Shown: in pieces, positions 1-64,000 of the stretch
How the letters are laid out: every line of letters begins with the position of its first letter
Numbering within the stretch: the first letter of the stretch is position 1
DNA from: Roseburia hominis
GTDB taxonomy: Bacteria > Bacillota > Clostridia > Lachnospirales > Lachnospiraceae
DNA: 64,000 bases
Assembly (NCBI GenBank): GCA_040702975.1
Contig: CP159990.1
Location: 2,604,001-2,668,000 of the forward strand
Reading direction: 5' to 3'
Position numbers and translations under genes: made by a program
The notes under the pieces: model-generated
What the model saw: only the letters and a program-made list of their open reading frames with translations
Told to the model about the DNA's origin: nothing
The model's database searches: none

Positions 1-607
1 ACCAGTTGTCCAGCGCGTAAATTGCGATTCCAAGCCGGTTCTTCCAGTCGTCCAGATTCAGCCCGCTCATATAGAATGCCTCATTACAGATAATCTCAGA
101 CGGCATGAATTTGAACAGCTCGTCGCTTAGCCTTGTGCCCGATTCCACCTCTGTCACAAGATATTCCCCGGTCGTCACGTCCGCCACCGAAAGTCCATAG
201 CGGTCTGCACTATAAACGATACACATGATATAATTGTTCCGGGTCTCGTCAAGCGCCTGAACATCCAGATTCGTTCCCGGCGTCACGATCCGCACCACAT
301 CCCGCTTCACCAGCCCCTTTGCCAGCTTCGGGTCCTCCATCTGCTCGCAGATGGCCACCTTATAGCCCTTGGACACCAGTCGGTTCAAATATCCGTCCAC
401 AGCATGATAAGGGACTCCGCACATCGGAGCCCTCTCTTCCAGTCCACAGTTTTTCCCGGTCAGGGTGATCTCCAGTTCCTTTGAGGCGGTGAGCGCATCT
501 TCAAAAAACATCTCATAGAAATCTCCCAGCCTGTAAAATAGTATACAGTCCGGGTACTCTTCCTTCGTTTTTAAATATTGCTGCATCATTGGAGTTAGCT
601 CTGGCAT
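1..607 (-). CDS. mutS: DNA mismatch repair protein MutS, N-terminal part (cut by window edge)
   Basis: Reads leftwards out of the window; only the first ~202 codons are present. The protein starts [15 protein letters not shown] and contains the mismatch-recognition signature [15 protein letters not shown]. This includes the Phe-x-Glu (FYE) pair that inserts into the mismatch in MutS domain I. GVPYHA and the connector-domain start ([15 protein letters not shown]) follow. MutS recognises base mismatches and small loops and recruits MutL; its ATPase domain lies outside the window. The ATG at 605-607 is the natural family start. miaB, which often sits just upstream of mutS in clostridia, lies 12 kb away here and points the other way, with the lanthipeptide island between them. 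Confidence 0.96.
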
Positions 608-753
608 CTATCTATCCTCATCTTTCGTAAAATTCATTTTTTCGCATTCTTTAGTATAACATAATTTGGGATAAATAGAAACGGGGGTTTTTCTCATTTT
701 CTTGATATTTTCATTGTGTCACTCAAGCACTCCGACCTCTTTAGCTACAACAA

Positions 754-796
754 AAATATAACGATAACCCGTTATAAACGAATTACCGTTATATTT
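754..796 (-). terminator. AT-rich inverted repeat, likely terminator of the 820-1644 gene
   Basis: The arms at 754-767 and 783-796 pair over 14 bases with one mismatch. On the minus strand the hairpin is followed by a short T-rich stretch. It lies just after the stop of the 274-residue protein gene and ahead of mutS, so it probably separates the two units. An operator role for mutS cannot be excluded. Confidence 0.5.
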
Positions 797-819
797 ATGA
801 AACATTAGTCTCAACACTT

Positions 820-1644
820 CTAAATATAATCTCCTGTCTCCGAGTCCCGAATATCGACCTGCAGGCACATTCCCTCCTCATCTGTTATGAAATGTAATTC
901 TATCGTTTCCTCCTGCCCATCCGCCAAACAATGAACTTTTACTTTTTCACTCATGACATCCCGTTCCAGGAGTTCTATACTCCTGAGCTGTATTTCTTTC
1001 TTCTGTGTAAAATAGGAATAGGCCTTCCCTTCCAAAAACGTTTGAAAGGATTCGTCACTAAAATACTCGCCAATCTCTAAATCCTTGTCCGTGTACGTCA
1101 TAAAAGCTATCATATTCGCCGTCCAGTCGCTGACTTTATTTTCGTCAGCTTCGGATAATTTAGCATTCACTCTCTCGCATTCAGCTATCCAGGAACGAAT
1201 GGACAAGGATGAGTCCGCCTCTTGCTGTTCCCCTTCACCGGAGAGTGCTATCTTCTCAATAAATTCATTCAGTATCTTCTCGTAAGCCTGAATGATTGAA
1301 AAATCTCTATTTCCTGCACATGTACTCACCTCATTGCACAACATACTAAATTGTAAAGGTTCACTATAACGATGAAGCGGCGCCATAAGGTTACACAACT
1401 CTTCCATTTCCTGATCCATTTGCGTGCATTGCAGCGTTAAGTTCGTCAAATCATAAGACCGGATCATCTCATAATCCCGCGAACCGGACGGTATGTTTTT
1501 CAGTATCAGCGAGGTATTCTCCAAATTCTCCAAAATTCTTTCAAATAAAATCTTCTTTCTCTCCTGAATATGCAGGAAAGACACAAGATTGAACAACAGG
1601 GAAATGATCAATATAATTGCAAACAATCTGGTCCTCTTTTTCAT
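820..1644 (-). CDS. Membrane-anchored protein of unknown function, lanthipeptide-island member
   Basis: 274 residues. I do not recognise the family. Residues 1-25 (MKKRTRLFAIILIISLLFNLVSF) form a signal-anchor helix. The rest is a soluble, strongly acidic, helical extracellular part (repeated Glu/Leu/Ile heptad-like stretches around residues 28-180), then a short beta-rich end. AAGGAG precedes the ATG by 6-7 bases. The last ~35 codons are duplicated in decayed form at 3264-3368. In both places the copy lies downstream of a lanM remnant, so the gene appears to belong to a repeated lanM-plus-this-gene unit. A role in producer self-protection or peptide handling is only a guess. Confidence 0.75.
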   Translation of the reverse strand: MKKRTRLFAIILIISLLFNLVSFLHIQERKKILFERILENLENTSLILKNIPSGSRDYEMIRSYDLTNLTLQCTQMDQEMEELCNLMAPLHRYSEPLQFSMLCNEVSTCAGNRDFSIIQAYEKILNEFIEKIALSGEGEQQEADSSLSIRSWIAECERVNAKLSEADENKVSDWTANMIAFMTYTDKDLEIGEYFSDESFQTFLEGKAYSYFTQKKEIQLRSIELLERDVMSEKVKVHCLADGQEETIELHFITDEEGMCLQVDIRDSETGDYI

Positions 1645-1715
1645 GGAGCTCTCCTTTTCATTATTCTAAACCGATACAACAGTTCCTCTTATATTATACA
1701 TTTTCAGCACCCCTT

Positions 1716-1795
1716 CCGCCAGACACATTTTCATACAGTTTTATGAGCGCAACCGCTATCCCCCGGTATTTCCCGAGAGAAGATCAGATGAGTAA
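1716..1795 (-). pseudogene. Decayed internal fragment of a second lanM
   Basis: About 75 bases match the intact lanM at roughly 7472-7545, the part of the cyclase domain encoding DLLSGNAGAAAALIKLYE. The shared stretch includes TTTCCCGAGAGAAGATCA. Here the frame reads DLLSGNTGG and then a stop, because two bases are gained relative to the intact copy. No flanking lanM coding sequence survives, so this is debris of another lanthipeptide synthetase gene. It sits directly upstream of the 820-1644 gene on the same strand. Confidence 0.7.
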
Positions 1796-1875
1796 ACGAT
1801 ATAAGACATCCCACCACAAGCAGTAATAGAATGCCTTATTTACAATTAAACTATTTAGATCCTATATCATATACT

Positions 1876-2871
1876 TTACCTTCTCAATAACACCGCATTA
1901 TTTATTGCCGCATTTTTCTCTTTTAAGGCATAAAACAATTCTTTCTCTCCTGTTTCTAAGTCATAACCTATAATTTCTGATTCATATGAAATATAATATA
2001 CTTTACTATTCTGCATAGAAATTAATTCATCCATCTGCACTCCCTCAAATATAGACGTCTTCTGGGATTTTCCATCTTCCAGTCTGTACCAATCTCCTAT
2101 TTGATAATAAATATCACCGGAAGAATCTAACGCAATCGCTGTCATATATCCTTCCTCAACATCTCCAACTTTTCGTATGCTTTCCGTTGCTAAATCCATC
2201 TCATAAATCGTATTCACACCAAAAGATTCTTCTCCCATATTATTTGCCATCTTCTCATCAAATTCCGGCTGGGAATATGTATTGAAGACAATTTTCTCCA
2301 AATCAGGATTATAATTCACCTGCCATACAAATGCATCCTCATCCTTCAGTATCCGACATATTTTTCCATTTTCAAACTTAAACAGTCCCATCGCCCTTGT
2401 TCCATTTTCAACAGCTACAAGATACACACTATCTGCAAATGGCAAAATATAATTGACGGCAAATAAAGAATCTGTCAAACGCTCTCCTTCCAAGCTTTTG
2501 CACTCCTTCCGATAAATCTCATCCTCACCAGTTCCATCCTCCCGGTGCGTGTAATATACCTCATCCTTTGAATCTAAGTACACAGTCAAAGGATATTGGG
2601 ATGTGTAAGGAATCTTCGACTTTTCCTCTATCTTCTTTGTCTCAAAATCAGAAATATAAGTGTAAGTATTAAGCTTATCTCCTTCTTCTTTTGTAACAGT
2701 AAATGAGAAATAATATGGCGAATTCTCTTTTGGTTTTTCTGGTTGTTTTCCTTCATCCTTCTTTTTCAGTACCTGCGAGTTTGTACATCCAGATAAAATC
2801 ACCATACCTACAATCAGAAATAGCAATATTTTCAAAAAGCATCTTTTTTTCATAAAGCGGTTTATCTTCAT
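1876..2871 (-). CDS. Lipoprotein with predicted beta-propeller-like repeats
   Basis: 331 residues from the ATG at 2871 (MKINRFMKKRCF); a longer TTG start exists upstream but lacks a better ribosome site. A basic n-region, hydrophobic core and lipobox VILSGC predict a lipid-anchored surface protein. The mature part alternates short beta strands with patterns such as DSKDEVYYTHREDG, DSSGDIYYQIGDWY and NSKVYYISYESEIIGYD. These resemble DUF5050-type or other propeller blades that wrap a ligand. It lies inside the lanthipeptide island and may be an immunity or sensing lipoprotein, as LanI proteins often are. No similarity to a named LanI is visible. Confidence 0.8.
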   Translation of the reverse strand: MKINRFMKKRCFLKILLFLIVGMVILSGCTNSQVLKKKDEGKQPEKPKENSPYYFSFTVTKEEGDKLNTYTYISDFETKKIEEKSKIPYTSQYPLTVYLDSKDEVYYTHREDGTGEDEIYRKECKSLEGERLTDSLFAVNYILPFADSVYLVAVENGTRAMGLFKFENGKICRILKDEDAFVWQVNYNPDLEKIVFNTYSQPEFDEKMANNMGEESFGVNTIYEMDLATESIRKVGDVEEGYMTAIALDSSGDIYYQIGDWYRLEDGKSQKTSIFEGVQMDELISMQNSKVYYISYESEIIGYDLETGEKELFYALKEKNAAINNAVLLRR

Positions 2872-2960
2872 ACAGTTCATCCCCAGTATCAAAAGCTAAT
2901 TACACTTAGTATTTGCTCCTTCTGTATCAGAAACTCCTTCTTCACCAATAGGCTTCCTAT

Positions 2961-3224
2961 CTACCACATTGTAGACCTTATAATCTGAAACAAAAGAATA
3001 ACAACAATATATCTAAAAATATTTCCCACACTAACATCAAACCACCAAAAATATTTTCGAAATACCACAAAAAAATCAGCGTTTATAAATACCAATTGCG
3101 GCAAAATACATCTTTCAGTAATGTGTAAAGTTAATAATCCTAAACATATTACTTCTAAAATAATATGTTTTTTATTATTACTTATTATTCTCGATTTCGT
3201 AATATTCCCTTCCCTCCAAAGCAT
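2961..3224 (-). CDS. Small hypothetical membrane protein, possibly decayed
   Basis: 87 residues with hydrophobic stretches around residues 21-36 and 66-82; nothing recognisable. A good Shine-Dalgarno (GGAGGGAAGGG) lies inside the frame, just after the nominal start. It is followed by ATTACG rather than a start codon, which suggests that the original start has mutated. The gene sits among lanM and other remnants, so it may itself be debris. Confidence 0.35.
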   Translation of the reverse strand: MLWREGNITKSRIISNNKKHIILEVICLGLLTLHITERCILPQLVFINADFFVVFRKYFWWFDVSVGNIFRYIVVILLFQIIRSTMW

Positions 3225-3263
3225 ACAGTAGAAAATGTAACGTTTTATTTATCAAATATTGAT

Positions 3264-3368
3264 TTCAATACTTCTAAATATAATCTCCTATCTCCGAATC
3301 CTAGATACCCCTTGCCGAACTAATCTGTCTTCGTTTGTTCTGAAACACAATTTTTTTGTTCTTCCTGA
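3264..3368 (-). pseudogene. Decayed 3' end of a copy of the 820-1644 gene
   Basis: The sequence runs parallel to 812-921, with the block ACTTCTAAATATAATCTCCT shared almost exactly. On the minus strand it still ends DSEIGDYI-stop, against DSETGDYI-stop in the intact gene. Upstream of the last ~12 codons the match weakens and the frame is broken. It lies downstream of the lanM remnant at 3585-3715, the same order as the intact gene and the other lanM remnant. Confidence 0.65.
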
Positions 3369-3584
3369 ATATCAACCAGAATTATTTTCTTACAATCATA
3401 TCCTCCTTCATAGTTACTCTTAAATCTTACCACATATCAATCCACCGCCCTTAGTTATCTAAGTTTGGATTACACCAATTTACAAAATATTAAATATTTT
3501 ATCTTCTTGTCATCTGTTTTTTTACATTGCTTATGAATATCGATGTTTCTTAACCATAAACTACTATATATAAAACAGAAAATC

Positions 3585-3715
3585 AATGCATTGTCCATAA
3601 GTGTCTACTTTTTAACTTCAGGAACTCCTATACTCTATATATACTTTATCATTTTATCGCTGCAACAGCCAATACAACATCCCCATACTCATTCATAAAA
3701 CCAGGATCCATTAGC
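3585..3715 (-). pseudogene. Decayed C-terminal end of a lanM copy plus its 3' flank
   Basis: Matches the end of the intact lanM and its downstream flank (about 6720-6850). In the intact gene this encodes NPGFMNGYGGMLYWMLQR-stop. Here NPGFMNGYG has become DPGFMNEYG, and two bases are missing after GGGG. This shifts the frame, although the nucleotide match continues through the stop and for ~60 bases beyond it. Only the 3' end survives. Confidence 0.7.
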
Positions 3716-3738
3716 TTTTACTAGCTATGTATAGTAAC

Positions 3739-3762
3739 CAAAGGACTCAAATGAGCCCTTTG
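3739..3762 (-). repeat. Hairpin, possible relic of the lanA-lanM attenuator
   Basis: CAAAGGACTC and GAGCCCTTTG form a 10-bp stem with one mismatch and a 4-base loop. The stem resembles the intact lanA-lanM hairpin (9654-9690, CCAAAGGACTC on the minus strand). It also sits just upstream of a lanM remnant, which would fit a deletion that joined the attenuator to the lanM 3' end. Confidence 0.35.
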
Positions 3763-3974
3763 ATAAAATATATGGAGATGACATTTTAGCAACAAAGTAA
3801 TGAACAGAACTAGTCATAATCATACTATGCTGTTTCGGGCAATAAACGCGATATGTTCAATAAATCCCTTTTTCCCCTCCCGAAGATTAATTCAATAAGT
3901 TAAGTGAGTATTGTCCATACATGCCTGCAATATTCTGCAAATTGGTACACTGACACTGTTTGATTTTGCAAGCT

Positions 3975-4598
3975 CTATAATCGAAGTCCACATTCAACCG
4001 CAAAATACTGTCCGCCTACGTTGCAGTGTGCATTTGCCATGATCGCACCACCATAGTTATACGGTCTGTTCCCAAAATATGTGTCATATGAAAAAGAATT
4101 ACTTGATGGATATTTTGTAACTAAAGGATAACCATCTTTAAACATGCCACCATAAACTACTTCTTTATTTGTTATTGCCGGAGCATTTGAAGATAATTTG
4201 GTCCAGCTACCTGAAACATTTTTATAATTAATGTATGAATTGGTTAATATATAATTAATAGAAATATTTGCTTTCCAATATGATTTTGTGTTTGTATTAT
4301 CTTGAGAATCTAATGGCATAATATCGTAATCCTCCAAGTATTCTATTTCATTTGTTTCACTATCTATTTTAACAATAACCGAGGTCGATACAGTGCCTAT
4401 TTTTTCACCCCCCTTTGTGTATTTAAATGTTTCTACTATTTTTTCTTCAGGTAAATTCATAGTTATGTTTTTCCCGTTTGCAAATATCGTCACTTTGGCA
4501 TCTTTATGAGGTTTCAACAAAACATTTCCATTGGCTTTTACATTAATTGGAGTAAAAAGCATTGCCAATATTCCCAATAAAATTAATCCTTTTCTCAT
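3975..4598 (-). CDS. Secreted protein of unknown function
   Basis: 207 residues from the ATG at 4598, chosen because AAAGGAGT lies 8 bases upstream and a signal peptide then begins cleanly (MRKGLILLGILAMLFTPINVKA). The mature part starts with a charged beta segment (residues ~30-90). It continues with an aromatic- and Asn/Ser/Tyr-rich region resembling secreted beta-sandwich proteins, and ends QYFAVECGLRL with two Cys in the last 25 residues. I do not recognise the family. It is the last intact gene downstream of lanM in a run of secreted or membrane genes, so export, immunity or an unmodified secreted effector are possible roles. Confidence 0.75.
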   Translation of the reverse strand: MRKGLILLGILAMLFTPINVKANGNVLLKPHKDAKVTIFANGKNITMNLPEEKIVETFKYTKGGEKIGTVSTSVIVKIDSETNEIEYLEDYDIMPLDSQDNTNTKSYWKANISINYILTNSYINYKNVSGSWTKLSSNAPAITNKEVVYGGMFKDGYPLVTKYPSSNSFSYDTYFGNRPYNYGGAIMANAHCNVGGQYFAVECGLRL

Positions 4599-4700
4599 TT
4601 CTATTTCCACTCCTTTCGCCTCATTCAGGTACAACTCATTATTAAATCGAATTGCCTGAATCTATTTCCGTTGCATTTCTTCTTTGGAGGAAACTCATTA

Positions 4701-5087
4701 TCATTTTCTAATAAAACGAACTATTTTAAATATTCCCCCACCTGTCATAAGATAAGAAAGCTTTAGTATATTTGTCAAATACACACTATCTAACATACCC
4801 CTTTGTATATGATATATACTCAGTATCAAAGAGGGACTTACTAAAATAATGCCCTCAATCAGCGCTTCTCTCCAATTGAGAATATCACTAAAAAAAACTG
4901 AACACAAAATTAATCCTTCAATCAAATATGACATACAAGTAATCCCAAGATAAGCATAAACAATAACTACATTTTTATCCAAATATCGCTCAGAAATATG
5001 GTAATTAATAAATAACATAAGATATGAAATCAAATAATAAACTACACATAGTAATATTAATCTCCAAATTTTTTTATAATGCCCCAT
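4701..5087 (-). CDS. Small four-helix membrane protein, unknown function
   Basis: 128 residues from the ATG at 5087, which follows AGAGGTG by 6 bases; an earlier start would add 16 residues. Hydrophobic segments lie at residues ~9-29, 36-60, 78-98 and 104-120 (for example LILLCVVYYLISYLMLFI), predicting four membrane helices. There is no recognisable motif. It lies between a SurA-like lipoprotein-sized protein and a secreted protein, all on one strand. Small multi-helix proteins of this kind are common as bacteriocin immunity proteins, but that is inference from context only. Confidence 0.7.
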   Translation of the reverse strand: MGHYKKIWRLILLCVVYYLISYLMLFINYHISERYLDKNVVIVYAYLGITCMSYLIEGLILCSVFFSDILNWREALIEGIILVSPSLILSIYHIQRGMLDSVYLTNILKLSYLMTGGGIFKIVRFIRK

Positions 5088-5232
5088 ACTCTTCACCTCT
5101 TTCACTAATAGCCATATGTTGAAACTTACAAGCATATATACTATACATTTTAAAGTATTACCTGTTCATATTAATCCATAGCACAGGCATATTCCCAGCA
5201 AACCAATTCGAGTAGCATAGGATTCACTTCTA

Positions 5233-5862
5233 CTACATTTTACTATTTCTCATCGTTTCTCGAATTGACTTTTCTTCTTCTAGCCACTTATCGTTTAATT
5301 CCATCTCATCCAGTGTCGGATAGTCTTTGGCAAATTCAATCTTTCTATATGATAGATATCGATTAATTGAAATCTCTTTGCGCAACGCTTCAAAATGCTC
5401 TTGCCAATAAGTAATTGCTGAAGCACCATAACCTTTTAAAAATTGCTTAAATTCTACACTATCTTCTAATAATTCATTTTGTATTCTAATCCCTTCATCT
5501 ACTTCTTCATCAGTTACAACAAACCCCTTATTTACTGCAGCTTCATAGAGCGCTTCACGTTCTATTATATGATTAACGGCCATTTCTCTGGTATCTCCAC
5601 TACACTTTCCAAGACGATAAAATTTTTCTATCCTATCTACTTCTTCAGAATAAACTACTATACCATTTTTTTCCCATTCGATGCTTTCTTTATCAGATAA
5701 TTGAACTGAATGTATTTGACTTTCATTTTCTCCCAATTGAAACCAAATATTATTATCCGCCATTTCGACGGATTCTTCCGCCTTCACACTCCCCGAAAAA
5801 ACAATACCAGCTATTAGACAAATAGCCAAAACTAAACAACCTATTTCCATACATTTTTTCAT
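5233..5862 (-). CDS. Secreted SurA/PrsA-like chaperone-domain protein
   Basis: 209 residues, with a signal peptide (residues 1-28, ending SGSVKAEES) and GGAGG ahead of the ATG. Residues ~70-195 have the helical pattern of SurA N-terminal domains: VNHIIEREALYEAAVNKGFVVTDEEVDEGI, then FKQFLKGYGASAITYWQEHFEALRKEISI (given here as patterns, not one run). There is no parvulin (PPIase) domain, so it would be a chaperone-only version. Such proteins bind unfolded exported polypeptides outside the membrane. Placed next to two secreted proteins and downstream of lanM, it may help them fold or act on the lanthipeptide. Confidence 0.7.
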   Translation of the reverse strand: MKKCMEIGCLVLAICLIAGIVFSGSVKAEESVEMADNNIWFQLGENESQIHSVQLSDKESIEWEKNGIVVYSEEVDRIEKFYRLGKCSGDTREMAVNHIIEREALYEAAVNKGFVVTDEEVDEGIRIQNELLEDSVEFKQFLKGYGASAITYWQEHFEALRKEISINRYLSYRKIEFAKDYPTLDEMELNDKWLEEEKSIRETMRNSKM

Positions 5863-6012
5863 TATAATTTGCCTCCATTTCTTTCAAACACAAACTAAAG
5901 TGTTGCGAATACTTTCAAGTCATCTTAATTTTGACAATATTCTTAGAAAATTTATATTATAATAAACTCATCTAATTTTCTTCCCTTATTTTAAATTCAT
6001 TATTTTCTTAAC

Positions 6013-6528
6013 TCAGTTTCCAAGAGGTACTTTAACAACTATTGGTGTAACCGTCGGATTAAAATTTGTGTCATTAAATGAATAGCTTCCCGTACTAATA
6101 ATTGGCGTATTATTTGCATAAGTTACAGAGGTACTATTTCCAACTGAAGTATATGAAGCAAGTCCACCAGGAAGAATTCCCGCTTCTGTCCCCCAAGAAA
6201 ATGTTCGTGCAACATTATTTCCATTCATATGTTTTGGTGAGACATTAGTTACTCTTGGTATGCCTACTACCCCTGCTTGTTTTACTCCCCAAAACCAATG
6301 TCTATGATAAAAAGTTCGGGAGCTTCCTTGTACATTATAGTCCTCACAAAGGTTATGAGATGCGTAAGCAATTGCTATTAAACCATCTGAATTTACAAAT
6401 GTATACTTTTTATCAGTAACGTATTTCGACTTTTGGGCAGCTAAAACCGGTGTTGAAAAGATATTTGTTACAAATACTGTAATAATTATACACATAATCA
6501 TTTTTTTTACTTTAAAATTTTTCTTCAT
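6013..6528 (-). CDS. Secreted protein of unknown function
   Basis: 171 residues from the ATG at 6528, which has AAGGAGGA upstream. The signal peptide is MKKNFKVKKMIMCIIITVF... with cleavage predicted after VLAA. The mature ~135 residues are rich in Gly, Asn, Thr, Ser, His and Trp, with a Trp/His cluster (RTFYHRHWFWGVKQAG) and many short beta strands toward the end. I recognise no family. It is the first gene downstream of lanM and resembles the 3975-4598 protein in composition and size. Candidate roles are secreted effector or bacteriocin-like protein; neither can be shown from sequence. Confidence 0.75.
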   Translation of the reverse strand: MKKNFKVKKMIMCIIITVFVTNIFSTPVLAAQKSKYVTDKKYTFVNSDGLIAIAYASHNLCEDYNVQGSSRTFYHRHWFWGVKQAGVVGIPRVTNVSPKHMNGNNVARTFSWGTEAGILPGGLASYTSVGNSTSVTYANNTPIISTGSYSFNDTNFNPTVTPIVVKVPLGN

Positions 6529-6802
6529 AAAATCGTCCTCCTTCACTTAGTCAGTTACACCCATCAACTCTTAAAATTGGTTTCTAGCGTTATAATTATC
6601 TGTTGACAATTTACACCTCCTCAAATCTAAACTTAACAACACAAAATCAATATCACAGTTCTTGTTTGTAAGCTGATCCAACAATATATTTATTTAAATA
6701 TATATATTTAGTTTTCATTTTTCAATACATTGGCCATAAGCACCCATTTTTTGACCTCGAAAAATCCTTTTCCCCCACATACCCTACATATTCTTTATCA
6801 TT

Positions 6803-9628
6803 TTATCTCTGCAACATCCAATACAACATTCCCCCATACCCATTCATAAAACCAGGGTTCATTTTCTCCTGAGGCAAGAGCAGCATCTTTTTCCCAATTT
6901 TCCTCCTACCACTGATCATCCTTTCTTCCTCTATCCCATATTCCCGGATTTCTTTCTCTGCCATTTCCAGTATCCAAAGATTCCCGCATATCCCATGACA
7001 CAAGCTCCAGCTATCTCTTAGCCAGCACTCCTTCACTTTTTTATATGCTCGTAAAATGTCTCTTTCCATGTCTGATTTCATCTGTAAATCATTACAATCG
7101 TTCAACAGTTCCATGCACTTTAGCCTGGAAAACAGAATTCCAGCGGCTCCATGGCACCAGGCGACGCTGTCCTGATCCTGTTCGTCCTTTTCATCACATT
7201 TCCGAATATCTCTCCAATTATTCGTTTCCGGATCGTATAAGGACTCTTCATAGAGCAACACATCCTGCGCCATTTCTCTATATTTTTCTTTTCCGGTCAA
7301 ACGCCACAACGATACAACCGGAATCAATATTCCGCTGTTCCCGTGTGCCATCCCGGACATAGGCTCGAACGAATCACACACCCTCCAGCCAATTCCGTAC
7401 TGCATTTTAATCGACGCCGCACTAAGAAGTCCGATTGCCCGCTCAGCTTCTTTCAAATATCTTTCTTCAGCGGTGATTTCATAAAGCTTTATGAGCGCGG
7501 CCGCTGCCCCGGCATTTCCCGAGAGAAGATCATAATGATGATCCTCGTCTAACAATGCGATTACCACCTCCATATGCTTTCGCGCCTGCTCCAGATATGC
7601 TTCCTCACCGCTAAGCTCCAGCAAGATAAGGTACGCATACACGATGGAACTCTCGCCTTCATAAAGTCCTGTTTTTCTTGTCTGTAAATAATCTTCGGAT
7701 TGGTATACTAACGCTGTATAGTGAAAAAGCTGGTTTCGCAACACCTGATACATCTCCCTTATCTCAGCCCACTTTCTCTTGTCAGCAAGAGAATATACTA
7801 CAAGCAGCATTCCCGCCAGTCCGTCATATAAGTATGGATTCATATGGCTAAGATTCCACGTCGACTTTTTGGACGTGGAGAACCTGACCACCTCCCAGGA
7901 AACTTCTGTGTGATCCTTATTCCATATAGCGTTCTTCCATAAATGTTTTGTCAAATTTTCAATATATAACTCGATATTAACAACCTCTTTTGAGGACAAT
8001 CCATTCTTATCTTTCACGCAATACATCTTATTTCTGCAATTCTCTTTATTCTCACTGCCAAGTTCTAAAGACGCCTCAATATATTCACACTGATGCTTCA
8101 TATCGCCTATGCAAAGCTCAGATAGCCTCTGAACGACACATTCTCCGATTGTACATATAAGATAGCTGTTTTTTATGTTTTCTCCTTCTGAATAAAGTCC
8201 TGTATCATGACTCTTAACATAAAAATAAGGGATATCACCCCTAAGCAAAGAGGCGACCTCGCATTCTACGATGCATTTCTGATTTTCCTTTCTTCCCTTC
8301 CACAAAGAGCACAGGAATCTCTCTCTGTCGGTTTCATCCCGCATCAGATCCGGATGATAGGAAGCAGATAACAGCATAGTGTATCGCTGTGTATCGCATA
8401 GAATGATTCTGCTGTGAATTTCTTCCCATCCGTCTATGATTTTTAAAAGTTCAGTTTCGCCGCGCATTGCGGCGCAGTATGCCTTTATGTAACCTCTTAG
8501 GATTTCCTTTTTATAATGCGACGGCTCCATGAATTCTCCGTCTTTTTTAGCCAAATTTTTTGCCGGTTTAGAGAATCTTTTTTGGTAAGCGATACGCATA
8601 TCGGATGTGCCGCCATTTTCTATATACGGAAGTTCCACCGGATAGAGTTGTCCACCCTTGCCATTTAGCGCACATATATTGACGCCCTCTCCATATTTGT
8701 TCCAAACATAAACCGGCAGGAGACCCGACGCAAGAACTGACTGATTCAATCGGCGCCGAACCTCCTTCTCTACGCTTACTTCCGGCTGCGAATTGTTTAC
8801 CGAAAATATCGCCTCCAAATCAACCAGAACCGGGTATTCGCCTGCTGCAATTATATTCTCATAATGTAAATCTCTGGTTCCGAGTAAATATGTCAGGAAT
8901 ACATGTCCCCCTACCCTTTGATAATAATTCTTTATCTGTACTTCCAAACTGCAGTCACTCTGCACCACCACTTCGCACCAGCTATGATCCTTGTGGGAAA
9001 TAATCGGATACTCATACTGCGTAATCCCTGTTTCCTTAGTGAACCATCGCAAAAGTTCTCCATACACTTTTTCGTTTTTCATATCATGGGGTTTGTAGAA
9101 TATTTCATAACCATTATCCAGATAAACTTTAAGTACGACTTTCCCTTCGTGGTGTGAATCCGACACTTCACTTGAGATTTTAATTATTTTACCTGCCTTT
9201 TTTCCTTTACATAATACTCTTTCGATTTCTTCCTTTTCCTGTTGAAAATGATGGATGATTTCCAAAAAATAGTTGACTTGAAAAGTAATCTGCTCCTGCA
9301 CACAATGTTCAAGTACCGGAAATTCTTCGCATATTTTTTTGTAAAACTCTTCGCTTCCTACAATTCTTTCGCAAAAGTAAGTATATTCCTCGCGAGAATC
9401 CTTGCCTTGTAATTTGCCTTGTTCTTTGTACAGGTGCAGATAGGTAATCAGTATTCGTATGCAGATATTCTGTAGCTTGTTGGCCAATTGAGTGCGTAAG
9501 TTTTTGTTGATTTCTTGATTGATATACTCTTTCTCTTCTCCCGCTGATTCAAAGAATACTCTTAACGCCTTTTGAAAATATCGTTCATAAAATTGGGGGA
9601 AATATACCATTTTACCATTTTTATTCAT
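6803..9628 (-). CDS. lanM: Type II lanthipeptide synthetase LanM
   Basis: 941 residues from the ATG at 9628 (GAGGAG 9 bases upstream); an earlier in-frame start would run through the attenuator hairpin and is unlikely. Residues ~150-560 form the DUF4135 dehydratase domain, with the kinase-like catalytic patch GTRDLHYEN (~250-258) and VDLEAIF (~269-275). This domain phosphorylates and eliminates Ser/Thr of the precursor. The C-terminal ~360 residues are a LanC-like cyclase with GMAHGNSG and zinc ligands in AWCHGAAG (Cys) and SLCHGICG (Cys-His), which direct Cys addition to the dehydro residues. The length is normal and all key residues are present. It lies behind lanA and a hairpin; remnants of further lanM copies lie downstream. 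No LanT exporter/protease is visible in the window. Confidence 0.95.
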   Translation of the reverse strand: MNKNGKMVYFPQFYERYFQKALRVFFESAGEEKEYINQEINKNLRTQLANKLQNICIRILITYLHLYKEQGKLQGKDSREEYTYFCERIVGSEEFYKKICEEFPVLEHCVQEQITFQVNYFLEIIHHFQQEKEEIERVLCKGKKAGKIIKISSEVSDSHHEGKVVLKVYLDNGYEIFYKPHDMKNEKVYGELLRWFTKETGITQYEYPIISHKDHSWCEVVVQSDCSLEVQIKNYYQRVGGHVFLTYLLGTRDLHYENIIAAGEYPVLVDLEAIFSVNNSQPEVSVEKEVRRRLNQSVLASGLLPVYVWNKYGEGVNICALNGKGGQLYPVELPYIENGGTSDMRIAYQKRFSKPAKNLAKKDGEFMEPSHYKKEILRGYIKAYCAAMRGETELLKIIDGWEEIHSRIILCDTQRYTMLLSASYHPDLMRDETDRERFLCSLWKGRKENQKCIVECEVASLLRGDIPYFYVKSHDTGLYSEGENIKNSYLICTIGECVVQRLSELCIGDMKHQCEYIEASLELGSENKENCRNKMYCVKDKNGLSSKEVVNIELYIENLTKHLWKNAIWNKDHTEVSWEVVRFSTSKKSTWNLSHMNPYLYDGLAGMLLVVYSLADKRKWAEIREMYQVLRNQLFHYTALVYQSEDYLQTRKTGLYEGESSIVYAYLILLELSGEEAYLEQARKHMEVVIALLDEDHHYDLLSGNAGAAAALIKLYEITAEERYLKEAERAIGLLSAASIKMQYGIGWRVCDSFEPMSGMAHGNSGILIPVVSLWRLTGKEKYREMAQDVLLYEESLYDPETNNWRDIRKCDEKDEQDQDSVAWCHGAAGILFSRLKCMELLNDCNDLQMKSDMERDILRAYKKVKECWLRDSWSLCHGICGNLWILEMAEKEIREYGIEEERMISGRRKIGKKMLLLPQEKMNPGFMNGYGGMLYWMLQR

Positions 9629-9653
9629 TCTTAGTAACTCCTCAAATGTTTCA

Positions 9654-9690
9654 TATACCCAAAGGAATTGGAAAGAGTCCTTTGGGTATA
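9654..9690 (-). terminator. Attenuator hairpin between lanA and lanM
   Basis: A perfect 13-bp inverted repeat (TATACCCAAAGGA / TCCTTTGGGTATA) with an 11-base loop lies between the lanA stop and the lanM ribosome site. Hairpins here are usual in lanthipeptide operons and make precursor message more abundant than enzyme message by partial termination or 3'-end protection. Confidence 0.75.
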
Positions 9691-9723
9691 TTATCCCTAC
9701 TATCATTAATTTTAAGTTACAGC

Positions 9724-9873
9724 TTAGCAACAGATAATTGTGAAAAACGAAGTACAATTCATTGTAATAGTTATTTCTTTATCTACCGAATCGGAATTCG
9801 CATTCAGTTCATTTATCTCCTGTAGTTCTTTGTCGAGACTTCCTGCCCATTCTTTATATCTATCCATTTCCAT
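9724..9873 (-). CDS. lanA: Lanthipeptide precursor, lacticin 481/salivaricin A-like core
   Basis: 49 residues from the ATG at 9873 (AAAGGA ~10 bases upstream), overlapping the end of the kinase gene, so probably translationally coupled. The acidic leader (DKELQEINELNANSDSVDKE) is followed by a Cys/Ser/Thr-rich end, TITMNCTSFFTIICC. The TITxxC...CC pattern matches ring A and the Cys-Cys end of salivaricin A (TITDDCPNSVFVCC) and lacticin 481 (TISHEC...CC). Three Cys with five upstream Ser/Thr allow three rings. Odd points are the absence of a GG/GA/GS cleavage site before the core and a shorter segment between ring A and the end. The modified peptide would be an antibacterial or a signal. Confidence 0.85.
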   Translation of the reverse strand: MEMDRYKEWAGSLDKELQEINELNANSDSVDKEITITMNCTSFFTIICC

Positions 9874-11218
9874 TCTGTTCAATTTCCTTTCTACTATCAT
9901 TTTCAAAAAAGGTCAGTTCCATAATAAACACATTTTTCTGTGTATGATAAGAGAGAATACCTCCATATTTATCAACGATTCTCCTAACACTTTTTAATCC
10001 GTATCCATGTAATGATGGTTGTGATTTTGTTGTTATCAACCCACTCTCTCCATATTTGGGCATTTCATAAATACTATTCGCCACCGCCATGAATACCAGA
10101 TTCTGTTGTTTTTCTATTTTGATACGAATCTTTTTTTCTCCTTTTTGAACCTTTTCACAGGCCTCAATTGCATTATCTAAAAGATTTCCAAATAATATAC
10201 AACCTTCCCTGTCCTCAAACGGAAAAGAGATGTTGGGACTTACGTGGATCTGCATTTCCACCTTCTTCTGCTTTGCCTCTGCACTTTTTTGAGAAAACAC
10301 AAGATTCCACAGAGGATTCTGCAGCCACATTACATCCTTTGAATCAAAAAAACCCTCTTCCATTTTTTCCAGGTAATGATTTAATCTTACTAAATCACCT
10401 TCTTTCGCATAGTTCTTCAGTGCAACTATATCATGTTTTATATCATGAACCTGACAGCGATTTTGTTCTATTCCTTTTTTCAACTCTCCATATTCTTGAA
10501 GCAGCAAATTTTCCCGAAGCCGAATAATTTCATTCTCTTTTTGTTCTGTTTTGTATTTCATAAATAAAATCAGAAAGATGGCAATGATACTGAGCGTTCC
10601 TAAAAGCGAAATACTAAATTCCTTTTCTCTCAAAATACGATCGCCGTGAAACATATTTACAATATTATACTGGTACTGTCTTAATACAATTAATAAGAAA
10701 ATATTTACTATAAACAATATACGTCCATACTCCTGAACTTCTATTTGACCAATCCATTTTCCTTTTATCTCATATATCACACCAGCAATAAGTACTCTAG
10801 TACACACATAAATCACAATCTGCCACAAGGAATTTGGATAAATATATATCTTATATTCAAAGCTTTCCCGCAAAAAAATAATACTAATAAACGCAAAGAG
10901 AAAATCGACCAGCGCCACGCAGCTACAATAAAAAAGCACCCAATTAATAATGGTTCCTAAAAACTTTCGTACAATCAGACAAACACACATACTTAGTACA
11001 AAAACCTCATATACAAATACCAATTTTGAGAAAAAAACATAGTTTCGGTTAAACATTAAACCATGTCCTAAAAAAATAATACTGATTCCGATTATCCATT
11101 TATCTCTGGTTCGCAGCGCACTCTTTTCAATAATTATACTAAACAACATCTGGTAACAGAGCCACACCTCGAACATCCCAATTCCAAACAACAAACCGGA
11201 ATGTATGAACGTAGCCAT
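9860..11218 (-). CDS. lanK: Sensor histidine kinase, AgrC/HPK10 type
   Basis: 452 residues from the ATG at 11218, which overlaps the regulator stop by one base (TGATG) and has GGAGGG upstream. The first ~245 residues form 6-7 membrane helices. A coiled linker follows, then the H-box HDIKHDIVALKNY and a GHKL ATPase domain with the N-box NLLDNAIEAC and G-box HGYGLKSVRRIVDKYGG. This type senses peptide ligands outside the membrane and phosphorylates a LytTR regulator. It is the usual sensor of type II lantibiotic clusters (compare SalK). Its ligand here is likely the product of lanA, which overlaps its 3' end, giving autoinduction. Confidence 0.93.
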   Translation of the reverse strand: MATFIHSGLLFGIGMFEVWLCYQMLFSIIIEKSALRTRDKWIIGISIIFLGHGLMFNRNYVFFSKLVFVYEVFVLSMCVCLIVRKFLGTIINWVLFYCSCVALVDFLFAFISIIFLRESFEYKIYIYPNSLWQIVIYVCTRVLIAGVIYEIKGKWIGQIEVQEYGRILFIVNIFLLIVLRQYQYNIVNMFHGDRILREKEFSISLLGTLSIIAIFLILFMKYKTEQKENEIIRLRENLLLQEYGELKKGIEQNRCQVHDIKHDIVALKNYAKEGDLVRLNHYLEKMEEGFFDSKDVMWLQNPLWNLVFSQKSAEAKQKKVEMQIHVSPNISFPFEDREGCILFGNLLDNAIEACEKVQKGEKKIRIKIEKQQNLVFMAVANSIYEMPKYGESGLITTKSQPSLHGYGLKSVRRIVDKYGGILSYHTQKNVFIMELTFFENDSRKEIEQNGNG

Positions 11219-11937
11219 CAGCTTTCCCTCCAATACTTGTGAATATGCTGCTTTACTTTCCCGATACGCGTACGGCTTGTATATATGCATTCCCCGTCGT
11301 CCATAAATATTCTGTCATCCCACACTTTGACTACATGCCTTATATTAATAACAATTCCGCGTTCCACTAATATGAAATCATGATGGTTCAGTCTATGTAA
11401 TATCTGGTCCAGCGAATTCCGTTCCCGGTATTCTCCGTCAATCGTATTATACTTAACATATTTTTGTCCTTTTTCCTTACAAATGCTTATGATATCACGG
11501 TAATAAACGAGAGCGTTCTTCGTGGCCGTTCCTATGAGCGTGTACTTACGAATCTCCCGCTCCAGCTTTTCCAATAGCGGAATAAGAATCTCAGGAAGCC
11601 TTGTATCCATGCACTCCTTCATAATGTATTGATAGGCGTCTACCGTATAGCTTTCTACTGCATACTGGCTGTGTGAGGTCAGATAAATGAGGTATAGATG
11701 CGCGCACTTCTGCTTCGCAATCCTTCCAACCTCAATTCCATTTGTGCCGGGCAATTCAATGTCACACAGCAGAACGTCCCAACGATTTTCCTGATCAAGG
11801 GCGTCTATGAATTCCTCTCCCCCTTCAAAGCAAACGATTTCTACCTCTGGCTCTATCTTCTGGGCGGCCTTTCCGGCGAAAGAATACACGCGCTCCCGGA
11901 TTTCTTTATCATCATCAACAATTGCTATTTTTATCAT
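11218..11937 (-). CDS. lanR: LytTR-family response regulator
   Basis: 239 residues. The N-terminal receiver domain has IVDDD (acidic pocket), phospho-acceptor Asp in LLCDIELPG, and Thr/Lys positions in YLTSH and IMKE. The C-terminal LytTR DNA-binding domain (~140-235) includes ILHRLNHHDFILVERGIVINIRHV. LytTR proteins bind pairs of ~9-bp direct repeats spaced by about two helical turns. Exactly such a pair lies upstream of this operon at 12603-12634, so positive feedback on the operon is likely. The start overlaps the end of the upstream unknown gene. Confidence 0.93.
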   Translation of the reverse strand: MIKIAIVDDDKEIRERVYSFAGKAAQKIEPEVEIVCFEGGEEFIDALDQENRWDVLLCDIELPGTNGIEVGRIAKQKCAHLYLIYLTSHSQYAVESYTVDAYQYIMKECMDTRLPEILIPLLEKLEREIRKYTLIGTATKNALVYYRDIISICKEKGQKYVKYNTIDGEYRERNSLDQILHRLNHHDFILVERGIVINIRHVVKVWDDRIFMDDGECIYTSRTRIGKVKQHIHKYWRES

Positions 11938-12499
11938 ATGTTCCTCCCTCTAGTACATAATACCGGTTTTGATTCAGGTTCTGGAAAACAGCCCCCTCCT
12001 CGTCAATGTATAGCCGATATGTCTGATCCCACAGTTCCTTTTCTTCACACTGCGCTATCAGCTTCCCACAGTGATAACTGTAGATTCCTTTTTCGAGATG
12101 TGCCACTTTATCTACGATATCGTTTACAACATCATTAATCTTCATGGAATGCAAAACCGGATTCCACCCGCCCAACAAGTTGCGAACGTTCGTCTTACTC
12201 AGCTTTACCTTTTTGTAGATCCACCTTCTTGCCGGAAAGAGTTCCTCCCGTTCCTTGCCCAGGTGACTGAGTATGATACGAAATTCTTCCTCCCCCTCTT
12301 CGTAGGGGAACCCAAGGCCCAGATACGCATAGATATGCCAGACTGCTTTTTCCAGATACTCCTCTTTCCCGCTGCATTCATACATGTTCCTTAGCCAGAC
12401 CACGCTTTTGATTAATACCTTGTTGCTGGAAATCCTCAGCCCTTCCAGATTCCTTACTGCAATTTTGATACCTTCCACCTCAACCAGATCCATTAACAT
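11915..12499 (-). CDS. Unknown protein, first gene of the lanthipeptide regulatory operon
   Basis: 194 residues if started at the ATG at 12499 (MLMDLVEVEGIKIAVRNLEG). An open frame continues to 12703, but that part contains the presumed promoter and LytTR boxes, and its only start there is a TTG overlapping the miaB promoter. The protein looks soluble and helical (KSVVWLRNMYECSGKEEYLEKAVWH, quoted as pattern: Trp/Tyr-rich helices), with an HYCG-like Tyr-His-Cys-Gly near residue 150. I recognise no family. It overlaps lanR by 23 bases, so it is translated together with the two-component system and may modulate it or the modification enzyme. Confidence 0.6.
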   Translation of the reverse strand: MLMDLVEVEGIKIAVRNLEGLRISSNKVLIKSVVWLRNMYECSGKEEYLEKAVWHIYAYLGLGFPYEEGEEEFRIILSHLGKEREELFPARRWIYKKVKLSKTNVRNLLGGWNPVLHSMKINDVVNDIVDKVAHLEKGIYSYHCGKLIAQCEEKELWDQTYRLYIDEEGAVFQNLNQNRYYVLEGGTYDKNSNC

Positions 12500-12571
12500 T
12501 GTACTATATATCCCCTTATTTTTCTTATATAACCCGTCGTAAATTATGACCGCTATTCCTTCTACAGAACC

Positions 12572-12634
12572 ACTATAACATGAAAGCCGGCATTTCACAC
12601 GGTTTTGACCATGAAATATGGTTTTTTTGACCAT
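12572..12634 (-). promoter_or_regulatory. LytTR-type promoter of the lanthipeptide operon
   Basis: Two identical 10-mers TTTTGACCAT (plus-strand view) lie at 12603-12612 and 12625-12634, separated by 12 bases, i.e. 22 bases start to start. This is the spacing of AgrA/ComE/BlpR-type sites. On the minus strand they precede a -10 box TATAGT (12572-12577, with an upstream TG). There is no good -35, as expected for an activator-dependent promoter. Transcription would start near 12565 and read into the 11915-12499 gene. Confidence 0.6.
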
Positions 12635-12696
12635 CAATTCATGTAATCTCTTTTCTTTTACTTCTCTTCGAAAGCTCAATTGTGCAAATGTCGTAG

Positions 12697-12726
12697 TTGA
12701 CAAGCCTCTTTCCGTCTTATTATAAT
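12697..12726 (+). promoter_or_regulatory. Sigma-A promoter of miaB
   Basis: Consensus -35 TTGACA (12697-12702), an 18-base spacer and consensus -10 TATAAT (12721-12726), about 50 bases upstream of the miaB start. Confidence 0.8.
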
Positions 12727-12774
12727 AATCTTGGTTACAAAAGATAGAATAAATGGTTGAGAGGAAGAACGATT

Positions 12775-14262
12775 ATGATAGATATACGGAATGTTCCGCA
12801 GGAACAACTACACGAAATTGATCTTAACGCTGTAAATCTGGAGGTTCCGGCACCGGATACAGAACCGCAGCGCCAATATTATTTTATGGCTAAGGCGCGC
12901 AGCTATGTGAAAGCATTAGAGACAGAACTGGGGCGCCTCCCGAGATTTACTGTTACGACCTTCGGCTGTCAGATGAACGCCCGAGATTCAGAGAAACTGA
13001 CCGGCGTTCTGGAGCAGATCGGTTATGTGAAGGAAGCAAATGAAGACCTGGCAGATTTCATTATTTATAATACCTGCACGGTCCGTGAGAACGCCAATAC
13101 CAGAGTCTACGGGAGGCTTGGATATCTGGGAAGGCTGAAAAAGAAAAATCCGCATCTATTCATCGGTCTGTGCGGCTGTATGATGCAGGAGGCGGAAGAA
13201 ATCGAAAAGATTGAAAAAACCTACCGTTTCGTCGATCTGGTATTTGGCACCCACAATATCTACAAATTTGCGGAGCTTATCGTGAATCGATTTGAGTCAC
13301 AGAAGATGGTGGTAGATGTCTGGAAGGACACGGATCAGATTGTTGAAGACCTGCCAAGCGAGCGGAAATTCCCCTTTAAATCCGGCGTCAATATTATGTT
13401 CGGCTGCAATAATTTCTGCAGCTACTGTATCGTGCCCTATGTGAGAGGCCGGGAAAGAAGCCGTAACCCGAAGGATATTATCCGAGAGATCGAATCGCTG
13501 GCGGCGGACGGCGTAGTGGAAGTGATGCTTCTGGGACAGAATGTGAATTCTTACGGGAAGAATCTGGAGGAACCGATGACCTTTGCGCAGCTCCTTCAGG
13601 AGATTGAGAAAATTGATGGCATTGAGCGTATTCGGTTTATGACCTCCCATCCCAAAGACCTCTCTGATGAGCTGATTGATGTAATGGCAAAGTCTAAGAA
13701 GATCTGCCGTCATCTGCATCTGCCGGTACAGTCCGGAAGCAGCCGGATTCTGGAGAAGATGAACCGAAGATATACGAAGGAGCATTATCTGAATCTGGTG
13801 GAAAAACTAAGAGCAGCCGTACCGGATATCTCTCTTACCACGGACATTATCGTGGGATTCCCCGGCGAGACAGAGGAAGATTTCCAGGAGACGCTTGATG
13901 TAGTCAGAAAAGTGCGTTATGACAGTGCATTTACGTTTATTTACTCCAAGCGGACCGGCACTCCGGCTGCCGCCATGGAAAATCAGGTTCCTGACGATGT
14001 GGTAAAGGATCGGTTTGACCGGCTTCTCGCCGAGGTGCAGAGTATCGCATCGGAAGTATGTTCGGTCCATGAAGGAAAAGTGATGGACGTTCTGGTGGAG
14101 CACATAAATGAGCAGGATGACACCCTTGTGACCGGACGGATGAGCAACAATCTTCTGGTTCATTTCCCGGGTGATGAGAGCCTGATCGGGAAGATCGTAC
14201 CGGTACGTCTGACCCATGCCAAGGGGTTCTATTATATGGGGGAACTTGAAAACTTGCAGTAA
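12775..14262 (+). CDS. miaB: tRNA-2-methylthio-N6-dimethylallyladenosine synthase MiaB
   Basis: 495 residues from the ATG at 12775, which has AGAGGAAG 8 bases upstream (a TTG six codons earlier is rejected). It adds the 2-methylthio group to i6A37 of tRNAs that read UNN codons, using two 4Fe-4S clusters. The UPF0004 domain begins VTTFGCQMNARDSE with further Cys in NTCTVRENA and GLCGCMMQEAEE. The radical SAM cluster motif is CNNFCSYCIVP, and a C-terminal TRAM domain follows (HEGKVMDVLVEH...). Length and motif order are normal for the family. A strong sigma-A promoter lies in front. Confidence 0.97.
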   Translation: MIDIRNVPQEQLHEIDLNAVNLEVPAPDTEPQRQYYFMAKARSYVKALETELGRLPRFTVTTFGCQMNARDSEKLTGVLEQIGYVKEANEDLADFIIYNTCTVRENANTRVYGRLGYLGRLKKKNPHLFIGLCGCMMQEAEEIEKIEKTYRFVDLVFGTHNIYKFAELIVNRFESQKMVVDVWKDTDQIVEDLPSERKFPFKSGVNIMFGCNNFCSYCIVPYVRGRERSRNPKDIIREIESLAADGVVEVMLLGQNVNSYGKNLEEPMTFAQLLQEIEKIDGIERIRFMTSHPKDLSDELIDVMAKSKKICRHLHLPVQSGSSRILEKMNRRYTKEHYLNLVEKLRAAVPDISLTTDIIVGFPGETEEDFQETLDVVRKVRYDSAFTFIYSKRTGTPAAAMENQVPDDVVKDRFDRLLAEVQSIASEVCSVHEGKVMDVLVEHINEQDDTLVTGRMSNNLLVHFPGDESLIGKIVPVRLTHAKGFYYMGELENLQ

Positions 14263-14271
14263 TAAAAATAG

Positions 14272-14322
14272 AAAAATTGTCCACACTATGAAGAGATCAT
14301 CTGCATAGTGAGGGCAATTTTT
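14272..14322 (+). terminator. Hairpin after miaB that also spans the next gene's ribosome site
   Basis: The arms at 14272-14290 and 14304-14322 pair at 17 of 19 positions, ending in AATTTTT. It could terminate miaB transcription. However, the right arm contains the GTGAGGG ribosome site of the following gene, and the ATG at 14323 follows directly, so the hairpin could also hold back translation of that gene. Confidence 0.6.
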
Positions 14323-14772
14323 ATGGAAAAACAACACGTAAAGACGGCAGAACTCAGCCGGAAATGGAGTGAAATCTTGTTTATTGGGGCACTTGGGGGA
14401 AGTATCTATTACCTTCTGGAAATCGCGTTCAGAGGCTTCTCACACTGGAGCATGTTCGTGCTGGGCGGCCTGGCGTTACTTTTTTGCACTATGCAGGGAC
14501 AGCTGATGCACTGGAGCGAACCTTTATGGCTCCAGATTCTTCGCGCCGTTCTGTTCGTCACAGCGCTGGAATTTGCCACGGGGGTCATTGTCAACAAATG
14601 GCTTCATCTCGCCGTATGGGATTATAGCGATCAACCCCTGAATCTCTGGGGGCAGATCTGCGTTCCCTTTATGATTCTGTTTTCCGGACTGATCGCCATA
14701 GCGATTCCCATAGGAAGCGGGGCCGCATACCTCCTTTATCGGGAGGAAAAGCCGCGGTACTTTATTATATAA
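14323..14772 (+). CDS. CmpB-type (PF06541) membrane protein
   Basis: 149 residues from the ATG at 14323; a GTG at 14308 is an alternative. Four membrane helices are visible (around residues 18-38, 41-60, 71-92 and 112-140). The stretch EFATGVIVNKWLHLAVWDYSDQP with NLWGQICVPF matches the signature of the family annotated as putative ABC-transporter type IV/CmpB. The real function of that family is not known, and no ATPase gene lies next to it here. Confidence 0.8.
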   Translation: MEKQHVKTAELSRKWSEILFIGALGGSIYYLLEIAFRGFSHWSMFVLGGLALLFCTMQGQLMHWSEPLWLQILRAVLFVTALEFATGVIVNKWLHLAVWDYSDQPLNLWGQICVPFMILFSGLIAIAIPIGSGAAYLLYREEKPRYFII

Positions 14773-14851
14773 CCATTTCCTCCCAAACTGATAAAACATT
14801 TATTTCTGCAAGCAACAATCCAAATAGCCATGCAAGTATGGCTATTTGGTC

Positions 14852-16160
14852 TTATACAACAGCTTCTACCAAAATCTTATCACCCAACTGTATCCGCTTA
14901 ACTCCTATCTCTTTTTTTCGATTAAAATTGTAACTGAGCATATACCCTTTCTTTAATCGGAAATAGTCCAAATAGTCAGATAACTGTTTCTCCCCACGCT
15001 CGTTGTAGGAGGTCCCACGCCAAATCTTTAGTTCGATAATAAAACGTTCACCCAAATAATCAATCACTACATCCATGCGGCGTGCGTTCCGTGTCTCAGG
15101 CTCAATATAATAATTACCGGTTCCGTTAATAATCGGCCGAATATAGAGCAGGAAACGCCGGCGTCCCTCCTCTTCACTGAATTCTTCCATTCGGTCACCA
15201 TAGATACTGTCAAAGTACTCTACATATTTTTTCATTACCACATCCATATCGAGTCGGCCATTTTGAATAAACTGTGATTTGTTGTTTGACGCCGCCTCAA
15301 AAATCCCGCTACTCTGCGCTTCACTTGTAGTCAAAAAATAGTTATATAACCGTATTTCAAAAACTCGGTTTGCCAGTTCAAGAGTCCCTGCATGATTCTT
15401 CACAAACCCAAACATGGTCGCAATAGATAAGTCCTGCAATTTCCTCCAAATTCATTCCGGTATGACAATCCTTTTCATATGCACAAAGCATACCTGCAAT
15501 TTCTTCTTTTGAAAAGCTCATCACCACATCAAAATCTGCCGCGATGTTCCAAGGACTATTTGTCTTGTGTTCGTCCTCTAGCCGTATTTTTCTTTTAATA
15601 TTCTTTACATCATATACACCAGCCAAAATAACGGATTGGAATGTTGACACCTCATCGCGATCAAGATAATAGCTTCTAAGCTGTGCCAGAAAATCAAGAA
15701 AAACCTGGTTGTTCGTCGCACTATCAACCTCATCAATCATAAGGACAATTTGCTTTTCAGAACTGCGGCACCACCGACTCAAAACCCTGAACATATTTTG
15801 CAGGGTACACGATTTGGCACTTCCATGAATAAAAACACATAGCTGTGATTTGATATCCGCCGGAAAATTGCAGACACACTCAAGCAATTCTGTCGAAAAT
15901 GACGTAACAAAACTCTGCTCTGTTTCAAATGAAGCATACCCCAGTCTTTGAAAATCCATTCGGACTACTAAATACTCGTCTTCAAGAAATTTCTTAAGCG
16001 CTTTAAGCGTCGTTGTTTTCCCATACTGTCTGGCCCGATTGATTGTAAAATACCGGCCCTCGTCAACCATCTTTTTGATCTTTTTCAGTTTCTCCGTAAT
16101 ATCGACCATATAGTGAATTTCAGGTTTACAATCTCCACTAATGTTAAACTCTTTACGCAT
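14852..16160 (-). pseudogene. Broken AAA-ATPase/PD-(D/E)XK nuclease-like gene (internal deletion and frameshift)
   Basis: The first part, from the ATG at 16160, reads MRKEFNISGDCKPEIHYMVDI with a Walker A variant RARQYGKTTTLKAL and Walker B IVLMIDEVD, typical of the AAA-ATPase-like family PF09820. It runs into a stop at ~15378 in one frame. The C-terminal nuclease-like part (PF08011; core MDVVIDYLGERFIIELKIWRG) is in another frame and ends at 14852. At the joint (~15425), GLIYC runs into a frame encoding TMFGFVKNHAG. Intact relatives have about 70-80 further residues here (YTSGYPFL and onward). So an internal deletion shifted the frame. The family is abundant and often decayed in Lachnospiraceae. 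Confidence 0.8.
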
Positions 16161-16199
16161 AGTTGAACACACTCCCGTCATTGCATCATCAAGTTGCCT

Positions 16200-16379
16200 C
16201 TAGACAAACTGATTCCTCTCCATATCATATTCATAATCAATCTGTCGTAGCCGCTGGGTCAGTTCCTCCTTCTCAATACACTGTTCCCGGCAAAAAGTAT
16301 CCAGATCCGGATAAAAATCTCTGAGCTTCGTATTCACCACACTTAACAGCATCACCGGGTCACGGGGTAATTCACTCAT
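16200..16379 (-). CDS. DUF4250 domain protein
   Basis: 59 residues from the ATG at 16379 (GGAGGAATTTGTGTG upstream). PRDPVMLLSVVNTKLRDFYP, then EYDMERNQFV at the end, are the signature of the small DUF4250 family of clostridia. Function unknown; probably a cytosolic helical protein. Confidence 0.85.
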   Translation of the reverse strand: MSELPRDPVMLLSVVNTKLRDFYPDLDTFCREQCIEKEELTQRLRQIDYEYDMERNQFV

Positions 16380-16470
16380 CACACAAATTCCTCCTATACA
16401 CTCCAATATCACCACATGATACAAAACCACCTGCCTGGTAAAATCCCCTGGCAGGCAGAATAATCATCCT

Positions 16471-17007
16471 CTAATAATCTTCCGTTTTCAGAACCACATT
16501 GCGTATGTAGGCAAAGGTTTTCTTTTCTCCGTACTTTGCGAGCATTTTAAGCAGCTTCTCCAGAAGGCGTCTCGTGTCCTCATGGATCACCTGAAGCTCT
16601 TTCCCGTTTAAGTAATAATTCAGCGGAGAGGCGTCGGTATACGCATCCTTCATATAGATCTTCGATGCCGCAATGCGGTCCATGAACATCTCGATCACAT
16701 ATTTCTTCGGCATCTTCATCCCGGAGATGCCGGGCTGTGTCAGGCTGTAGTCCAGCCAGTACTCATAATGATGCTTATTTCTTCCCTTGTGATGCAGCCA
16801 GGCCGTAGAAAGGCCGGTAGCCTCACGCTCTGCGTTGTTCGGGCTTCTGGTTCCCTGGTAATATTTGCACCCCACCAGAAATTCCGAAGGAGAATATTTT
16901 GACAGATCATGCAGTAAGCCCTGTTTATACAATCCAACCTTAAAACACTCCTTCATAACCAAAAGTTTATGATGTGTAATCGTACAAAAATGCTGCCAAG
17001 CCTTCAT
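16471..17007 (-). CDS. DUF5662 family protein
   Basis: 178 residues. HDLSKYSPSEF with upstream THHKLLV and downstream HHKGRNKHHYEYW gives a set of His/Asp residues resembling an HD-type metal site, as in DUF5662 proteins. Function unknown; it could be a metal-dependent phosphohydrolase, but this is inference. It is separated by only 8 bases from the GH13-like gene upstream and is probably cotranscribed with it. Confidence 0.8.
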   Translation of the reverse strand: MKAWQHFCTITHHKLLVMKECFKVGLYKQGLLHDLSKYSPSEFLVGCKYYQGTRSPNNAEREATGLSTAWLHHKGRNKHHYEYWLDYSLTQPGISGMKMPKKYVIEMFMDRIAASKIYMKDAYTDASPLNYYLNGKELQVIHEDTRRLLEKLLKMLAKYGEKKTFAYIRNVVLKTEDY

Positions 17008-17015
17008 AGTTCCTC

Positions 17016-18710
17016 CTATTTTCCTTTCAATACCATTATAGTCCTCGGTGGGAGCTCAATCGCCCGCCTGGACGTAACCGGAAGCGTTTCTTTCAGGACT
17101 CCTTCATCCGTAGAAACGCAGACATGCCACTGAAGTCCGCCATGCAAAGTAGGAAGCGCAAACGAATGCGGCAGCCAATGCATGTTATAGGCCACAAACA
17201 GGTTCTCCTCTCCTTTGGCCGTATCATGGTAGAATACGCCGAGCTGTCGGCTTGCCACCTCCGTCTGTGCCCTCCACGCGCTCTCTCCGTGATAGGACAC
17301 GTCCGGCACGCCACAGCTTGTCTGATCCATTCCGCTCATCTCCCGCACCGGATGGAGCAGAGAATGTTCCTTCCGGAAACGAATCAGATCCCGCACAAAA
17401 TCATGCAGTTCCTTTTCTTTCGGCAGTCTGCCAAAATCCAGCCATGCAGTCGGATTATCCTGACAATAAACGTTATTATTACCTTTTTGCGTATTTCCAA
17501 ACTCATCCCCTGCGAGAAGGCACGGCATGCCCTGCGCAAGGAGCAGAAGCATATAGGCATTCCTGCTCTGGCGCAATCTTAACTTCTGCACCGCACTCTT
17601 TCTGGACGGGCCCTCCGCCCCACAGTTCCAGCTATAATTGTAGACCGGTCCGTCCTGGTTATTCTCACCGTTTGCCTCGTTATGCTTCCCATCGTAGGAT
17701 ACCAGATCCCGCAGGGTAAATCCATTCTGGCTGGTAATATAGTTGAACCGGCCCTCCGCGCTGCCAAGACATCTCAGCTGCCAGATTACCTCCTGCACCA
17801 TCCCCTCGTCCCCTTTCAGGAACCGTCGCATGGTGTTCTGGAAGTAATCATCTTTATAGAGCAGCTTGGTTCGCGCCAGCACTGGATCATTTTTCAGATT
17901 CCCTGGACTTAGCAGTGCCGGATTGATCAAAAAGCCGTCCACATGATATTCCAATACCCAGAATCTGAGACAGTCGATCATCCTTCCAAGAGGCGTCTCC
18001 CCGGTAAAAGGCATCTCAATGACCAGTTCAATACCGGCCTTATGCAGTGTCTTCACAAGCTCCTTCATCTCAGATACCGCATCCCCCGAAGCATACGCCC
18101 GCTTCGGTGCAAAAAAATAACCCTCTCCATATCCCCAGTAGTTCTTATAGCGCAGGTTGTCGTCAAATTCATAGACCGGCATGCAATGAAGCTGATTGAT
18201 TCCCAGCTCCTGCAAATAGGGGAGCTTCTCCATAATTCCCGCAAAGGTCCCTTTCTTTTTGACCCTGGACGAGGCATGCTTCGTAAACCCCCGTACATGG
18301 ATACTGTACGCCACCACTTCATGCGGTGGAATCCGAAGCGGTGCATCCCCTTCCCAGTCAAATGTGTCCGAAGCGATTCGGTATCGGTACTCCTCATGCC
18401 CCTTCCCGTCACCGACTTCTTCACTCTTTACTTGTCCTAATTCCCGGCAGTACACATCTTTTCCAGACCTGCCTTCAATCAAATAGCCGTATTCATATCT
18501 CTCAGGCCGCTCTAAGGCAACCGCTATATGGCGCAAATTCCCCGCTACAGGGTCCTCCTCCATAAGAAATCTGTCGCTTGGAGCCTCGTGCCCCCGCCTG
18601 TATAACAAAAGTTCACATGTCTTTCCTTCCGGTACTGCTATAGAAAAATTCGCAGTCTTTCCTGTAAGTGTGCATCCCTGAGGGAGCGGATACCCAACGC
18701 TCGTCTTCAT
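17016..18710 (-). CDS. GH13 isoamylase/GlgX-like protein, catalytic residues lost
   Basis: 564 residues; GGAGG precedes the ATG. An N-terminal CBM48-like domain (~12-95) is followed by a GH13 barrel of the debranching type, with VSYDGKHNEANGENNQDG and LLAGDEFGNTQKGNNNVYCQD clearly of GlgX/isoamylase origin. The catalytic positions are altered. Region I reads VIEMPFTG (normally DVVYNHT-like). The nucleophile motif GFRFDLA is GFLINPA (Asn263). The segment with the acid/base Glu is shortened and unrecognisable. The final motif AHDGFTL is SQNGFTL (Asn329). It is an intact reading frame, so it is probably a kept non-catalytic protein, for example a glycan-binding or regulatory partner, rather than a pseudogene. 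Confidence 0.85.
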   Translation of the reverse strand: MKTSVGYPLPQGCTLTGKTANFSIAVPEGKTCELLLYRRGHEAPSDRFLMEEDPVAGNLRHIAVALERPERYEYGYLIEGRSGKDVYCRELGQVKSEEVGDGKGHEEYRYRIASDTFDWEGDAPLRIPPHEVVAYSIHVRGFTKHASSRVKKKGTFAGIMEKLPYLQELGINQLHCMPVYEFDDNLRYKNYWGYGEGYFFAPKRAYASGDAVSEMKELVKTLHKAGIELVIEMPFTGETPLGRMIDCLRFWVLEYHVDGFLINPALLSPGNLKNDPVLARTKLLYKDDYFQNTMRRFLKGDEGMVQEVIWQLRCLGSAEGRFNYITSQNGFTLRDLVSYDGKHNEANGENNQDGPVYNYSWNCGAEGPSRKSAVQKLRLRQSRNAYMLLLLAQGMPCLLAGDEFGNTQKGNNNVYCQDNPTAWLDFGRLPKEKELHDFVRDLIRFRKEHSLLHPVREMSGMDQTSCGVPDVSYHGESAWRAQTEVASRQLGVFYHDTAKGEENLFVAYNMHWLPHSFALPTLHGGLQWHVCVSTDEGVLKETLPVTSRRAIELPPRTIMVLKGK

Positions 18711-18827
18711 ACTTCTTGCCTCCTGCCGCTTCGCACAGACATAAACTTCCGTCTATGCATCGTTATTTGCGGGAGAAATCGTCCCTCTCCCTTTCCTTCG
18801 TGTTATCCAGTGATTTAAGGCCCTCTT

Positions 18828-19816
18828 CTATTGCCAGCCATCCACTCCGTACATCTCCACATTCTCTGAGGTAATAAAGAACACATCTTCGTAAATGCTT
18901 TCCTCATAGTCCTCCCCGTTTAGCATGGCCATTCCTGTTTTGGCTGCTTTTTTCCGATATTAATTGGAGACTGGCCGCTGGTGCCCCGAATCAGAGTCTC
19001 CTTCTTTACCAGTTCTTTTTTCAAATCCGGTGAACCATCCACCCCGTATATCATCACATCTTTTAATCCGGCTGTTCTGGCTGCCACCAGGGCTCCCAGC
19101 GCAATCTGGTCATTCCCGCACATCACAGCCGAAATATCGGTGTTCTTCTCGAAAATATCCGATGCCTTTTCCCGTGCCAGATTTAAGTCGCCCTGCACGT
19201 CCACGCGCTCTACGATCTCAAACCCCTTTTCTGCGATAGCCTCCTCAAACCCTGTCACCCGGTCATTGATCGAATTCTGCGACGGACTCTCCAAAATCAC
19301 GACCTTACCGCCCTCCGGGCACTGCTCTACCAAATCATTTCCACAAATATAACCTGCATTTTTGTTGTCAGAACCGATATAAGCGTCCGCATAATCGGTC
19401 TCTTTGATCTCAGAATCAATATTGATAATCTTTACATCTGCCTCTTTCAGCTTCTTAAGGGCAGGCGTAACCTCATCCCAGGATACCGGACAGAGAAATA
19501 TGGCCTGAATCCCGCCTTCTATCATCTCATCGATTTGTTCGATCTGTCTGTTCACATCTAATGCTGGATCTTTGGACACCAACGTATGTCCCTCTGCCTC
19601 CAGCTCCTGCCTGAGTGACTGCTCCAGGGTAATAAAATATGGATTCTCCATGGTTATACAGCTAAATCCAAAACGATAGACCTCTTTTTCCTCTCCGTTC
19701 GCGTCTTCTTCTCTGATTGCATTGTCTTCACTGGTACCGACATTCTTCTTACAGCCTGCAAGCAGAGAGACTGCAAGCGTAAGAATCAGTATCAGCGACA
19801 AAATCTGCTTTTTCAT
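18828..19816 (-). pseudogene. Sugar-type ABC substrate-binding lipoprotein, frameshifted near the C-terminus
   Basis: Starts at the ATG at 19816 (AGGAGGAAAATT upstream) with MKKQILSLILILTLAVSLLAGC, a lipoprotein signal. The body is a periplasmic-binding-protein type 1 fold (RbsB-like): FGFSCITMENPYF, PVSWDEVTPALKKL, VILESPSQNSINDRVTGF, VMCGNDQIALGAL, VYGVDGSPDLKK-like motifs. After GTSGQSPINIGKK the frame shifts at a run of six A and stops 8 codons later. With seven A the frame continues AAKTGMAMLNGEDYEESIY... to MYGVDGWQ-stop at 18828. So one base is missing in a homopolymer: a fresh mutation, phase switch or sequencing error. No permease or ATPase genes lie next to it. Confidence 0.8.
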
Positions 19817-19945
19817 AATTTTCCTCCTACGAACTCGCCTTTCTTTTATTTTATCTGTTTTCCCGGTAATGTCAATAGTTTTCCCCTTGCAAATCCTTCC
19901 CTCGTCTGATACAGTGGTAATATCAACAGAAAGGAGAACCTTATC

Positions 19946-20278
19946 ATGGAACAACATAATCATGCCGACGAAGACAGCAAGCTGCTTGAGAGCCAGGTTG
20001 TGACACTGACACTGGATGATGACGAAGAAGTAGACTGTGCAATCCTTGTAACCTTTAGCGTCGAAGACAAAGAGTACATTGCCCTTTCTCCTATGGACGA
20101 GAACGGTGAAAACATAGACGGAGATGTATGGCTCTATCGTTTCCTCAGAGATACGACCGGAGAGGGAAAACACGATCTTGAGAACATCGAAGACGATGAC
20201 GAATATGAGATCGTAGCGGATAAGTTTGACGAGTGGCTGGATACACAGGCATTTGAAGAGATGGAAGATACCTTTTAA
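19946..20278 (+). CDS. DUF1292 domain protein (YrzB-like)
   Basis: 110 residues; AGAAAGGAGAACC precedes the ATG. It is very acidic, with VVTLTLDDDEEVDCAILVTF and EYIALSPMDENGE, the DUF1292 signature, and a Glu/Asp-rich C-terminus. Function unknown; small cytosolic beta-rich proteins of this family are widespread in Firmicutes. It is followed by a strong bidirectional terminator. Confidence 0.88.
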   Translation: MEQHNHADEDSKLLESQVVTLTLDDDEEVDCAILVTFSVEDKEYIALSPMDENGENIDGDVWLYRFLRDTTGEGKHDLENIEDDDEYEIVADKFDEWLDTQAFEEMEDTF

Positions 20279-20368
20279 TCACCTACCATCTTGATAGATT
20301 CGCCAAAACATATGGTTTATGATCAAACGGAAGTACCTTATATCTTCATTCCGATACACATGGCAATA

Positions 20369-20408
20369 AAAAACAGCAGATATCTGCAAAATGATATCTG
20401 CTGTTTTT
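20369..20408. terminator. Bidirectional intrinsic terminator
   Basis: A perfect 16-bp stem (AAAAACAGCAGATATC with its complement) and an 8-base loop, with A-run and T-run on the two sides. It lies between the convergent DUF1292 gene and the helicase gene. Confidence 0.9.
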
Positions 20409-20472
20409 ATTATGATATAAGTCGGTATACTATGCCAATTACATTTCGTCAGACAACTTATATCATGTTGTA

Positions 20473-22329
20473 CTAGCGTGGTTTTCCCAAAAGCTCCTCC
20501 ACGAATCTTGAAGGCTTCATACCATTTCCATTCCTCTCGGTCACGTAGGAGATGATCAGATGCTCCTTTGCACGGGTCATGGCCACATAGAACATGCGCC
20601 GCTCCTCCTCCAGTTCTTCCGTCGTCCTGGCCTTCAGATAAGGCACCTGTCCTTCGTTCGCATGGATGATAAATACCGTGTCGAACTCCAGCCCTTTGGC
20701 AGAATGCATCGTCATGAGCTGTACGCGGTCCTCGTGAAATGCAGTTTTCCCTGAATTCTGCTGTTTCTGCCTCTCCAGTTCCTCGGTATACACTTTGATG
20801 TGTTCTTCCCATTCCGTAACAGTCCGGTAAGGCTTACAGCGCTCTTCCAATTCCGACATGATCTGCATGAGCTGTTCCCAGGTAATCCCGTTCTCCTTAC
20901 CATATTCTCGCAAAAAGGTATCATACCCGATCCGCTTGCGGATATATTGTACCGCCGCATATGGCGCCATATTTTCCAGCATCTTTAAGTCCACCTCAAA
21001 CTGATCAATCGCGTCCAGCATCCACTCCTTATCTTCATAAAAAATGCGGAGCTCTTCAAAGGTAATTTGCGTCTTTGACAGACTCTCTCTGGAAATGTAC
21101 CGCACCGGGCGATTCGCTGCCCGCAAAAAGAGCGGACGATCCCGAAATCCCTGCGCCAGCTTCATATACGCCAGCATATCCTTTGCGATAAAATGTTCAT
21201 AAAAATTAGGGATATGCTCCCGCATCTCAAAGGGAATCTGACGTTCAATGAGCGCCTCGCTCAGCATTCTGGCCTGCGCCGCCGTCCGATAAAGCACCGC
21301 AATCTGCCCCAGAGGCGTCTCTTCCGTCATATTAGCGATGGACTCTGCAACAAAACGGCTCTCTTCCACCTCGTCAAGCACTTCCTGCACCCGGACATTC
21401 TCCCCCTTCGGCTTGTAGGCTTGTACCCGTTTATAAAACCTGGAATCATTATGCAGGATCACACGCGATGCGGCAGCGACCACCGAATCCGTGGACCGGT
21501 AATTCACCGTCAGCGGAATCGTGCGAATATTGGGGAACTCCTGCTTCATATAAAGCATCAGCTCCGGTCTGGCGCCGCGGAAACCATAAATGGACTGATC
21601 GTCATCCCCCACCACGAACAGATTGTACTCCGGTGCTGCCAGCATACGGATCACCTCATACTGCACCCGGTTGATGTCCTGGAATTCATCGATCAGAATG
21701 TAGCGGAATTTTTCCTGCCAGTTCCGCAAAATATCCTCCCGTTTCCGGAAAAGGGCATAGCATTGTACCAGCATATCGTCAAAATCGAACTTTTTCCGCT
21801 GCTTTTTCTGTTGCTCATAGGCACGGAAAAGCTCCGGAAATTCCTCGTCATTCAAAAAATCACTGTGGAAATCACGCAAGTGCAGAAGTCCGTTCTTCAC
21901 GACTCCGATCTCCCGCATCAACTCCCTTAAAAGCTCCTCTTCGTCCTGCACCTCAGGCTCGGACTGCAATTCCATCTTATTCAGTACATCTCTTAAAAGC
22001 TTTAGCTGTTCCTGCTCTGACAGAAGATTCCTGCCGTTAATCCCATAAGCGCATTTCAAAATACCATAAAATACACTGTGAAACGTACCGAAGGTTACTT
22101 TATAATTCTTACCCCTCGTCAGGCTGCCAAATCGCTCCCTCATCTCTCTGGCAGCATAACGGGTAAATGTGATCACCAGAATATCCTCCGGCGGAACCTT
22201 CATCTCTTCAATCAAATATCTGGTACGTCTCGTCACGATCAGCGTCTTCCCCGACCCGGGAGGTGCAAGCACCATACAGGGTCCCCCGCCGTGACGGATC
22301 GCTTCTTCCTGTCCTTTATTAAGTCTCAT
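20473..22329 (-). CDS. UvrD/PcrA-family ATP-dependent DNA helicase
   Basis: 618 residues. Motifs in order: Q-motif LNKGQEEAI, Walker A APPGSGKTLIVTRR (~20-33), Ia VITFTRYAAREMRERF, II DEFQDINRVQ, III VVGDDDQSIYGFRGA, IV YRSTDSVV, V MTMHSAKGLEFDTVF and VI FYVAMTRAKEHL. This is a 3'-5' superfamily 1A helicase. It is shorter than PcrA (~720-750) and lacks the PcrA C-terminal tail, so it is a UvrD-like paralogue rather than PcrA itself. It lies 30 bases downstream of gltX on the same strand. Confidence 0.92.
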   Translation of the reverse strand: MRLNKGQEEAIRHGGGPCMVLAPPGSGKTLIVTRRTRYLIEEMKVPPEDILVITFTRYAAREMRERFGSLTRGKNYKVTFGTFHSVFYGILKCAYGINGRNLLSEQEQLKLLRDVLNKMELQSEPEVQDEEELLRELMREIGVVKNGLLHLRDFHSDFLNDEEFPELFRAYEQQKKQRKKFDFDDMLVQCYALFRKREDILRNWQEKFRYILIDEFQDINRVQYEVIRMLAAPEYNLFVVGDDDQSIYGFRGARPELMLYMKQEFPNIRTIPLTVNYRSTDSVVAAASRVILHNDSRFYKRVQAYKPKGENVRVQEVLDEVEESRFVAESIANMTEETPLGQIAVLYRTAAQARMLSEALIERQIPFEMREHIPNFYEHFIAKDMLAYMKLAQGFRDRPLFLRAANRPVRYISRESLSKTQITFEELRIFYEDKEWMLDAIDQFEVDLKMLENMAPYAAVQYIRKRIGYDTFLREYGKENGITWEQLMQIMSELEERCKPYRTVTEWEEHIKVYTEELERQKQQNSGKTAFHEDRVQLMTMHSAKGLEFDTVFIIHANEGQVPYLKARTTEELEEERRMFYVAMTRAKEHLIISYVTERNGNGMKPSRFVEELLGKPR

Positions 22330-22359
22330 ACCGTATCCCCTTATTACTATCTTTTGTAT

Positions 22360-23817
22360 TTATTTCTGCAACAGCCCGATTGCCTTTTCGATTCTCTCTA
22401 CAGATTCTTCACGCCCCAGAACCTCCATGATCTCGGTAGCTCCTCCCGGGGTATTCTGCTTTCCGGAAACAGCCGTGCGAAGCGGCCACATCACATAGCC
22501 GATCTTATACCCTTTTTCCTGGGCATATCCCTTCAAAAGGGCAAATAAAGCGTCGTTGCTGTAATCTTCCTGCTCCTTCAGAAGCGGAAGCACCTCCTCA
22601 AGCACAGTAAGAGAGGTCTCCTCATTCGTCTTCATCTTCTTATGGCAGTACATGGAGGTATCATACTCCGGAACCTCCTGGAAGAAATCGATCTGCTCCG
22701 CGATATCCGGCAGAACCTCAATCCTGCTCTTTACCAGGGCCGCAATTTTACGCAGATCAAAATCCTTTGTGACAGCTTTGCGGATATAAGGCTCAGCCAG
22801 CTCAAAGAATTTCTCGAAATCCATCGCCTTCAAATACTCACCGTTCATCCACTTCAGCTTCGTCGTGTCAAATACCGCCGGAGACTTGCTCATATGATGG
22901 TAGTCAAATGCCTCCACCAACTCCTCCAGTGAGAAGATCTCCCGGTTATCCTGCGGGCACCAGCCCAAAAGTGCTACATAATTCACGATCGCCTCACTCA
23001 CATATCCCTGGTCCAACAGATCCTCATAAGAAGAATGGCCGCAGCGCTTGCTCAGCTTTTTGTGGTTCTCATCGGTGATCAGCGGACAATGCACATACAC
23101 CGGAACCTCCCAGCCAAACGCCTCATAAAGACGGTTATATTTAGGCGCGGAGGACAGGTATTCATTTCCCCTTACTACATGTGTGATTCCCATCAAATGG
23201 TCATCGATTACATTCGCAAAGTTGTAGGTCGGATATCCGTCGGACTTAATCAGAATCATATCGTCAAGCTCAGCATTGGGCACCGTAATATCCCCATAGA
23301 TATCATCGTGGAAGGTCGTTGTCCCCTCTGTCGGCATATTGATGCGGATTACGTAGGGCTTGCCCGCAGCAAGGTTCGCTTCCACCTCTTCCTTGCTCAA
23401 ATGCAGACAATGCTTGTCATAGTTCACGATCTGCGTTCCGTCCTCGGAGACAGAAGTACGCAGGGACTCCAGACGTTCTTTGTCGCAGAAGCAGTAATAC
23501 GCATCTCCCTGCTCGATCAACTGTTTTGCATATTTTAAATAGAGGCCGGAGGCATTTCTCTCACTCTGTACATAGGGGCCATAGCCGCCGTCCTTGTCCG
23601 GACCTTCATCATGCACAAGACCCGTCTTCTCCAGTGTACGATAAATAATCTCCAGGGCTCCCTCAACAAAACGTTCCTGGTCCGTATCCTCAATTCTGAG
23701 CATAAAATTACCGTCCTCATGCTTTGCAATTAGATAAGCATAAAGCGCGGTCCTTAAATTCCCCACATGCATTCTTCCGGTGGGACTCGGTGCAAATCTT
23801 GTTCTGACTTTACTCAT
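22360..23817 (-). CDS. gltX: Glutamate--tRNA ligase
   Basis: 485 residues. Class I aminoacyl-tRNA synthetase: the HIGH-type motif is in [19 protein letters not shown] (His17-Val-Gly-Asn) and the KMSKS-type motif is KLSKRCG. It charges tRNA-Glu, and perhaps tRNA-Gln if GatCAB is present. Length and motifs are normal. [18 protein letters not shown] is typical of the bacterial discriminating/non-discriminating GluRS family; the type cannot be decided from this alone. Confidence 0.96.
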
Positions 23818-23971
23818 CTTTTCTACTCCTTCTTAAGCGCTTCTATCTGGCAGGCGCTCTTCTATTGTAATAGGAAATTTCGCCGTATCCGGCAAAATTT
23901 CCCTCATCTACATATCTTAATTATATTATCATATTCCCCTTTTCTCTTCAAGACCAAAGGAAGGAAAAACA

Positions 23972-24010
23972 AGAGATGCCGCGGCCTTCCCCATTGGCCG
24001 CGGCATCTCT
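23972..24010 (-). terminator. Terminator of the glycine reductase operon
   Basis: A perfect 15-bp GC-rich stem (AGAGATGCCGCGGCC) with a 9-base loop. On the minus strand it is followed by TTGTTTTTCC. It lies about 95 bases after the grdD stop. Confidence 0.92.
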
Positions 24011-24105
24011 TATAACTTTGGAGTGCTAAATTTCTATATGCATAAAAGAGATTCCCCAATCTCTATACGCAACCTCATAAATGATACCAGTACGTATCTT
24101 TCGTA

Positions 24106-25260
24106 CTAATTGATATATCCGGCTTTCTTAAGCTCTTCCTCTGCCTTTGCAAGGTTTGCATCAGATACCCGGATAATCGGGCCTGTACAGCCCATTCCGC
24201 TCTCTGCGTAAATGTTGATCTTCCACAGAACCTTAACAGCGTCCTCAAGGTCCATAACCTCGATGCCAGGAATCTGGCTGGTTACGATCTCCTTCGGTGG
24301 CTCTTTCACTTCCTCTTCTGCCGCTGCCGGCTTCTGAGATGCTTTGTGAGCTGCGAGGATGTCATTCAGTCCTGCTTTCTTAACAGCAGCAAACTCCTGT
24401 TTTGCCACTTCAAATACTTTACCGCGTACAAGCTGAGCTGCATAGCGGATCGCATTTGCGATTACCGGTGCTCCGGATGCACGGGATACGATCATTACAA
24501 GCTGCTCATAGCCTTCCCCAATACCAGGTCCATACCCAAACCCGGTAGCCTCAAAGCTGCCGCCTGTGTTAAATGAAGAGAGCATCTTTACCAGAATATT
24601 TCCTGTTAAGGAATCGGTAACCATGATATCCGGTGATGCCTGGAGTACATCGTTTCCTCTCATGACACATCCGCCGTCTGCTCTTCCTGATTCTGCAAAT
24701 TCGATAGCATATCCCTGATCAGCAAGCTGTTTCAGAGCTTTTTCTGTCTGCCGTGCTCCGTCCACATTCAGGATTCCCACGGTAGGATTTTTCTTTCCAC
24801 AAGCCTTTGCAGCGATGATTCCGTAGATGGCATTCTTGATCATGCCTTCGATACGGTCAGTGCTGGAGGTTCCTGTGGTGTTAGCGATGAACATCTCTTT
24901 TGCTGTTGCCGGTGTTACACAGCGTCCTACGGTAGATACACCGATCGGGAACGGGAAGTGCATGGTAACAGCAGCGTCCACCTCTTTATTTTTCAGCATT
25001 TCTTCCATCTTGTCATGGCCTTCCTCGTCGTTAGCCACTTTGACGGTCGTAACGCCTTCTGCCTCAAGAGTACCGATGTAGTATACATCGATTCCATCCT
25101 TCGCTGCTTCGATGGCTGCAGCCATGGAGTTCTCTTCTCCATGCTCGCTGCCCATTCCGGTGAGGGCGATCTTCGGACGTTTTCCGAAGCTGCCTGTCTC
25201 CAGTCCTTCTGCCATACTGAGGAAGGTCTCGGCAATCATTTTTTCAATTCCACTTGCCAT
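24106..25260 (-). CDS. grdD: Glycine reductase component C, GrdD subunit
   Basis: 384 residues. Recognised by MASGIEKMIAETFLSMAEGLE, the PlsX/phosphotransacetylase-like body (VTDSLTGNILVKMLSSF, GFGYGPGIGEGYEQL) and the C-terminal MGCTGPIIRV, which carries a Cys. With GrdC it forms component C, which takes the Se-carboxymethyl group from GrdA and releases acetyl phosphate. It is the last gene of the operon, 14 bases after grdC and followed by a strong terminator. A Pro/Ala/Glu-rich linker (KPAAAEEEVKEPPKE) precedes the C-terminal segment. Confidence 0.93.
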   Translation of the reverse strand: MASGIEKMIAETFLSMAEGLETGSFGKRPKIALTGMGSEHGEENSMAAAIEAAKDGIDVYYIGTLEAEGVTTVKVANDEEGHDKMEEMLKNKEVDAAVTMHFPFPIGVSTVGRCVTPATAKEMFIANTTGTSSTDRIEGMIKNAIYGIIAAKACGKKNPTVGILNVDGARQTEKALKQLADQGYAIEFAESGRADGGCVMRGNDVLQASPDIMVTDSLTGNILVKMLSSFNTGGSFEATGFGYGPGIGEGYEQLVMIVSRASGAPVIANAIRYAAQLVRGKVFEVAKQEFAAVKKAGLNDILAAHKASQKPAAAEEEVKEPPKEIVTSQIPGIEVMDLEDAVKVLWKINIYAESGMGCTGPIIRVSDANLAKAEEELKKAGYIN

Positions 25261-25274
25261 AATCGTCCACCTCT

Positions 25275-26807
25275 CTATTCTGCCAGCATGGATGCAGCAA
25301 AGTCTTTCATAGCTTTTGCGATCAATCCCTTTACTTCCTCTTCGGATACTCCGCTGTTATCCTCTGCGCCTGTATTTGCCTGGATTACGAAAGATACTCC
25401 GTCAAACAGGTTGGTCATACGTCCAAGGAACAAGCTTCCTTTTCCGATGATCATAGCATTTTTAATCTTGCCTGCAAGAATGTCTTCTCTTGCAAATCCG
25501 ATGTACGGTACGCCTGACGGGATATGTCCCTGTGTCGGAGCCCATCCGGTAAGTCCGTGCTCAGTTGCGAAACTTGCAAGCTGTTTCTTCTCAAGGTCAC
25601 CACGTTTTACAGCAAGTGCACCGATCATCTTGTAGTTAGCAAGCGGCACATCTCCTGCTCCGGCCGGTTTGGTGATATCCGGGTTCTGCATTTCCGGAGA
25701 GAATTTATCGATATCAGTAATCTTCATTCCTGCTCTCTCAAGCGGATCAGCTACAAGGCTTCCGATTACGTTCTGCGGAGCGCTTCCGGTTCCAACGGTA
25801 TGACGTCCAAGGATGTCAAGGTTGATCTCCGGATTTACACCGTCGTTTTCGCTTAAGATGATACAGAATCCAGCAAGACAGTCCTCAAGGATCGGAAGGC
25901 CTTTCTTCACATGGTCTTTTCCGTTCATACCAAGCTTAGCGGTACATCCGCCAGCGGTAACAGCTACACATTTGTAAGCTCCGGATTTAACCAGTGCAGC
26001 AGCCTCGATAAGTGCGTGAGACGGTCCGGCACAGAATCCACGGGAATCAGATCCGGTAGCGTTCATAAGTCCAGCCACCTCAGCAGCAGCTTTCGCGAAG
26101 TTTCCGCCGCCTCTCTGGTTCATATCTCCACATGCTTCCTCAGCACAGTCGATTACATACTCGATATCTGTTTTGTCAATTCCTGCATTTCTTACGCCAT
26201 ATAACAGAGCAAGAACGCTGGTAGCTTTGCTCATGATGTTCTCATGCATAACATGAGCGGAAAGGTTTACGTCGATATCATGTGCTCTCTTTACACAGCC
26301 TACGAGTTTGCCGGCATGGTAAATACCCTCAGCATGCTCTTCGTTTACGAAATGCTCGATCTCAGAAAGTTCAATACCTTCCTCAACCTTAGCTACGATA
26401 TCCTCTGTGATGATCGGATCAGCAGCGAATGCCTCTTTGTGAGCTGCAACGAATTCTTTGTCCAGCTTTACAACTTCGAACATATCGCAGGTCTGAGCCA
26501 GAAGGATGAATTCCTCTTCCGGCATGATCTCGCCGTATTTTCCGTATCTTTCAGCGCCTTCTTTTACTTTATCATAATACGGGAACTCAACCTGTGCCAG
26601 GTCATCCGGATGTGCATTTCCGATATATACCTGGTTCGGCCAGTAGTTTACACAATCTTCATAAGAACGAAGATGGCTCTCCAGTTCTTTCAAATATTCA
26701 GACTCCGGATTTACAACTCTCTCAGTTGTCTGAGTTGTTCCGTTATATACCACCATCTGCGGTGTATGCGCCAGTACATAGCTGGCTCCTTTAATTACAG
26801 TGTTCAT
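25275..26807 (-). CDS. grdC: Glycine reductase component C, GrdC subunit
   Basis: 510 residues from the ATG at 26807 (AAAGGTGG upstream); eight codons of open frame before it lack a better start. It is a FabH/thiolase-like fold protein (VTAGGCTAKLGMNGKDHV and GTGSAPQNVIGSLVADPLER). It starts MNTVIKGASYVLAHTPQMV, typical of GrdC. It is the acyl-transferase-like partner of GrdD in acetyl phosphate formation. It lies behind a terminator-like hairpin that separates it from grdA. Confidence 0.93.
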   Translation of the reverse strand: MNTVIKGASYVLAHTPQMVVYNGTTQTTERVVNPESEYLKELESHLRSYEDCVNYWPNQVYIGNAHPDDLAQVEFPYYDKVKEGAERYGKYGEIMPEEEFILLAQTCDMFEVVKLDKEFVAAHKEAFAADPIITEDIVAKVEEGIELSEIEHFVNEEHAEGIYHAGKLVGCVKRAHDIDVNLSAHVMHENIMSKATSVLALLYGVRNAGIDKTDIEYVIDCAEEACGDMNQRGGGNFAKAAAEVAGLMNATGSDSRGFCAGPSHALIEAAALVKSGAYKCVAVTAGGCTAKLGMNGKDHVKKGLPILEDCLAGFCIILSENDGVNPEINLDILGRHTVGTGSAPQNVIGSLVADPLERAGMKITDIDKFSPEMQNPDITKPAGAGDVPLANYKMIGALAVKRGDLEKKQLASFATEHGLTGWAPTQGHIPSGVPYIGFAREDILAGKIKNAMIIGKGSLFLGRMTNLFDGVSFVIQANTGAEDNSGVSEEEVKGLIAKAMKDFAASMLAE

Positions 26808-26986
26808 TGTGAGTGCCCACCTTTCTTTCACTATGTATCTATGTTTGTTTTAAGCGATTTCCCCCGAAACCATTCTTAAAATATCCGGCATTCGGGGATT
26901 CCCTCTTCCCAAATGCCCGGCAGCCAATCATTACCAATCGATGTCAGGAACCTGCTGTCGCAAGTTCATCTCAGGCATCTCTTTTG

Positions 26987-27021
26987 AAAAAAAGACGGTG
27001 AGGCAAGCAATTACCTCACCG
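26987..27021 (-). terminator. Intercistronic terminator/attenuator between grdA and grdC
   Basis: On the minus strand CGGTGAGG and CCTCACCG form an 8-bp GC-rich stem (extendable) with a 10-base loop, directly followed by seven T within GTCTTTTTTT. As an intrinsic terminator inside the operon it should lower transcription of grdCD relative to the small carrier selenoprotein GrdA. Confidence 0.75.
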
Positions 27022-27050
27022 CCTCCGGAACCTTTATAATGACAAGTCTC

Positions 27051-27524
27051 TTATAAATACTTGCAGAACTCGTCACGGATAGCTGACATTTCGCTTACGA
27101 TATCGTCAACATCGAGTACCATTTCCATCATACCCACCTGCTCATCGTAAACAGCTTCGTCAAATTCTTCCTTCAGTTCAGGTTCACATACGTGATAAGT
27201 CGTGAGTCCAAGCTGGACCCCTGTCAACGGACCTGCGAAAGTCGGATCTCCTGCTGTTACAGTCTCTGCTGCAAGACCAGCAGCTTCGCCTTCTGCGGCA
27301 CCTACGATAACTACTACGTTCTCCGGGCCGTATTCGTCAGCGAACTCCTTAACTCTCTTCTGATTCTCCAGATCCATTGCGCCTGCGCTTGTTCAGACGA
27401 AACATTCTGTTGAAGAAAAAACAACTTCTCCACCGGCTGTCTTAACGCATTCTGCGATAGCCGGTCCTGGAACACCATCACGGTCACCAATAATTACAAC
27501 TTTTTTACCTTCTAAAATTGCCAT
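27051..27524 (-). CDS. grdA: Glycine reductase selenoprotein A (UGA = selenocysteine)
   Basis: 157 residues including one selenocysteine, from the ATG at 27524 with AAGGAGGAAAAA upstream. It starts [20 protein letters not shown] and carries the redox motif Cys-Phe-Val-Sec. The Sec codon is the TGA at 27393-27395, followed by [14 protein letters not shown] in the same frame. Standard gene calling would truncate the gene at this codon. GrdA carries the carboxymethyl group as a selenoether from GrdB to component C and is re-reduced by the neighbouring thioredoxin system. A GC hairpin (GCGCAGGCGC) just after the UGA is the likely SECIS. The selA/selB/selC/selD genes must lie elsewhere. Confidence 0.95.
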
Positions 27525-27619
27525 GATGTTTTTCCTCCTTCCCTTCGTTTTATTTTTTTATTTTGGAAGCATACACTTCCGTATAAAGCCCTGAGGCTTG
27601 ATACCTAATTCACTTATAA

Positions 27620-27937
27620 TTAGATATATTTCTTAATCATTGCTTCGATGCTTTCCTGTGTAGCATCATCTTTGACAACCTCTTCTACTTTCTCACCGTC
27701 TTTGTAGATAGCCATAACCGGAAGTCCAAGGATCTTCTGGCCGATTGCAAGACGACGAGCCTTTGTTGTATTAAGAGAGGTGAATTTTAATTTGTCGCCG
27801 TATTTGTCAGCCATCTCATGTACGAACGGCATAAGAGCCTGGCAGGGTACACAGCCATCACCGAAGAAGTCTACGAAAACGTATCCTTCTGCCTCTAACA
27901 CTTCTGTTTTGAATGTATTTTTATCTACTTCAAGCAT
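27620..27937 (-). CDS. trxA: Thioredoxin of the glycine reductase system
   Basis: 105 residues, thioredoxin fold. The active site is GCVPC in [15 protein letters not shown] instead of WCGPC, the variant known from glycine reductase operons of amino-acid-fermenting clostridia. The cis-Pro is in LGLPVMAIY. It passes electrons from TrxB to GrdA. It is located between trxB and grdA. Confidence 0.93.
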
Positions 27938-27967
27938 TGGTCTGCTCCTCCTTATGATATTAAAATA

Positions 27968-28909
27968 TTACTCGTTGAGATATTTCTCAGCCTGGGTAGC
28001 TGCAATAGCGCCGTCTGCTGCAGCTGTTACAACCTGACGAAGGCTCTTCACACGAACATCGCCTGCTGCGAATACGCCCGGGATATTGGTGTGCATGTCA
28101 ACGTCTGTCGGAATGTAGCCTCTCTCATCAAGTTCAAGGCCTTTTCCCTGGAAGATCTTCGTATTCGGCAGTGTTCCGATAAATCCGAATACACCGAACA
28201 TTCCATCTTCTTCATCAGCGACGATCTTGGTAAGTTCGCCGGTCTTAACATTCTTAACTGTCATCTCAGAAAGGATGCCGTCACCGCTGACTTCCTCAAC
28301 TACAGTATCCCACATAAAGTGAAGTTTCTCATTCTTGAACGCCTTCTCCTGAATGGATTTAGCAGCTCTGAGCTCATCACGTCTGTGAATAACCGTAACT
28401 TTTCTCGCGAATTTAGTCAGGTACATAGCTTCCTCAACAGCAGAATCTCCGCCGCCTACTACGTATACTTCAAAATCCTCGAAGAAGTTTGCATCACAAG
28501 TTGCGCAATAAGATACGCCCTTGCCCATAAATTCTTTCTCGCCCTTGCAGCCGATCGGTCTTGCAAAAGCTCCGGTAGCGATAATGATGGTCTTGCCTTC
28601 ATATTCGCCCTTAGCGCTGATAAGTTTCTTGACATCGCCTTCAAGAACTACATCATTGATTACGTCAGACACACGCTCAACGCCAAATTTCTCGCACTGC
28701 TGTGTCATTCTTGCGATGAGAGAAGGTCCGCTCTCGCCTTCAACTATCTGTCCAGGATAGTTCTCAATCTCATCAGTAATTGCGATCTGTCCGCCATCTT
28801 TTCCTTTCTCAATAACCAGAGTGGAGAGGCGGCTTCTTCCTGCATACAGACCAGCTGCTAATCCTGCAGGACCTGCACCAAGAACAATTACGTCATAAAT
28901 CTTGCCCAT
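27968..28909 (-). CDS. trxB: Thioredoxin reductase
   Basis: 313 residues. FAD-binding GAGPAGLAAGLYAGR, redox CATC in GVSYCATCDANFFEDF, NADPH-binding VVGGGDSAVEEAMYL and the C-terminal FAAGDVRVKSLRQVVTA are those of low-molecular-weight TrxB. It uses NAD(P)H to reduce TrxA, which supplies electrons to glycine reductase. A promoter (-10 at 29019-29024) may give it and trxA extra transcription. Confidence 0.95.
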   Translation of the reverse strand: MGKIYDVIVLGAGPAGLAAGLYAGRSRLSTLVIEKGKDGGQIAITDEIENYPGQIVEGESGPSLIARMTQQCEKFGVERVSDVINDVVLEGDVKKLISAKGEYEGKTIIIATGAFARPIGCKGEKEFMGKGVSYCATCDANFFEDFEVYVVGGGDSAVEEAMYLTKFARKVTVIHRRDELRAAKSIQEKAFKNEKLHFMWDTVVEEVSGDGILSEMTVKNVKTGELTKIVADEEDGMFGVFGFIGTLPNTKIFQGKGLELDERGYIPTDVDMHTNIPGVFAAGDVRVKSLRQVVTAAADGAIAATQAEKYLNE

Positions 28910-29018
28910 TGCTTTCGTCTCCTTTTTTGTGTTTTTGAATTGCCATCAAAGATTGTCCGGCTGTAACCACTCCATCTGCTCCGCACATGTTATCGCGATT
29001 ACAGCCTTTATTTCTGTA

Positions 29019-29024
29019 ATTATA
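29019..29024 (-). promoter_or_regulatory. Possible internal promoter for trxB-trxA
   Basis: The minus strand has a perfect -10 TATAAT preceded by a weak -35 region (TGGAAT at 17 bases). It lies in the 205-base gap between grdB and trxB, the widest gap within the first half of the operon. A separate start would allow thioredoxin synthesis without glycine. Confidence 0.4.
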
Positions 29025-29114
29025 TCACATTTACTCAGCGTATTCCAGCCTTTTTATGTATATTTTCACAAAAATTTCAAAAAAACAATCTATTTTTAGG
29101 CCTTATAAAACACT

Positions 29115-30428
29115 TTATTTATCAAAGATCGTCTGATCTTCAACTTCAGTTGTCAAAGCAGCAAGTGCTTTCTCAACTAATCCTTTACGAAGTGCATACT
29201 CTTCGTCTTTGTCAAGAGCCGGATTTCCAAGCGGATGCGGAATAGCGATCGTCGGAACGATTCTGTTTGCACCTACAGTCATGGAAATCGGAGTTACTGT
29301 ACACATATGAACTACCGGAAGTCCAGCAGCCTCAATAGCTTTAACCATCGTTGCACCGCAACGTGTACAGGTACCTCATGTAGAGGTCATGATAACAGCG
29401 TCTACTCCGTCTGCGATCAGCTTCTGAGCGTACTCATCAGCGAATGCTTTTGCAGAAGCAACAGCAGTTCCGTTACCAACAGTTGTGTAGAATTTGTTGT
29501 GAAGCTTTCCGATCACGCCGTTAGCTTCCATCTCACGAAGAACGTCAACCGGAAGTACACGGTCAGCATCCTCATTAGCGTATACCGGATCGTATCCGCC
29601 ATGAGCGGTCTCATAGGTCTCTTCTGTAAGATCATTAACGCCTGTAATGTCATATTCGCCGTAGTGAGAAGCGTTAGAGCTTTCGATATGGTCCGGGTTG
29701 CCCTTCGGTACAATACCGCCGGAAGTACAAAGTGCAATTGTAGCCTTGCTCAAGTCTTTTACTGCCGGATTCGGAGCTACACGGTCAAATGTCGGCATCG
29801 GATACTCTGTCTCGAACGGCTTGTCAGCCAGTTTCTTGATAAGCATCTTAACTGCTCTCTTAGATCCACGCTCTTTCTCGAAGAAGTTTACACGGATTCC
29901 GTTCGGCATATAGCCTTCCTGGCAGGAAGCACCGATCGGCTCGCCCTTAGCGATCTTAAGTGCAAGAGGAGCAAGTTTGCCAATTGCATCTCTCATACCA
30001 GCTGCGCTGTTCTTAGTAGATACCATGTATACTTTGTTCTTGAACATATCTGCGCCCGGGTTCTCAACATACATACCGGTAACTGCCGGAATGCCGAGTT
30101 CTTCCTGAACTGCATCTGCGATTGTTCCACAAGCAACACCATAACGTCCTGCGTTGAAAGCCGGTCCTGCGATAAAGATATCCGGAGCCTGCTCTTTTAC
30201 CCAAGCAAGGATGTCTGCTTTAGCTTTGTCAAGGTTCTCATTGAAGTAAGAGTCACCACATACGATTGTAGCGATGATTTCTGCCTCTTCACCAAATTTC
30301 TGAGTCAATGCCATACCAGGTCCAACAACTTCGCCTACACGAAGTTCTGCCGGGTAATCAGCTTTTTCTTCTCCACCGATATTAGCGAAGAACTGATTGA
30401 TATAATGTACAACTTTAATTTTACTCAT
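29115..30428 (-). CDS. grdB: Glycine reductase component B selenoprotein (UGA = selenocysteine)
   Basis: 437 residues including one selenocysteine. It begins MSKIKVVHYINQFFANIGGE. Sec is encoded by the TGA at 29376-29378 in the motif Sec-Gly-Thr-Cys-Thr-Arg-Cys-Gly, followed by ATMVKAIEAAGLPVVHMC to the stop at 29115. GrdB is the substrate-specific subunit that, with the pyruvoyl subunits of GrdE, binds glycine as a Schiff base and attacks its alpha carbon with the selenolate, transferring carboxymethyl to GrdA. Without read-through the frame would be split in two. Confidence 0.95.
29349..29363 (-). promoter_or_regulatory. SECIS-like hairpin of grdB
   Basis: CGTTGC-GGT-GCAACG forms a perfect 6-bp stem with a 3-base loop, 12 bases after the Sec UGA inside the coding region. 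This is the position at which bacterial SECIS elements bind SelB. Confidence 0.6.
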
Positions 30429-30447
30429 TGTTATTCGTCCTCCCTTC

Positions 30448-31728
30448 CTATCGTGCGCTTAAGTAGTTGAATCCGGTTTCGTTAGTTGCTCCTGTGATAG
30501 CCTGAATCTCAACTTCGATGGTTCCATCCTCACGCAGTGAGTGCTCATTACCACCTGCGATAGTGTTTACATAGTCAAGTGTTCCGATTACTTTGTCAAG
30601 CTTCGGAAGTACGATTACCTGGTTAGCGTTTCCGCCTGTTACTACTGCGTCAGCAGCCGGATCAGCATCTGCCAGAGACTGGGATTTTCCGTCACGTCCA
30701 GCGTACTCATCTGTAATGATTACAGTCTTAACGCCTTCAGCTTCGATCTTCTTGGTGTTCATGATAAGGTCAGTATCCGGGTTACCGAAACCTTCCTGAG
30801 ATACGATAACAGCATCCAGGTCAAGGAAGCGGCACATCTTAGCTGTCCAATCGGAAGAACGCATCTTGTCTGCCAGGTAAACGTTCTCGTTTGTAAGGAT
30901 CTGGCATACGAAGTTAAGTGTCTTTCCGTGCTCTTCGAACAGGTCATGAACAACCGGGTTGTTCTCGTGAACATAAGTCGGGTTCTTGTCACATGCAGAT
31001 ACACAGTTACCGGAAACGATTGCTCCATCCATAACCTCTGTCGGGCTCATGATGGTAGAAAGAGTCTTTTTCGCATCAACGCCGTATACATAGGTGTCAT
31101 GCAGAAGTCCCTGGCTCTGAAGCATCTGAACATATGCAACTCTCGGAAGATTCGGGAATTTCTCTTTTCCTTCCAGAACGCCGTAAGTCTCGTATACTTT
31201 GCTTTCATCCGGAGTAAGCTCACGAGCAAGTTCTCCAAGATATACAGCTACACGGAAACCAGCAAGACGAACTGCTTTCTCATAATCGTGCGGTTTGATA
31301 CCTTCAACCGGCTCACAAACTACAACGAAGTTGTTCAGTTTGGAGAACGGGGTGTATTCTGCGCCCGGGCCTGTCATATCGATGATACCTTCCTGGAATC
31401 CAACGATCTTACCAGCAGTAACAACAGCCATGCCCTTCAGTGCGTAAGTTTTTCCGCTTCCTACGGTATCTACCTTTGCGATAACGCCCGGGAAAATTCC
31501 CCCTCTTCCCTCAACTTTAACACGAGGTTCGATAACGTCTTTCACCGGTGTAATACGAACGCTTTCACCCGGTCTTGCGATATCAAATTTTACGCTTTTG
31601 ATTTTCTCGTCCTCAAGGACGATTGCCTTTACAGCTTCTTCGGATACATAGAGAACTCCGTCTTCAATTTTGGACTCAGCACCAAACTGAATGTCCTTGA
31701 TGAAAATGTGACCTACTTCTAATCTCAC
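30448..31728 (-). CDS. grdE: Glycine reductase component B pyruvoyl proprotein
   Basis: 426 residues from the GTG at 31728, chosen because GGAGGGAATTTACA sits directly upstream; the open frame extends 18 codons further without a usable ribosome site. The proprotein self-cleaves at a Cys, giving an N-terminal pyruvoyl on the larger-numbered half. The likely site is in DGAIVSGNCVSACDKNPTYV. The pyruvoyl group binds the amino group of glycine. It lies 19 bases upstream of grdB. Confidence 0.92.
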   Translation of the reverse strand: MRLEVGHIFIKDIQFGAESKIEDGVLYVSEEAVKAIVLEDEKIKSVKFDIARPGESVRITPVKDVIEPRVKVEGRGGIFPGVIAKVDTVGSGKTYALKGMAVVTAGKIVGFQEGIIDMTGPGAEYTPFSKLNNFVVVCEPVEGIKPHDYEKAVRLAGFRVAVYLGELARELTPDESKVYETYGVLEGKEKFPNLPRVAYVQMLQSQGLLHDTYVYGVDAKKTLSTIMSPTEVMDGAIVSGNCVSACDKNPTYVHENNPVVHDLFEEHGKTLNFVCQILTNENVYLADKMRSSDWTAKMCRFLDLDAVIVSQEGFGNPDTDLIMNTKKIEAEGVKTVIITDEYAGRDGKSQSLADADPAADAVVTGGNANQVIVLPKLDKVIGTLDYVNTIAGGNEHSLREDGTIEVEIQAITGATNETGFNYLSAR

Positions 31729-31815
31729 TGTAAATTCCCTCCTTTTAATTTTTTCTTTTTTGCCCCAAAAGGTGTCTTGCACCTTTATAGCCTGTTTTAA
31801 ATCTGTGCTCCTCCT

Positions 31816-32202
31816 TTACCGCCAGCATTCAGCAGATGGAATCGCACTTTCAATCAGTGTACAGTCAATCAATCTGAAATCCTCGTACACCTCCGGCCGG
31901 TATTTGTCCGACCTGAATTGGAACTTTCCACAGGAATGAATCGCATTCTCAATGATCTCCATGGACCAGGTATCAAGACCTTCTATCTCTTCCGATACCA
32001 TTACGGATTTGTAAGGTGTCTCATTCGGCTTTACGCTCCCGGAAAGAGGATGGGATAAAAGCCTGTACCCTTCATAAACCCTGTCCCGCACCTTCTTCAG
32101 TGTGTCCTCAAAAGAAAGTTCTTCAAACACTACATGGTAATTCCCGCCAAACTTTTCATTAACCAATGGGTTGTTTGTAATAATCATAAATCCGCTGTTC
32201 AT
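31816..32202 (-). CDS. grdX: GrdX protein
   Basis: 128 residues from the ATG at 32202 (AGGTGATGAG upstream); 20 more codons are open upstream. It begins MNSGFMIITNNPLVNEKFGG and contains VMVSEEIEGLDTWSMEIIENA. GrdX is a small conserved protein found at the front of glycine/sarcosine/betaine reductase operons; its function is not established. It is the first gene after the glycine riboswitch. Confidence 0.85.
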   Translation of the reverse strand: MNSGFMIITNNPLVNEKFGGNYHVVFEELSFEDTLKKVRDRVYEGYRLLSHPLSGSVKPNETPYKSVMVSEEIEGLDTWSMEIIENAIHSCGKFQFRSDKYRPEVYEDFRLIDCTLIESAIPSAECWR

Positions 32203-32348
32203 CTCATCACCTGTCAGTCTTTCCCTTATTTTCTGTTCGGATTCCATTTTCGAAGTTTTCACATCTTCTACTGATGGACATCTTCAAAAAGTACTGAGTA
32301 GCCTGGTAAACGTTCACCCGACGCCTGCTCAGGCATGCATGATATGAA

Positions 32349-32385
32349 AAAGGACGACCCGAGCTTGCTAAGCCTGTCGTCCTTT
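32349..32385 (-). terminator. Riboswitch-controlled terminator in front of grdX
   Basis: A 10-bp stem AAAGGACGAC/GTCGTCCTTT encloses a smaller hairpin (GCTTAGCAAGC) and is followed on the minus strand by a T-run. It lies 35 bases after the glycine aptamer and ~145 bases before the grdX start. Glycine binding would be expected to prevent its formation. Confidence 0.8.
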
Positions 32386-32419
32386 CTGTTTCCTGCATCT
32401 ATCGGATTCAGAATGTAGT

Positions 32420-32566
32420 CCTCTTTCCAGTCCTTTTGCCTGAAAGTTTCACATTAATCATTCTCCCCTTCTCATATGTAACGCTCATTGATACGAGAAT
32501 CTTCAAACGATCTCAGTTTGCATCTTCGGCGGCTGTTCTCTGCTTGCTCAACAGCTCTCTCCCGGA
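32420..32566 (-). promoter_or_regulatory. Glycine riboswitch aptamer (gcvT class)
   Basis: The minus strand has the class hallmarks in order: GGGAGAG, CAGCCGCCGAAGATGCAAAC, and CTTTCAGGCAAAAGGACTGG. GAGAG can pair with CTTTC to form P1. Length is about 145 bases with an extended middle stem, which looks like one aptamer rather than a tandem pair. It sits between a sigma-A promoter and a terminator, so it should turn on the grd operon when glycine is present. Confidence 0.92.
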
Positions 32567-32639
32567 AATTATCAACCTACTATTCAATTCACTGCATAGA
32601 AATCCGTACTCAATAAGAAATACTTTTTCCAACAAGGCA

Positions 32640-32645
32640 ATTATA
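32640..32645 (-). promoter_or_regulatory. Promoter of the glycine reductase operon
   Basis: Minus-strand extended -10 TGCTATAAT with a weak -35 (TGGTAA) about 17 bases upstream. The predicted start near 32633 lies ~70 bases before the riboswitch. Confidence 0.6.
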
Positions 32646-32736
32646 GCATATACTTTAAAATTTTACCAGCTTTTTTTATAGCTTTTTCAATATTTTGTTA
32701 TAGTTTTTTTCTATATACTATTTAGTTACACAACAT

Positions 32737-34110
32737 CTACCTTTTCTGCTTCGGCAGGAAATTCTTATAGTAATCGTCATGTACTTCCTTCACAACCTTC
32801 CAAAGGAATACAAGACCTATAATGTTCGGGATAACCATCAGACTGTTGAAGCAGTCTGCCATATTCCAAACGATGGAAACTTCACCAAGAGATCCAAGAA
32901 TTACGCAGACACAAACGAGAACTGCATAAATCTTGACCGCTTTGGATCCGAACAGGTATCTGATGTTTGCTTCGCCAAAGAAGTACCAGCCGATAACGGT
33001 GGAGAACGCGAAGAAGAACATACAGATCGCAATGAAGATCTCACCAAACTTTCCAAACACAGCTGCAAATGCGAACTGGCTCAGCTCAGCGCCGGTAAGT
33101 CCTGACGATCTTGCGCCGGTCGTGATAATAACCAGAGCGGTAAGGTTCAGGATCACGAAGGTATCGATGAAGACACCGATCATAGCTACGAAGCCCTGCT
33201 CTACCGGGTGATTAACTTTTGCCACTGCGTGAGCGTGCGGGGTGGAACCCATACCAGCTTCATTGGAGAAAAGTCCTCTTGCAACGCCTTTGGTGATCGC
33301 GAGTTTAATGGTCGCACCCATTGCACCACCAGCGATGGCACTCGGGTTGAATGCACCAACGATAATATCGTGGAATGCACCCGGAACATGAGTAATATTT
33401 GCAAAGATAACAACTAAGGAACCAACAATATAGAAAGCTGCCATGACCGGAACAACCAGTTCCGTAACTTTCGCGATACGCTTCATACCGCCGGTAAATA
33501 CGAACAATGCCAGAACAGCTACTACGATACCCATAGCTACCTTCGGTACACCAAATGCGGTATTCCAGGAAGCTGCGATGGAATTAGACTGAACTGCGTT
33601 GCCCATAAAGCCAAGTGCGAAAATCAGGAGAACTGCAAAAATCGCTGCAAGAACTTTGCCAAAAGCTCCCTTGAATGCTGCACGGATATAGTATACCGGT
33701 CCACCGGTAACGGTTCCGTCATCACTGACCTGTTTATATTTCTGTGCCAGACAAGCCTCGGCGAAGATGGTTCCCATTCCAAGGAATGCACTAATCCACA
33801 TCCAGAAGATTGCTCCCGGGCCGCCTACTGCGATTGCAGATGCCGCACCAGCGATATTACCGGTACCGACCTGCGCTGCAATAGCGGTCGCAAGCGCCTG
33901 GAATGAAGACATTCCATCATTGCCTGCCTCACCTTTCTTTTTGAAGATGCCGCCAAAGGTTCTTCTCATACCTTCGCCGAATCCTCTTACCTGGATAAAT
34001 CCCAGCATAATGCTGAAGAAAAGTCCTGCGCCTACAAGCGCAACCAGAAGGACGGAGCTGGTCAATACGTCATTGACCTTCAGTACGATACTGTTGAAGA
34101 TTTCATACAT
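32737..34110 (-). CDS. AGCS-family sodium:alanine/glycine symporter
   Basis: 457 residues, ~10-11 membrane helices, GGAGGGTATCTTT before the ATG. The family signature region is GMSSFQALATAIAAQVGTGNIAG, with the helix GPGAIFWMWISAFLGMGTIF and the motif GLFSNEAGMGSTPHAHA. It imports small neutral amino acids with sodium. Its place directly upstream of the glycine-riboswitch-controlled grd operon suggests glycine as the substrate. It has no recognisable riboswitch of its own. Confidence 0.92.
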   Translation of the reverse strand: MYEIFNSIVLKVNDVLTSSVLLVALVGAGLFFSIMLGFIQVRGFGEGMRRTFGGIFKKKGEAGNDGMSSFQALATAIAAQVGTGNIAGAASAIAVGGPGAIFWMWISAFLGMGTIFAEACLAQKYKQVSDDGTVTGGPVYYIRAAFKGAFGKVLAAIFAVLLIFALGFMGNAVQSNSIAASWNTAFGVPKVAMGIVVAVLALFVFTGGMKRIAKVTELVVPVMAAFYIVGSLVVIFANITHVPGAFHDIIVGAFNPSAIAGGAMGATIKLAITKGVARGLFSNEAGMGSTPHAHAVAKVNHPVEQGFVAMIGVFIDTFVILNLTALVIITTGARSSGLTGAELSQFAFAAVFGKFGEIFIAICMFFFAFSTVIGWYFFGEANIRYLFGSKAVKIYAVLVCVCVILGSLGEVSIVWNMADCFNSLMVIPNIIGLVFLWKVVKEVHDDYYKNFLPKQKR

Positions 34111-34420
34111 AAAGATACCCTCCTTTTCTAATAGAATTTTTTAATAAGTACTACTCTCATATTCATAATAACTTATTTATGCAATTTATTCAATCTATTA
34201 ATTTCAATTATATCTTTTTTGTGCATTATGTCTATTTTCTGTTTTCTCTTTTCCGAAAAAAAACGAAAAGCCCTTGATTTATTGGGCTTTTCGTTTGCTA
34301 AATATTTTTCATTTTCAGCGTTTTGTCTAAAATTTCACATACAGTAAAATTCTATATATAGATATCGTTCGCCACTGCCTCCTGCAAAATATAGGAGACT
34401 AACGCGCCGCATCGTCTCTT
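34111..34420. other. 310-base non-coding gap
   Basis: Holds the purB terminator (34261-34296) and the AT-rich upstream region of the symporter gene. I see no riboswitch or small gene in the rest. Confidence 0.6.
34261..34296 (-). terminator. Terminator of purB
   Basis: A perfect 13-bp stem AAACGAAAAGCCC with a 10-base loop, followed on the minus strand by a run of T. It lies ~125 bases after the purB stop. Confidence 0.9.
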
Positions 34421-35854
34421 CTATACATTAATTTCCGCTTTCACACCTAACAATTCCTTATTTTTCTCCAAAATCGGCTGGATCTCTTTTGTCAGGAACG
34501 CTTCCACCTGCTCTTTCGATCTTCCCACATAACGGGATGGTTCCATCGTCTTTTTCAGATCCTCCAGGCTAAGTCCGAACGCCTCATCTGCTGCGATCAG
34601 CTCCAGAAGGTTATTGTCAAGGCCCTTTTCCTTCACGTTACGTCCTGCTTCCATGGAAAGCTCACGAATGCGCTCGTGCAGTTCCTGACGGTCTCCGCCG
34701 GCTTTTACGGCATCCATCATGATATTCTCTGTAGCCATGAACGGCAGCTCAGACATCAGACGTTTTTCGATCACCTTCGGATATACCACAAGGCCGTCCA
34801 CCACGTTCAGACAGAGATCCAGGATTCCGTCAATGGCAAGGAAGCCTTCCGGAACACTCAGTCTCTTATTTGCAGAATCATCCAGAGTTCTCTCGAACCA
34901 CTGTGTCGCAGATGTGATCGCCGGATTCAGTGCGTCGATCATCACATAGCGGGACAGGGAAGCGATTCTCTCACTTCTCATCGGATTCCGTTTGTAAGCC
35001 ATCGCGGAGGAACCAATCTGGGTCTTCTCAAAAGGCTCTTCCACTTCTTTTAAATGCTGCAGAAGACGGATATCATTGGAAAACTTATGCGCACTTGCCG
35101 CAATACCCGCCAGCACGTTCAGAACACGGGTATCCACCTTACGCGAATAGGTCTGCCCGGACACCGGATAGCAAGCCTCAAATCCCATCTTCCTTGCGAT
35201 CATCGGGTCAATCTGGTCGATTTTTTCCTGATCTCCCTCAAACAGTTCCAGGAAGCTCGCCTGTGTTCCGGTCGTTCCCTTGGATCCGAGAAGCTTCAGG
35301 CTTCCCAGTACATACTCCAGGTCTGCCAGATCCATTGCGAATTCCTGCATCCAGAGTGTAGCTCTCTTGCCTACCGTCGTCGGCTGTGCCGGCTGAAAAT
35401 GTGTAAACGCCAGAGTCGGCTGTGCTTTATAGGTATCCGCGAACCGGGAAAGCTCATCCAGCACGTTCACCAGTTTCTTCTTTACCAGCTTCAGCGCCTC
35501 AGCCATGATGATCATATCGGTATTATCTCCCACATAGCAGGAGGTCGCGCCCAGATGGATGATTCCCTTCGCCTTCGGGCACTGCTGGCCATATGCATAT
35601 ACGTGGGACATTACATCATGACGAACGATTTTTTCACGTTCCCTTGCCACCTCGTAGTTGATATCCTCTGCATGCTCCCTAAGCTCTGCAATCTGTTCCT
35701 CCGTGATTGGAAGCCCCAGCTCCTTCTCCGTCTCAGCAAGTGCGATCCAGAGCTTTCTCCAGGTCCTGAACTTCATATCCGGCGAAAAAATGTACTGCAT
35801 CTCCTTGCTTGCATACCGCTCTGAGAGCGGGCTTTGGTATCTGTCGTTACTCAT
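34421..35854 (-). CDS. purB: Adenylosuccinate lyase
   Basis: 477 residues of the fumarase/aspartase superfamily. Signature GSSAMAYKRNPMRSE with the catalytic Ser loop; the His motif is THFQPAQPTT in FTHFQPAQ, and HLGATSCYVGDNTD is also present. It catalyses fumarate release from SAICAR and from adenylosuccinate in purine synthesis. It has its own gene-end terminator and lies 140 bases downstream of purF, same strand. Confidence 0.96.
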   Translation of the reverse strand: MSNDRYQSPLSERYASKEMQYIFSPDMKFRTWRKLWIALAETEKELGLPITEEQIAELREHAEDINYEVAREREKIVRHDVMSHVYAYGQQCPKAKGIIHLGATSCYVGDNTDMIIMAEALKLVKKKLVNVLDELSRFADTYKAQPTLAFTHFQPAQPTTVGKRATLWMQEFAMDLADLEYVLGSLKLLGSKGTTGTQASFLELFEGDQEKIDQIDPMIARKMGFEACYPVSGQTYSRKVDTRVLNVLAGIAASAHKFSNDIRLLQHLKEVEEPFEKTQIGSSAMAYKRNPMRSERIASLSRYVMIDALNPAITSATQWFERTLDDSANKRLSVPEGFLAIDGILDLCLNVVDGLVVYPKVIEKRLMSELPFMATENIMMDAVKAGGDRQELHERIRELSMEAGRNVKEKGLDNNLLELIAADEAFGLSLEDLKKTMEPSRYVGRSKEQVEAFLTKEIQPILEKNKELLGVKAEINV

Positions 35855-35996
35855 GATCTCTTTTCCTTTCTTTTCTATATTATCTATATTATGATATACG
35901 GATCACTTTGCACTTCGTGCTCCCGTATCCTAAAACACCTTAAATCCGTTCATTTTATGCGAATAATGGCGGCTTTTCGGTGTTCTGTGTATCACA

Positions 35997-37424
35997 CTAC
36001 TCAAACGCATGAGAAATATCATGGTCCGGCACCTTCATCGGGTAGCTGCCCGTAAAGCAGGCGTCACAATATCCCAGGTCTCCGACCATATCCTTCAGCC
36101 TGTCGATTTCCATATAGCCAAGGGAGTCCGCACCGATCATTTCCCGTATCTGCTCCGGCGTGTGGGAATGCGCGATCAACTGCTCGTTGGACGGCACATC
36201 GGTCCCAAAATAGCACGGATATAAGAACGGCGGAGAGCTGATCCTTACATGGACTTCCTTCGCACCCGCCTTTTTCAGCATCTTAATGATATTCGCGCAG
36301 GTAGTTCCGCGCACGATCGAATCATCCACCATCACGATCCGCTTTCCGCGCACGACCTCCTCAATCACGTTGAGTTTGATCTTTACACTGGACTCACGCT
36401 GACTTTGTTTTGGCTTGATAAAAGTCCTTCCCACATAACTGTTCTTGTGAAAGGCCATGCCATAAGGGATTCCCGATTCCTCGGAGTACCCTTTTGCCGC
36501 CACAAGTCCCGAATCCGGCACGCCGACCACCAGGTCCGCCTCCACCGGATAAGATTTAGCAAGCGCTTTTCCTGCAATAATACGGGAATGATATACATTC
36601 ACTCCGTCAAGCGTGCTGTCTGTGCGGGCAAAATAAATATACTCAAAGATACATCTGGACTGTCTCTCGGGCGCGATAGCCATCTCTTTATTTGAACTTA
36701 CACCATGTTTGGAAAACGTAACGATCTCTCCTGGTTCCACATCACGGATAAAGTCTGCGCCTACCGCCGCAAGCGCGCAGCTCTCAGAAGCCAGGAACCA
36801 GGTATTCTCCCGCTTCCCGATGCAAAGCGGTTTCAGACCGAAGGGATCTCTCGCCCCGATCATCTTCCTGGGACTTGATACCACCAGCGCATAAGCGCCT
36901 TCAATCTTCTTCATCGCTTTTTTCACCGCTTCCTCCGCCGTGCGCGAATTCAGCCGTTCCCGCGCGATGTGATAGGCGATTACTTCCGAATCGATCGTCG
37001 TCTGGAAAATAGCTCCTGTATACTCCAGCTCATGCCGAAGTTCCACGGCGTTGGTCAGATTCCCGTTGTGTGCGATTGCCAGAGTTCCTTTTACATAATT
37101 AATGACCAGTGGCTGCGCATTTTCCGCCCGGCTTCCTCCAGCAGTCGAATACCTTACATGTCCGATTCCCAGATTGCCGGTAAGCGCCTCGAGCCCTTCC
37201 TCGTCAAACACCTCGTTCACAAGTCCCAGCCCTTTCTTGAACCGCACCTTGCGCTGGCCATAGGTATCCGTCACTGCGATTCCACAGTTTTCCTGTCCCC
37301 GGTGCTGAAGTGCGAATAGTCCGTAATATATGGAGGGTGCCACATCACCGCCGTCCATATCATACGCACCGAACACACCACATTCTTCGCCCATTCCTGT
37401 AATTACTCTTTCAAATTCACTCAT
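35997..37424 (-). CDS. purF: Amidophosphoribosyltransferase
   Basis: 475 residues from the ATG at 37424 (MSEFERVITGMGEECGVFG). The short propeptide ends before the catalytic Cys in EECGVFGAYD, typical of the B. subtilis-type enzyme. The class II glutaminase domain continues with LQHRGQENCGI and IGHVRYSTAGG. The phosphoribosyltransferase domain has the PRPP loop IVMVDDSIVRGTT. Cys residues in CYFGTD and YCDACFTGSY match the 4Fe-4S ligands of that type. It makes phosphoribosylamine, the first step of purine synthesis. The eight-codon open extension upstream is rejected, as it would lengthen the propeptide. Confidence 0.95.
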   Translation of the reverse strand: MSEFERVITGMGEECGVFGAYDMDGGDVAPSIYYGLFALQHRGQENCGIAVTDTYGQRKVRFKKGLGLVNEVFDEEGLEALTGNLGIGHVRYSTAGGSRAENAQPLVINYVKGTLAIAHNGNLTNAVELRHELEYTGAIFQTTIDSEVIAYHIARERLNSRTAEEAVKKAMKKIEGAYALVVSSPRKMIGARDPFGLKPLCIGKRENTWFLASESCALAAVGADFIRDVEPGEIVTFSKHGVSSNKEMAIAPERQSRCIFEYIYFARTDSTLDGVNVYHSRIIAGKALAKSYPVEADLVVGVPDSGLVAAKGYSEESGIPYGMAFHKNSYVGRTFIKPKQSQRESSVKIKLNVIEEVVRGKRIVMVDDSIVRGTTCANIIKMLKKAGAKEVHVRISSPPFLYPCYFGTDVPSNEQLIAHSHTPEQIREMIGADSLGYMEIDRLKDMVGDLGYCDACFTGSYPMKVPDHDISHAFE

Positions 37425-37501
37425 AAGTCTGCCTTTCCGCTGCTGCACTTTGAAAACGCCGCTGCATTTTCCATTATCATCCTGTCATCCTATGCTTCCA
37501 G

Positions 37502-38263
37502 TTACGCTCTTCGATACTCTTTCTTCCACTCCTCCCAAAGTCTTTCTGACGGTTCAAAGGAAATATCTTCCTTCACCTTTTTGATCTTTTCCGCCAGTTT
37601 ATTATCTACATCTAAAAAGATATCATTTTGCGTAATCATCTTCTGATATTCATCTACCGGAAGGTACCGGTAACACGCATAGAGATATCCTTCCAGCATC
37701 CGGTTATCCTCACAGATCTTATAAGCCTTCTCGTACATACGAGCGGCCTCCTCATAGAGGAAGGCTCGTCCATAGGCCCCCGCAAGGCAGGCGTACACCC
37801 GCCCGTAGAACCTTTTGTCCACCGAGTCATCGCGCTCTCCATTCACAATCGACATATAGACCAGGATCGCCGATTCCAGTTCTCCGCTCTCCATGAGCGT
37901 ATCTGCCTTAAATTTCTGACGTTCTACTTCTTTTTGATTCTTCAGTTTTTCCAGTACATTCTGGATATGTGCAAGCTCTCCCTGGGTATAGATCCTCGCA
38001 TCCTCCAGCACAGTCAGCACAAATTTCTCCACTGAACCGTGATTCTTGATCAGCTCCAGAAGCTCCTCCGAAAGTGCAGTAAGCTCCAGTTCCCCGCTAA
38101 GCCAGCGGCAGAGCTGCTCATTCATGATCGTATAGTCGATCAAATACAGATTATTACACAGGTAATAGCACAACTCTTCAATGGTATAGATCCGTTTATG
38201 GATTCTGGAAATCTCATAAGGGTGTTTCGCCCGTTTTCTATGACAAAGAACTAAACTGCCCAT
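37502..38263 (-). CDS. TPR-like protein of the DUF5716/DUF5717 cluster
   Basis: 253 residues with AGGAGG ahead of the ATG. It is a helical, soluble protein; residues ~135-215 look like two to three TPR-type hairpins (LAGAYGRAFLYEEAARMYEKAY). Function unknown. It overlaps the end of the DUF5716 gene by 26 bases, and the three genes from 42848 down to 37502 read as one operon. Confidence 0.75.
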   Translation of the reverse strand: MGSLVLCHRKRAKHPYEISRIHKRIYTIEELCYYLCNNLYLIDYTIMNEQLCRWLSGELELTALSEELLELIKNHGSVEKFVLTVLEDARIYTQGELAHIQNVLEKLKNQKEVERQKFKADTLMESGELESAILVYMSIVNGERDDSVDKRFYGRVYACLAGAYGRAFLYEEAARMYEKAYKICEDNRMLEGYLYACYRYLPVDEYQKMITQNDIFLDVDNKLAEKIKKVKEDISFEPSERLWEEWKKEYRRA

Positions 38264-39524
38264 TGCTGCCTCCTAATTCTATCACCTTCTCCACCGAAAA
38301 TCCTGTCGGCGGGAAAAATTCACCAAACCCGATATCTTCAAACAATATGTGACAAGTCCTCTCGTCCGTGAACATGGTGCGGATCCGGATCCGAAGCGCA
38401 TAATTCTTCCGCTCGGGAAGTCCCGCAAAGGACACGGTCTCCACCCGAAGCTTTCCGGTCACAAGAGATTCTATATGAATCTCCACATCTCCCGTATCTT
38501 CCATCAGGACCTCACACTGCTTGTCCGCCTCATACCAGTGCGATCCCCACGCGACAAGCGGATACCAGTTCTCTTCCCCGTGTATCCTCATTTTCAGACA
38601 GATCTGCTCCGTCATCTTCGTCGCGTCCAGATAGATTGGAGCGTCCATCTGGTCCTCCTCCATTCTCCGCATGGCAGTATAACAAGCTCCCTTGCTGTAC
38701 AGATTATTTCCCATAAAAGCACGCCGCCCGTTGCAGAGCACACGAAGAGAATTGGGATACCAGTTATTTTCAAAGCCGTCTCCGGTAAGGAATACCGAAG
38801 AGACCAGTTTTTTGTCGAACACACTCTGAATAAAGCATTTGAAATGCTCATCTGCGGCCTTCGCCTTATCCACATTCAGCACCGGATAAACGCTTTCCAG
38901 TTCCTCCATCTGCGCTTCCGCCACCTTATCCACAGTGACGAAGCTCTCTTTTCCTTTTCGATAGCCTGTCTTAAGCTCTCTGAGCATGAAAGCGCGAATC
39001 ACATCTTCATCACAATAGAACAATGCCGCCTCATACTGCCACAATTCCTTCGGCTGGTTGAACATATAATGACAGAAGCTCTCCTTATAATCCTGGACAT
39101 AGATCGCTTCCCTGGGGATTCCCAGCTTCTGGCCAATTCCTTTCAACAGATAGCGGATATCCTCACTCATCTCCGGTACCGTAAATGTAATACTGTCGAT
39201 CTTCTTAAATGTAAGAAGCGTCTGGTGAATGAACTCCGCCAGAAGATGTACGGCCTCGAATTCATTTCCCTCAATCTTAAGACATTCCTTCTTCAGTGCT
39301 CTGTTCCAGATATTCTCCACCAGCACGCAGCCCCTTACCGTCGCCATACGCTCCGCACTCTTCCCATACGTCCAGATGTCCTTATAGTACGCCAGCGCCA
39401 GCGGAATCTGGTAATTGTCCACTCCGGTCTCCAACGTCTCCGGCTCCTGGCTCTCTTCGCTATAATAGCTGATCTGACACAATTTAGCATTGATATCGTA
39501 TCCTATGATACTTCCGTGTGACAT
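38238..39524 (-). CDS. DUF5716 family protein (actin/Hsp70-like pattern)
   Basis: 428 residues; AAGGAGGAAATA precedes the ATG. It begins MSHGSIIGYDINAKLCQISYY, which resembles the phosphate-1 loop of the actin/Hsp70 ATPase fold (GxDxxxxxxxxxYY). SVFLTGDGFENNWYP resembles the adenosine motif. I assign it to DUF5716 from memory of that start. It is the middle gene of a three-gene operon with DUF5717; the function of the set is unknown. Confidence 0.7.
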   Translation of the reverse strand: MSHGSIIGYDINAKLCQISYYSEESQEPETLETGVDNYQIPLALAYYKDIWTYGKSAERMATVRGCVLVENIWNRALKKECLKIEGNEFEAVHLLAEFIHQTLLTFKKIDSITFTVPEMSEDIRYLLKGIGQKLGIPREAIYVQDYKESFCHYMFNQPKELWQYEAALFYCDEDVIRAFMLRELKTGYRKGKESFVTVDKVAEAQMEELESVYPVLNVDKAKAADEHFKCFIQSVFDKKLVSSVFLTGDGFENNWYPNSLRVLCNGRRAFMGNNLYSKGACYTAMRRMEEDQMDAPIYLDATKMTEQICLKMRIHGEENWYPLVAWGSHWYEADKQCEVLMEDTGDVEIHIESLVTGKLRVETVSFAGLPERKNYALRIRIRTMFTDERTCHILFEDIGFGEFFPPTGFSVEKVIELGGSNGQFSSLS

Positions 39525-39554
39525 GAAAGTATTTCCTCCTTCTTATGTAAGGCA

Positions 39555-42500
39555 TCAGTACGCCACAAAAATCTCCTCCGCCAGCTTTTTCTCCGCGGCA
39601 AACTCAGTCATGGCAATGGACAACGCGCCTTCCTTAAGCCCTGCCATATCGTTCAGTCTCCCGTATCTGCCGATCGGTTTCACAGACTTGGGCTCATATA
39701 TCTTCTTATCCGTGACGATCGTTTCATTCTCCGTCGTCTCAGTAAAATAGTACCGGATCGTCTCGTCCTCGAACAAAATGAACGTCTTGACATAGGTATC
39801 CTCGTAGGCTGGCAGCAGTACCTCCCGCTGGTAGTTCAGGCTCTCACTCTCCCCCTTACGGATCTGATAAGAAATCGCCACCTTACTTCCCGGCCTTGCG
39901 TGATACTCGATCATGGATTTATCGTAAAGCTGCACCTCTCTGAGCCATCCTTCCGGATATTGCAGATAGAAGGAGAAGAACAGCTGTTTCTCGCACATCT
40001 GCCGCAGGAATTCCCGCAACATCGGTTCCAGCTCCCTATGGACCTCCCTTGTAGAATAATATTTCAAAAGCGCAATCTTACAGATATCCGCCAGTTCCTC
40101 GTCCTTGCGGTACTCATTTGCAATGATCACAAAGACACAGCCCTTCACCTGGCGCCCGTTCACGACATATTCACGGGAAACATAGGCCAGATATGCCTGT
40201 TTTAACCGGAAATAGGTCCGCCCCTCGTAATAATCCGCGAAAATCTCTTCCTCCCCGAACATCATCTCGGAGAACAGCATCTGCGTAATGATCCGCTCCG
40301 ACAGCTTGTACGTCGTCACATCATAATCCCGCGCCACATGCCACAGCTTCTTCATGTCCGCTGTCGCGCCGCAGTAGTATTCCGCCAGATAGGTCAGTGT
40401 CACCTTATCGTACTGGCCCTTTGAAAACATATCGTAGCAGATATAACTAAGGAAGTCGTCTTCCTCATAGCCCTCCTCACGGATACGCATACTGCAGAGC
40501 CGGAACACCTCCGTCTCCTCAAAGATATCCACGCCGAATTCTTTTAGATTCTTCCAGTTCAGTTCTTCCGTCACCCGCCAATATTCGCCTTCCACGGCCT
40601 CCTGCCCGGCCTTCCGGCACAGTTCCATATAACGGCTCTCATAGAAAAGGCGCATCGTCTCATAAGGAATGGAATCCATATAATGGCGGCCGTCCCTGGA
40701 CTCCCAGACGATCCTGGAGTCCTTCTCATATAGATAAATGATCGTCCCGTCCGGGTTATAAGGAACCCGCATGGAGATCCGGCTGTCCGGATCAATGACC
40801 ATAACAAAAGACATATTCGTCATCTTCGTCTTCACTTCATAAGCATGGCAGATATCATACATCGCTTTTGCCCGCTCCGGCGTCAGATCCCGCTCTGTGC
40901 AGCACCGTTTATAAATGATTCGAAGGGTATTGCTGATTCTCCGATGCTCAAGCTGCTCCCACGCGAAGCGCTCCATCTGCTCCCGGTAGGAGGCATAAAG
41001 CTCGCCCGCCTCGTCCTGGAAGGTGATCACATTGGCGTAAAGCACCGCCGCCTTCCTGTAATTCAGTGAATTCCCATGCATGAAATACAAGTACACCGAT
41101 TTGGGGAACTCTTTTTTTACAAAATTATCATCTATCGTCATCATGTAGTATTCGTAGAGCTGTGCGATCTTCAAATCCTCCTCCACAGCCTTCTCATACC
41201 ACCCAAAACAGCTTCTGTCCATACGGCTGCCGCGGATAAGCTGCGTACAGAGAGCCGTAAGGATCATGGTATCCGGGAACATCTTGTACATCTTTCCCAA
41301 AACCAGCTCCAGATTCCGGTCATAATTTCTCTGCTGGGTCGCAAGATTCGCCGTATACAACGCGATCTCCTTGGTAAGCAGACGATATTTGATGGCAAAA
41401 TTCAAAATCTGCACTTCAAAAGAGCCCAGCTTCTTAAGAGATGTCGGCTGCTGAAGGAAACATTTGAATGCCTGCCAGTACAATATAAGCTGGTTAGCTC
41501 CGTTGTTATAATGGCGTTCGAGAACCTGCAGACGCTTGCTGTAATTGCGGTATTCCGGATCGATATCTACCAGCATGCACACCATCTGCCAGGACCTTGG
41601 ATTCTTCATATAGGATTTATTCAGTTCTTCCACCACGCGGTTCACATGGCTTCCGCTTTTTTTCAGGATCGCTGTCAAATATAAATAATAAGAAGAAATA
41701 ACTGGATCTTTTCCGATGGCAAATCGATTATAGTTGTAGCCTTCCAGCAAATCCTCCGCTTTTTTGTCTTCACCGCAGAGCAGATACATATGCGCATTCA
41801 GGAGCGGATATACATCGCCGTCCCGCGTGTAAATGTTGAGCTTTTCAAGCTGCAGTCTGGCATCGGCCGCCCACTCCCCAAGCTCGCCCCTTCCACCCAT
41901 GCAGGACAAAAATCCCTTGAGCACAGTAGCAAAAATAAGCTGCGCATCTCTTCTGTCATCTGCGTGATTCTTATGGTTCGCAACGGTCACCTCATACGTC
42001 AGCGCCTCATAAGGACTCTCAAATACGATCTTGCCGTAGTTATTGCCCGCGTGGGTCTTCTCCGGCCGAATAATATAGCTGAAATCAAACAGGTTTCCCA
42101 CAAAATCATCAGTAGAGAAATTATCCCTTGTGATCTGTATGAAATCTCCGTCCACATGTACCTTTACCGGCATATAGCCCCAGGTATTCTTCGTAAAATG
42201 AATGGTCTCCTTGGTCGCCTCCTTCAGATTGCGGAAGGTACGCTGGGTCCGTCCCATCGTCAGGAAGATACACTCCTTCTGCTTAATGGCAACCAGAAAT
42301 TCCTCCATCGCCTGCTCGCCTAAGGACCATTTTCTCATATTGTCATAGAGAGCCCTGATCTTCGGTTCCTCGTACTTGATCACTTCGTAGAAATCCCGGG
42401 AACGGAACAGCCTCTGAGCCTCTGTAAAATCCTGAAGGGCAAGCATCTTGAAATCTCTGGCGTTCTGCACCTTGCCATAGGAGGTCATGATATAGGGCTT

Positions 42501-42848
42501 CTCGATGATCGCGGTAAATGTGACATCATACTCTCCGCCGTTGCAGACGATCGTAAACCTTCCCTGCTCAACATGTCCCGGTTTCAGACCTCTTCCATCA
42601 TACGTGAAGGTCAGTTCTACCGGATTGCCTTCAAATCCCTGTTCCTCCATATGCACACGAAAAGAAGAAGGATATACGAGTCCTCTGACATTTCCTTCTT
42701 TCCGGTTCTTTATAGTGAAACTTCCATGATAGAGTTCGCCCTCTCCGATGATCAACAGTAAATGTGTGTCTGAGAATACAATGTCCGGGCGCGCCAGACG
42801 GAAATCTCCTTTGGAAAATTTTTTGATCTTGTTTTTCAAACTTGCCAC
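39555..42848 (-). CDS. DUF5717 family protein, very large helical-repeat protein
   Basis: 1097 residues if started at the GTG at 42848; a TTG at 42839 has better spacing to AGGTGG. The first ~300 residues are beta-rich and contain several Ig/CBM-like segments (KGDFRLARPDIVFSDTHLLLI; GRGLKPGHVEQGRFTIV). The middle (~310-850) is alpha-helical in TPR-like repeats. A further beta region sits at the end (residues ~990-1080). It is conserved as DUF5717 in Lachnospiraceae together with DUF5716. There is no signal peptide or membrane helix. Function unknown. Confidence 0.75.
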   Translation of the reverse strand: MASLKNKIKKFSKGDFRLARPDIVFSDTHLLLIIGEGELYHGSFTIKNRKEGNVRGLVYPSSFRVHMEEQGFEGNPVELTFTYDGRGLKPGHVEQGRFTIVCNGGEYDVTFTAIIEKPYIMTSYGKVQNARDFKMLALQDFTEAQRLFRSRDFYEVIKYEEPKIRALYDNMRKWSLGEQAMEEFLVAIKQKECIFLTMGRTQRTFRNLKEATKETIHFTKNTWGYMPVKVHVDGDFIQITRDNFSTDDFVGNLFDFSYIIRPEKTHAGNNYGKIVFESPYEALTYEVTVANHKNHADDRRDAQLIFATVLKGFLSCMGGRGELGEWAADARLQLEKLNIYTRDGDVYPLLNAHMYLLCGEDKKAEDLLEGYNYNRFAIGKDPVISSYYLYLTAILKKSGSHVNRVVEELNKSYMKNPRSWQMVCMLVDIDPEYRNYSKRLQVLERHYNNGANQLILYWQAFKCFLQQPTSLKKLGSFEVQILNFAIKYRLLTKEIALYTANLATQQRNYDRNLELVLGKMYKMFPDTMILTALCTQLIRGSRMDRSCFGWYEKAVEEDLKIAQLYEYYMMTIDDNFVKKEFPKSVYLYFMHGNSLNYRKAAVLYANVITFQDEAGELYASYREQMERFAWEQLEHRRISNTLRIIYKRCCTERDLTPERAKAMYDICHAYEVKTKMTNMSFVMVIDPDSRISMRVPYNPDGTIIYLYEKDSRIVWESRDGRHYMDSIPYETMRLFYESRYMELCRKAGQEAVEGEYWRVTEELNWKNLKEFGVDIFEETEVFRLCSMRIREEGYEEDDFLSYICYDMFSKGQYDKVTLTYLAEYYCGATADMKKLWHVARDYDVTTYKLSERIITQMLFSEMMFGEEEIFADYYEGRTYFRLKQAYLAYVSREYVVNGRQVKGCVFVIIANEYRKDEELADICKIALLKYYSTREVHRELEPMLREFLRQMCEKQLFFSFYLQYPEGWLREVQLYDKSMIEYHARPGSKVAISYQIRKGESESLNYQREVLLPAYEDTYVKTFILFEDETIRYYFTETTENETIVTDKKIYEPKSVKPIGRYGRLNDMAGLKEGALSIAMTEFAAEKKLAEEIFVAY

Positions 42849-42925
42849 CTACTTCTTGCATTGCATTTTTTCAAAAAGACATTATAATATATAATATCAC
42901 GAAACGAGAATGGAGGCAATAATAA

Positions 42926-44032
42926 ATGAACAGCAAACCGCAGTTTCATGGAAGTGATTTGGAAGCTATTGAGGAATATTATCATATACCCAAGGAGGAG
43001 ATTGTCTGCTTTGGAGCCAACGTCAATCCCCTGGGACTATCGGAAACGGTAAAGGAGAAGCTTAAGGAGAATCTGGACGTGCTTTCCACGTATCCGGACA
43101 GGAATTACACCTCTTTAAAGGAAGTGATCAGTGTCTACAGCGGAACACGCCCGGAACACGTCGTAGTGGGAAATGGTTCCACGGAGCTGATCTCTCTTCT
43201 CATTCAGACCAGGCGCCCCGAAAAGGCGCTGCTTCTCGGTCCTACCTATTCCGAATATGGACGGGAGCTTTCTCTGGTTGGCGGACAGATTCACTTTTTT
43301 AATCTGAAGGAATCAGATATCTTCCGTCTGAATCTTAACGCTTTCTGCGACGAGATCCGCAAGGGCTATGAACTTATCATTCTCTGCAACCCCAATAACC
43401 CGACTTCTTCCGCCCTAACGGTTTCCGAGATTCGTCAGATTCTTCATGTATGCCGGGAAACGGGAAGCTTTCTGATGATCGATGAGACTTACGTCGAATT
43501 CGCTCCTTCGGTGGAAGCGATTTCCGCGATGCCTCTGGTTGAAGAATATGAGAACCTCATGGTGCTGCGGGGCACCTCCAAGTTCTTTGCCGCTCCGGGT
43601 ATGCGATTCGGATATGGCGCGACCAGCAATCCACAGTTTCTCGCGACGCTTGCGCAAATGCAGAACCCATGGAGCCTTAACAGTCTGGCAGCTTTCGCCG
43701 GGGAACTCATGCTCACAGACCAGGAGTATATCAGAGAAACCCGAGAATTGATTTTAGGTGAGAGGGATAGAATGTGTTCTTTTTTAAAAAACTTTTCAGA
43801 ACTTACTGTCTATCCAGCCTATGCGAACTTCGTACTGGTAAAGCTCGATCTCCCCGGTGTGACCTCCTTTGACCTGTTTGAATTTCTGATCAAAGAGAAG
43901 ATGATGGTACGCGACTGCTCTTCCTTCGACAGCCTGGACGGGGAATTTATCCGGTTCTGTATCATGGCTCCCGCCGAAAATGACAGACTGCTCGATGGAA
44001 TCAAACGTTTTATTGAAGAGCATGTCTGCTAA
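42926..44032 (+). CDS. PLP-dependent aminotransferase, HisC/CobD-like
   Basis: 368 residues, fold type I. NPNNPTSSALT, LMIDETYVEFAP and the PLP-Lys motif LRGTSKFFAAPGMRFGYG (Lys in TSK) are those of class I/II aminotransferases close to histidinol-phosphate aminotransferase and threonine-phosphate decarboxylase. It begins FHGSDLEAIEEYYHIPKEEI and VCFGANVNPLG, the latter more like CobD. No his or cob genes are adjacent, so the substrate is open. It stands alone on the plus strand. Confidence 0.85.
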   Translation: MNSKPQFHGSDLEAIEEYYHIPKEEIVCFGANVNPLGLSETVKEKLKENLDVLSTYPDRNYTSLKEVISVYSGTRPEHVVVGNGSTELISLLIQTRRPEKALLLGPTYSEYGRELSLVGGQIHFFNLKESDIFRLNLNAFCDEIRKGYELIILCNPNNPTSSALTVSEIRQILHVCRETGSFLMIDETYVEFAPSVEAISAMPLVEEYENLMVLRGTSKFFAAPGMRFGYGATSNPQFLATLAQMQNPWSLNSLAAFAGELMLTDQEYIRETRELILGERDRMCSFLKNFSELTVYPAYANFVLVKLDLPGVTSFDLFEFLIKEKMMVRDCSSFDSLDGEFIRFCIMAPAENDRLLDGIKRFIEEHVC

Positions 44033-44130
44033 CATACAACCCTGAACCTTGCCGTCAACTAATTTAAAACAGAGTCTATAGCCCAAAATTCCGGAACAAA
44101 TCTCCTTAGATACATGGCAACCATAAAATT

Positions 44131-44161
44131 AGGCTGAATCGTATGATTAGCGATTCAGCCT
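44131..44161. terminator. Terminator between convergent genes
   Basis: A perfect 11-bp stem AGGCTGAATCG with a 9-base loop, between the aminotransferase and cupin stops. T-rich flanks exist on both strands (TTGTCT on plus, AATTTTAT on minus). Confidence 0.75.
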
Positions 44162-44191
44162 TGTCTCTGACAATAAAAGTGTAATCCTATG

Positions 44192-44536
44192 CTATGCTTT
44201 CAGTATCAACGCCGTAAACACCAGATCCTCGTCCCCGGTATTCTTAAGCCCATGGCCCTCGCCGTTCTTGCAGAAGGTCACGTCCCCCGCTTCTACCGGA
44301 TATTCCTTCCCATTATCCTTATAGATTCCCGCACCCCTGGTAAGAAAATACGTCTCCGTATCGCCATGATGTTCATGGTAACCAATCTCACACCCCGGTT
44401 TCAAAGTCACTTCGCTGAACATTTTACAATGCTCTCCCAACTCCTCCCCCGTGATGATCGGCTGTTTCAGGATATATCCCTCACCGCCGTATGCGTGCTC
44501 CGCCTTTATGATTTCTCTTTCTTCTGGTTTTGTCAT
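44192..44536 (-). CDS. Cupin-domain protein
   Basis: 114 residues; GGAGGTACAACACA before the ATG. Single-domain cupin: metal-site motif 1 GYHEHHGDTETYFLTRG (His, His, Glu) and motif 2 VEAGDVTFCKNGEGHGLKN (His). Substrate unknown; such small cupins often act as sugar or dioxygen-related enzymes or binding proteins. No informative neighbour. Confidence 0.88.
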   Translation of the reverse strand: MTKPEEREIIKAEHAYGGEGYILKQPIITGEELGEHCKMFSEVTLKPGCEIGYHEHHGDTETYFLTRGAGIYKDNGKEYPVEAGDVTFCKNGEGHGLKNTGDEDLVFTALILKA

Positions 44537-44613
44537 TGTGTTGTACCTCCATTTCTATTCTATTTGCTTTAATTCTCTATGTTTTCACTCTTTCAAGGGA
44601 CTGCTTTGTTCGT

Positions 44614-44961
44614 TTACAATACACTCGATGCAAATGAAAATATAAGTGCCCCCAATGTTCCCAGCAATATAATCCAGACCACCACGCGCTGCCAGAAGCT
44701 GACCTTGCGCTGTCCCGATGCTGCTCCTCCGATGATCACAAACTCTTTTATCAGCTTCTTTGCAGTCTCCTTATATGCTTCCGGCACCATGATATCCTCT
44801 CCCCGGGCCGGGTTTCCTCCTGTATAAACATCCATAAATCCACCATTATAATATGCCGGAATATGCTGCTTCTTAAGAAGTGCAATCACCTGCTCCGCTT
44901 CCATACGGTTCTGTACCGTCGCAATCTTCACAAAGCCTTCCCTCTCCTTTTTCTTTCCCAT
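44614..44961 (-). CDS. DUF2007-type protein with C-terminal membrane helix
   Basis: 115 residues; AGGAGGGTGTA before the ATG. The first ~75 residues match the small DUF2007 (putative signal-transducing) fold: FVKIATVQNRMEAEQVIALL, then IPAYYNGG and DIMVPEAYKETAKKLI. A membrane helix at ~92-113 anchors it with the domain in the cytoplasm. It lies 12 bases downstream of the esterase gene. Confidence 0.75.
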   Translation of the reverse strand: MGKKKEREGFVKIATVQNRMEAEQVIALLKKQHIPAYYNGGFMDVYTGGNPARGEDIMVPEAYKETAKKLIKEFVIIGGAASGQRKVSFWQRVVVWIILLGTLGALIFSFASSVL

Positions 44962-44973
44962 TACACCCTCCTA

Positions 44974-46014
44974 TTATTCTTTGCTCTTCCACTGACAGGC
45001 AAGCCACTTCTCAGCCAAATAGGGCCACATCGCCACCTCCGGCATCCAGAACTCCTCCGAAATCTTCCGGCAGACATGGGCTACGATACCCTTGTTTTCT
45101 TCCAGAAACTCCGCCTTCTCCTCTTCTGAAATGAAAACCGGTAAAGTATCATTTCTCGCTGCCTCCAAAGTCCTGACCATCTGCTCCATCGGATACGGGT
45201 CGCCAAAATCACCTGCGGTAAATGTATCGTCCGCCAGAGACAGGCCATGCCAGCCATAACTAAATACGTGATGCGAATAGGGAACGCCCTGCTTTTTGCA
45301 CGCCTCGGCAAACAGATAGCTGTTTTCCACCGGCACAGTAGCGTCAGGAACCGTCTGCCAGATAAAACATGGCGGAGTCTCTGAGGTCACATGCCGTTCC
45401 AGACTAAAATATTCCCGCAGCTTTTGTGTCCTCTCCTCAATATCCTTCCCCACAAGCGCCTGAAAAGACCCTTGGTGGGCATATGCTCCGGAAGTGATGA
45501 CCGGATAACTTAAGATAGCCGCGTCCGGCCTGCAAGAATAGGCCGCATAGTCAGGGTTCTCCTCTGCCACGTCCCGGTAATGCACACAGACGCTGCCGCA
45601 AAGATGCGCGCCGGCAGAAAAACCGCAGATTGCCAGCCTGTCCGGATCGATTCCATACACTTCGGCATGTTTCCTGATATGGCGGATCGCCCGTGACAGA
45701 TCCCTCATGGGCTGATCTTCAAGGGGCACGGCCATCAGCGGATTAGTCGTATAAGTCAGCACGAAAGTCTGATACTCCATATCCGTGAAGCGTTTTGCAA
45801 CAATCCCGCCCTCCGTGGGAGAAGCAAAGCAGTACCCGCCGCCCGGGACGACCAGCATCACCGGCTTCTTCTCCTTAGCCGAACCTTGCGACATGTCGTC
45901 CGCGCCGCTACCTTTCTCTTCCTCCAGATAAACCATAAGATTGGGCTCAAACCCAAGCGCCAAAGGATACCCGTATTCTCCGGCCTCCCAGATATTTCTA
46001 CGTTCCATCTGCAT
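44974..46014 (-). CDS. Alpha/beta-hydrolase, acetyl-esterase type
   Basis: 346 residues from the ATG at 46014, which has GGGGGATAGGAC upstream; the long open extension before it crosses a hairpin and non-coding sequence and is rejected. Oxyanion motif VVPGGGYCF (HGGG-like), nucleophile elbow CGFSAGAHL (Ser), Asp in TVPDATVPVENS and His in FSYGWHGLSL. It resembles carbohydrate acetyl esterases of the BD-FAE/AXE group. There is no signal peptide, so it would act inside the cell on imported esters. Confidence 0.88.
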   Translation of the reverse strand: MQMERRNIWEAGEYGYPLALGFEPNLMVYLEEEKGSGADDMSQGSAKEKKPVMLVVPGGGYCFASPTEGGIVAKRFTDMEYQTFVLTYTTNPLMAVPLEDQPMRDLSRAIRHIRKHAEVYGIDPDRLAICGFSAGAHLCGSVCVHYRDVAEENPDYAAYSCRPDAAILSYPVITSGAYAHQGSFQALVGKDIEERTQKLREYFSLERHVTSETPPCFIWQTVPDATVPVENSYLFAEACKKQGVPYSHHVFSYGWHGLSLADDTFTAGDFGDPYPMEQMVRTLEAARNDTLPVFISEEEKAEFLEENKGIVAHVCRKISEEFWMPEVAMWPYLAEKWLACQWKSKE

Positions 46015-46160
46015 ATGTCCTATCCCCCTGTACTCAGAATCAAGTTGCATGTTACTTCTATTATAGACAGAGTCCCTGACAACTGCAAGGTAAAATAAAA
46101 CTTTGCGGACAAGCTGCCTCGAAATCCTTTCTGCTTTGCAAATAAAATAAGCAAACAAAT

Positions 46161-46214
46161 GAACTCCGGCAGGCACTCCTTCCATTTTCGGAAAATATGT
46201 GCCCGCCAGAGTTC
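46161..46214 (-). terminator. Probable terminator after the BceAB-type permease gene
   Basis: A 16-bp stem (GAACTCYGGCRGGCAC arms, two G-T pairs) with a 22-base loop, ~20 bases after the permease stop. The T-run is weak (TTTGTTTGCTTATTTTATT). Confidence 0.6.
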
Positions 46215-46234
46215 AAACCATTTCAACTATTTTC

Positions 46235-48238
46235 TTAATTCACGATCCGATAATATTCCCTTGCCGTGATCAGATATACGATCACATAAATGATAGAAAA
46301 TACTCCGATTGTTATGATCGTACAGTTCCTAAACAGTACTTCATTTTTCAGATTCAATAATACCAACAGCCTGAAAATGACCCGAAACGCAACGCAGATA
46401 TGAATGATCGCCGCAACAATTGGCAGGGCAAATACGGAAATCACCTGGCTATGGATTGCCTTCTTGACCTCCCGCTTGCTCATTCCTACCTTCTGCATAA
46501 TCTGGAACCGTTCTCTGTCATCGTATCCTTCTGAAATCTGTTTGTAGTAAATGATAAGCACCGTTGCCACCAGGAACAGGATTCCAAAGAAGATGCCAAG
46601 GAACAAAAATCCGCCGTAAAAACTGTAAAAACCAGCCCTGTGGTCTTCTCGCACTTCCACGTATCCGTCCAGATTCATTTCCCCGAAGCGTGCAGCAAGT
46701 GCGTCTGTCAGCTTCTTCACCGTCTTTTTATCGCCTTTGAAATCATAACTCAGCTCGCCGTCAATTTGAAGTTCCCCTATCACATCAGGCTCTCCCGATA
46801 TTTCCCATAAATCCGCAACTACAGCTCGGTCCTTCACGATAATATACAAGGTATCCAGCGCATTCATCTGCGTATTGCCACTTTCTATAAACGCATCGAG
46901 TACCTCCTTCACCCGAAAGTTCTTGCTGCCAAATGTAAAATCTCCCTTTTTCACCTCCACAGTGGCGTTTCTCGAAGCCCTGTATACCAGAATCTCATCT
47001 TCCTTAAGAGTCTTGTTCTCTCCTGTGACCCGGTTGTAATCGGAGAGCGGAACCGCTTTCACGATCATTCCCAAACTTACATAGGAAGTATAATCGTCCG
47101 TATCTTTGGGCACTGACAGAGAATTTTCACCCTCCGCTTTTGTCAGATAGCTGGCGCTCTGAAAGCTGATTTGCTGCTCGAACTCAACGTTCAGCTTCTT
47201 AGTCTCTTCCTCCACCATATCCCGGAACGCTTCCATTTTGTCATCATCGGCATAGCGGATTACTCCGGTGAAATCATAGGGAAAACGGGTGAGCATAATA
47301 TCCTCCATGCCCCAATACATGGCCACCGTCGTGGATACCGCCACAAGCACCATGGTGCTCAGAATACAGATGTTCGCAAGACCCGCCGCGTTCTGTTTCA
47401 TTCGGTAGATCATACCCGAAACCGAGATGAAATGGTTCGTTCGATAGTAATATTTCTTATTCCTGCGGAGCAGTTTCAAAAAGGCAATGCTCCCTGCCGC
47501 GAACAGAGCATAGGTTCCGATGATGACCAGAACAACAGCGACAAAAAACATGGTAATCGCGGCAAGCGGCTGTTCCACAGTAAACGCAATGTAATAACCG
47601 GCACCCAGAGTAACCACGCCAACGAGAGTCAAAAGGAATCGTGTCTTCGGTTCTTTTTCTCCCTGATAAGTGCCGTGCAACAGTTCGATCGTATTTACGC
47701 GCATGACCTGCCATACATTAAACAGCAGTATCACTGCATAAATGACTGCAAAGGAGCCGAGAGTTTCGACGATTGCCCTCGGCTCGATCATAAACTCCAG
47801 CGGAGCCGTAACACGCACAATCTTGAGCAATATGAGAAAAATCAGTTTGCTAAGTACCATACCGCTTACGATTCCGGCTCCGATAGTCCCCACTGCAACG
47901 ATCACCATTTCACAGATCATCATTCTTACCAGATGCCGTTTCCCTAGTCCCAATACGTTATATAACCCCAGTTCCTTCTTTCTGCGCTTCATCAGAAAGC
48001 TGTTTGTATAGAAGAGAAAGATGGCAGTAAATACGGCAACAATCGCAACGCCTACTCCGATAATGCTCCTCACATCCCGGGCGTCCGGCATTTTGTCGAT
48101 TCCGGTGTTGTAGACGATCGATTTGATAATGTAATACATGGCGATCATGAAGGTGCCGGTGAGCAGGTAGGGAGTGTAGATTTTTCCGTTCTTTTTGATA
48201 TTCATCATCGCTAACCGCGGATAAAAGAAGTTACGCAT
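46235..48238 (-). CDS. BceB-type ABC transporter permease
   Basis: 667 residues from the ATG at 48238 (GGAGGTGGGAAAA upstream), overlapping the ATPase stop by 8 bases. It has about ten membrane helices. FtsX-type domains lie at residues ~55-190 and near the C-terminus (GFLFLGIFFGILFLVATVLI). A large extracellular domain of ~210 residues between helices 7 and 8 is the hallmark of BceB proteins, which detect and remove cell-wall-targeting peptides. Its partner kinase is probably the BceS-like protein at 55415-56425. Here it lies downstream of a RiPP locus and is a candidate immunity transporter. Confidence 0.9.
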   Translation of the reverse strand: MRNFFYPRLAMMNIKKNGKIYTPYLLTGTFMIAMYYIIKSIVYNTGIDKMPDARDVRSIIGVGVAIVAVFTAIFLFYTNSFLMKRRKKELGLYNVLGLGKRHLVRMMICEMVIVAVGTIGAGIVSGMVLSKLIFLILLKIVRVTAPLEFMIEPRAIVETLGSFAVIYAVILLFNVWQVMRVNTIELLHGTYQGEKEPKTRFLLTLVGVVTLGAGYYIAFTVEQPLAAITMFFVAVVLVIIGTYALFAAGSIAFLKLLRRNKKYYYRTNHFISVSGMIYRMKQNAAGLANICILSTMVLVAVSTTVAMYWGMEDIMLTRFPYDFTGVIRYADDDKMEAFRDMVEEETKKLNVEFEQQISFQSASYLTKAEGENSLSVPKDTDDYTSYVSLGMIVKAVPLSDYNRVTGENKTLKEDEILVYRASRNATVEVKKGDFTFGSKNFRVKEVLDAFIESGNTQMNALDTLYIIVKDRAVVADLWEISGEPDVIGELQIDGELSYDFKGDKKTVKKLTDALAARFGEMNLDGYVEVREDHRAGFYSFYGGFLFLGIFFGILFLVATVLIIYYKQISEGYDDRERFQIMQKVGMSKREVKKAIHSQVISVFALPIVAAIIHICVAFRVIFRLLVLLNLKNEVLFRNCTIITIGVFSIIYVIVYLITAREYYRIVN

Positions 48239-48998
48239 TTTTCCCACCTCCGGTCGTGATGACAGTCAGCGTGTCGGAGATTTTCTCGTACATCTCTGCG
48301 TTGCTTAGGTTTCCGCGGTAAAGCTGATGGAATACCACCCCGTCCTTGATGAAAAGCACCCGGCCTGCGTGGCTGGCAGCCTTGACGCTGTGGGTCACCA
48401 TCAGGATCGTCTGCCCGTTCGCATTGATTTCCCCGAACAGCTCCAAAAGCTCATCGGAAGCACGAGAATCCAGCGCTCCCGTGGGCTCATCGGCAAGGAC
48501 GAGCTGCGGATTCGTGATCAAAGCCCGGGCCACCGCAGCCCTCTGCTTCTGCCCTCCGGAAACCTCATAAGGGAATTTCTCCATCAGTTCCTGAATGCCA
48601 AGCTGCCTGGCGATCGGCTCCAGACGGCGCTCCATTTCCTCATACTTCTTTCCGGCAAGCACCAGCGGCAGGAAAATGTTATCCTTGAGAGAAAAGGTAT
48701 CGAGGAGGTTGAAGTCCTGGAATACGAATCCCAGATTCTGCCGCCGAAACGCCGCGATCTCCCTCTCTTTTACCGTTGTCAGATCCCGCCCTTTTAGAAA
48801 TACCTTTCCTCCCGTCGGCTTATCCAGCGCCGCCAGGATATTAAGAAGGGTCGTCTTTCCGGAGCCGGATTCGCCCATGATCGCCACGAACTCTCTCGGC
48901 TCCACCGCAAAACTCACGTCTGCAAGCGCCTGTACCTGATTCCCCCCGAAACGGGTGGTATACGTTTTTTTCACATTCTTTACTTCCAATAATGCCAT
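48231..48998 (-). CDS. BceA-type ABC transporter ATP-binding protein
   Basis: 255 residues from the ATG at 48998 (AAAGGCGGAC upstream). Walker A GESGSGKTTLL, Q-loop FVFQDFNLL, signature YEVSGGQKQRAAVARAL, Walker B LVLADEPTGALD and H-loop VTHS are all intact. It belongs to the MacB/LolD/BceA group and powers the adjacent permease. The -10-like TATACT ~55 bases upstream (plus-strand ~49047) may be its own promoter. The GTGTAAG...ATGTGAA pattern further upstream could be a response-regulator site. Confidence 0.92.
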   Translation of the reverse strand: MALLEVKNVKKTYTTRFGGNQVQALADVSFAVEPREFVAIMGESGSGKTTLLNILAALDKPTGGKVFLKGRDLTTVKEREIAAFRRQNLGFVFQDFNLLDTFSLKDNIFLPLVLAGKKYEEMERRLEPIARQLGIQELMEKFPYEVSGGQKQRAAVARALITNPQLVLADEPTGALDSRASDELLELFGEINANGQTILMVTHSVKAASHAGRVLFIKDGVVFHQLYRGNLSNAEMYEKISDTLTVITTGGGKNA

Positions 48999-49295
48999 TC
49001 TATGTCCGCCTTTCCATATTGTATTCGTTTGACTTACAAACACAGTATACTAGACATGCTCGCTCTTTGCCATAGATTCACATTACGTCTTTCTTACACT
49101 TTTGAAAGATTTAACCGATACCCCAAATTTCTGTGTAATATTTTTTCTTTGTTTCCCGCAGGTGATAACTGACTAAAATGAGTACTAATTCTTCATTTTC
49201 CAATAACACCACTTTAATCATCTCTGTATTTTCTTTATCCTATGCGAAAATTCTCTCATCCACAATGAGAACTTTCTTAATGTCAAGATTTAGAT

Positions 49296-49562
49296 TTATT
49301 CATAAATAATATTATGTGACTCTAGAAATTCAATCACTTGTCCAATAAGTTCTTTAATCTGTTTTTTAGAATAGCTTTCATACCACAATTCTAAAGACTC
49401 TTCAATCTTTTCAATTGAACTCCCTTGATCGATTCCTTTTAGAACTCGATATGTAAATTCTTTAGATTTGATAACAACTTCTTCATCATATATATATATA
49501 TATAAAGTCCCATTATCAATATTTTCTTCAAATCTATAATATATATTTCTTGAAATATTCAT
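49296..49562 (-). CDS. PqqD-like RiPP recognition element protein
   Basis: 88 residues; GAGAGGAATAAAT before the ATG. Short N-terminal beta hairpin (GTLYIYIYDEEVVIKS) followed by three helices ending VIEFLESHNIIYE, the winged-helix pattern of PqqD/RRE proteins. These bind the precursor leader as an added beta strand and deliver it to a radical SAM enzyme. It is the last gene of the RiPP operon. An alternating AT run (49488-49504) in codons for YIYIY is a possible slippage site. The assignment is from pattern and context, not strong identity. Confidence 0.7.
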   Translation of the reverse strand: MNISRNIYYRFEENIDNGTLYIYIYDEEVVIKSKEFTYRVLKGIDQGSSIEKIEESLELWYESYSKKQIKELIGQVIEFLESHNIIYE

Positions 49563-49596
49563 TATATTTATTCCTCTCCATAACTCTAAACAATTA

Positions 49597-50721
49597 CTAT
49601 TTAACTAATTGTTTAGTACAACGCCCATCACAATCCATATTTTTCCTAATCGCGTATGCTATACACCCAGAATTACACGTATCATAAGAATTACATGATT
49701 TACATAATATATTTTCACTCCATTTTTTACGCGAAAAAGTAACAAATTTTTCATTTTGCCACACTTTTTTTAAACCCTGTTCTAATACATTACCCATGCA
49801 AAACTCCGATTCATATAAAAATGGACACAAATACATATTTCCATACATATCTATTTCAGCCTCTGTTTTTCCAGCCGCACATATTAATGGACTTTTGCAT
49901 AGAAAGGGATTCAGTTCATTATTTCCCCATGGCACTGGCAATGGATCCTGTTTAATTTTCACTGGACACCCAGAATTAAAATGATATTCTAAGACATCCA
50001 AAAATGCATTTAATAAATCTCCATCTGATGGTAAAAAAATATTTTTTACGAACTCCAAATCCATAAGCGGCGAAAAATTGATTTGCTCAGCTCCAATATG
50101 TTCAGCCAATTTATACACTTCTCTCAAACCATCGACATTTTTATTAGATACAACAGTATTCAAAATGAATCTTATTCCTGCACTTTTTAATTTTTGACAA
50201 TTACAAATTATTTCAAATAAATTTCCACCCCTTCGTATCTCCTCAAATAATTTATCGTCAGCAGCATCGACGCTAATTTGCAAATAATCTTTTGAGGTAA
50301 AAAACTGTTTTAACTGTTTAACAATTTCTTCCGTAAGAAGTGAACCATTCGTATGTATTGACATAAAAATGTGCTTTTCCTTGATAACCTTAATAATATC
50401 CATTATATTAGGATTTAGAAATGGTTCACCACCAGTTAGATATATCCTATAAGGAAGACTATTTCCAAAGCCATCTAAAATATCTTTTACAACTTTCATA
50501 GACATATCTTTTAAAACCTTCTTTTCCACAAAGCAATGTTCACATTTGAAATTACATTTGTCAGTGATTTTGAGTCCTATCGCTATTGGTAATGATGTTT
50601 TCATCATTTTTGCTTTATCTCTCATTTCTAAATAAATTAGTTCTTCAAGATTTATAGGTTCACTTTTTAGTAAATTTGTTCTATATAAAAAATATTTCTC
50701 TAATAATTTTGTTCTTTCCAT
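49597..50721 (-). CDS. Radical SAM/SPASM RiPP-modifying enzyme (second)
   Basis: 374 residues; GAGGAG at the end of the previous gene serves as ribosome site. The radical SAM cluster is CNFKCEHC (residues ~57-64), SAM-binding is LTGGEPFLNP, and QISVDAADDKLFEEIR lies on the barrel. The C-terminal SPASM region has many Cys (CPFLYESEFCMGN, CKSCNSYDTCNSGC, CDGRC) for one or two auxiliary 4Fe-4S clusters. This type makes thioether, C-C or C-O crosslinks on ribosomal peptides. The natural substrate would be the 35-residue precursor encoded upstream. It differs from the neighbouring enzyme, so two separate modifications or a two-step reaction are likely. Confidence 0.9.
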   Translation of the reverse strand: MERTKLLEKYFLYRTNLLKSEPINLEELIYLEMRDKAKMMKTSLPIAIGLKITDKCNFKCEHCFVEKKVLKDMSMKVVKDILDGFGNSLPYRIYLTGGEPFLNPNIMDIIKVIKEKHIFMSIHTNGSLLTEEIVKQLKQFFTSKDYLQISVDAADDKLFEEIRRGGNLFEIICNCQKLKSAGIRFILNTVVSNKNVDGLREVYKLAEHIGAEQINFSPLMDLEFVKNIFLPSDGDLLNAFLDVLEYHFNSGCPVKIKQDPLPVPWGNNELNPFLCKSPLICAAGKTEAEIDMYGNMYLCPFLYESEFCMGNVLEQGLKKVWQNEKFVTFSRKKWSENILCKSCNSYDTCNSGCIAYAIRKNMDCDGRCTKQLVK

Positions 50722-50724
50722 CTA

Positions 50725-51849
50725 TTACTCCTCAAATGCATGACAGCGAGAATCCGGGCTGTCTAGTTTATCGTTATCTCTATATGCCCTTCCTCTTTCT
50801 CCTCCTTGGCATAAATAATATTGATCACAATATTCACACTTTGTGTTAGATAAATCTCTATAAAATAATTTGGATTCCTTTTTTTTAATATTACTTCGTA
50901 TTTCTTTAACTGAATCTATATAAATATTTCCCAAACAAAATTCTGGATATTCTAATGTCACGTCTGGATATATCGAACCATCAGAATGAATAAACCAATC
51001 CAAAATAGGATAGTGTTGCTTTAACCTCTTATTGGGCCGCATTAATTTCTTTGCTCTGCTACTATAATATTCTATTGGAATAAATGGCCTAAATTCCATT
51101 CTACTTTTTTGGGAAATTGCTAAACAATTGTTAATTTCTTTTAAAAACAAATCCTTATCAACTTTATCGTATAAGCTTTCGCCTTTATTGATATCAAACA
51201 CATGAGAAAGGCTAAAAGTAGCTGCACCAAGTTTTAATGCCTCAAAAAAAGCCTTACTAATATCATATTGATTGTTATGCGTTGCAGTAAAGTTAAGTCG
51301 AACCATAATTCCATAATCTACTAGTAATTGAATATTTTTCATCAATGTAAAAAAATCCCCTCCTATTCTTTGAAGATTAAAAATTTCTTCATTTGAAGCA
51401 TCAAAACTAACTTGCACCACATCTCTACTATCTATAATTTGTGCTAGTTTACTTATTTTGCTCTCATTTAGTAATGATGCATTAGTAAAAATTTCCAAAT
51501 GAAACCTATGCTTTTTTACTTCTTGTAATATTGAAAATATGTCGTGCCTTAAAAATGGCTCACCGCCACTTATTGTAATATGCATAATTTCCAGCTCTTT
51601 TAATTTATCTAAAGCCAGAACTATTTTCTCAAAAGTCGGTGTATATTGTTTTTTCTCTACCCAGCAATGAATGCAATTACAGTTACATTTAGACGTCACT
51701 TTCAACCCTACCCACATAGGACGCATAGTATGTACTTCATACTCTCCTAGCAATTCTTTATAGATACCGATGAACCTATATGCATCACTACGATCAATAT
51801 ACCGCATACCACCTTCTAAATATTCACAAATCAATTTATAATCATTCAT
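50725..51849 (-). CDS. Radical SAM/SPASM RiPP-modifying enzyme (first)
   Basis: 374 residues from the ATG at 51849 (TAGAGGTTGAGA upstream). Radical SAM cluster CNCNCIHCWVEK, SAM-binding ISGGEPFLRHD, QVSFDASNEEIFNLQRIGG. The SPASM end includes EFCLGNIY, CEYCDQYYLCQGGERGRAY and CHAFEE. The N-terminal ~45 residues are helical and could contact the leader or the RRE protein. It lies directly after the exporter gene and overlaps nothing. It is only moderately similar to the second enzyme in the visible motifs, so they are not a recent duplication. Confidence 0.9.
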   Translation of the reverse strand: MNDYKLICEYLEGGMRYIDRSDAYRFIGIYKELLGEYEVHTMRPMWVGLKVTSKCNCNCIHCWVEKKQYTPTFEKIVLALDKLKELEIMHITISGGEPFLRHDIFSILQEVKKHRFHLEIFTNASLLNESKISKLAQIIDSRDVVQVSFDASNEEIFNLQRIGGDFFTLMKNIQLLVDYGIMVRLNFTATHNNQYDISKAFFEALKLGAATFSLSHVFDINKGESLYDKVDKDLFLKEINNCLAISQKSRMEFRPFIPIEYYSSRAKKLMRPNKRLKQHYPILDWFIHSDGSIYPDVTLEYPEFCLGNIYIDSVKEIRSNIKKKESKLFYRDLSNTKCEYCDQYYLCQGGERGRAYRDNDKLDSPDSRCHAFEE

Positions 51850-51858
51850 TCTCAACCT

Positions 51859-53037
51859 CTATTTTTCTATGTTTTTTAACTTTAGAGACATCGTCAACCC
51901 AACAATATTTAATAATATCCCGAATAGAAATACAAATTTAAAGTTTATTTCATAAAGCATTCCACATAAAAAAGTACCTATACTAAATGAAATTAGATTT
52001 ACACTACCTATTATTCCCCAAAAACAATTAACTTCGTCCTCAGAGTAATTTGCAAACACATAAATATTAGAAGCATTATCAAAAACTGAACTTATCCCCG
52101 AAATTATAATTGCAATAGTTAAAATCCAACTATTTCCTGAACTATACATTATCAATAATAATAAGAGAAGTACAATGTCTACCTGAAATAGCAACTTTTT
52201 ATTAAACTTATCTAGTGTTATCCCTCCAGTAATAGACAATAATGATGAAATAAATGTAGACGTTGAAAAAACATAAAATATATTACTTACTTTTACTCCA
52301 ACGTCTGCAGCTACCAACGGCACAAAATTTACACAAGCCCCGCCAATCCCCAATACAAATAGTATACTGCAAAAAAAGATAAGTTCTTTGCTGGTTCCTT
52401 TAATTGTAACTTTATCCTCCTGCTTATTACTTTTTCTTAAACAACACTCCTCCTTGTCTACAATTTCTTTTTCTAAGCTACACACTGAAAAAAGAACTAA
52501 TACAAAAATACAACTATAAAATATCCAAACTAGATTTGTATTAGTCGACATAGTTTTTATTATTCCAATAATCAACAATCCCAAGAAACAACCTGCATAC
52601 AGAAACGCATCTCGTATTCCAAATATTATGCCAATATGATTTTTATCTGCCTTTGTTCCTAGTAAAGGATTAAGTATAACGTTTATAATACTTGTCGTAA
52701 TAAACAAAATTGAAAAACCAATAAAAGTTACTATAGGTGACTTTGTATAAATTAATACCACAAATACAATCATATCGAAAAAAAGTGTTATTTTTAAGCA
52801 CTTCATTTTACTTTCCACTGGTTTTAATGAAATTGGTATTACTACTATAGCTCTAGCCATTTTCGTAAAAGATAACAAAATACCATATAAAACAATACTA
52901 ATATTTCTTTCATCAAAAAACAGAGGTACAACAATTCCCAAACTTTCTTCTACTACAAAATATAAAAAAAATATAACATAAATAATAATAATAGGCCTAT
53001 TAATATATGTCATATATTTTTTAACTACCTGAAGCAT
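51859..53037 (-). CDS. Major facilitator superfamily transporter of the RiPP operon
   Basis: 392 residues, 12 predicted membrane helices in two sets of six, with a central basic/acidic loop near residues 195-215 (EKEIVDKEECCLRKSNKQEDK as pattern). GTKADKNHIGIIFGIRDA between helices 4 and 5 and GGITLDKFNKK in the second half are MFS loop features. It probably exports the mature peptide, perhaps after leader removal. MFS exporters accompany several small radical-SAM RiPPs. It follows the precursor gene across a hairpin. Confidence 0.88.
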   Translation of the reverse strand: MLQVVKKYMTYINRPIIIIYVIFFLYFVVEESLGIVVPLFFDERNISIVLYGILLSFTKMARAIVVIPISLKPVESKMKCLKITLFFDMIVFVVLIYTKSPIVTFIGFSILFITTSIINVILNPLLGTKADKNHIGIIFGIRDAFLYAGCFLGLLIIGIIKTMSTNTNLVWIFYSCIFVLVLFSVCSLEKEIVDKEECCLRKSNKQEDKVTIKGTSKELIFFCSILFVLGIGGACVNFVPLVAADVGVKVSNIFYVFSTSTFISSLLSITGGITLDKFNKKLLFQVDIVLLLLLLIMYSSGNSWILTIAIIISGISSVFDNASNIYVFANYSEDEVNCFWGIIGSVNLISFSIGTFLCGMLYEINFKFVFLFGILLNIVGLTMSLKLKNIEK

Positions 53038-53093
53038 CTTTTTAATATTCCTTTCAGATATTATTCATTGTAACAATTTCTATTTTTCAACAG

Positions 53094-53127
53094 AAAAACT
53101 AGTATATAGTATCATATACTAGTTTTT
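53094..53127 (-). terminator. Attenuator hairpin between RiPP precursor and exporter
   Basis: A perfect 14-bp stem AAAAACTAGTATAT with a 6-base loop; on the minus strand it ends in TTTTT. It is placed between the precursor stop and the MFS start, like the lanA-lanM hairpin. Partial termination would give excess precursor message. Confidence 0.8.
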
Positions 53128-53158
53128 CTTAGTAAGACCTACTAATGCCTACACATAA

Positions 53159-53266
53159 TTAGTGCCCATGCGACCTAGAACCAGTACTTCCGCCACCACC
53201 CCAATTACAAATGTGAACTGAATCAATTACTTCGAATTCAATAATGATTTCTTTTTTGTCATCCAT
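53159..53266 (-). CDS. Candidate RiPP precursor peptide (35 residues)
   Basis: Not listed by ordinary gene calling because of its length. ATG at 53264-53266 with AAGGTGAA ~8 bases upstream, stop at 53159. The leader-like half is MDDKKEIIIEFEVIDSVHI: acidic, with a clear beta-strand (EIIIEFEVI) of the kind that docks on an RRE protein. The other half is CNWGGGGSTGSRSHGH, with a single Cys, one Trp, a Gly run, Ser/Thr, Arg and His. It is the first gene of an operon with exporter, two radical SAM enzymes and RRE. I know no described family with this core. The natural product class (thioether, Trp or His crosslink) cannot be told from sequence. Confidence 0.82.
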   Translation of the reverse strand: MDDKKEIIIEFEVIDSVHICNWGGGGSTGSRSHGH

Positions 53267-53348
53267 AGTATTCACCTTCCTTATTTATTTTCCACATGTA
53301 GAATAGCCACATTATTGGCTTAATCTTATATTAGTTCATATTCAATAA

Positions 53349-53401
53349 AAAGTTTATGACGTTTTGCGAAAAAATAATTTTCACAAAAGGTCATAAACTT
53401 T
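53349..53401. promoter_or_regulatory. 24-bp inverted repeat, likely operator between divergent RiPP and peptide genes
   Basis: The arms 53349-53372 and 53378-53401 match at 22 of 24 positions around a 5-base centre. Each arm is AAAGTTTATGAC, one variable base, TTTTG, one variable base, GAAAA. It lies ~85 bases upstream of the precursor start and ~55 bases upstream of the secreted peptide start. A dimeric regulator such as the adjacent HTH-TPR protein could bind here and control both. As RNA it could also form a long hairpin. Confidence 0.75.
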
Positions 53402-53455
53402 CTTTATATTCTAAGATATTATATTTTCAAATACAAGAAAGGACTTAAATGAATT

Positions 53456-53605
53456 ATGAAAAACTTTAAAAAAATCATTTCCCTGACACTAATTATACTT
53501 CTTTTGAACTTAACTATTATTCCTCCAACTACACCTCCTGAAAACGGAAGTAACACAATAGGAACTGCAGATGTTGGAGGAGGTTTTGATGGTAGTGACA
53601 AATAA
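53456..53605 (+). CDS. Small secreted peptide, candidate pheromone
   Basis: 49 residues on the plus strand; AGAAAGGAC lies ~11 bases before the ATG. The start MKNFKKIISLTLIILLLNLT is a signal-peptide-like helix. It is followed by IIPPTTPPENG and a Gly/Asp-rich end, ADVGGGFDGSDK. Length and layout recall PapR (48 residues, next to PlcR) and other processed signalling peptides that are re-imported to bind TPR regulators. The gene ends only 2 bases from the stop of the convergent HTH-TPR regulator. It could instead be a second exported substrate. No similarity search is available. Confidence 0.65.
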   Translation: MKNFKKIISLTLIILLLNLTIIPPTTPPENGSNTIGTADVGGGFDGSDK

Positions 53606-53607
53606 CA

Positions 53608-55404
53608 TCATTCTCTAAATTTAAATGTAGGACCATTAACATAAGCCTCCACCAATTCATACCGTTTGTCCATTTTATATAATTTTAGCAACGATAATCC
53701 ATGAAAAAAGTACCTTCTACATCTGTTGTCCTCTCTCTGCTCCAATGCACATGCAAGAGTAACAAGGGTTCTTCCGATTCCATTCCCCTTTCCGGCTTCC
53801 ATTGAAACCTGCACTCGTCTCTTGCAGGTTTCAATGGCATCGAATATTTGATGTGTTTCCTCTAATGCAGTTGCCAGATTTCCTATTGCCAATCCCCATT
53901 CCCGTATGCAGAATACACACTTCACCCGACTTTCTTCCATACTTCTTATTTGCATTTTTAGTATTTGAATTGCCTTTTCTTTTTCGCCATTTTCATAATA
54001 AATAGTAGCAATCTGGTTTAAAATGTTATTTTCCGTTGTGGTAAGTCTATATGGAATATCCTTTTCCTGCTTCCAATCCAATGTGAGGCCTAAGATCCTC
54101 TCCAGTTGTTCCAAACAGACTTCACTATCCAGAGTTTTCTTTTTATACTTTATTCTAACCTTTTCAGCAGCAATATACTGCATATTATCCACAATCGAAC
54201 AATCCAGTCTCTTTTCAATTTCTTCCAGACTCTTTTCGACTTTATCGTACTCAAACCTCTGTATTTCTCCGACAATTTTCTTTTTAAACTCCAGTACTTC
54301 GTACTCGGCCGTTGTAATCACAGTTTCGACTCTATCTCTCTCCCTGTCCATCTTTTCTAATAATTGATATAAATTCCGGTTATTTGGACTCCTCCTTGCA
54401 GTCTCGATTCTGGACAGGGTTTCCTGCGAACATATCCCATCACACAGTGTTTCCTGCGTGATGCCAATAGCCTGCCTGGTTTTTTGAATAAGCTCACAAT
54501 CCAGTTCGAAACTACAGATCCAATGTTTAAACAATCGATATTTTTCAAAATCAACCTGAAACTCCTCTTCCACATCCAGAAGACTCTCCCTCTCCCTTCG
54601 CAGCATCTCGATAAATGCCTGATTACCATGACGGTATTCCAATAATTCCATATACTGCTCCAGAATTTCCGGCATATATAGCAGTTTCCCTTCTTCACGT
54701 AAAAGGGACAGTGATTCCCGAGTATGTACAAAAACAAAATCCTTTTCCCTTTTTACACCACAAATCCTCCCCATTAACAGTACAGCATAAGGGTAAACTT
54801 GTACCTGTTCTGAACTTTCCATACCCTTCTGAATAATATATCTTAAGATTTCTCTGATTTCTTCGGCATTTCTCTCATATATTGTTCCCTGGCAAACCTC
54901 CCATCTGAATAAAAGTAACTTGAGTTCCTCCGCGCTTAATGCTATTTCGCTTTTTACCGCACCTTCTGGCGGCATCGTTTGCTCAATTGCCCGATTAATA
55001 ATTGAAAGAATTTCTTCCGTCTCTCTTCCTCGCAGCCACGCAATCTGTGCACGTTCTTGTTCAATATATTGCCTGTGTATCGGCTTCTGCGCCTGCTTTT
55101 TCTGCTCATATTGAACAAGAAAAAGCTCTGCTGTGTCCAGATTCTGATAACAGATATTCGTCTGGATCTGATATTGTAGTTCGTAGAGCTCATATACGTC
55201 TAATGGAAGTATATATTCCAATAATTCCGTTGATTTTCCCATACGTCTGAATAGTCGATCCAGCAGAAAATGATCCGGCACCAATTGATTTTGCTCCATA
55301 CGCGTCAATTGTGGTGCCGAACAAAGTCCCCAACACAGTTGTTGCTGTGAAATCCCGGCTTCTCTTCGCAACCTATATAATATTTCACCAATTCCTTTCC
55401 CCAT
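53608..55404 (-). CDS. Tandem-HTH/TPR transcription regulator (Rgg/PlcR-like)
   Basis: 598 residues from the ATG at 55404 (GAGGAG upstream); a start six codons earlier overlaps the kinase stop. The first Xre-type HTH (~6-52) has ILYRLRREAGISQQQLCWGL and CSAPQLTRMEQN. A second HTH (~304-351) has LIQKTRQAIGITQETLCDGI and CSQETLSRIE. Between and after them are helical TPR-type repeats (~70-290 and ~360-590). Rgg, PlcR and NprR relatives bind imported peptides through their TPRs. Two HTHs in one chain would let a monomer bind a palindrome. It lies 10 bases downstream of the BceS-like kinase gene and may be cotranscribed with it. The likely ligand is the neighbouring 49-residue peptide. Confidence 0.85.
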   Translation of the reverse strand: MGKGIGEILYRLRREAGISQQQLCWGLCSAPQLTRMEQNQLVPDHFLLDRLFRRMGKSTELLEYILPLDVYELYELQYQIQTNICYQNLDTAELFLVQYEQKKQAQKPIHRQYIEQERAQIAWLRGRETEEILSIINRAIEQTMPPEGAVKSEIALSAEELKLLLFRWEVCQGTIYERNAEEIREILRYIIQKGMESSEQVQVYPYAVLLMGRICGVKREKDFVFVHTRESLSLLREEGKLLYMPEILEQYMELLEYRHGNQAFIEMLRRERESLLDVEEEFQVDFEKYRLFKHWICSFELDCELIQKTRQAIGITQETLCDGICSQETLSRIETARRSPNNRNLYQLLEKMDRERDRVETVITTAEYEVLEFKKKIVGEIQRFEYDKVEKSLEEIEKRLDCSIVDNMQYIAAEKVRIKYKKKTLDSEVCLEQLERILGLTLDWKQEKDIPYRLTTTENNILNQIATIYYENGEKEKAIQILKMQIRSMEESRVKCVFCIREWGLAIGNLATALEETHQIFDAIETCKRRVQVSMEAGKGNGIGRTLVTLACALEQREDNRCRRYFFHGLSLLKLYKMDKRYELVEAYVNGPTFKFRE

Positions 55405-55414
55405 ATAAATCTCC

Positions 55415-56425
55415 TCATTCATTCACGCGCTCTTCCCGCTCAAAATCCAGGTAGAGCTTTGTTCCTTTGCCCTCCTCAGATGCAATCCGAATGCCGTGGC
55501 CGAGTTTATCCATGACGGTCCTGCACAGATAGAGTCCGATTCCCGTGGATTTCTTGTTCTCACGCCCGTTATACCCCGTGAATCCATTTTCAAATACTCT
55601 CGGCAGGTCCTCCGGCGGAATTCCAATACCGGTATCCTCTATGACAAGTACATTTTTCCCTTCTTCACAATAGATCGAAATACAGCCTCCCTCCGGGGTG
55701 TACTTAAGCGCGTTGGAGAGAATCTGCTCCAACACCAGCAGAATCCATTTTTCGTCGGAAAGAATAGTCCTCTCAAATTCAGCCAGTTCAAGACGTATCT
55801 TCCGATACAGAAATTCCCGCGAGAATTTCTTCACAGACTGCCTTACAATCTGCTTAAGATCATAGGACTTTAGCACCAGATCCCGGCTCATATCTTCCAT
55901 TCTTAAGTAGGACAGCACCATCTCCACATACTGTTCCACCCGGAACACTTCCATATTCATACGCTGGTTCCAATCCTCCTGGGCCAGCCCGTCTTTCTGC
56001 GCCTGCAAAAGAAGATGCAGCCCCGCGATCGGCGTTTTGATCTGGTGGACCCACAGGCTGTAAAAATCCAACATGTCCTGCCGCGCATGTCTGGCCTTTG
56101 CCGCCTCCTCTTCCTTCCTCTCAAAAAGAATCTGCACCATCTCCTGATACTCCCTTTCCTTCGGAGATCTGGTCTCCGGCAGATTAGACACATCGTTTAA
56201 GAGGGCCTTCTTCGCCTGGCTCAGCTTCTTACGCTTATGGCTGTATTTTCCAAAATCCACCCCGGCCATGATGACCAGCACGAACAGGCTCAGCTCCACC
56301 GCGTAAGAAATATCATAAAACTTCGTTCCCTGCAGATACAACGCAAAAAATGCGACCGCTTCCATCAGAAAAATACACGGCAGCCAGCCAGCACGCTCTT
56401 TGATATAATCCCATACTATTCTCAT
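55415..56425 (-). CDS. BceS-type intramembrane-sensing histidine kinase
   Basis: 336 residues. Two short-looped membrane helices (~14-33 and 38-56) with almost no extracellular domain, typical of BceS kinases that sense through a BceB permease. H-box FYSLWVHQIKTPIAGL (His), N-box LVLEQILSNALKYTP, G-boxes DTGIGIPPEDLPRVF and KKSTGIGLYLC. The partner regulator is immediately upstream. The matching BceAB genes are not adjacent but ~6.4 kb downstream, on the far side of the RiPP locus. Confidence 0.92.
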   Translation of the reverse strand: MRIVWDYIKERAGWLPCIFLMEAVAFFALYLQGTKFYDISYAVELSLFVLVIMAGVDFGKYSHKRKKLSQAKKALLNDVSNLPETRSPKEREYQEMVQILFERKEEEAAKARHARQDMLDFYSLWVHQIKTPIAGLHLLLQAQKDGLAQEDWNQRMNMEVFRVEQYVEMVLSYLRMEDMSRDLVLKSYDLKQIVRQSVKKFSREFLYRKIRLELAEFERTILSDEKWILLVLEQILSNALKYTPEGGCISIYCEEGKNVLVIEDTGIGIPPEDLPRVFENGFTGYNGRENKKSTGIGLYLCRTVMDKLGHGIRIASEEGKGTKLYLDFEREERVNE

Positions 56426-56485
56426 ACTTTTCTTCTCCGTTTTCTATTCCTGCGTCCATTTCTATCCCCGCGTCTGCCTGACCTG

Positions 56486-57157
56486 CTACGGGATCAGATA
56501 CCCCAACCCTTTTTTTGTCTGAATAAAATCATGTACCCCGATCTCTTCCAGCCGCTTTCGCAGCCTTGTCACATTTACCGTCAAGGTGTTGTCATCGATA
56601 AAGCTCTCACTCTCCCAAAGCGCCGTGATAATGTCGTCTCTCGGCACGATCTTCCCCGCACGCTCCAAAAGAATCTGAAAAATCCGGTACTCATTTCTAC
56701 TAAGGCTCACCTTCTTATCCTGAAACTGTATGGTCGCATCTCCCAGATTGAGCACGACACCACCGCGCTCTAGGATATTTTCCTGTCCCTGGCGCAGATA
56801 GGTCCTCCTTAAGATTGCCTGCAATTTTGCAGTCATCACATGCAGATCAAAAGGCTTTTCGATAAAATCATCTCCGCCCATATTCATCGCCATGACGATG
56901 TTCATGCTGTCGGCCGCCGATGACAAAAATATGATAGGCACGTTGCTGATCTTGCGTATTTCCTGACACCAGTGGAAGCCGTTATAGTAGGGCAGACCGA
57001 TATCCAGAAGCACCAGTTCCGGGGAAGCCGCTTTAAATTCTCCCAGCACATTTCTGAAGTCCCGCACCCGGATCACCTCGTATCCCCATGTCACCAAATG
57101 CGCCTGCACCGCCTCCATGATCGTGCGGTCATCTTCTATTATCATGATCTTGAACAT
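56486..57157 (-). CDS. OmpR/BceR-type response regulator
   Basis: 223 residues. Receiver domain with MIIEDDRT, phospho-Asp in LVLLDIGLPYYNG, Ser/Thr in IFLSSAAD and Lys in DFIEKPFD. The C-terminal winged helix has LSRNEYRIFQILLERAG, FIDDNTLTVNVTRLRKRL and a wing ending GLGYLIP. It would activate the BceAB genes in response to cell-wall-active peptides. Confidence 0.93.
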   Translation of the reverse strand: MFKIMIIEDDRTIMEAVQAHLVTWGYEVIRVRDFRNVLGEFKAASPELVLLDIGLPYYNGFHWCQEIRKISNVPIIFLSSAADSMNIVMAMNMGGDDFIEKPFDLHVMTAKLQAILRRTYLRQGQENILERGGVVLNLGDATIQFQDKKVSLSRNEYRIFQILLERAGKIVPRDDIITALWESESFIDDNTLTVNVTRLRKRLEEIGVHDFIQTKKGLGYLIP

Positions 57158-57407
57158 TGTCTCACACTCTCTTCTTAATATTATTCGTATAAATGTTTCT
57201 TTTCATATTCTATTTGAGCAGAATTTTACTGTCAATAACAGGGGGGAAATCTTTAGAAATTCTTTTGTTTTTGTATAATATTGTTATCCAAAATATTACG
57301 GTATATTTGACATTTTTTCAAACACAATAGCTTGTAACTAAAGGAAAAAATATTTATAATATAGCTATATTTAACAGCTAGTACATCAAAGATCGGAGGT
57401 CATCAGT

Positions 57408-57677
57408 ATGGTACTAAATATGACGCGGGAAGAACACATGAAACTCATGCGAAAAGAACAATTTACTGAAGCACAGATTCTTGCTATCATTTCTCTAATA
57501 CAGAAAAAATGTAAAAAAGGAAAATCTCCGGAAGTCATTGCTGATGAAGTAGAGGAGAGCGTAGAGTTTACCCGTAGACTGTATGATTTGATTCAAGAGC
57601 ACCCCGATTGGTCGGAAGAAGAAATCTACAGAACTGCCTCTCGTACTTATGATTTTATCAGTCATAAAAGAAAATAA
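57408..57677 (+). CDS. Small protein resembling the C-terminal tail of Rpn-type nucleases
   Basis: 89 residues; GGAGGTCATCAGT before the ATG. AQILAIISLIQKKCKKGKSP followed by EVIADEVEESVEFTRRLYDLIQEHPDWSEEEI resembles the helical tail found after the PD-(D/E)XK domain of Rpn/PDDEXK-transposase-like proteins in Firmicutes. No nuclease domain is present. It may be a stand-alone helical gene or a remnant with its own start. A strong ribosome site argues that it is translated. Confidence 0.55.
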   Translation: MVLNMTREEHMKLMRKEQFTEAQILAIISLIQKKCKKGKSPEVIADEVEESVEFTRRLYDLIQEHPDWSEEEIYRTASRTYDFISHKRK

Positions 57678-57760
57678 TGAATCGAAAATCTCATACAGAA
57701 GAGAGGCGTGCCGAGATGAACGGTCCATCGGACGTTCACTCAGACATGCTTGGCAACTCA

Positions 57761-57798
57761 TAGCAGAGGAATTGGGGCACTCCCCAATTCCTCTGCTA
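57761..57798. terminator. Terminator between the small gene and carB
   Basis: A perfect 17-bp stem TAGCAGAGGAATTGGGG with a 4-base loop, followed by TTTATAAAA on the plus strand. It separates convergent units. Confidence 0.85.
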
Positions 57799-57817
57799 TT
57801 TATAAAACCCTATTCTT

Positions 57818-60800
57818 CTATTCCACCTTCGCAATATCAATCAGCGTAAGCTGCCTTATATCCGTATTCTCCAGACTGGTCACCAGCGCCCGGGCGGTAT
57901 CCATAGCCGTCAGAACGTTCACTCCGGTCTCGATCGCATTTCTCCGGATCACGAATCCGTCCCTCGAATGATCCGCACCCTGCGGCGGGGTATCAATGAC
58001 CAGATCAATCTCATGTCCCAGGATCAAATCCATCAGGTTCGGGGATTCCTCCTCGATCTTGTGCGTTGCCCTCGCCTTTACGCCACCTGCACGAAGTGCT
58101 TCCGCAGTACCGCGGGTTGCGAAGATACGGTATCCCAGCGCCTCGAATCTGCGTCCGATTTCCACCGCCTCGTCCTTGTCATCATCGCGGACCGTCATGA
58201 TCATATTCTTATATTTCGGCAGATTGACTCCTGCTCCCAGGAACGCCTTGTAAAGTGCCTCATTAAATGTCGATGCGATACCCAAACACTCTCCGGTAGA
58301 TTTCATCTCCGGTCCAAGGCTGATGTCTGCACCGCGGATCTTCTCGAAGGAGAATACCGGCATCTTGATTGCTATATAGTCTGCCTCTTTTTGCAGCCCC
58401 GGCGTATATCCCAGCTCCTTGATCTTATGGCCGATGATTACCTTGGTCGCCAGCGGCACGATCGGAATACCTGTCACCTTGCTGATATACGGAACAGTAC
58501 GGCTGGATCTCGGATTTACCTCGATCACATACACGTCTTCTCCGCACACAATAAACTGGATATTGATCATACCTACCACGTGAAGTGCCTTCGCAAGTCT
58601 CTTGGTGTATTCCTCAATCTTCCGCTTCGTCACTTCGGAAATGCTCTGAGCGGGGTATACGGAAATACTGTCGCCAGAATGGATACCTGCACGCTCAATA
58701 TGCTCCATGATTCCCGGAATCAGGATATCCTCCCCGTCACATACCGCGTCTACCTCGATCTCTTTTCCCTGCAGATATTTGTCTACCAGAATCGGGTGAT
58801 CCTGGGCAATCCGGTTGATGATTCCGATAAATTCGTCAATATCGTGGTCGTTTATAGCAATCTGCATTCCCTGTCCGCCGAGTACGTAGGACGGACGAAC
58901 CAGAACCGGATATCCGAGGCGGTTCGCCACCTCTTTAGCCTCCTCGGCGGTAAATACGGTATCCCCCTTCGGACGCGGGATCCGGCATTTCGCCAGAATC
59001 TCGTCGAACAGTTCTCTGTCCTCCGCCGCATCTACATTCTCGGCAGACGTTCCCAGAATCGGCACGCCCATCTTCATAAGCGCCTCCGTCAGCTTGATCG
59101 CCGTCTGTCCGCCGAACTGCACGACCGCGCCGTCCGGTTTTTCCAGATCCACGATACTTTCCACATCTTCCGGCGTCAGCGGTTCAAAATACAGCTTATC
59201 CGCAATGTCAAAGTCGGTACTTACCGTCTCCGGGTTGTTATTTACAATAATCGTCTCGTACCCTTCTTTGGCAAACGCCCAGGTACAGTGAACGGAACAG
59301 AAATCGAACTCAATTCCCTGTCCGATACGGATCGGTCCGGAGCCAAGTACCAGGACCTTCTTCCTTCCGCTGGTCTCCTCCGCCTCATTGAGACTTCCAA
59401 ATACTGAATAATAATACGGAGTTTCCGCCGCAAATTCGGCCGCGCAGGTATCTACCATCTTATACACGGCAACGATACCATTTGCATGGCGCATATCATG
59501 AATCTCTCTTTCCGATCTGCCGGTGAGGGCAGCAATCACGTTATCTGGGAACTCGATCCGCTTTGCCTCTTTTAAAAGCTCTGGCGTTAGTTCCTCCGTC
59601 TTAAGGCGCTGCTCCATTTCCACCAAAATAGCAATCTTATCGATGAACCATTTATCAATCTTCGTGATGGCATGAATCTCATCGTAGCTGATTCCCTTAC
59701 GGATCGCCTCCGCGATCAGCCAGATTCTTCTGTCATCTACGATCTCCAGTCTCTCCAGAATGTCTTCCCTTGAAAGCTCCGTAAAATCATAGGACATCAG
59801 GCTGTCCACATGCTGCTCCAGGGATCGGATCGCCTTCATCAGCGCCCCCTCAAAGTTGTCGCAGATGCTCATGACCTCTCCGGTAGCCTTCATCTGCGTC
59901 GTCAGCGTCCGTTTTGCGCTGATGAATTTGTCGAACGGAAGCCGGGGCATCTTCACCACACAGTAGTCCAGCATCGGCTCAAAGCTGGCATAGGTCTTCT
60001 GGGTCACTGCATTTTTAATCTCGTCCAGTGTATAACCAAGGGCAATCTTCGCCGCCACCTTCGCAATCGGATATCCCGTCGCCTTGGACGCCAGTGCGGA
60101 AGAACGGCTGACACGCGGATTTACCTCGATTACACAGTATTCAAAGGTCTCCGGGTGCAGTGCATACTGTACGTTACAGCCCCCGGTGATGTTGAGCTCA
60201 CTGATAATATTAAGGGCCGAGGTACGCAGCATCTGGTACTCCTTATCTCCCAGCGTCTGGGACGGAGCCACCACGATACTGTCTCCGGTATGCACACCTA
60301 CCGGGTCGATATTTTCCATATTACATACGGTGATACAGTTGCCCTTGCTGTCGCGCATCACCTCATACTCGATCTCCTTCCAGCCGGCGATACAGCGCTC
60401 CACAAGCACCTGTCCCACACGGGAAAGACGAAGTCCGTTTGCAAGGATCTCCTCCATCTCCACCACGTTATGTGCGATACCGCCGCCGCTTCCACCCAAA
60501 GTATAGGCCGGGCGAAGCACCACTGGATAACCAATCTGAGCGGCAAACGCCACGCCGTCTTCCACAGTCTCCACCACTTTTGACGGCGCCACAGGCTCTC
60601 CGATCTTCTCCATGGTCGCCTTGAATTCCAGACGGTCCTCGGCTTTTTTGATCGTCTCCGCAGTCGTGCCGATAAGACGCACTCCCTGCTCCTTCAAAAA
60701 TCCTGCCTCCTCAAGCTCCATGGCAAGATTCAGTCCCGCCTGGCCGCCCAGCGTCGGAAGCACACTGTCCGGTCTCTCCTTGAGAATGAGCTGCTCCACC

Positions 60801-61018
60801 ACTTCCACGGTCAAAGGTTCAATATATACATGATCTGCAATATCCTTATCCGTCATAATGGTCGCTGGGTTGGAATTCAAGAGGACGACCTCGATTCCCT
60901 CTTCTTTCAGCGAACGGCACGCCTGCGTTCCCGCATAGTCAAATTCGGCCGCCTGACCGATCACGATAGGACCGGAACCGATCACTAATACTTTTTTGAT
61001 GTCTTTTATCCTCGGCAT
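57818..61018 (-). CDS. carB: Carbamoyl-phosphate synthase large subunit
   Basis: 1066 residues. Two homologous ATP-grasp halves: [22 protein letters not shown] at the start and [22 protein letters not shown] at ~550, with ATP-site motifs [11 protein letters not shown] and [11 protein letters not shown] and metal-site [18 protein letters not shown] and [17 protein letters not shown]. The last ~130 residues form the MGS-like allosteric domain. It makes carbamoyl phosphate from bicarbonate, ammonia (tunnelled from CarA) and 2 ATP for pyrimidine and arginine synthesis. The start overlaps the carA stop (TAATG), so the two are translated together. Confidence 0.97.
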   Translation of the reverse strand: [1066 protein letters not shown]

Positions 61019-62088
61019 TATCTCGTTCCTCCCATCATTTCCATAAATCTGTCAAACAAATAGCCCGAATCCTGGGGCCCAGGGCAAGCCTCCGGGTGAA
61101 ACTGAACAGTAAAAATATTCTTGCCGGTGTACGCCATACCTTCGTTGGTCCCGTCATTTACATTTTCAAATGCAGGGGTCGCCACAGACGCATCCATACT
61201 GTCCGCGTCCACAGCATATCCGTGATTCTGTGAAGAAATGTAGACTCTTCCCGTCGCAAGATCGCGCACCGGGTGGTTGCCGCCCCGATGTCCGTATTTT
61301 AACTTATAGGTCTTTCCGCCGTTTGCGAGCGCCATAAGCTGATGTCCCAGACAGATCGCAAAAATCGGGATATCGGAATCGTATAATTTCTTAACTTCTT
61401 GAATAATGGAGGTACAATCCGCCGGGTCTCCCGGTCCATTGGATAACATGATGCCATCCGGATTACTTGAAATAATTTCTTCCGCCGATGTGTGTGCCGG
61501 ATAGACGGTCACCTCACAGCCGCGGGAATTTAAAGATCTGGCAATATTATTCTTCGCTCCGAAGTCCATGAGAGCCACCTTCGGCCCATCTCCCTTAAGA
61601 ACGTATTTCTCCTTACAGGTCACTTTGGAAACCACGTCGCCCACCTGATAAGCGTGGAGCTTTGGAAGGATCTCTTCCAGATCATACTTCTCATTGGTGG
61701 TGATCATTCCGTTCATCGTTCCCTTCTCACGGAGGATCTTGGTAAGTGCGCGGGTATCGATCCCTGCGATTCCCGGAATATCCTGCTTGGTAAGGAAATC
61801 TTGAATCGTTCCCTCACAGCGGAAATTGCTGGGCGTACGGGAGAGCTCCCTTACGATATAGCCGTCCGGCCATGCCTTCTTCGACTCCATATCCGGCGTA
61901 ATTCCATAATTACCAATCAATGGATACGTCATCACCACAGCCTGTCCGGCATAAGAAGGGTCAGTCAGTACCTCCAGATAACCTGTCATGGAGGTGTTAA
62001 ATACAATCTCACTTATCATGTCTTTCGTAGAACCGATGCTGGTGCCTTCAAACACGGTTCCATCTTCCAGTATCAGAAATGCTTTCAT
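61018..62088 (-). CDS. carA: Carbamoyl-phosphate synthase small subunit
   Basis: 356 residues. N-terminal CarA domain (LEDGTVFEGTSIGS) and a class I glutaminase with the nucleophile motif IPIFAICLGHQLMALANG (Cys), oxyanion GPGDPADC and catalytic His/Glu in TVQFHPEACPGP. It hydrolyses glutamine to feed CarB. It is first in the carAB operon behind a hairpin-rich leader. Confidence 0.97.
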   Translation of the reverse strand: MKAFLILEDGTVFEGTSIGSTKDMISEIVFNTSMTGYLEVLTDPSYAGQAVVMTYPLIGNYGITPDMESKKAWPDGYIVRELSRTPSNFRCEGTIQDFLTKQDIPGIAGIDTRALTKILREKGTMNGMITTNEKYDLEEILPKLHAYQVGDVVSKVTCKEKYVLKGDGPKVALMDFGAKNNIARSLNSRGCEVTVYPAHTSAEEIISSNPDGIMLSNGPGDPADCTSIIQEVKKLYDSDIPIFAICLGHQLMALANGGKTYKLKYGHRGGNHPVRDLATGRVYISSQNHGYAVDADSMDASVATPAFENVNDGTNEGMAYTGKNIFTVQFHPEACPGPQDSGYLFDRFMEMMGGTR

Positions 62089-62160
62089 ATGTCACCTTAT
62101 CCCTTCGTAGAGTTTCTTTATTTCATACTACTCATTTTAACTAGATGTGCATTTTATCTC

Positions 62161-62188
62161 ATAGGGAAAGTATGCTGTACTTTCCTAT
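62161..62188 (-). promoter_or_regulatory. Second leader hairpin upstream of carA
   Basis: ATAGGAAAGTA and TACTTTCCCTAT pair around a short loop, between the promoter-proximal terminator and the carA ribosome site. It could be part of an attenuation switch; no PyrR-binding consensus is evident. Confidence 0.45.
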
Positions 62189-62194
62189 GAAATG

Positions 62195-62234
62195 AAAAAA
62201 GGGCACTCCTGAAGTCTTTCATTCCAGAGCGCCC
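62195..62234 (-). terminator. Promoter-proximal terminator of the carAB leader
   Basis: GGGCGCTCTG and CAGGAGTGCCC pair, followed directly by six T on the minus strand. It begins only ~13 bases after the predicted carA transcription start. It could end transcription of the upstream aldo/keto reductase gene and also attenuate carAB. Confidence 0.7.
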
Positions 62235-62253
62235 TCGTTCTCAAATTGTAAAA

Positions 62254-62282
62254 ATTTTACCACATCTGTGGTAGGATTTCAA
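62254..62282 (-). promoter_or_regulatory. Promoter of carAB with a palindrome in the spacer
   Basis: On the minus strand -35 TTGAAA (62277-62282), a 17-base spacer and -10 TAAAAT (62254-62259). The spacer holds the short palindrome CCACA-GATG-TGG, which could be an operator. Confidence 0.6.
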
Positions 62283-62353
62283 CCATTAATCTGATAGTCT
62301 TCTTGTCAAATTTTCAGAAAAAACTGTACATTTCAAACATTTCAAATGACTGA

Positions 62354-63466
62354 TTATTCGTTCGGCAATTCTGCGATTTCCGCAAGTCTTTCGACGATCG
62401 GCAGATGCTGGGTACACTGCCCCTCACATTTTTTGCAGCCGATACATTCCGCCGCCACTTCCTTCTTCACACTCCAGTGATTACTTAAACGCTCCGTAAT
62501 CTCCTCCTTCTGTCCGGTCAATATGTAATGATTATATGCGTCCATCATTTTCGGAATTGGGATATCCTTTGGACAGCCCTTACAGTAGCCACAGCCGGTA
62601 CAAAGATTGTTGAGTGATATACCCTCCTCGTCATACATTTTCGCGATTTCTTCCGCCGGTCTCTCTTCCAGATTCTCCACAGCCTTCACCGCATCATCCA
62701 CATGCGCTTTCGTCGTACAGCCCGCAAGAGCCACTGTGATCTCCTTATGTGAAGCCACAAAGCGAAGTGCTGCCTGCGGCACGGTCAGGTCGGTTCCCTT
62801 TGTCAAGTAGGAAAATGCCTCCGGGTTCTGCGGAATCATGCCGCCTCCAAGCGGATTCATCACCACAACACCCATTCCTTTTTCGTGAGCCGCTTTGATC
62901 CCACTCTGACGGAACCGGTAATTCAGTGCATTGTATCCAATCAACATGCCCTTAAATTTACCTGTCGCAACGACCTTTTCAATGTCGTTCCCCTGCATAT
63001 GAGAAGAAAAGGCAATATTGCGGATCAATCCCTCTGATTTAGCCTCCTCAAAAAATGCATACAAGGCCTCCATATGCTTCTCCCAGGACTCAAGATTTAA
63101 CATGCACCACATATGATAAAAATCAATATAGTCCGTATGAAGTCGGTCCAAAGACATCTCAAGCCTCCTGCGGAAATTGTCTCTGCTGACGTCTCCCTTC
63201 AACGTACCGATATTCACCTTCGAGGTCACATAGACCTGATCCCGTTTTACCTGAGAAAGCGCCATTCCCGTGATGATCTCGCTCTTGTCATCACAATAAA
63301 GAGGCGCCGTGTCCCAATAGTTGATTCCCTTCTCAAATGCATACAGCGGAATCTCCGCACATTTGGAAAGGCGCCCGGCTTTCACGTCCTCATCGTCATA
63401 CCGCATTGTTCCAAGTCCTACTGCGGATACCTTCATATCGGTATCTCCATACTGTTTGTAATACAT
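62354..63466 (-). CDS. Aldo/keto reductase with C-terminal 4Fe-4S domain
   Basis: 370 residues from the second of two adjacent ATG codons (AGGAGG 7 bases upstream). AKR barrel: VSAVGLGTMRYDD, catalytic Asp/Tyr region NYWDTAPLYCDDKSE, and Lys in VYVTSKVN; His in DFYHMWCML. The C-terminal ~90 residues carry two Cys clusters, LCTGCGYCKGCPKDIPIP and CIGCKKCEGQCTQHLP, i.e. ferredoxin-like domains. This architecture is common in anaerobes; substrate unknown, probably cytosolic. Confidence 0.92.
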   Translation of the reverse strand: MYYKQYGDTDMKVSAVGLGTMRYDDEDVKAGRLSKCAEIPLYAFEKGINYWDTAPLYCDDKSEIITGMALSQVKRDQVYVTSKVNIGTLKGDVSRDNFRRRLEMSLDRLHTDYIDFYHMWCMLNLESWEKHMEALYAFFEEAKSEGLIRNIAFSSHMQGNDIEKVVATGKFKGMLIGYNALNYRFRQSGIKAAHEKGMGVVVMNPLGGGMIPQNPEAFSYLTKGTDLTVPQAALRFVASHKEITVALAGCTTKAHVDDAVKAVENLEERPAEEIAKMYDEEGISLNNLCTGCGYCKGCPKDIPIPKMMDAYNHYILTGQKEEITERLSNHWSVKKEVAAECIGCKKCEGQCTQHLPIVERLAEIAELPNE

Positions 63467-63498
63467 CATTTCTCCTCCTTTTCTTATTACAAAACATT

Positions 63499-64000
63499 TT
63501 ATTCATACTTCCAAAATATGATAATCTTACATAAAAGCGGATCCTCCGAATAGGAATACTCCACCTCACTCAGGCCGTACCTGCGTCCCAGATAGGCCGC
63601 CGCGTCCCGTACCAGCTCCTTAAGCAGGGTATTGTGGGCCTGCTCATAAACCTCTTCATCAGCGAATTTAAAGACCGAATCCCTCTCGCCGGCGTCAATC
63701 GTGTTATATAACCGTTCCCGAATCCGTTCCTGATCGAAGCTTTCTTCATACATTCCATTTCTTCTATAATAATTCAAATCTTCCTTCGCACACTCCGGAT
63801 ACTCGTATCCTTCATCTAAAGTATGTGTCCGGAATAATTCCCTTCCGCTGCAGCAAAGGAAATCATAGGTTATATTTCTTTCCTGCCCCTCGCTTACTTC
63901 CCCACAAAACACCGGATCTCCCCAGGTAGTATCCACAAAATAGTAGGATCCGTCACAGCGCACCAGATTCCACGCATGGTTTGTCGAATTCCCGTCCGTC
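63499..64000 (-). CDS. Transglutaminase-like protein, C-terminal part (cut by window edge)
   Basis: The reading frame continues past 64000. Visible are STNHAWNLVRCDG and YYFVDTTWGDPVF, the His and Asp of the transglutaminase/cysteine-protease-like catalytic triad; the Cys is upstream, outside the window. The rest (~130 residues) is acidic and helical with no motif. Probably secreted or surface-exposed like its relatives, but the N-terminus is not available. Confidence 0.8.
   Translation of the reverse strand, partial: TDGNSTNHAWNLVRCDGSYYFVDTTWGDPVFCGEVSEGQERNITYDFLCCSGRELFRTHTLDEGYEYPECAKEDLNYYRRNGMYEESFDQERIRERLYNTIDAGERDSVFKFADEEVYEQAHNTLLKELVRDAAAYLGRRYGLSEVEYSYSEDPLLCKIIIFWKYE

Follow-up and report, generated by a model that had tools for sequence, protein, structure and literature searches.

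A radical SAM gene cassette of Roseburia hominis makes, with a probability that we put at about three in four, a bicyclostreptin-type (HGH) RaS-RiPP, and a pheromone-type switch probably controls its transcription. Bicyclostreptin is a growth-regulating peptide of streptococci, whereas the present host is no streptococcus. The cassette lies in a 64,000-nucleotide stretch of contig CP159990.1 (hereafter the window). New here are the MFS exporter and, in place of Rgg, a candidate switch of regulator, peptide and palindrome.

Composition of the cassette

The elements listed below have the order and strand given by a first-pass annotation of the window, and its view of a radical SAM RiPP cluster with an exporter and a precursor divided into leader and core holds.

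53159..53266, minus strand: HghA-like precursor, 35 aa, C-terminus SRSHGH (ORF and ribosome site)
53092..53129, minus strand: hairpin between the precursor and exporter genes, 16-nt arms, 100% complementary (folded)
51859..53037, minus strand: MFS transporter, probable exporter (Pfam MFS_1, E 2e-14)
50725..51855, minus strand: radical SAM enzyme 1, HghB counterpart (35% identical to Streptococcus equinus enzyme 1, clade 100/98)
49597..50721, minus strand: radical SAM/SPASM enzyme 2, HghC counterpart (32% identical to S. equinus enzyme 2, clade 99/86)
49296..49562, minus strand: 88-aa protein in the HghD (RRE) position, candidate (position and size)

The precursor ORF runs for 35 codons on the minus strand, from an ATG at 53266 to a stop at 53159 (translation MDDKKEIIIEFEVIDSVHICNWGGGGSTGSRSHGH), and has a ribosome site, AAGGAAGGTG, 6 bases 5' of the ATG. 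The transporter, enzyme 1, enzyme 2 and the 88-aa gene follow one another on the same strand with successive gaps of 3, 3 and 34 bases; enzyme 1 starts at a TTG (51855), with an in-frame ATG at 51849. Pfam finds Radical_SAM in both enzymes, with the motif cysteines intact in each, and SPASM above cut-off in enzyme 2 (46.5 bits) and below it in enzyme 1 (19.9 versus 21.5). Three SPASM cysteines are absent from both enzyme-1 proteins (window and S. equinus) and kept in both enzyme-2 proteins. The pair had rightly been described as two non-identical SPASM-type enzymes; the identity between them is 29%. A small putative docking protein likewise stands where a PqqD-like protein had been annotated, but the 88-aa protein has no Pfam match, PqqD included, at E up to 10, and the label PqqD-like therefore reflects size and position. 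Its alignment with the 87-aa S. equinus protein (hhalign) gives 16.1, a value equalled or exceeded by 3 of 100 shuffles, and the likeness of the two proteins is not convincing.

Kinship with the bicyclostreptin locus of Streptococcus equinus

Bicyclostreptin A, of the HGH subfamily of RaS-RiPPs, is given as SWSKSHGH, -4.0313, in Table 4 of PMC12445099. The S. equinus plasmid CP020439.2, the single reference HGH locus behind all our enzyme comparisons, carries an Rgg gene and a precursor gene whose product ends in KSWSKSHGH. It also has genes for two radical SAM enzymes and for an 87-aa protein, together with ABC genes; the names HghB, HghC and HghD were given to the S. equinus genes by their order, not by comparison with the deposited proteins that PMC11002830 names, WP_283265752.1, WP_017649765.1 and WP_017649764.1. 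The plasmid precursor encodes exactly SWSKSHGH, that is, bicyclostreptin A. At the C-terminus, the window precursor reads SRSHGH against SKSHGH in S. equinus and so carries the HGH core motif; it is this tail that matches bicyclostreptin A, rather than the CNWGGGG stretch previously taken for the core. The two leaders have little in common beyond the tail. Cys20 of the window precursor and Cys26 of the S. equinus precursor both stand 15 residues before the last His.

NF050042, the NCBIfam HGH model, does not match the window precursor at E up to 10, and across the whole genome its sole pick is another place, at 15 bits. Since the S. equinus precursor, which encodes SWSKSHGH, itself scores 29.6 bits against a cut-off of 45, this cut-off was not taken as defining HGH membership.

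The enzymes pair one-to-one with those of the S. equinus locus, at identities of 35% (enzyme 1) and 32% (enzyme 2), so that each is closer to its counterpart than to its neighbour in the window, at 29%. The top match of enzyme 1 is S. equinus enzyme 1 at 184 bits, against 85 for the best locus in the genome-contig scan, while enzyme 2 scores 158 bits with S. equinus enzyme 2, 100 with S. equinus enzyme 1 and 96 with the best scan locus; a separate plasmid search with enzyme 2 also ranks S. equinus enzyme 2 first. Both pairs are recovered in the tree with the support given above; the tree program flags many long branches. The cluster had been thought to belong to no named family, but both of its enzymes have their counterparts in a locus with a known substrate, bicyclostreptin A, an outcome that the first-pass annotation had itself named as refuting its proposal.

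The likeness extends to the order of precursor, enzyme 1, enzyme 2 and small protein, and to a hairpin 3' of the precursor, which in S. equinus precedes the first enzyme and in the window precedes the exporter. In contrast, the window precursor has a Gly-rich stretch and a different leader, its MFS gene lies between precursor and enzymes whereas the S. equinus ABC genes come after the enzymes, and its regulator is PlcR-like with two HTH domains instead of an Rgg. The RaS-RiPPs streptosactin (GGG), enteropeptin (KGR), tryglysin (WGK) and streptide (KxxxW) also share with the window cluster a short precursor, a SPASM enzyme, an exporter and peptide-signal control (in part from PMC13361665). RaS-RiPP subfamilies take their names from the conserved core motif (PMC13361665). 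Mature streptide, streptosactin and enteropeptin, as given in PMC12445099, contain no SHGH. Among the best 25 of 88 and the best 25 of 76 NCBIfam models listed for the enzymes, none exceeds its own cut-off, and the enzymes fall far below those of WgkB, StsB, PapB and AlbA. A thioether at Cys20 and membership of the sactipeptides, streptides or ranthipeptides were set aside, the best models being far below cut-off.

Predicted product and maturation

According to PMC11002830, HghC joins the oxygen of Ser(i) to Cbeta of His(i+3), after which HghB links the His amide nitrogen with Calpha of the Gly that follows. Since this chemistry lies within Ser-His-Gly-His, which is kept at the end of the window precursor, we predict an ether and an N-Calpha bond rather than a thioether at Cys20; the earlier proposal that a Cys thioether or a change at Trp is to be expected is not supported. 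The acidic leader would presumably be presented by the 88-aa protein. Enzyme 2, the HghC counterpart, would act first, linking the Ser32 oxygen to Cbeta of His35, and enzyme 1, the HghB counterpart, would then link the His33 amide nitrogen to Calpha of Gly34, the two predicted crosslinks together amounting to -4.03 Da. Protease cleavage within or after the Gly-rich stretch could then release a bicyclic product such as STGSRSHGH less four hydrogens, a short peptide that the MFS protein would export. With four hydrogens lost, [M+H]+ is predicted at 921.392 for STGSRSHGH, 834.360 for TGSRSHGH and 733.313 for GSRSHGH; bicyclostreptin A, at 921.396, lies very close to the 9-mer. What the sequences show is the gene content, the common tail, the pairing of the enzymes and the three copies of the switch elements, whereas all of the chemistry, and with it docking, cleavage, export and signalling, is inferred.

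A two-HTH regulator, a secreted-peptide ORF and a palindrome

Three further elements adjoin the cassette; like the SHGH tail, they go beyond the first-pass annotation.

53608..55422, minus strand: 604-aa regulator with two HTH domains and a TPR/RNPP-type C-terminal half (Pfam and profile)
53456..53605, plus strand: 49-aa secreted-peptide ORF, candidate pheromone precursor, end ADVGGGFDGSDK
53350..53400, no strand: 51-bp palindrome AAGTTTATGA-N31-TCATAAACTT, candidate operator between two divergent genes

Pfam places HTH_31 at positions 12-62 of the regulator and HTH_3 at 312-361. RNPP_C reaches 23.5 bits, below its cut-off of 26.5, and exceeds it in homologues L137 and L138 (2 of 6 scanned); a profile of three paralogous regulators matches PlcR 2qfc (E 8e-10, positions 306-529). 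TIGR01716 (Rgg) has no match in the window regulator and does match that of S. equinus. One C-terminal piece of the 49-aa peptide is TADVGGGFDGSDK, and an AD.GGG end is common to this peptide and two paralogues (three own-genome copies). The genome has three such modules, made up of a regulator, a peptide and a palindrome, and every one of them adjoins a different radical SAM cluster. Four exact copies of the palindrome are present in the whole genome, and the same palindrome adjoins a regulator homologue in another genus. An orphan copy elsewhere in the genome lies beside a 56-aa piece that resembles the start of an exporter.

A convergent secreted-peptide ORF is present at 8 of 11 regulator loci (eight genomes), compared with 2 of 93 control ORFs, by criteria chosen when most of the peptides were already known; at all eight loci the stop codons of regulator and peptide are at most 2 bases apart or overlap. 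The proposition that the two-HTH regulator always adjoins radical SAM genes was discarded, being true for 3 of 3 own-genome copies and for 0 of 8 copies elsewhere (in the stretches fetched). No CxxxCxxC ORF of at least 90 aa was flagged at these 8 loci in 7 other genomes, where several contigs are short.

As in RNPP (RRNPP) systems such as PlcR-PapR and Rgg-SHP, an HTH is followed by a TPR/RNPP_C-type half, and a secreted propeptide ORF is adjacent. The window system differs from these in a second HTH in the N-terminal half, a length of about 600 aa, roughly twice the 293 aa of the PlcR chain, a convergent peptide gene with stop codons nearly touching or overlapping, and the 51-bp palindrome. 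Transcription of the RiPP operon is probably switched by an RNPP-type circuit. The 49-aa peptide would be secreted, trimmed and re-imported, and then bound by the PlcR-like regulator, which would act at the palindrome that separates this operon from the peptide gene. A wider and tentative reading, which we rate a little short of even odds, is that radical SAM RiPP islands in anaerobic Bacillota form a network under a family of two-HTH, PlcR-like pheromone receptors, the three modules of this genome together timing the release of three different modified peptides. If so, near-identical 51-bp operators would govern three peptides, one of them bicyclostreptin-type and outside streptococci, by the same idea as in Rgg/SHP control of RaS-RiPPs and with a different receptor.

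An island in an interrupted operon

Between positions 49100 and 53600, GC content is 26-32% (600-base windows). The flanking operon genes have 43-55%:

46235..48247, minus strand: FtsX-type ABC permease, same operon as the ATPase
48231..49043, minus strand: ABC ATPase, interrupted operon, left flank (Pfam ABC_tran)
55415..56425, minus strand: sensor kinase, interrupted operon, right flank
56486..57157, minus strand: response regulator, operon of the sensor kinase

The island interrupts this operon, which is closed up in 6 of the 7 relatives fetched. The ATPase is 72-86% identical in all seven, adjoins the permease in 7 of 7 and lies near the kinase in 6.

Alternative readings

A decaying acquired island without a product would fit the AT-rich insertion in an operon that six of the seven fetched relatives have uninterrupted, the orphan palindrome beside an exporter-like piece, and the lack of an enzyme 1 match in the 7 further genomes of the genus. 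We regard this as very unlikely, given that no reading frame is broken among the five cassette genes, the peptide and the regulator, the precursor has its ribosome site and the radical SAM motif cysteines are intact in both enzymes. If the island does make a product, its chemistry might still depart from that of bicyclostreptin, the enzymes descended from HghB and HghC making a Cys20 thioether or acting on Trp22. Identities of just 32-35% and the equal distance of Cys20 and the S. equinus Cys26 from the last His are compatible with such a change, which we nonetheless consider improbable: all four residues of the reacting SHGH are retained, none of the 25 best NCBIfam models for either enzyme passes its cut-off, and published mature bicyclostreptin A is without Cys (PMC12445099).

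A separate doubt concerns the convergent small ORF, which could give a product other than a pheromone, such as a further antimicrobial peptide, or be there by chance, the regulator answering another input. At three of the 11 regulator homologues no small convergent ORF is present, and the late choice of counting criteria weakens the enrichment; even so, its excess over control ORFs, the closeness of the stop codons at every locus, the common AD.GGG end and the PlcR-like C-terminal half of the regulator make this explanation rather unlikely.

Implications and distribution

A bicyclostreptin-type product in R. hominis would extend a rare chemistry, a backbone N to alpha-carbon ring with a beta-ether, to a host outside streptococci, and the cluster shows which residues are retained when leader and spacer change. 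Such clusters would be missed because the precursor model fails and because a published RaS-RiPP mining rule, 'PF04055 and TIGR01716', requires Rgg (table in PMC13289728). RRNPP_detector reported by family 196 clusters adjoining RRNPP systems, and the passages of PMC10075063 on these families do not name Lachnospiraceae; neither 'Lachno' nor 'two HTH' occurs in PMC12700828 or PMC9765709 (main text). With its three copies, the module of regulator, peptide and palindrome offers a directly testable handle for finding and activating silent RiPP clusters in anaerobes.

In overlapping samples searched at strict thresholds (1e-20 to 1e-35), the own genome was the sole match for enzyme 1 in 299 family and 8 genus genomes, for a two-row enzyme 1 profile in 398 phylum genomes, and for enzyme 2 in 391 class genomes. 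S. equinus enzyme 1 had no match in 395 genomes from the class of genome G679, a search that had no positive control and therefore says nothing about streptococci. A second HGH locus was found neither in two genome-contig scans nor in one viral scan or the phage collection; in one genome-contig scan, the best 80 of 87 loci hold distant radical SAM proteins. When 87 loci were screened for short ORFs with HxH or SxGH at the end, SHGH ends turned up only in the window's own copies, in the S. equinus precursor and in a single L071 ORF that lacks supporting context. A Clostridioides difficile plasmid cluster (L007) also encodes a radical SAM pair, more distant than that of S. equinus.

A probable bicyclostreptin-type cassette in Roseburia hominis

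The cassette proposed in the first-pass annotation proved to be real: the precursor is followed by a hairpin and then by the genes of an MFS transporter, of two radical SAM proteins and of a protein of 88 amino acids. The cassette is AT-rich, with 26–32% GC (600-base windows, 49100-53600) as opposed to 43–55% in the operon genes on either side.

53266 to 53159, minus strand: precursor, 35 codons
53092-53129: hairpin
51859-53037, minus strand: MFS transporter
50725-51855, minus strand: radical SAM enzyme 1
49597-50721, minus strand: radical SAM enzyme 2
49296-49562, minus strand: 88-amino acid protein

When plasmids were searched with enzyme 1, 24 records matched, Streptococcus equinus CP020439.2 being the best by far (35% identity, E 4e-49); the same plasmid ranked first of 20 with enzyme 2. 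Its locus, the sole reference compared, contains an Rgg-type regulator, two radical SAM genes, an 87-amino acid protein and genes that carry an ABC transporter annotation (by Pfam, the first matches ABC_tran and the second is without a match), and the names HghB, HghC and HghD were assigned there by gene order. It also holds an unannotated 41-amino acid ORF whose end, KSWSKSHGH, carries the sequence of bicyclostreptin A letter for letter. As in the window, a hairpin lies 3' of the precursor (there, before the first enzyme); in contrast, the probable exporter of the window is an MFS transporter, while the S. equinus locus has the ABC-annotated genes.

Bicyclostreptins are described in PMC13361665 as the HGH subfamily of RaS-RiPPs, and according to PMC12445099 bicyclostreptin A has the sequence SWSKSHGH and a mass shift of -4.0313. 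The producers tabulated in PMC13361665, a review on streptococci, are streptococci only, and no non-streptococcal bicyclostreptin appeared among the matches listed in the open-licence literature. Since a published RaS-RiPP rule (PMC13289728) combines PF04055 and TIGR01716 and so requires an Rgg protein, the window locus would be passed over. What is new here is bicyclostreptin-type machinery with a different exporter and a different candidate switch.

Kinship of the enzymes

Enzyme 1 is 35% identical to S. equinus enzyme 1 (185 bits) and enzyme 2 is 32% identical to S. equinus enzyme 2 (158 bits), whereas the two window enzymes share 29% with one another, lower than each to its counterpart. 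A 45-row tree (the two window and two S. equinus enzymes plus 41 ORFs of 280–520 amino acids, taken by score order from distant radical SAM loci, from the C. difficile plasmid locus L007 and from the own-genome loci L109 and L110) supports the enzyme-1 pair at 100/98 and the enzyme-2 pair at 99/86, with many long branches flagged and 16 of the 42 inner branches open; the program warned that long-branch joins may be false, naming that of locus L008 with the enzyme-1 pair. Three SPASM-region cysteines are absent from both enzyme-1 proteins and kept in both enzyme-2 proteins, which, judged from sequence, is a loss common to the enzyme-1 proteins.

The 88-amino acid protein, previously called PqqD-like, lacks a PqqD match in Pfam. 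Compared with its 87-amino acid counterpart by hhalign it scored 16.1, a value equalled or exceeded by 3 of 100 shuffles, and the two proteins are not convincingly related. At 4698-10056, L007 (plasmid p_TW11) carries a RiPP-like cluster, related only distantly, in which a pair of radical SAM genes is accompanied by a small ORF, an S8 peptidase gene and an ABC transporter gene.

The precursor and its proposed maturation

The window precursor terminates in SRSHGH, its last four residues (Ser32-His35) being Ser-His-Gly-His. It is not recognised by NF050042, the NCBIfam model for HGH peptides, and the S. equinus precursor reaches 29.6 bits, below the cut-off of 45; across the whole genome the model gave one other place (15 bits), with sub-cut-off signals also in 4 of 14 control genomes.

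According to a review (PMC11002830), HghC first links the oxygen of Ser(i) with Cbeta of the His at i+3; HghB afterwards joins a His amide nitrogen to Calpha of the following Gly. The residues that react, as described there, all fall within Ser-His-Gly-His, which is kept at the end of the window precursor. From characterised relatives we infer each part of the precursor chemistry, which would probably proceed as follows: enzyme 2 would form a Ser32-O to His35-Cbeta ether, enzyme 1 would form a His33-N to Gly34-Calpha bond, and the Gly-rich stretch, an apparent spacer, would be the site of the leader cut. Window Cys20 and S. equinus Cys26 each lie 15 residues ahead of the C-terminal His despite differing leaders, an agreement between two sequences that may be due to chance.

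A regulator, a convergent peptide ORF and a palindrome

Beside the precursor lies a pair of convergent genes, with two related modules elsewhere in the genome.

53456-53605, plus strand: 49-amino acid ORF, signal-peptide-like start, end ADVGGGFDGSDK, beside the precursor and divergent from it
53608-55422, minus strand: regulator, 604 amino acids, two HTH domains, convergent with the 49-amino acid ORF
L109 (G000:C1:3250000-3264000), 3292-8661: second module; regulator, peptide and palindrome beside a PapB-like enzyme and ABC exporter
L110 (G000:C1:16000-30000), 3183-8750: third module; its neighbours are a PqqD protein, SPASM enzyme, ABC exporter and small ORF

The two paralogues of the regulator are 53% and 49% identical to it, and a profile of all three matches PlcR over the C-terminal half (E 8e-10). 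Each paralogue has a small convergent ORF of the same kind on one side, AD.GGG being common to these peptides, and on the other a radical SAM cluster that differs between loci. The L109 cluster encodes an ABC exporter and a 435-amino acid enzyme to which the PapB model is nearest (184 bits, cut-off 340); a 27-codon ORF (5135-5218, minus strand, end CRGGWCGGNTCGAK) may be its precursor. In the L110 cluster, which encodes a PqqD protein scoring 49.6 bits in Pfam together with a SPASM enzyme and an ABC exporter, this role may fall to the small ORF (5089-5178 plus stop, minus strand, MKEYKK...GGFCNGHTCNGR). L110 also carries, at 9160-12342, three tandem copies of an ORF of ~280–290 amino acids starting MDYKQNIIPLKDLN or MNHKQNIIPLKDLN.

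The palindrome, AAGTTTATGA-N31-TCATAAACTT, is situated between the peptide gene and the cluster. The 4.26 Mb genome contains four exact copies and one more with three mismatches, as against zero matches for a reversed control pattern. Each of the three modules has one of the exact copies; the fourth copy (7202-7252 of locus L134, G000:C1 near 3990199) lies between dnaB and an RHS-repeat gene, near a 56-amino acid ORF (L134 6838-7008) that by eye resembles the beginning of the ABC exporter of L109, and together they may be what is left of a fourth module, since lost. Speculatively, two HTH domains per monomer would fit such a long symmetric site.

An island within an operon

The regulator, peptide gene and cassette separate the sensor kinase from the ATPase within one operon (response regulator, kinase, ATPase and FtsX-permease by Pfam), which we take to be BceRSAB-like. 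The kinase has matches in 16 other genomes; in all seven that were fetched the four genes occur in the same order, with a kinase-ATPase gap between aligned ends of ~135–435 bases in six and ~1,850 in the seventh.

Regulator homologues in other genomes

The regulator profile (E 1e-60 or better) found 11 matches in 8 of 397 genomes, three in the own genome and eight in seven others, and all eight of the latter were fetched (L135-L142). A convergent signal-peptide-like ORF of 38–60 amino acids is present at the 3' end of 8 of the 11 regulators, and at that of 2 of the 93 further large ORFs on these sequences, by criteria fixed after most of the peptides had been seen. The stop codons of regulator and peptide are at most two bases apart in the window and L137, and the ORFs overlap in the other six loci, by 50 bases in L110 and by 4 in each of the remaining five. 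The three regulators without such an ORF are those of L136, L139 and L142, the frames of the last two being broken or short.

In G118, a genome of another genus, the peptide gene is accompanied by an identical 51-bp palindrome (L135 7004-7054). The full palindrome was not seen in L136, L137, L138, L140 and L141, three of which have single half-sites. No CxxxCxxC ORFs were flagged in the fetched stretches of the eight outside loci, so the RiPP link holds for 3/3 regulators in the own genome and 0/8 outside. L135 (G118), L137 (G024), L138 (G1142), L140 (G1157) and L141 (G051) are candidate signalling systems. In a phage collection, the 6-kb faecal 'Bacteriophage sp.' record MT837868.1 encodes at 2415-4166 a nearly full-length homologue of the two-HTH regulator, with 26% identity across 96% (E 2e-37).
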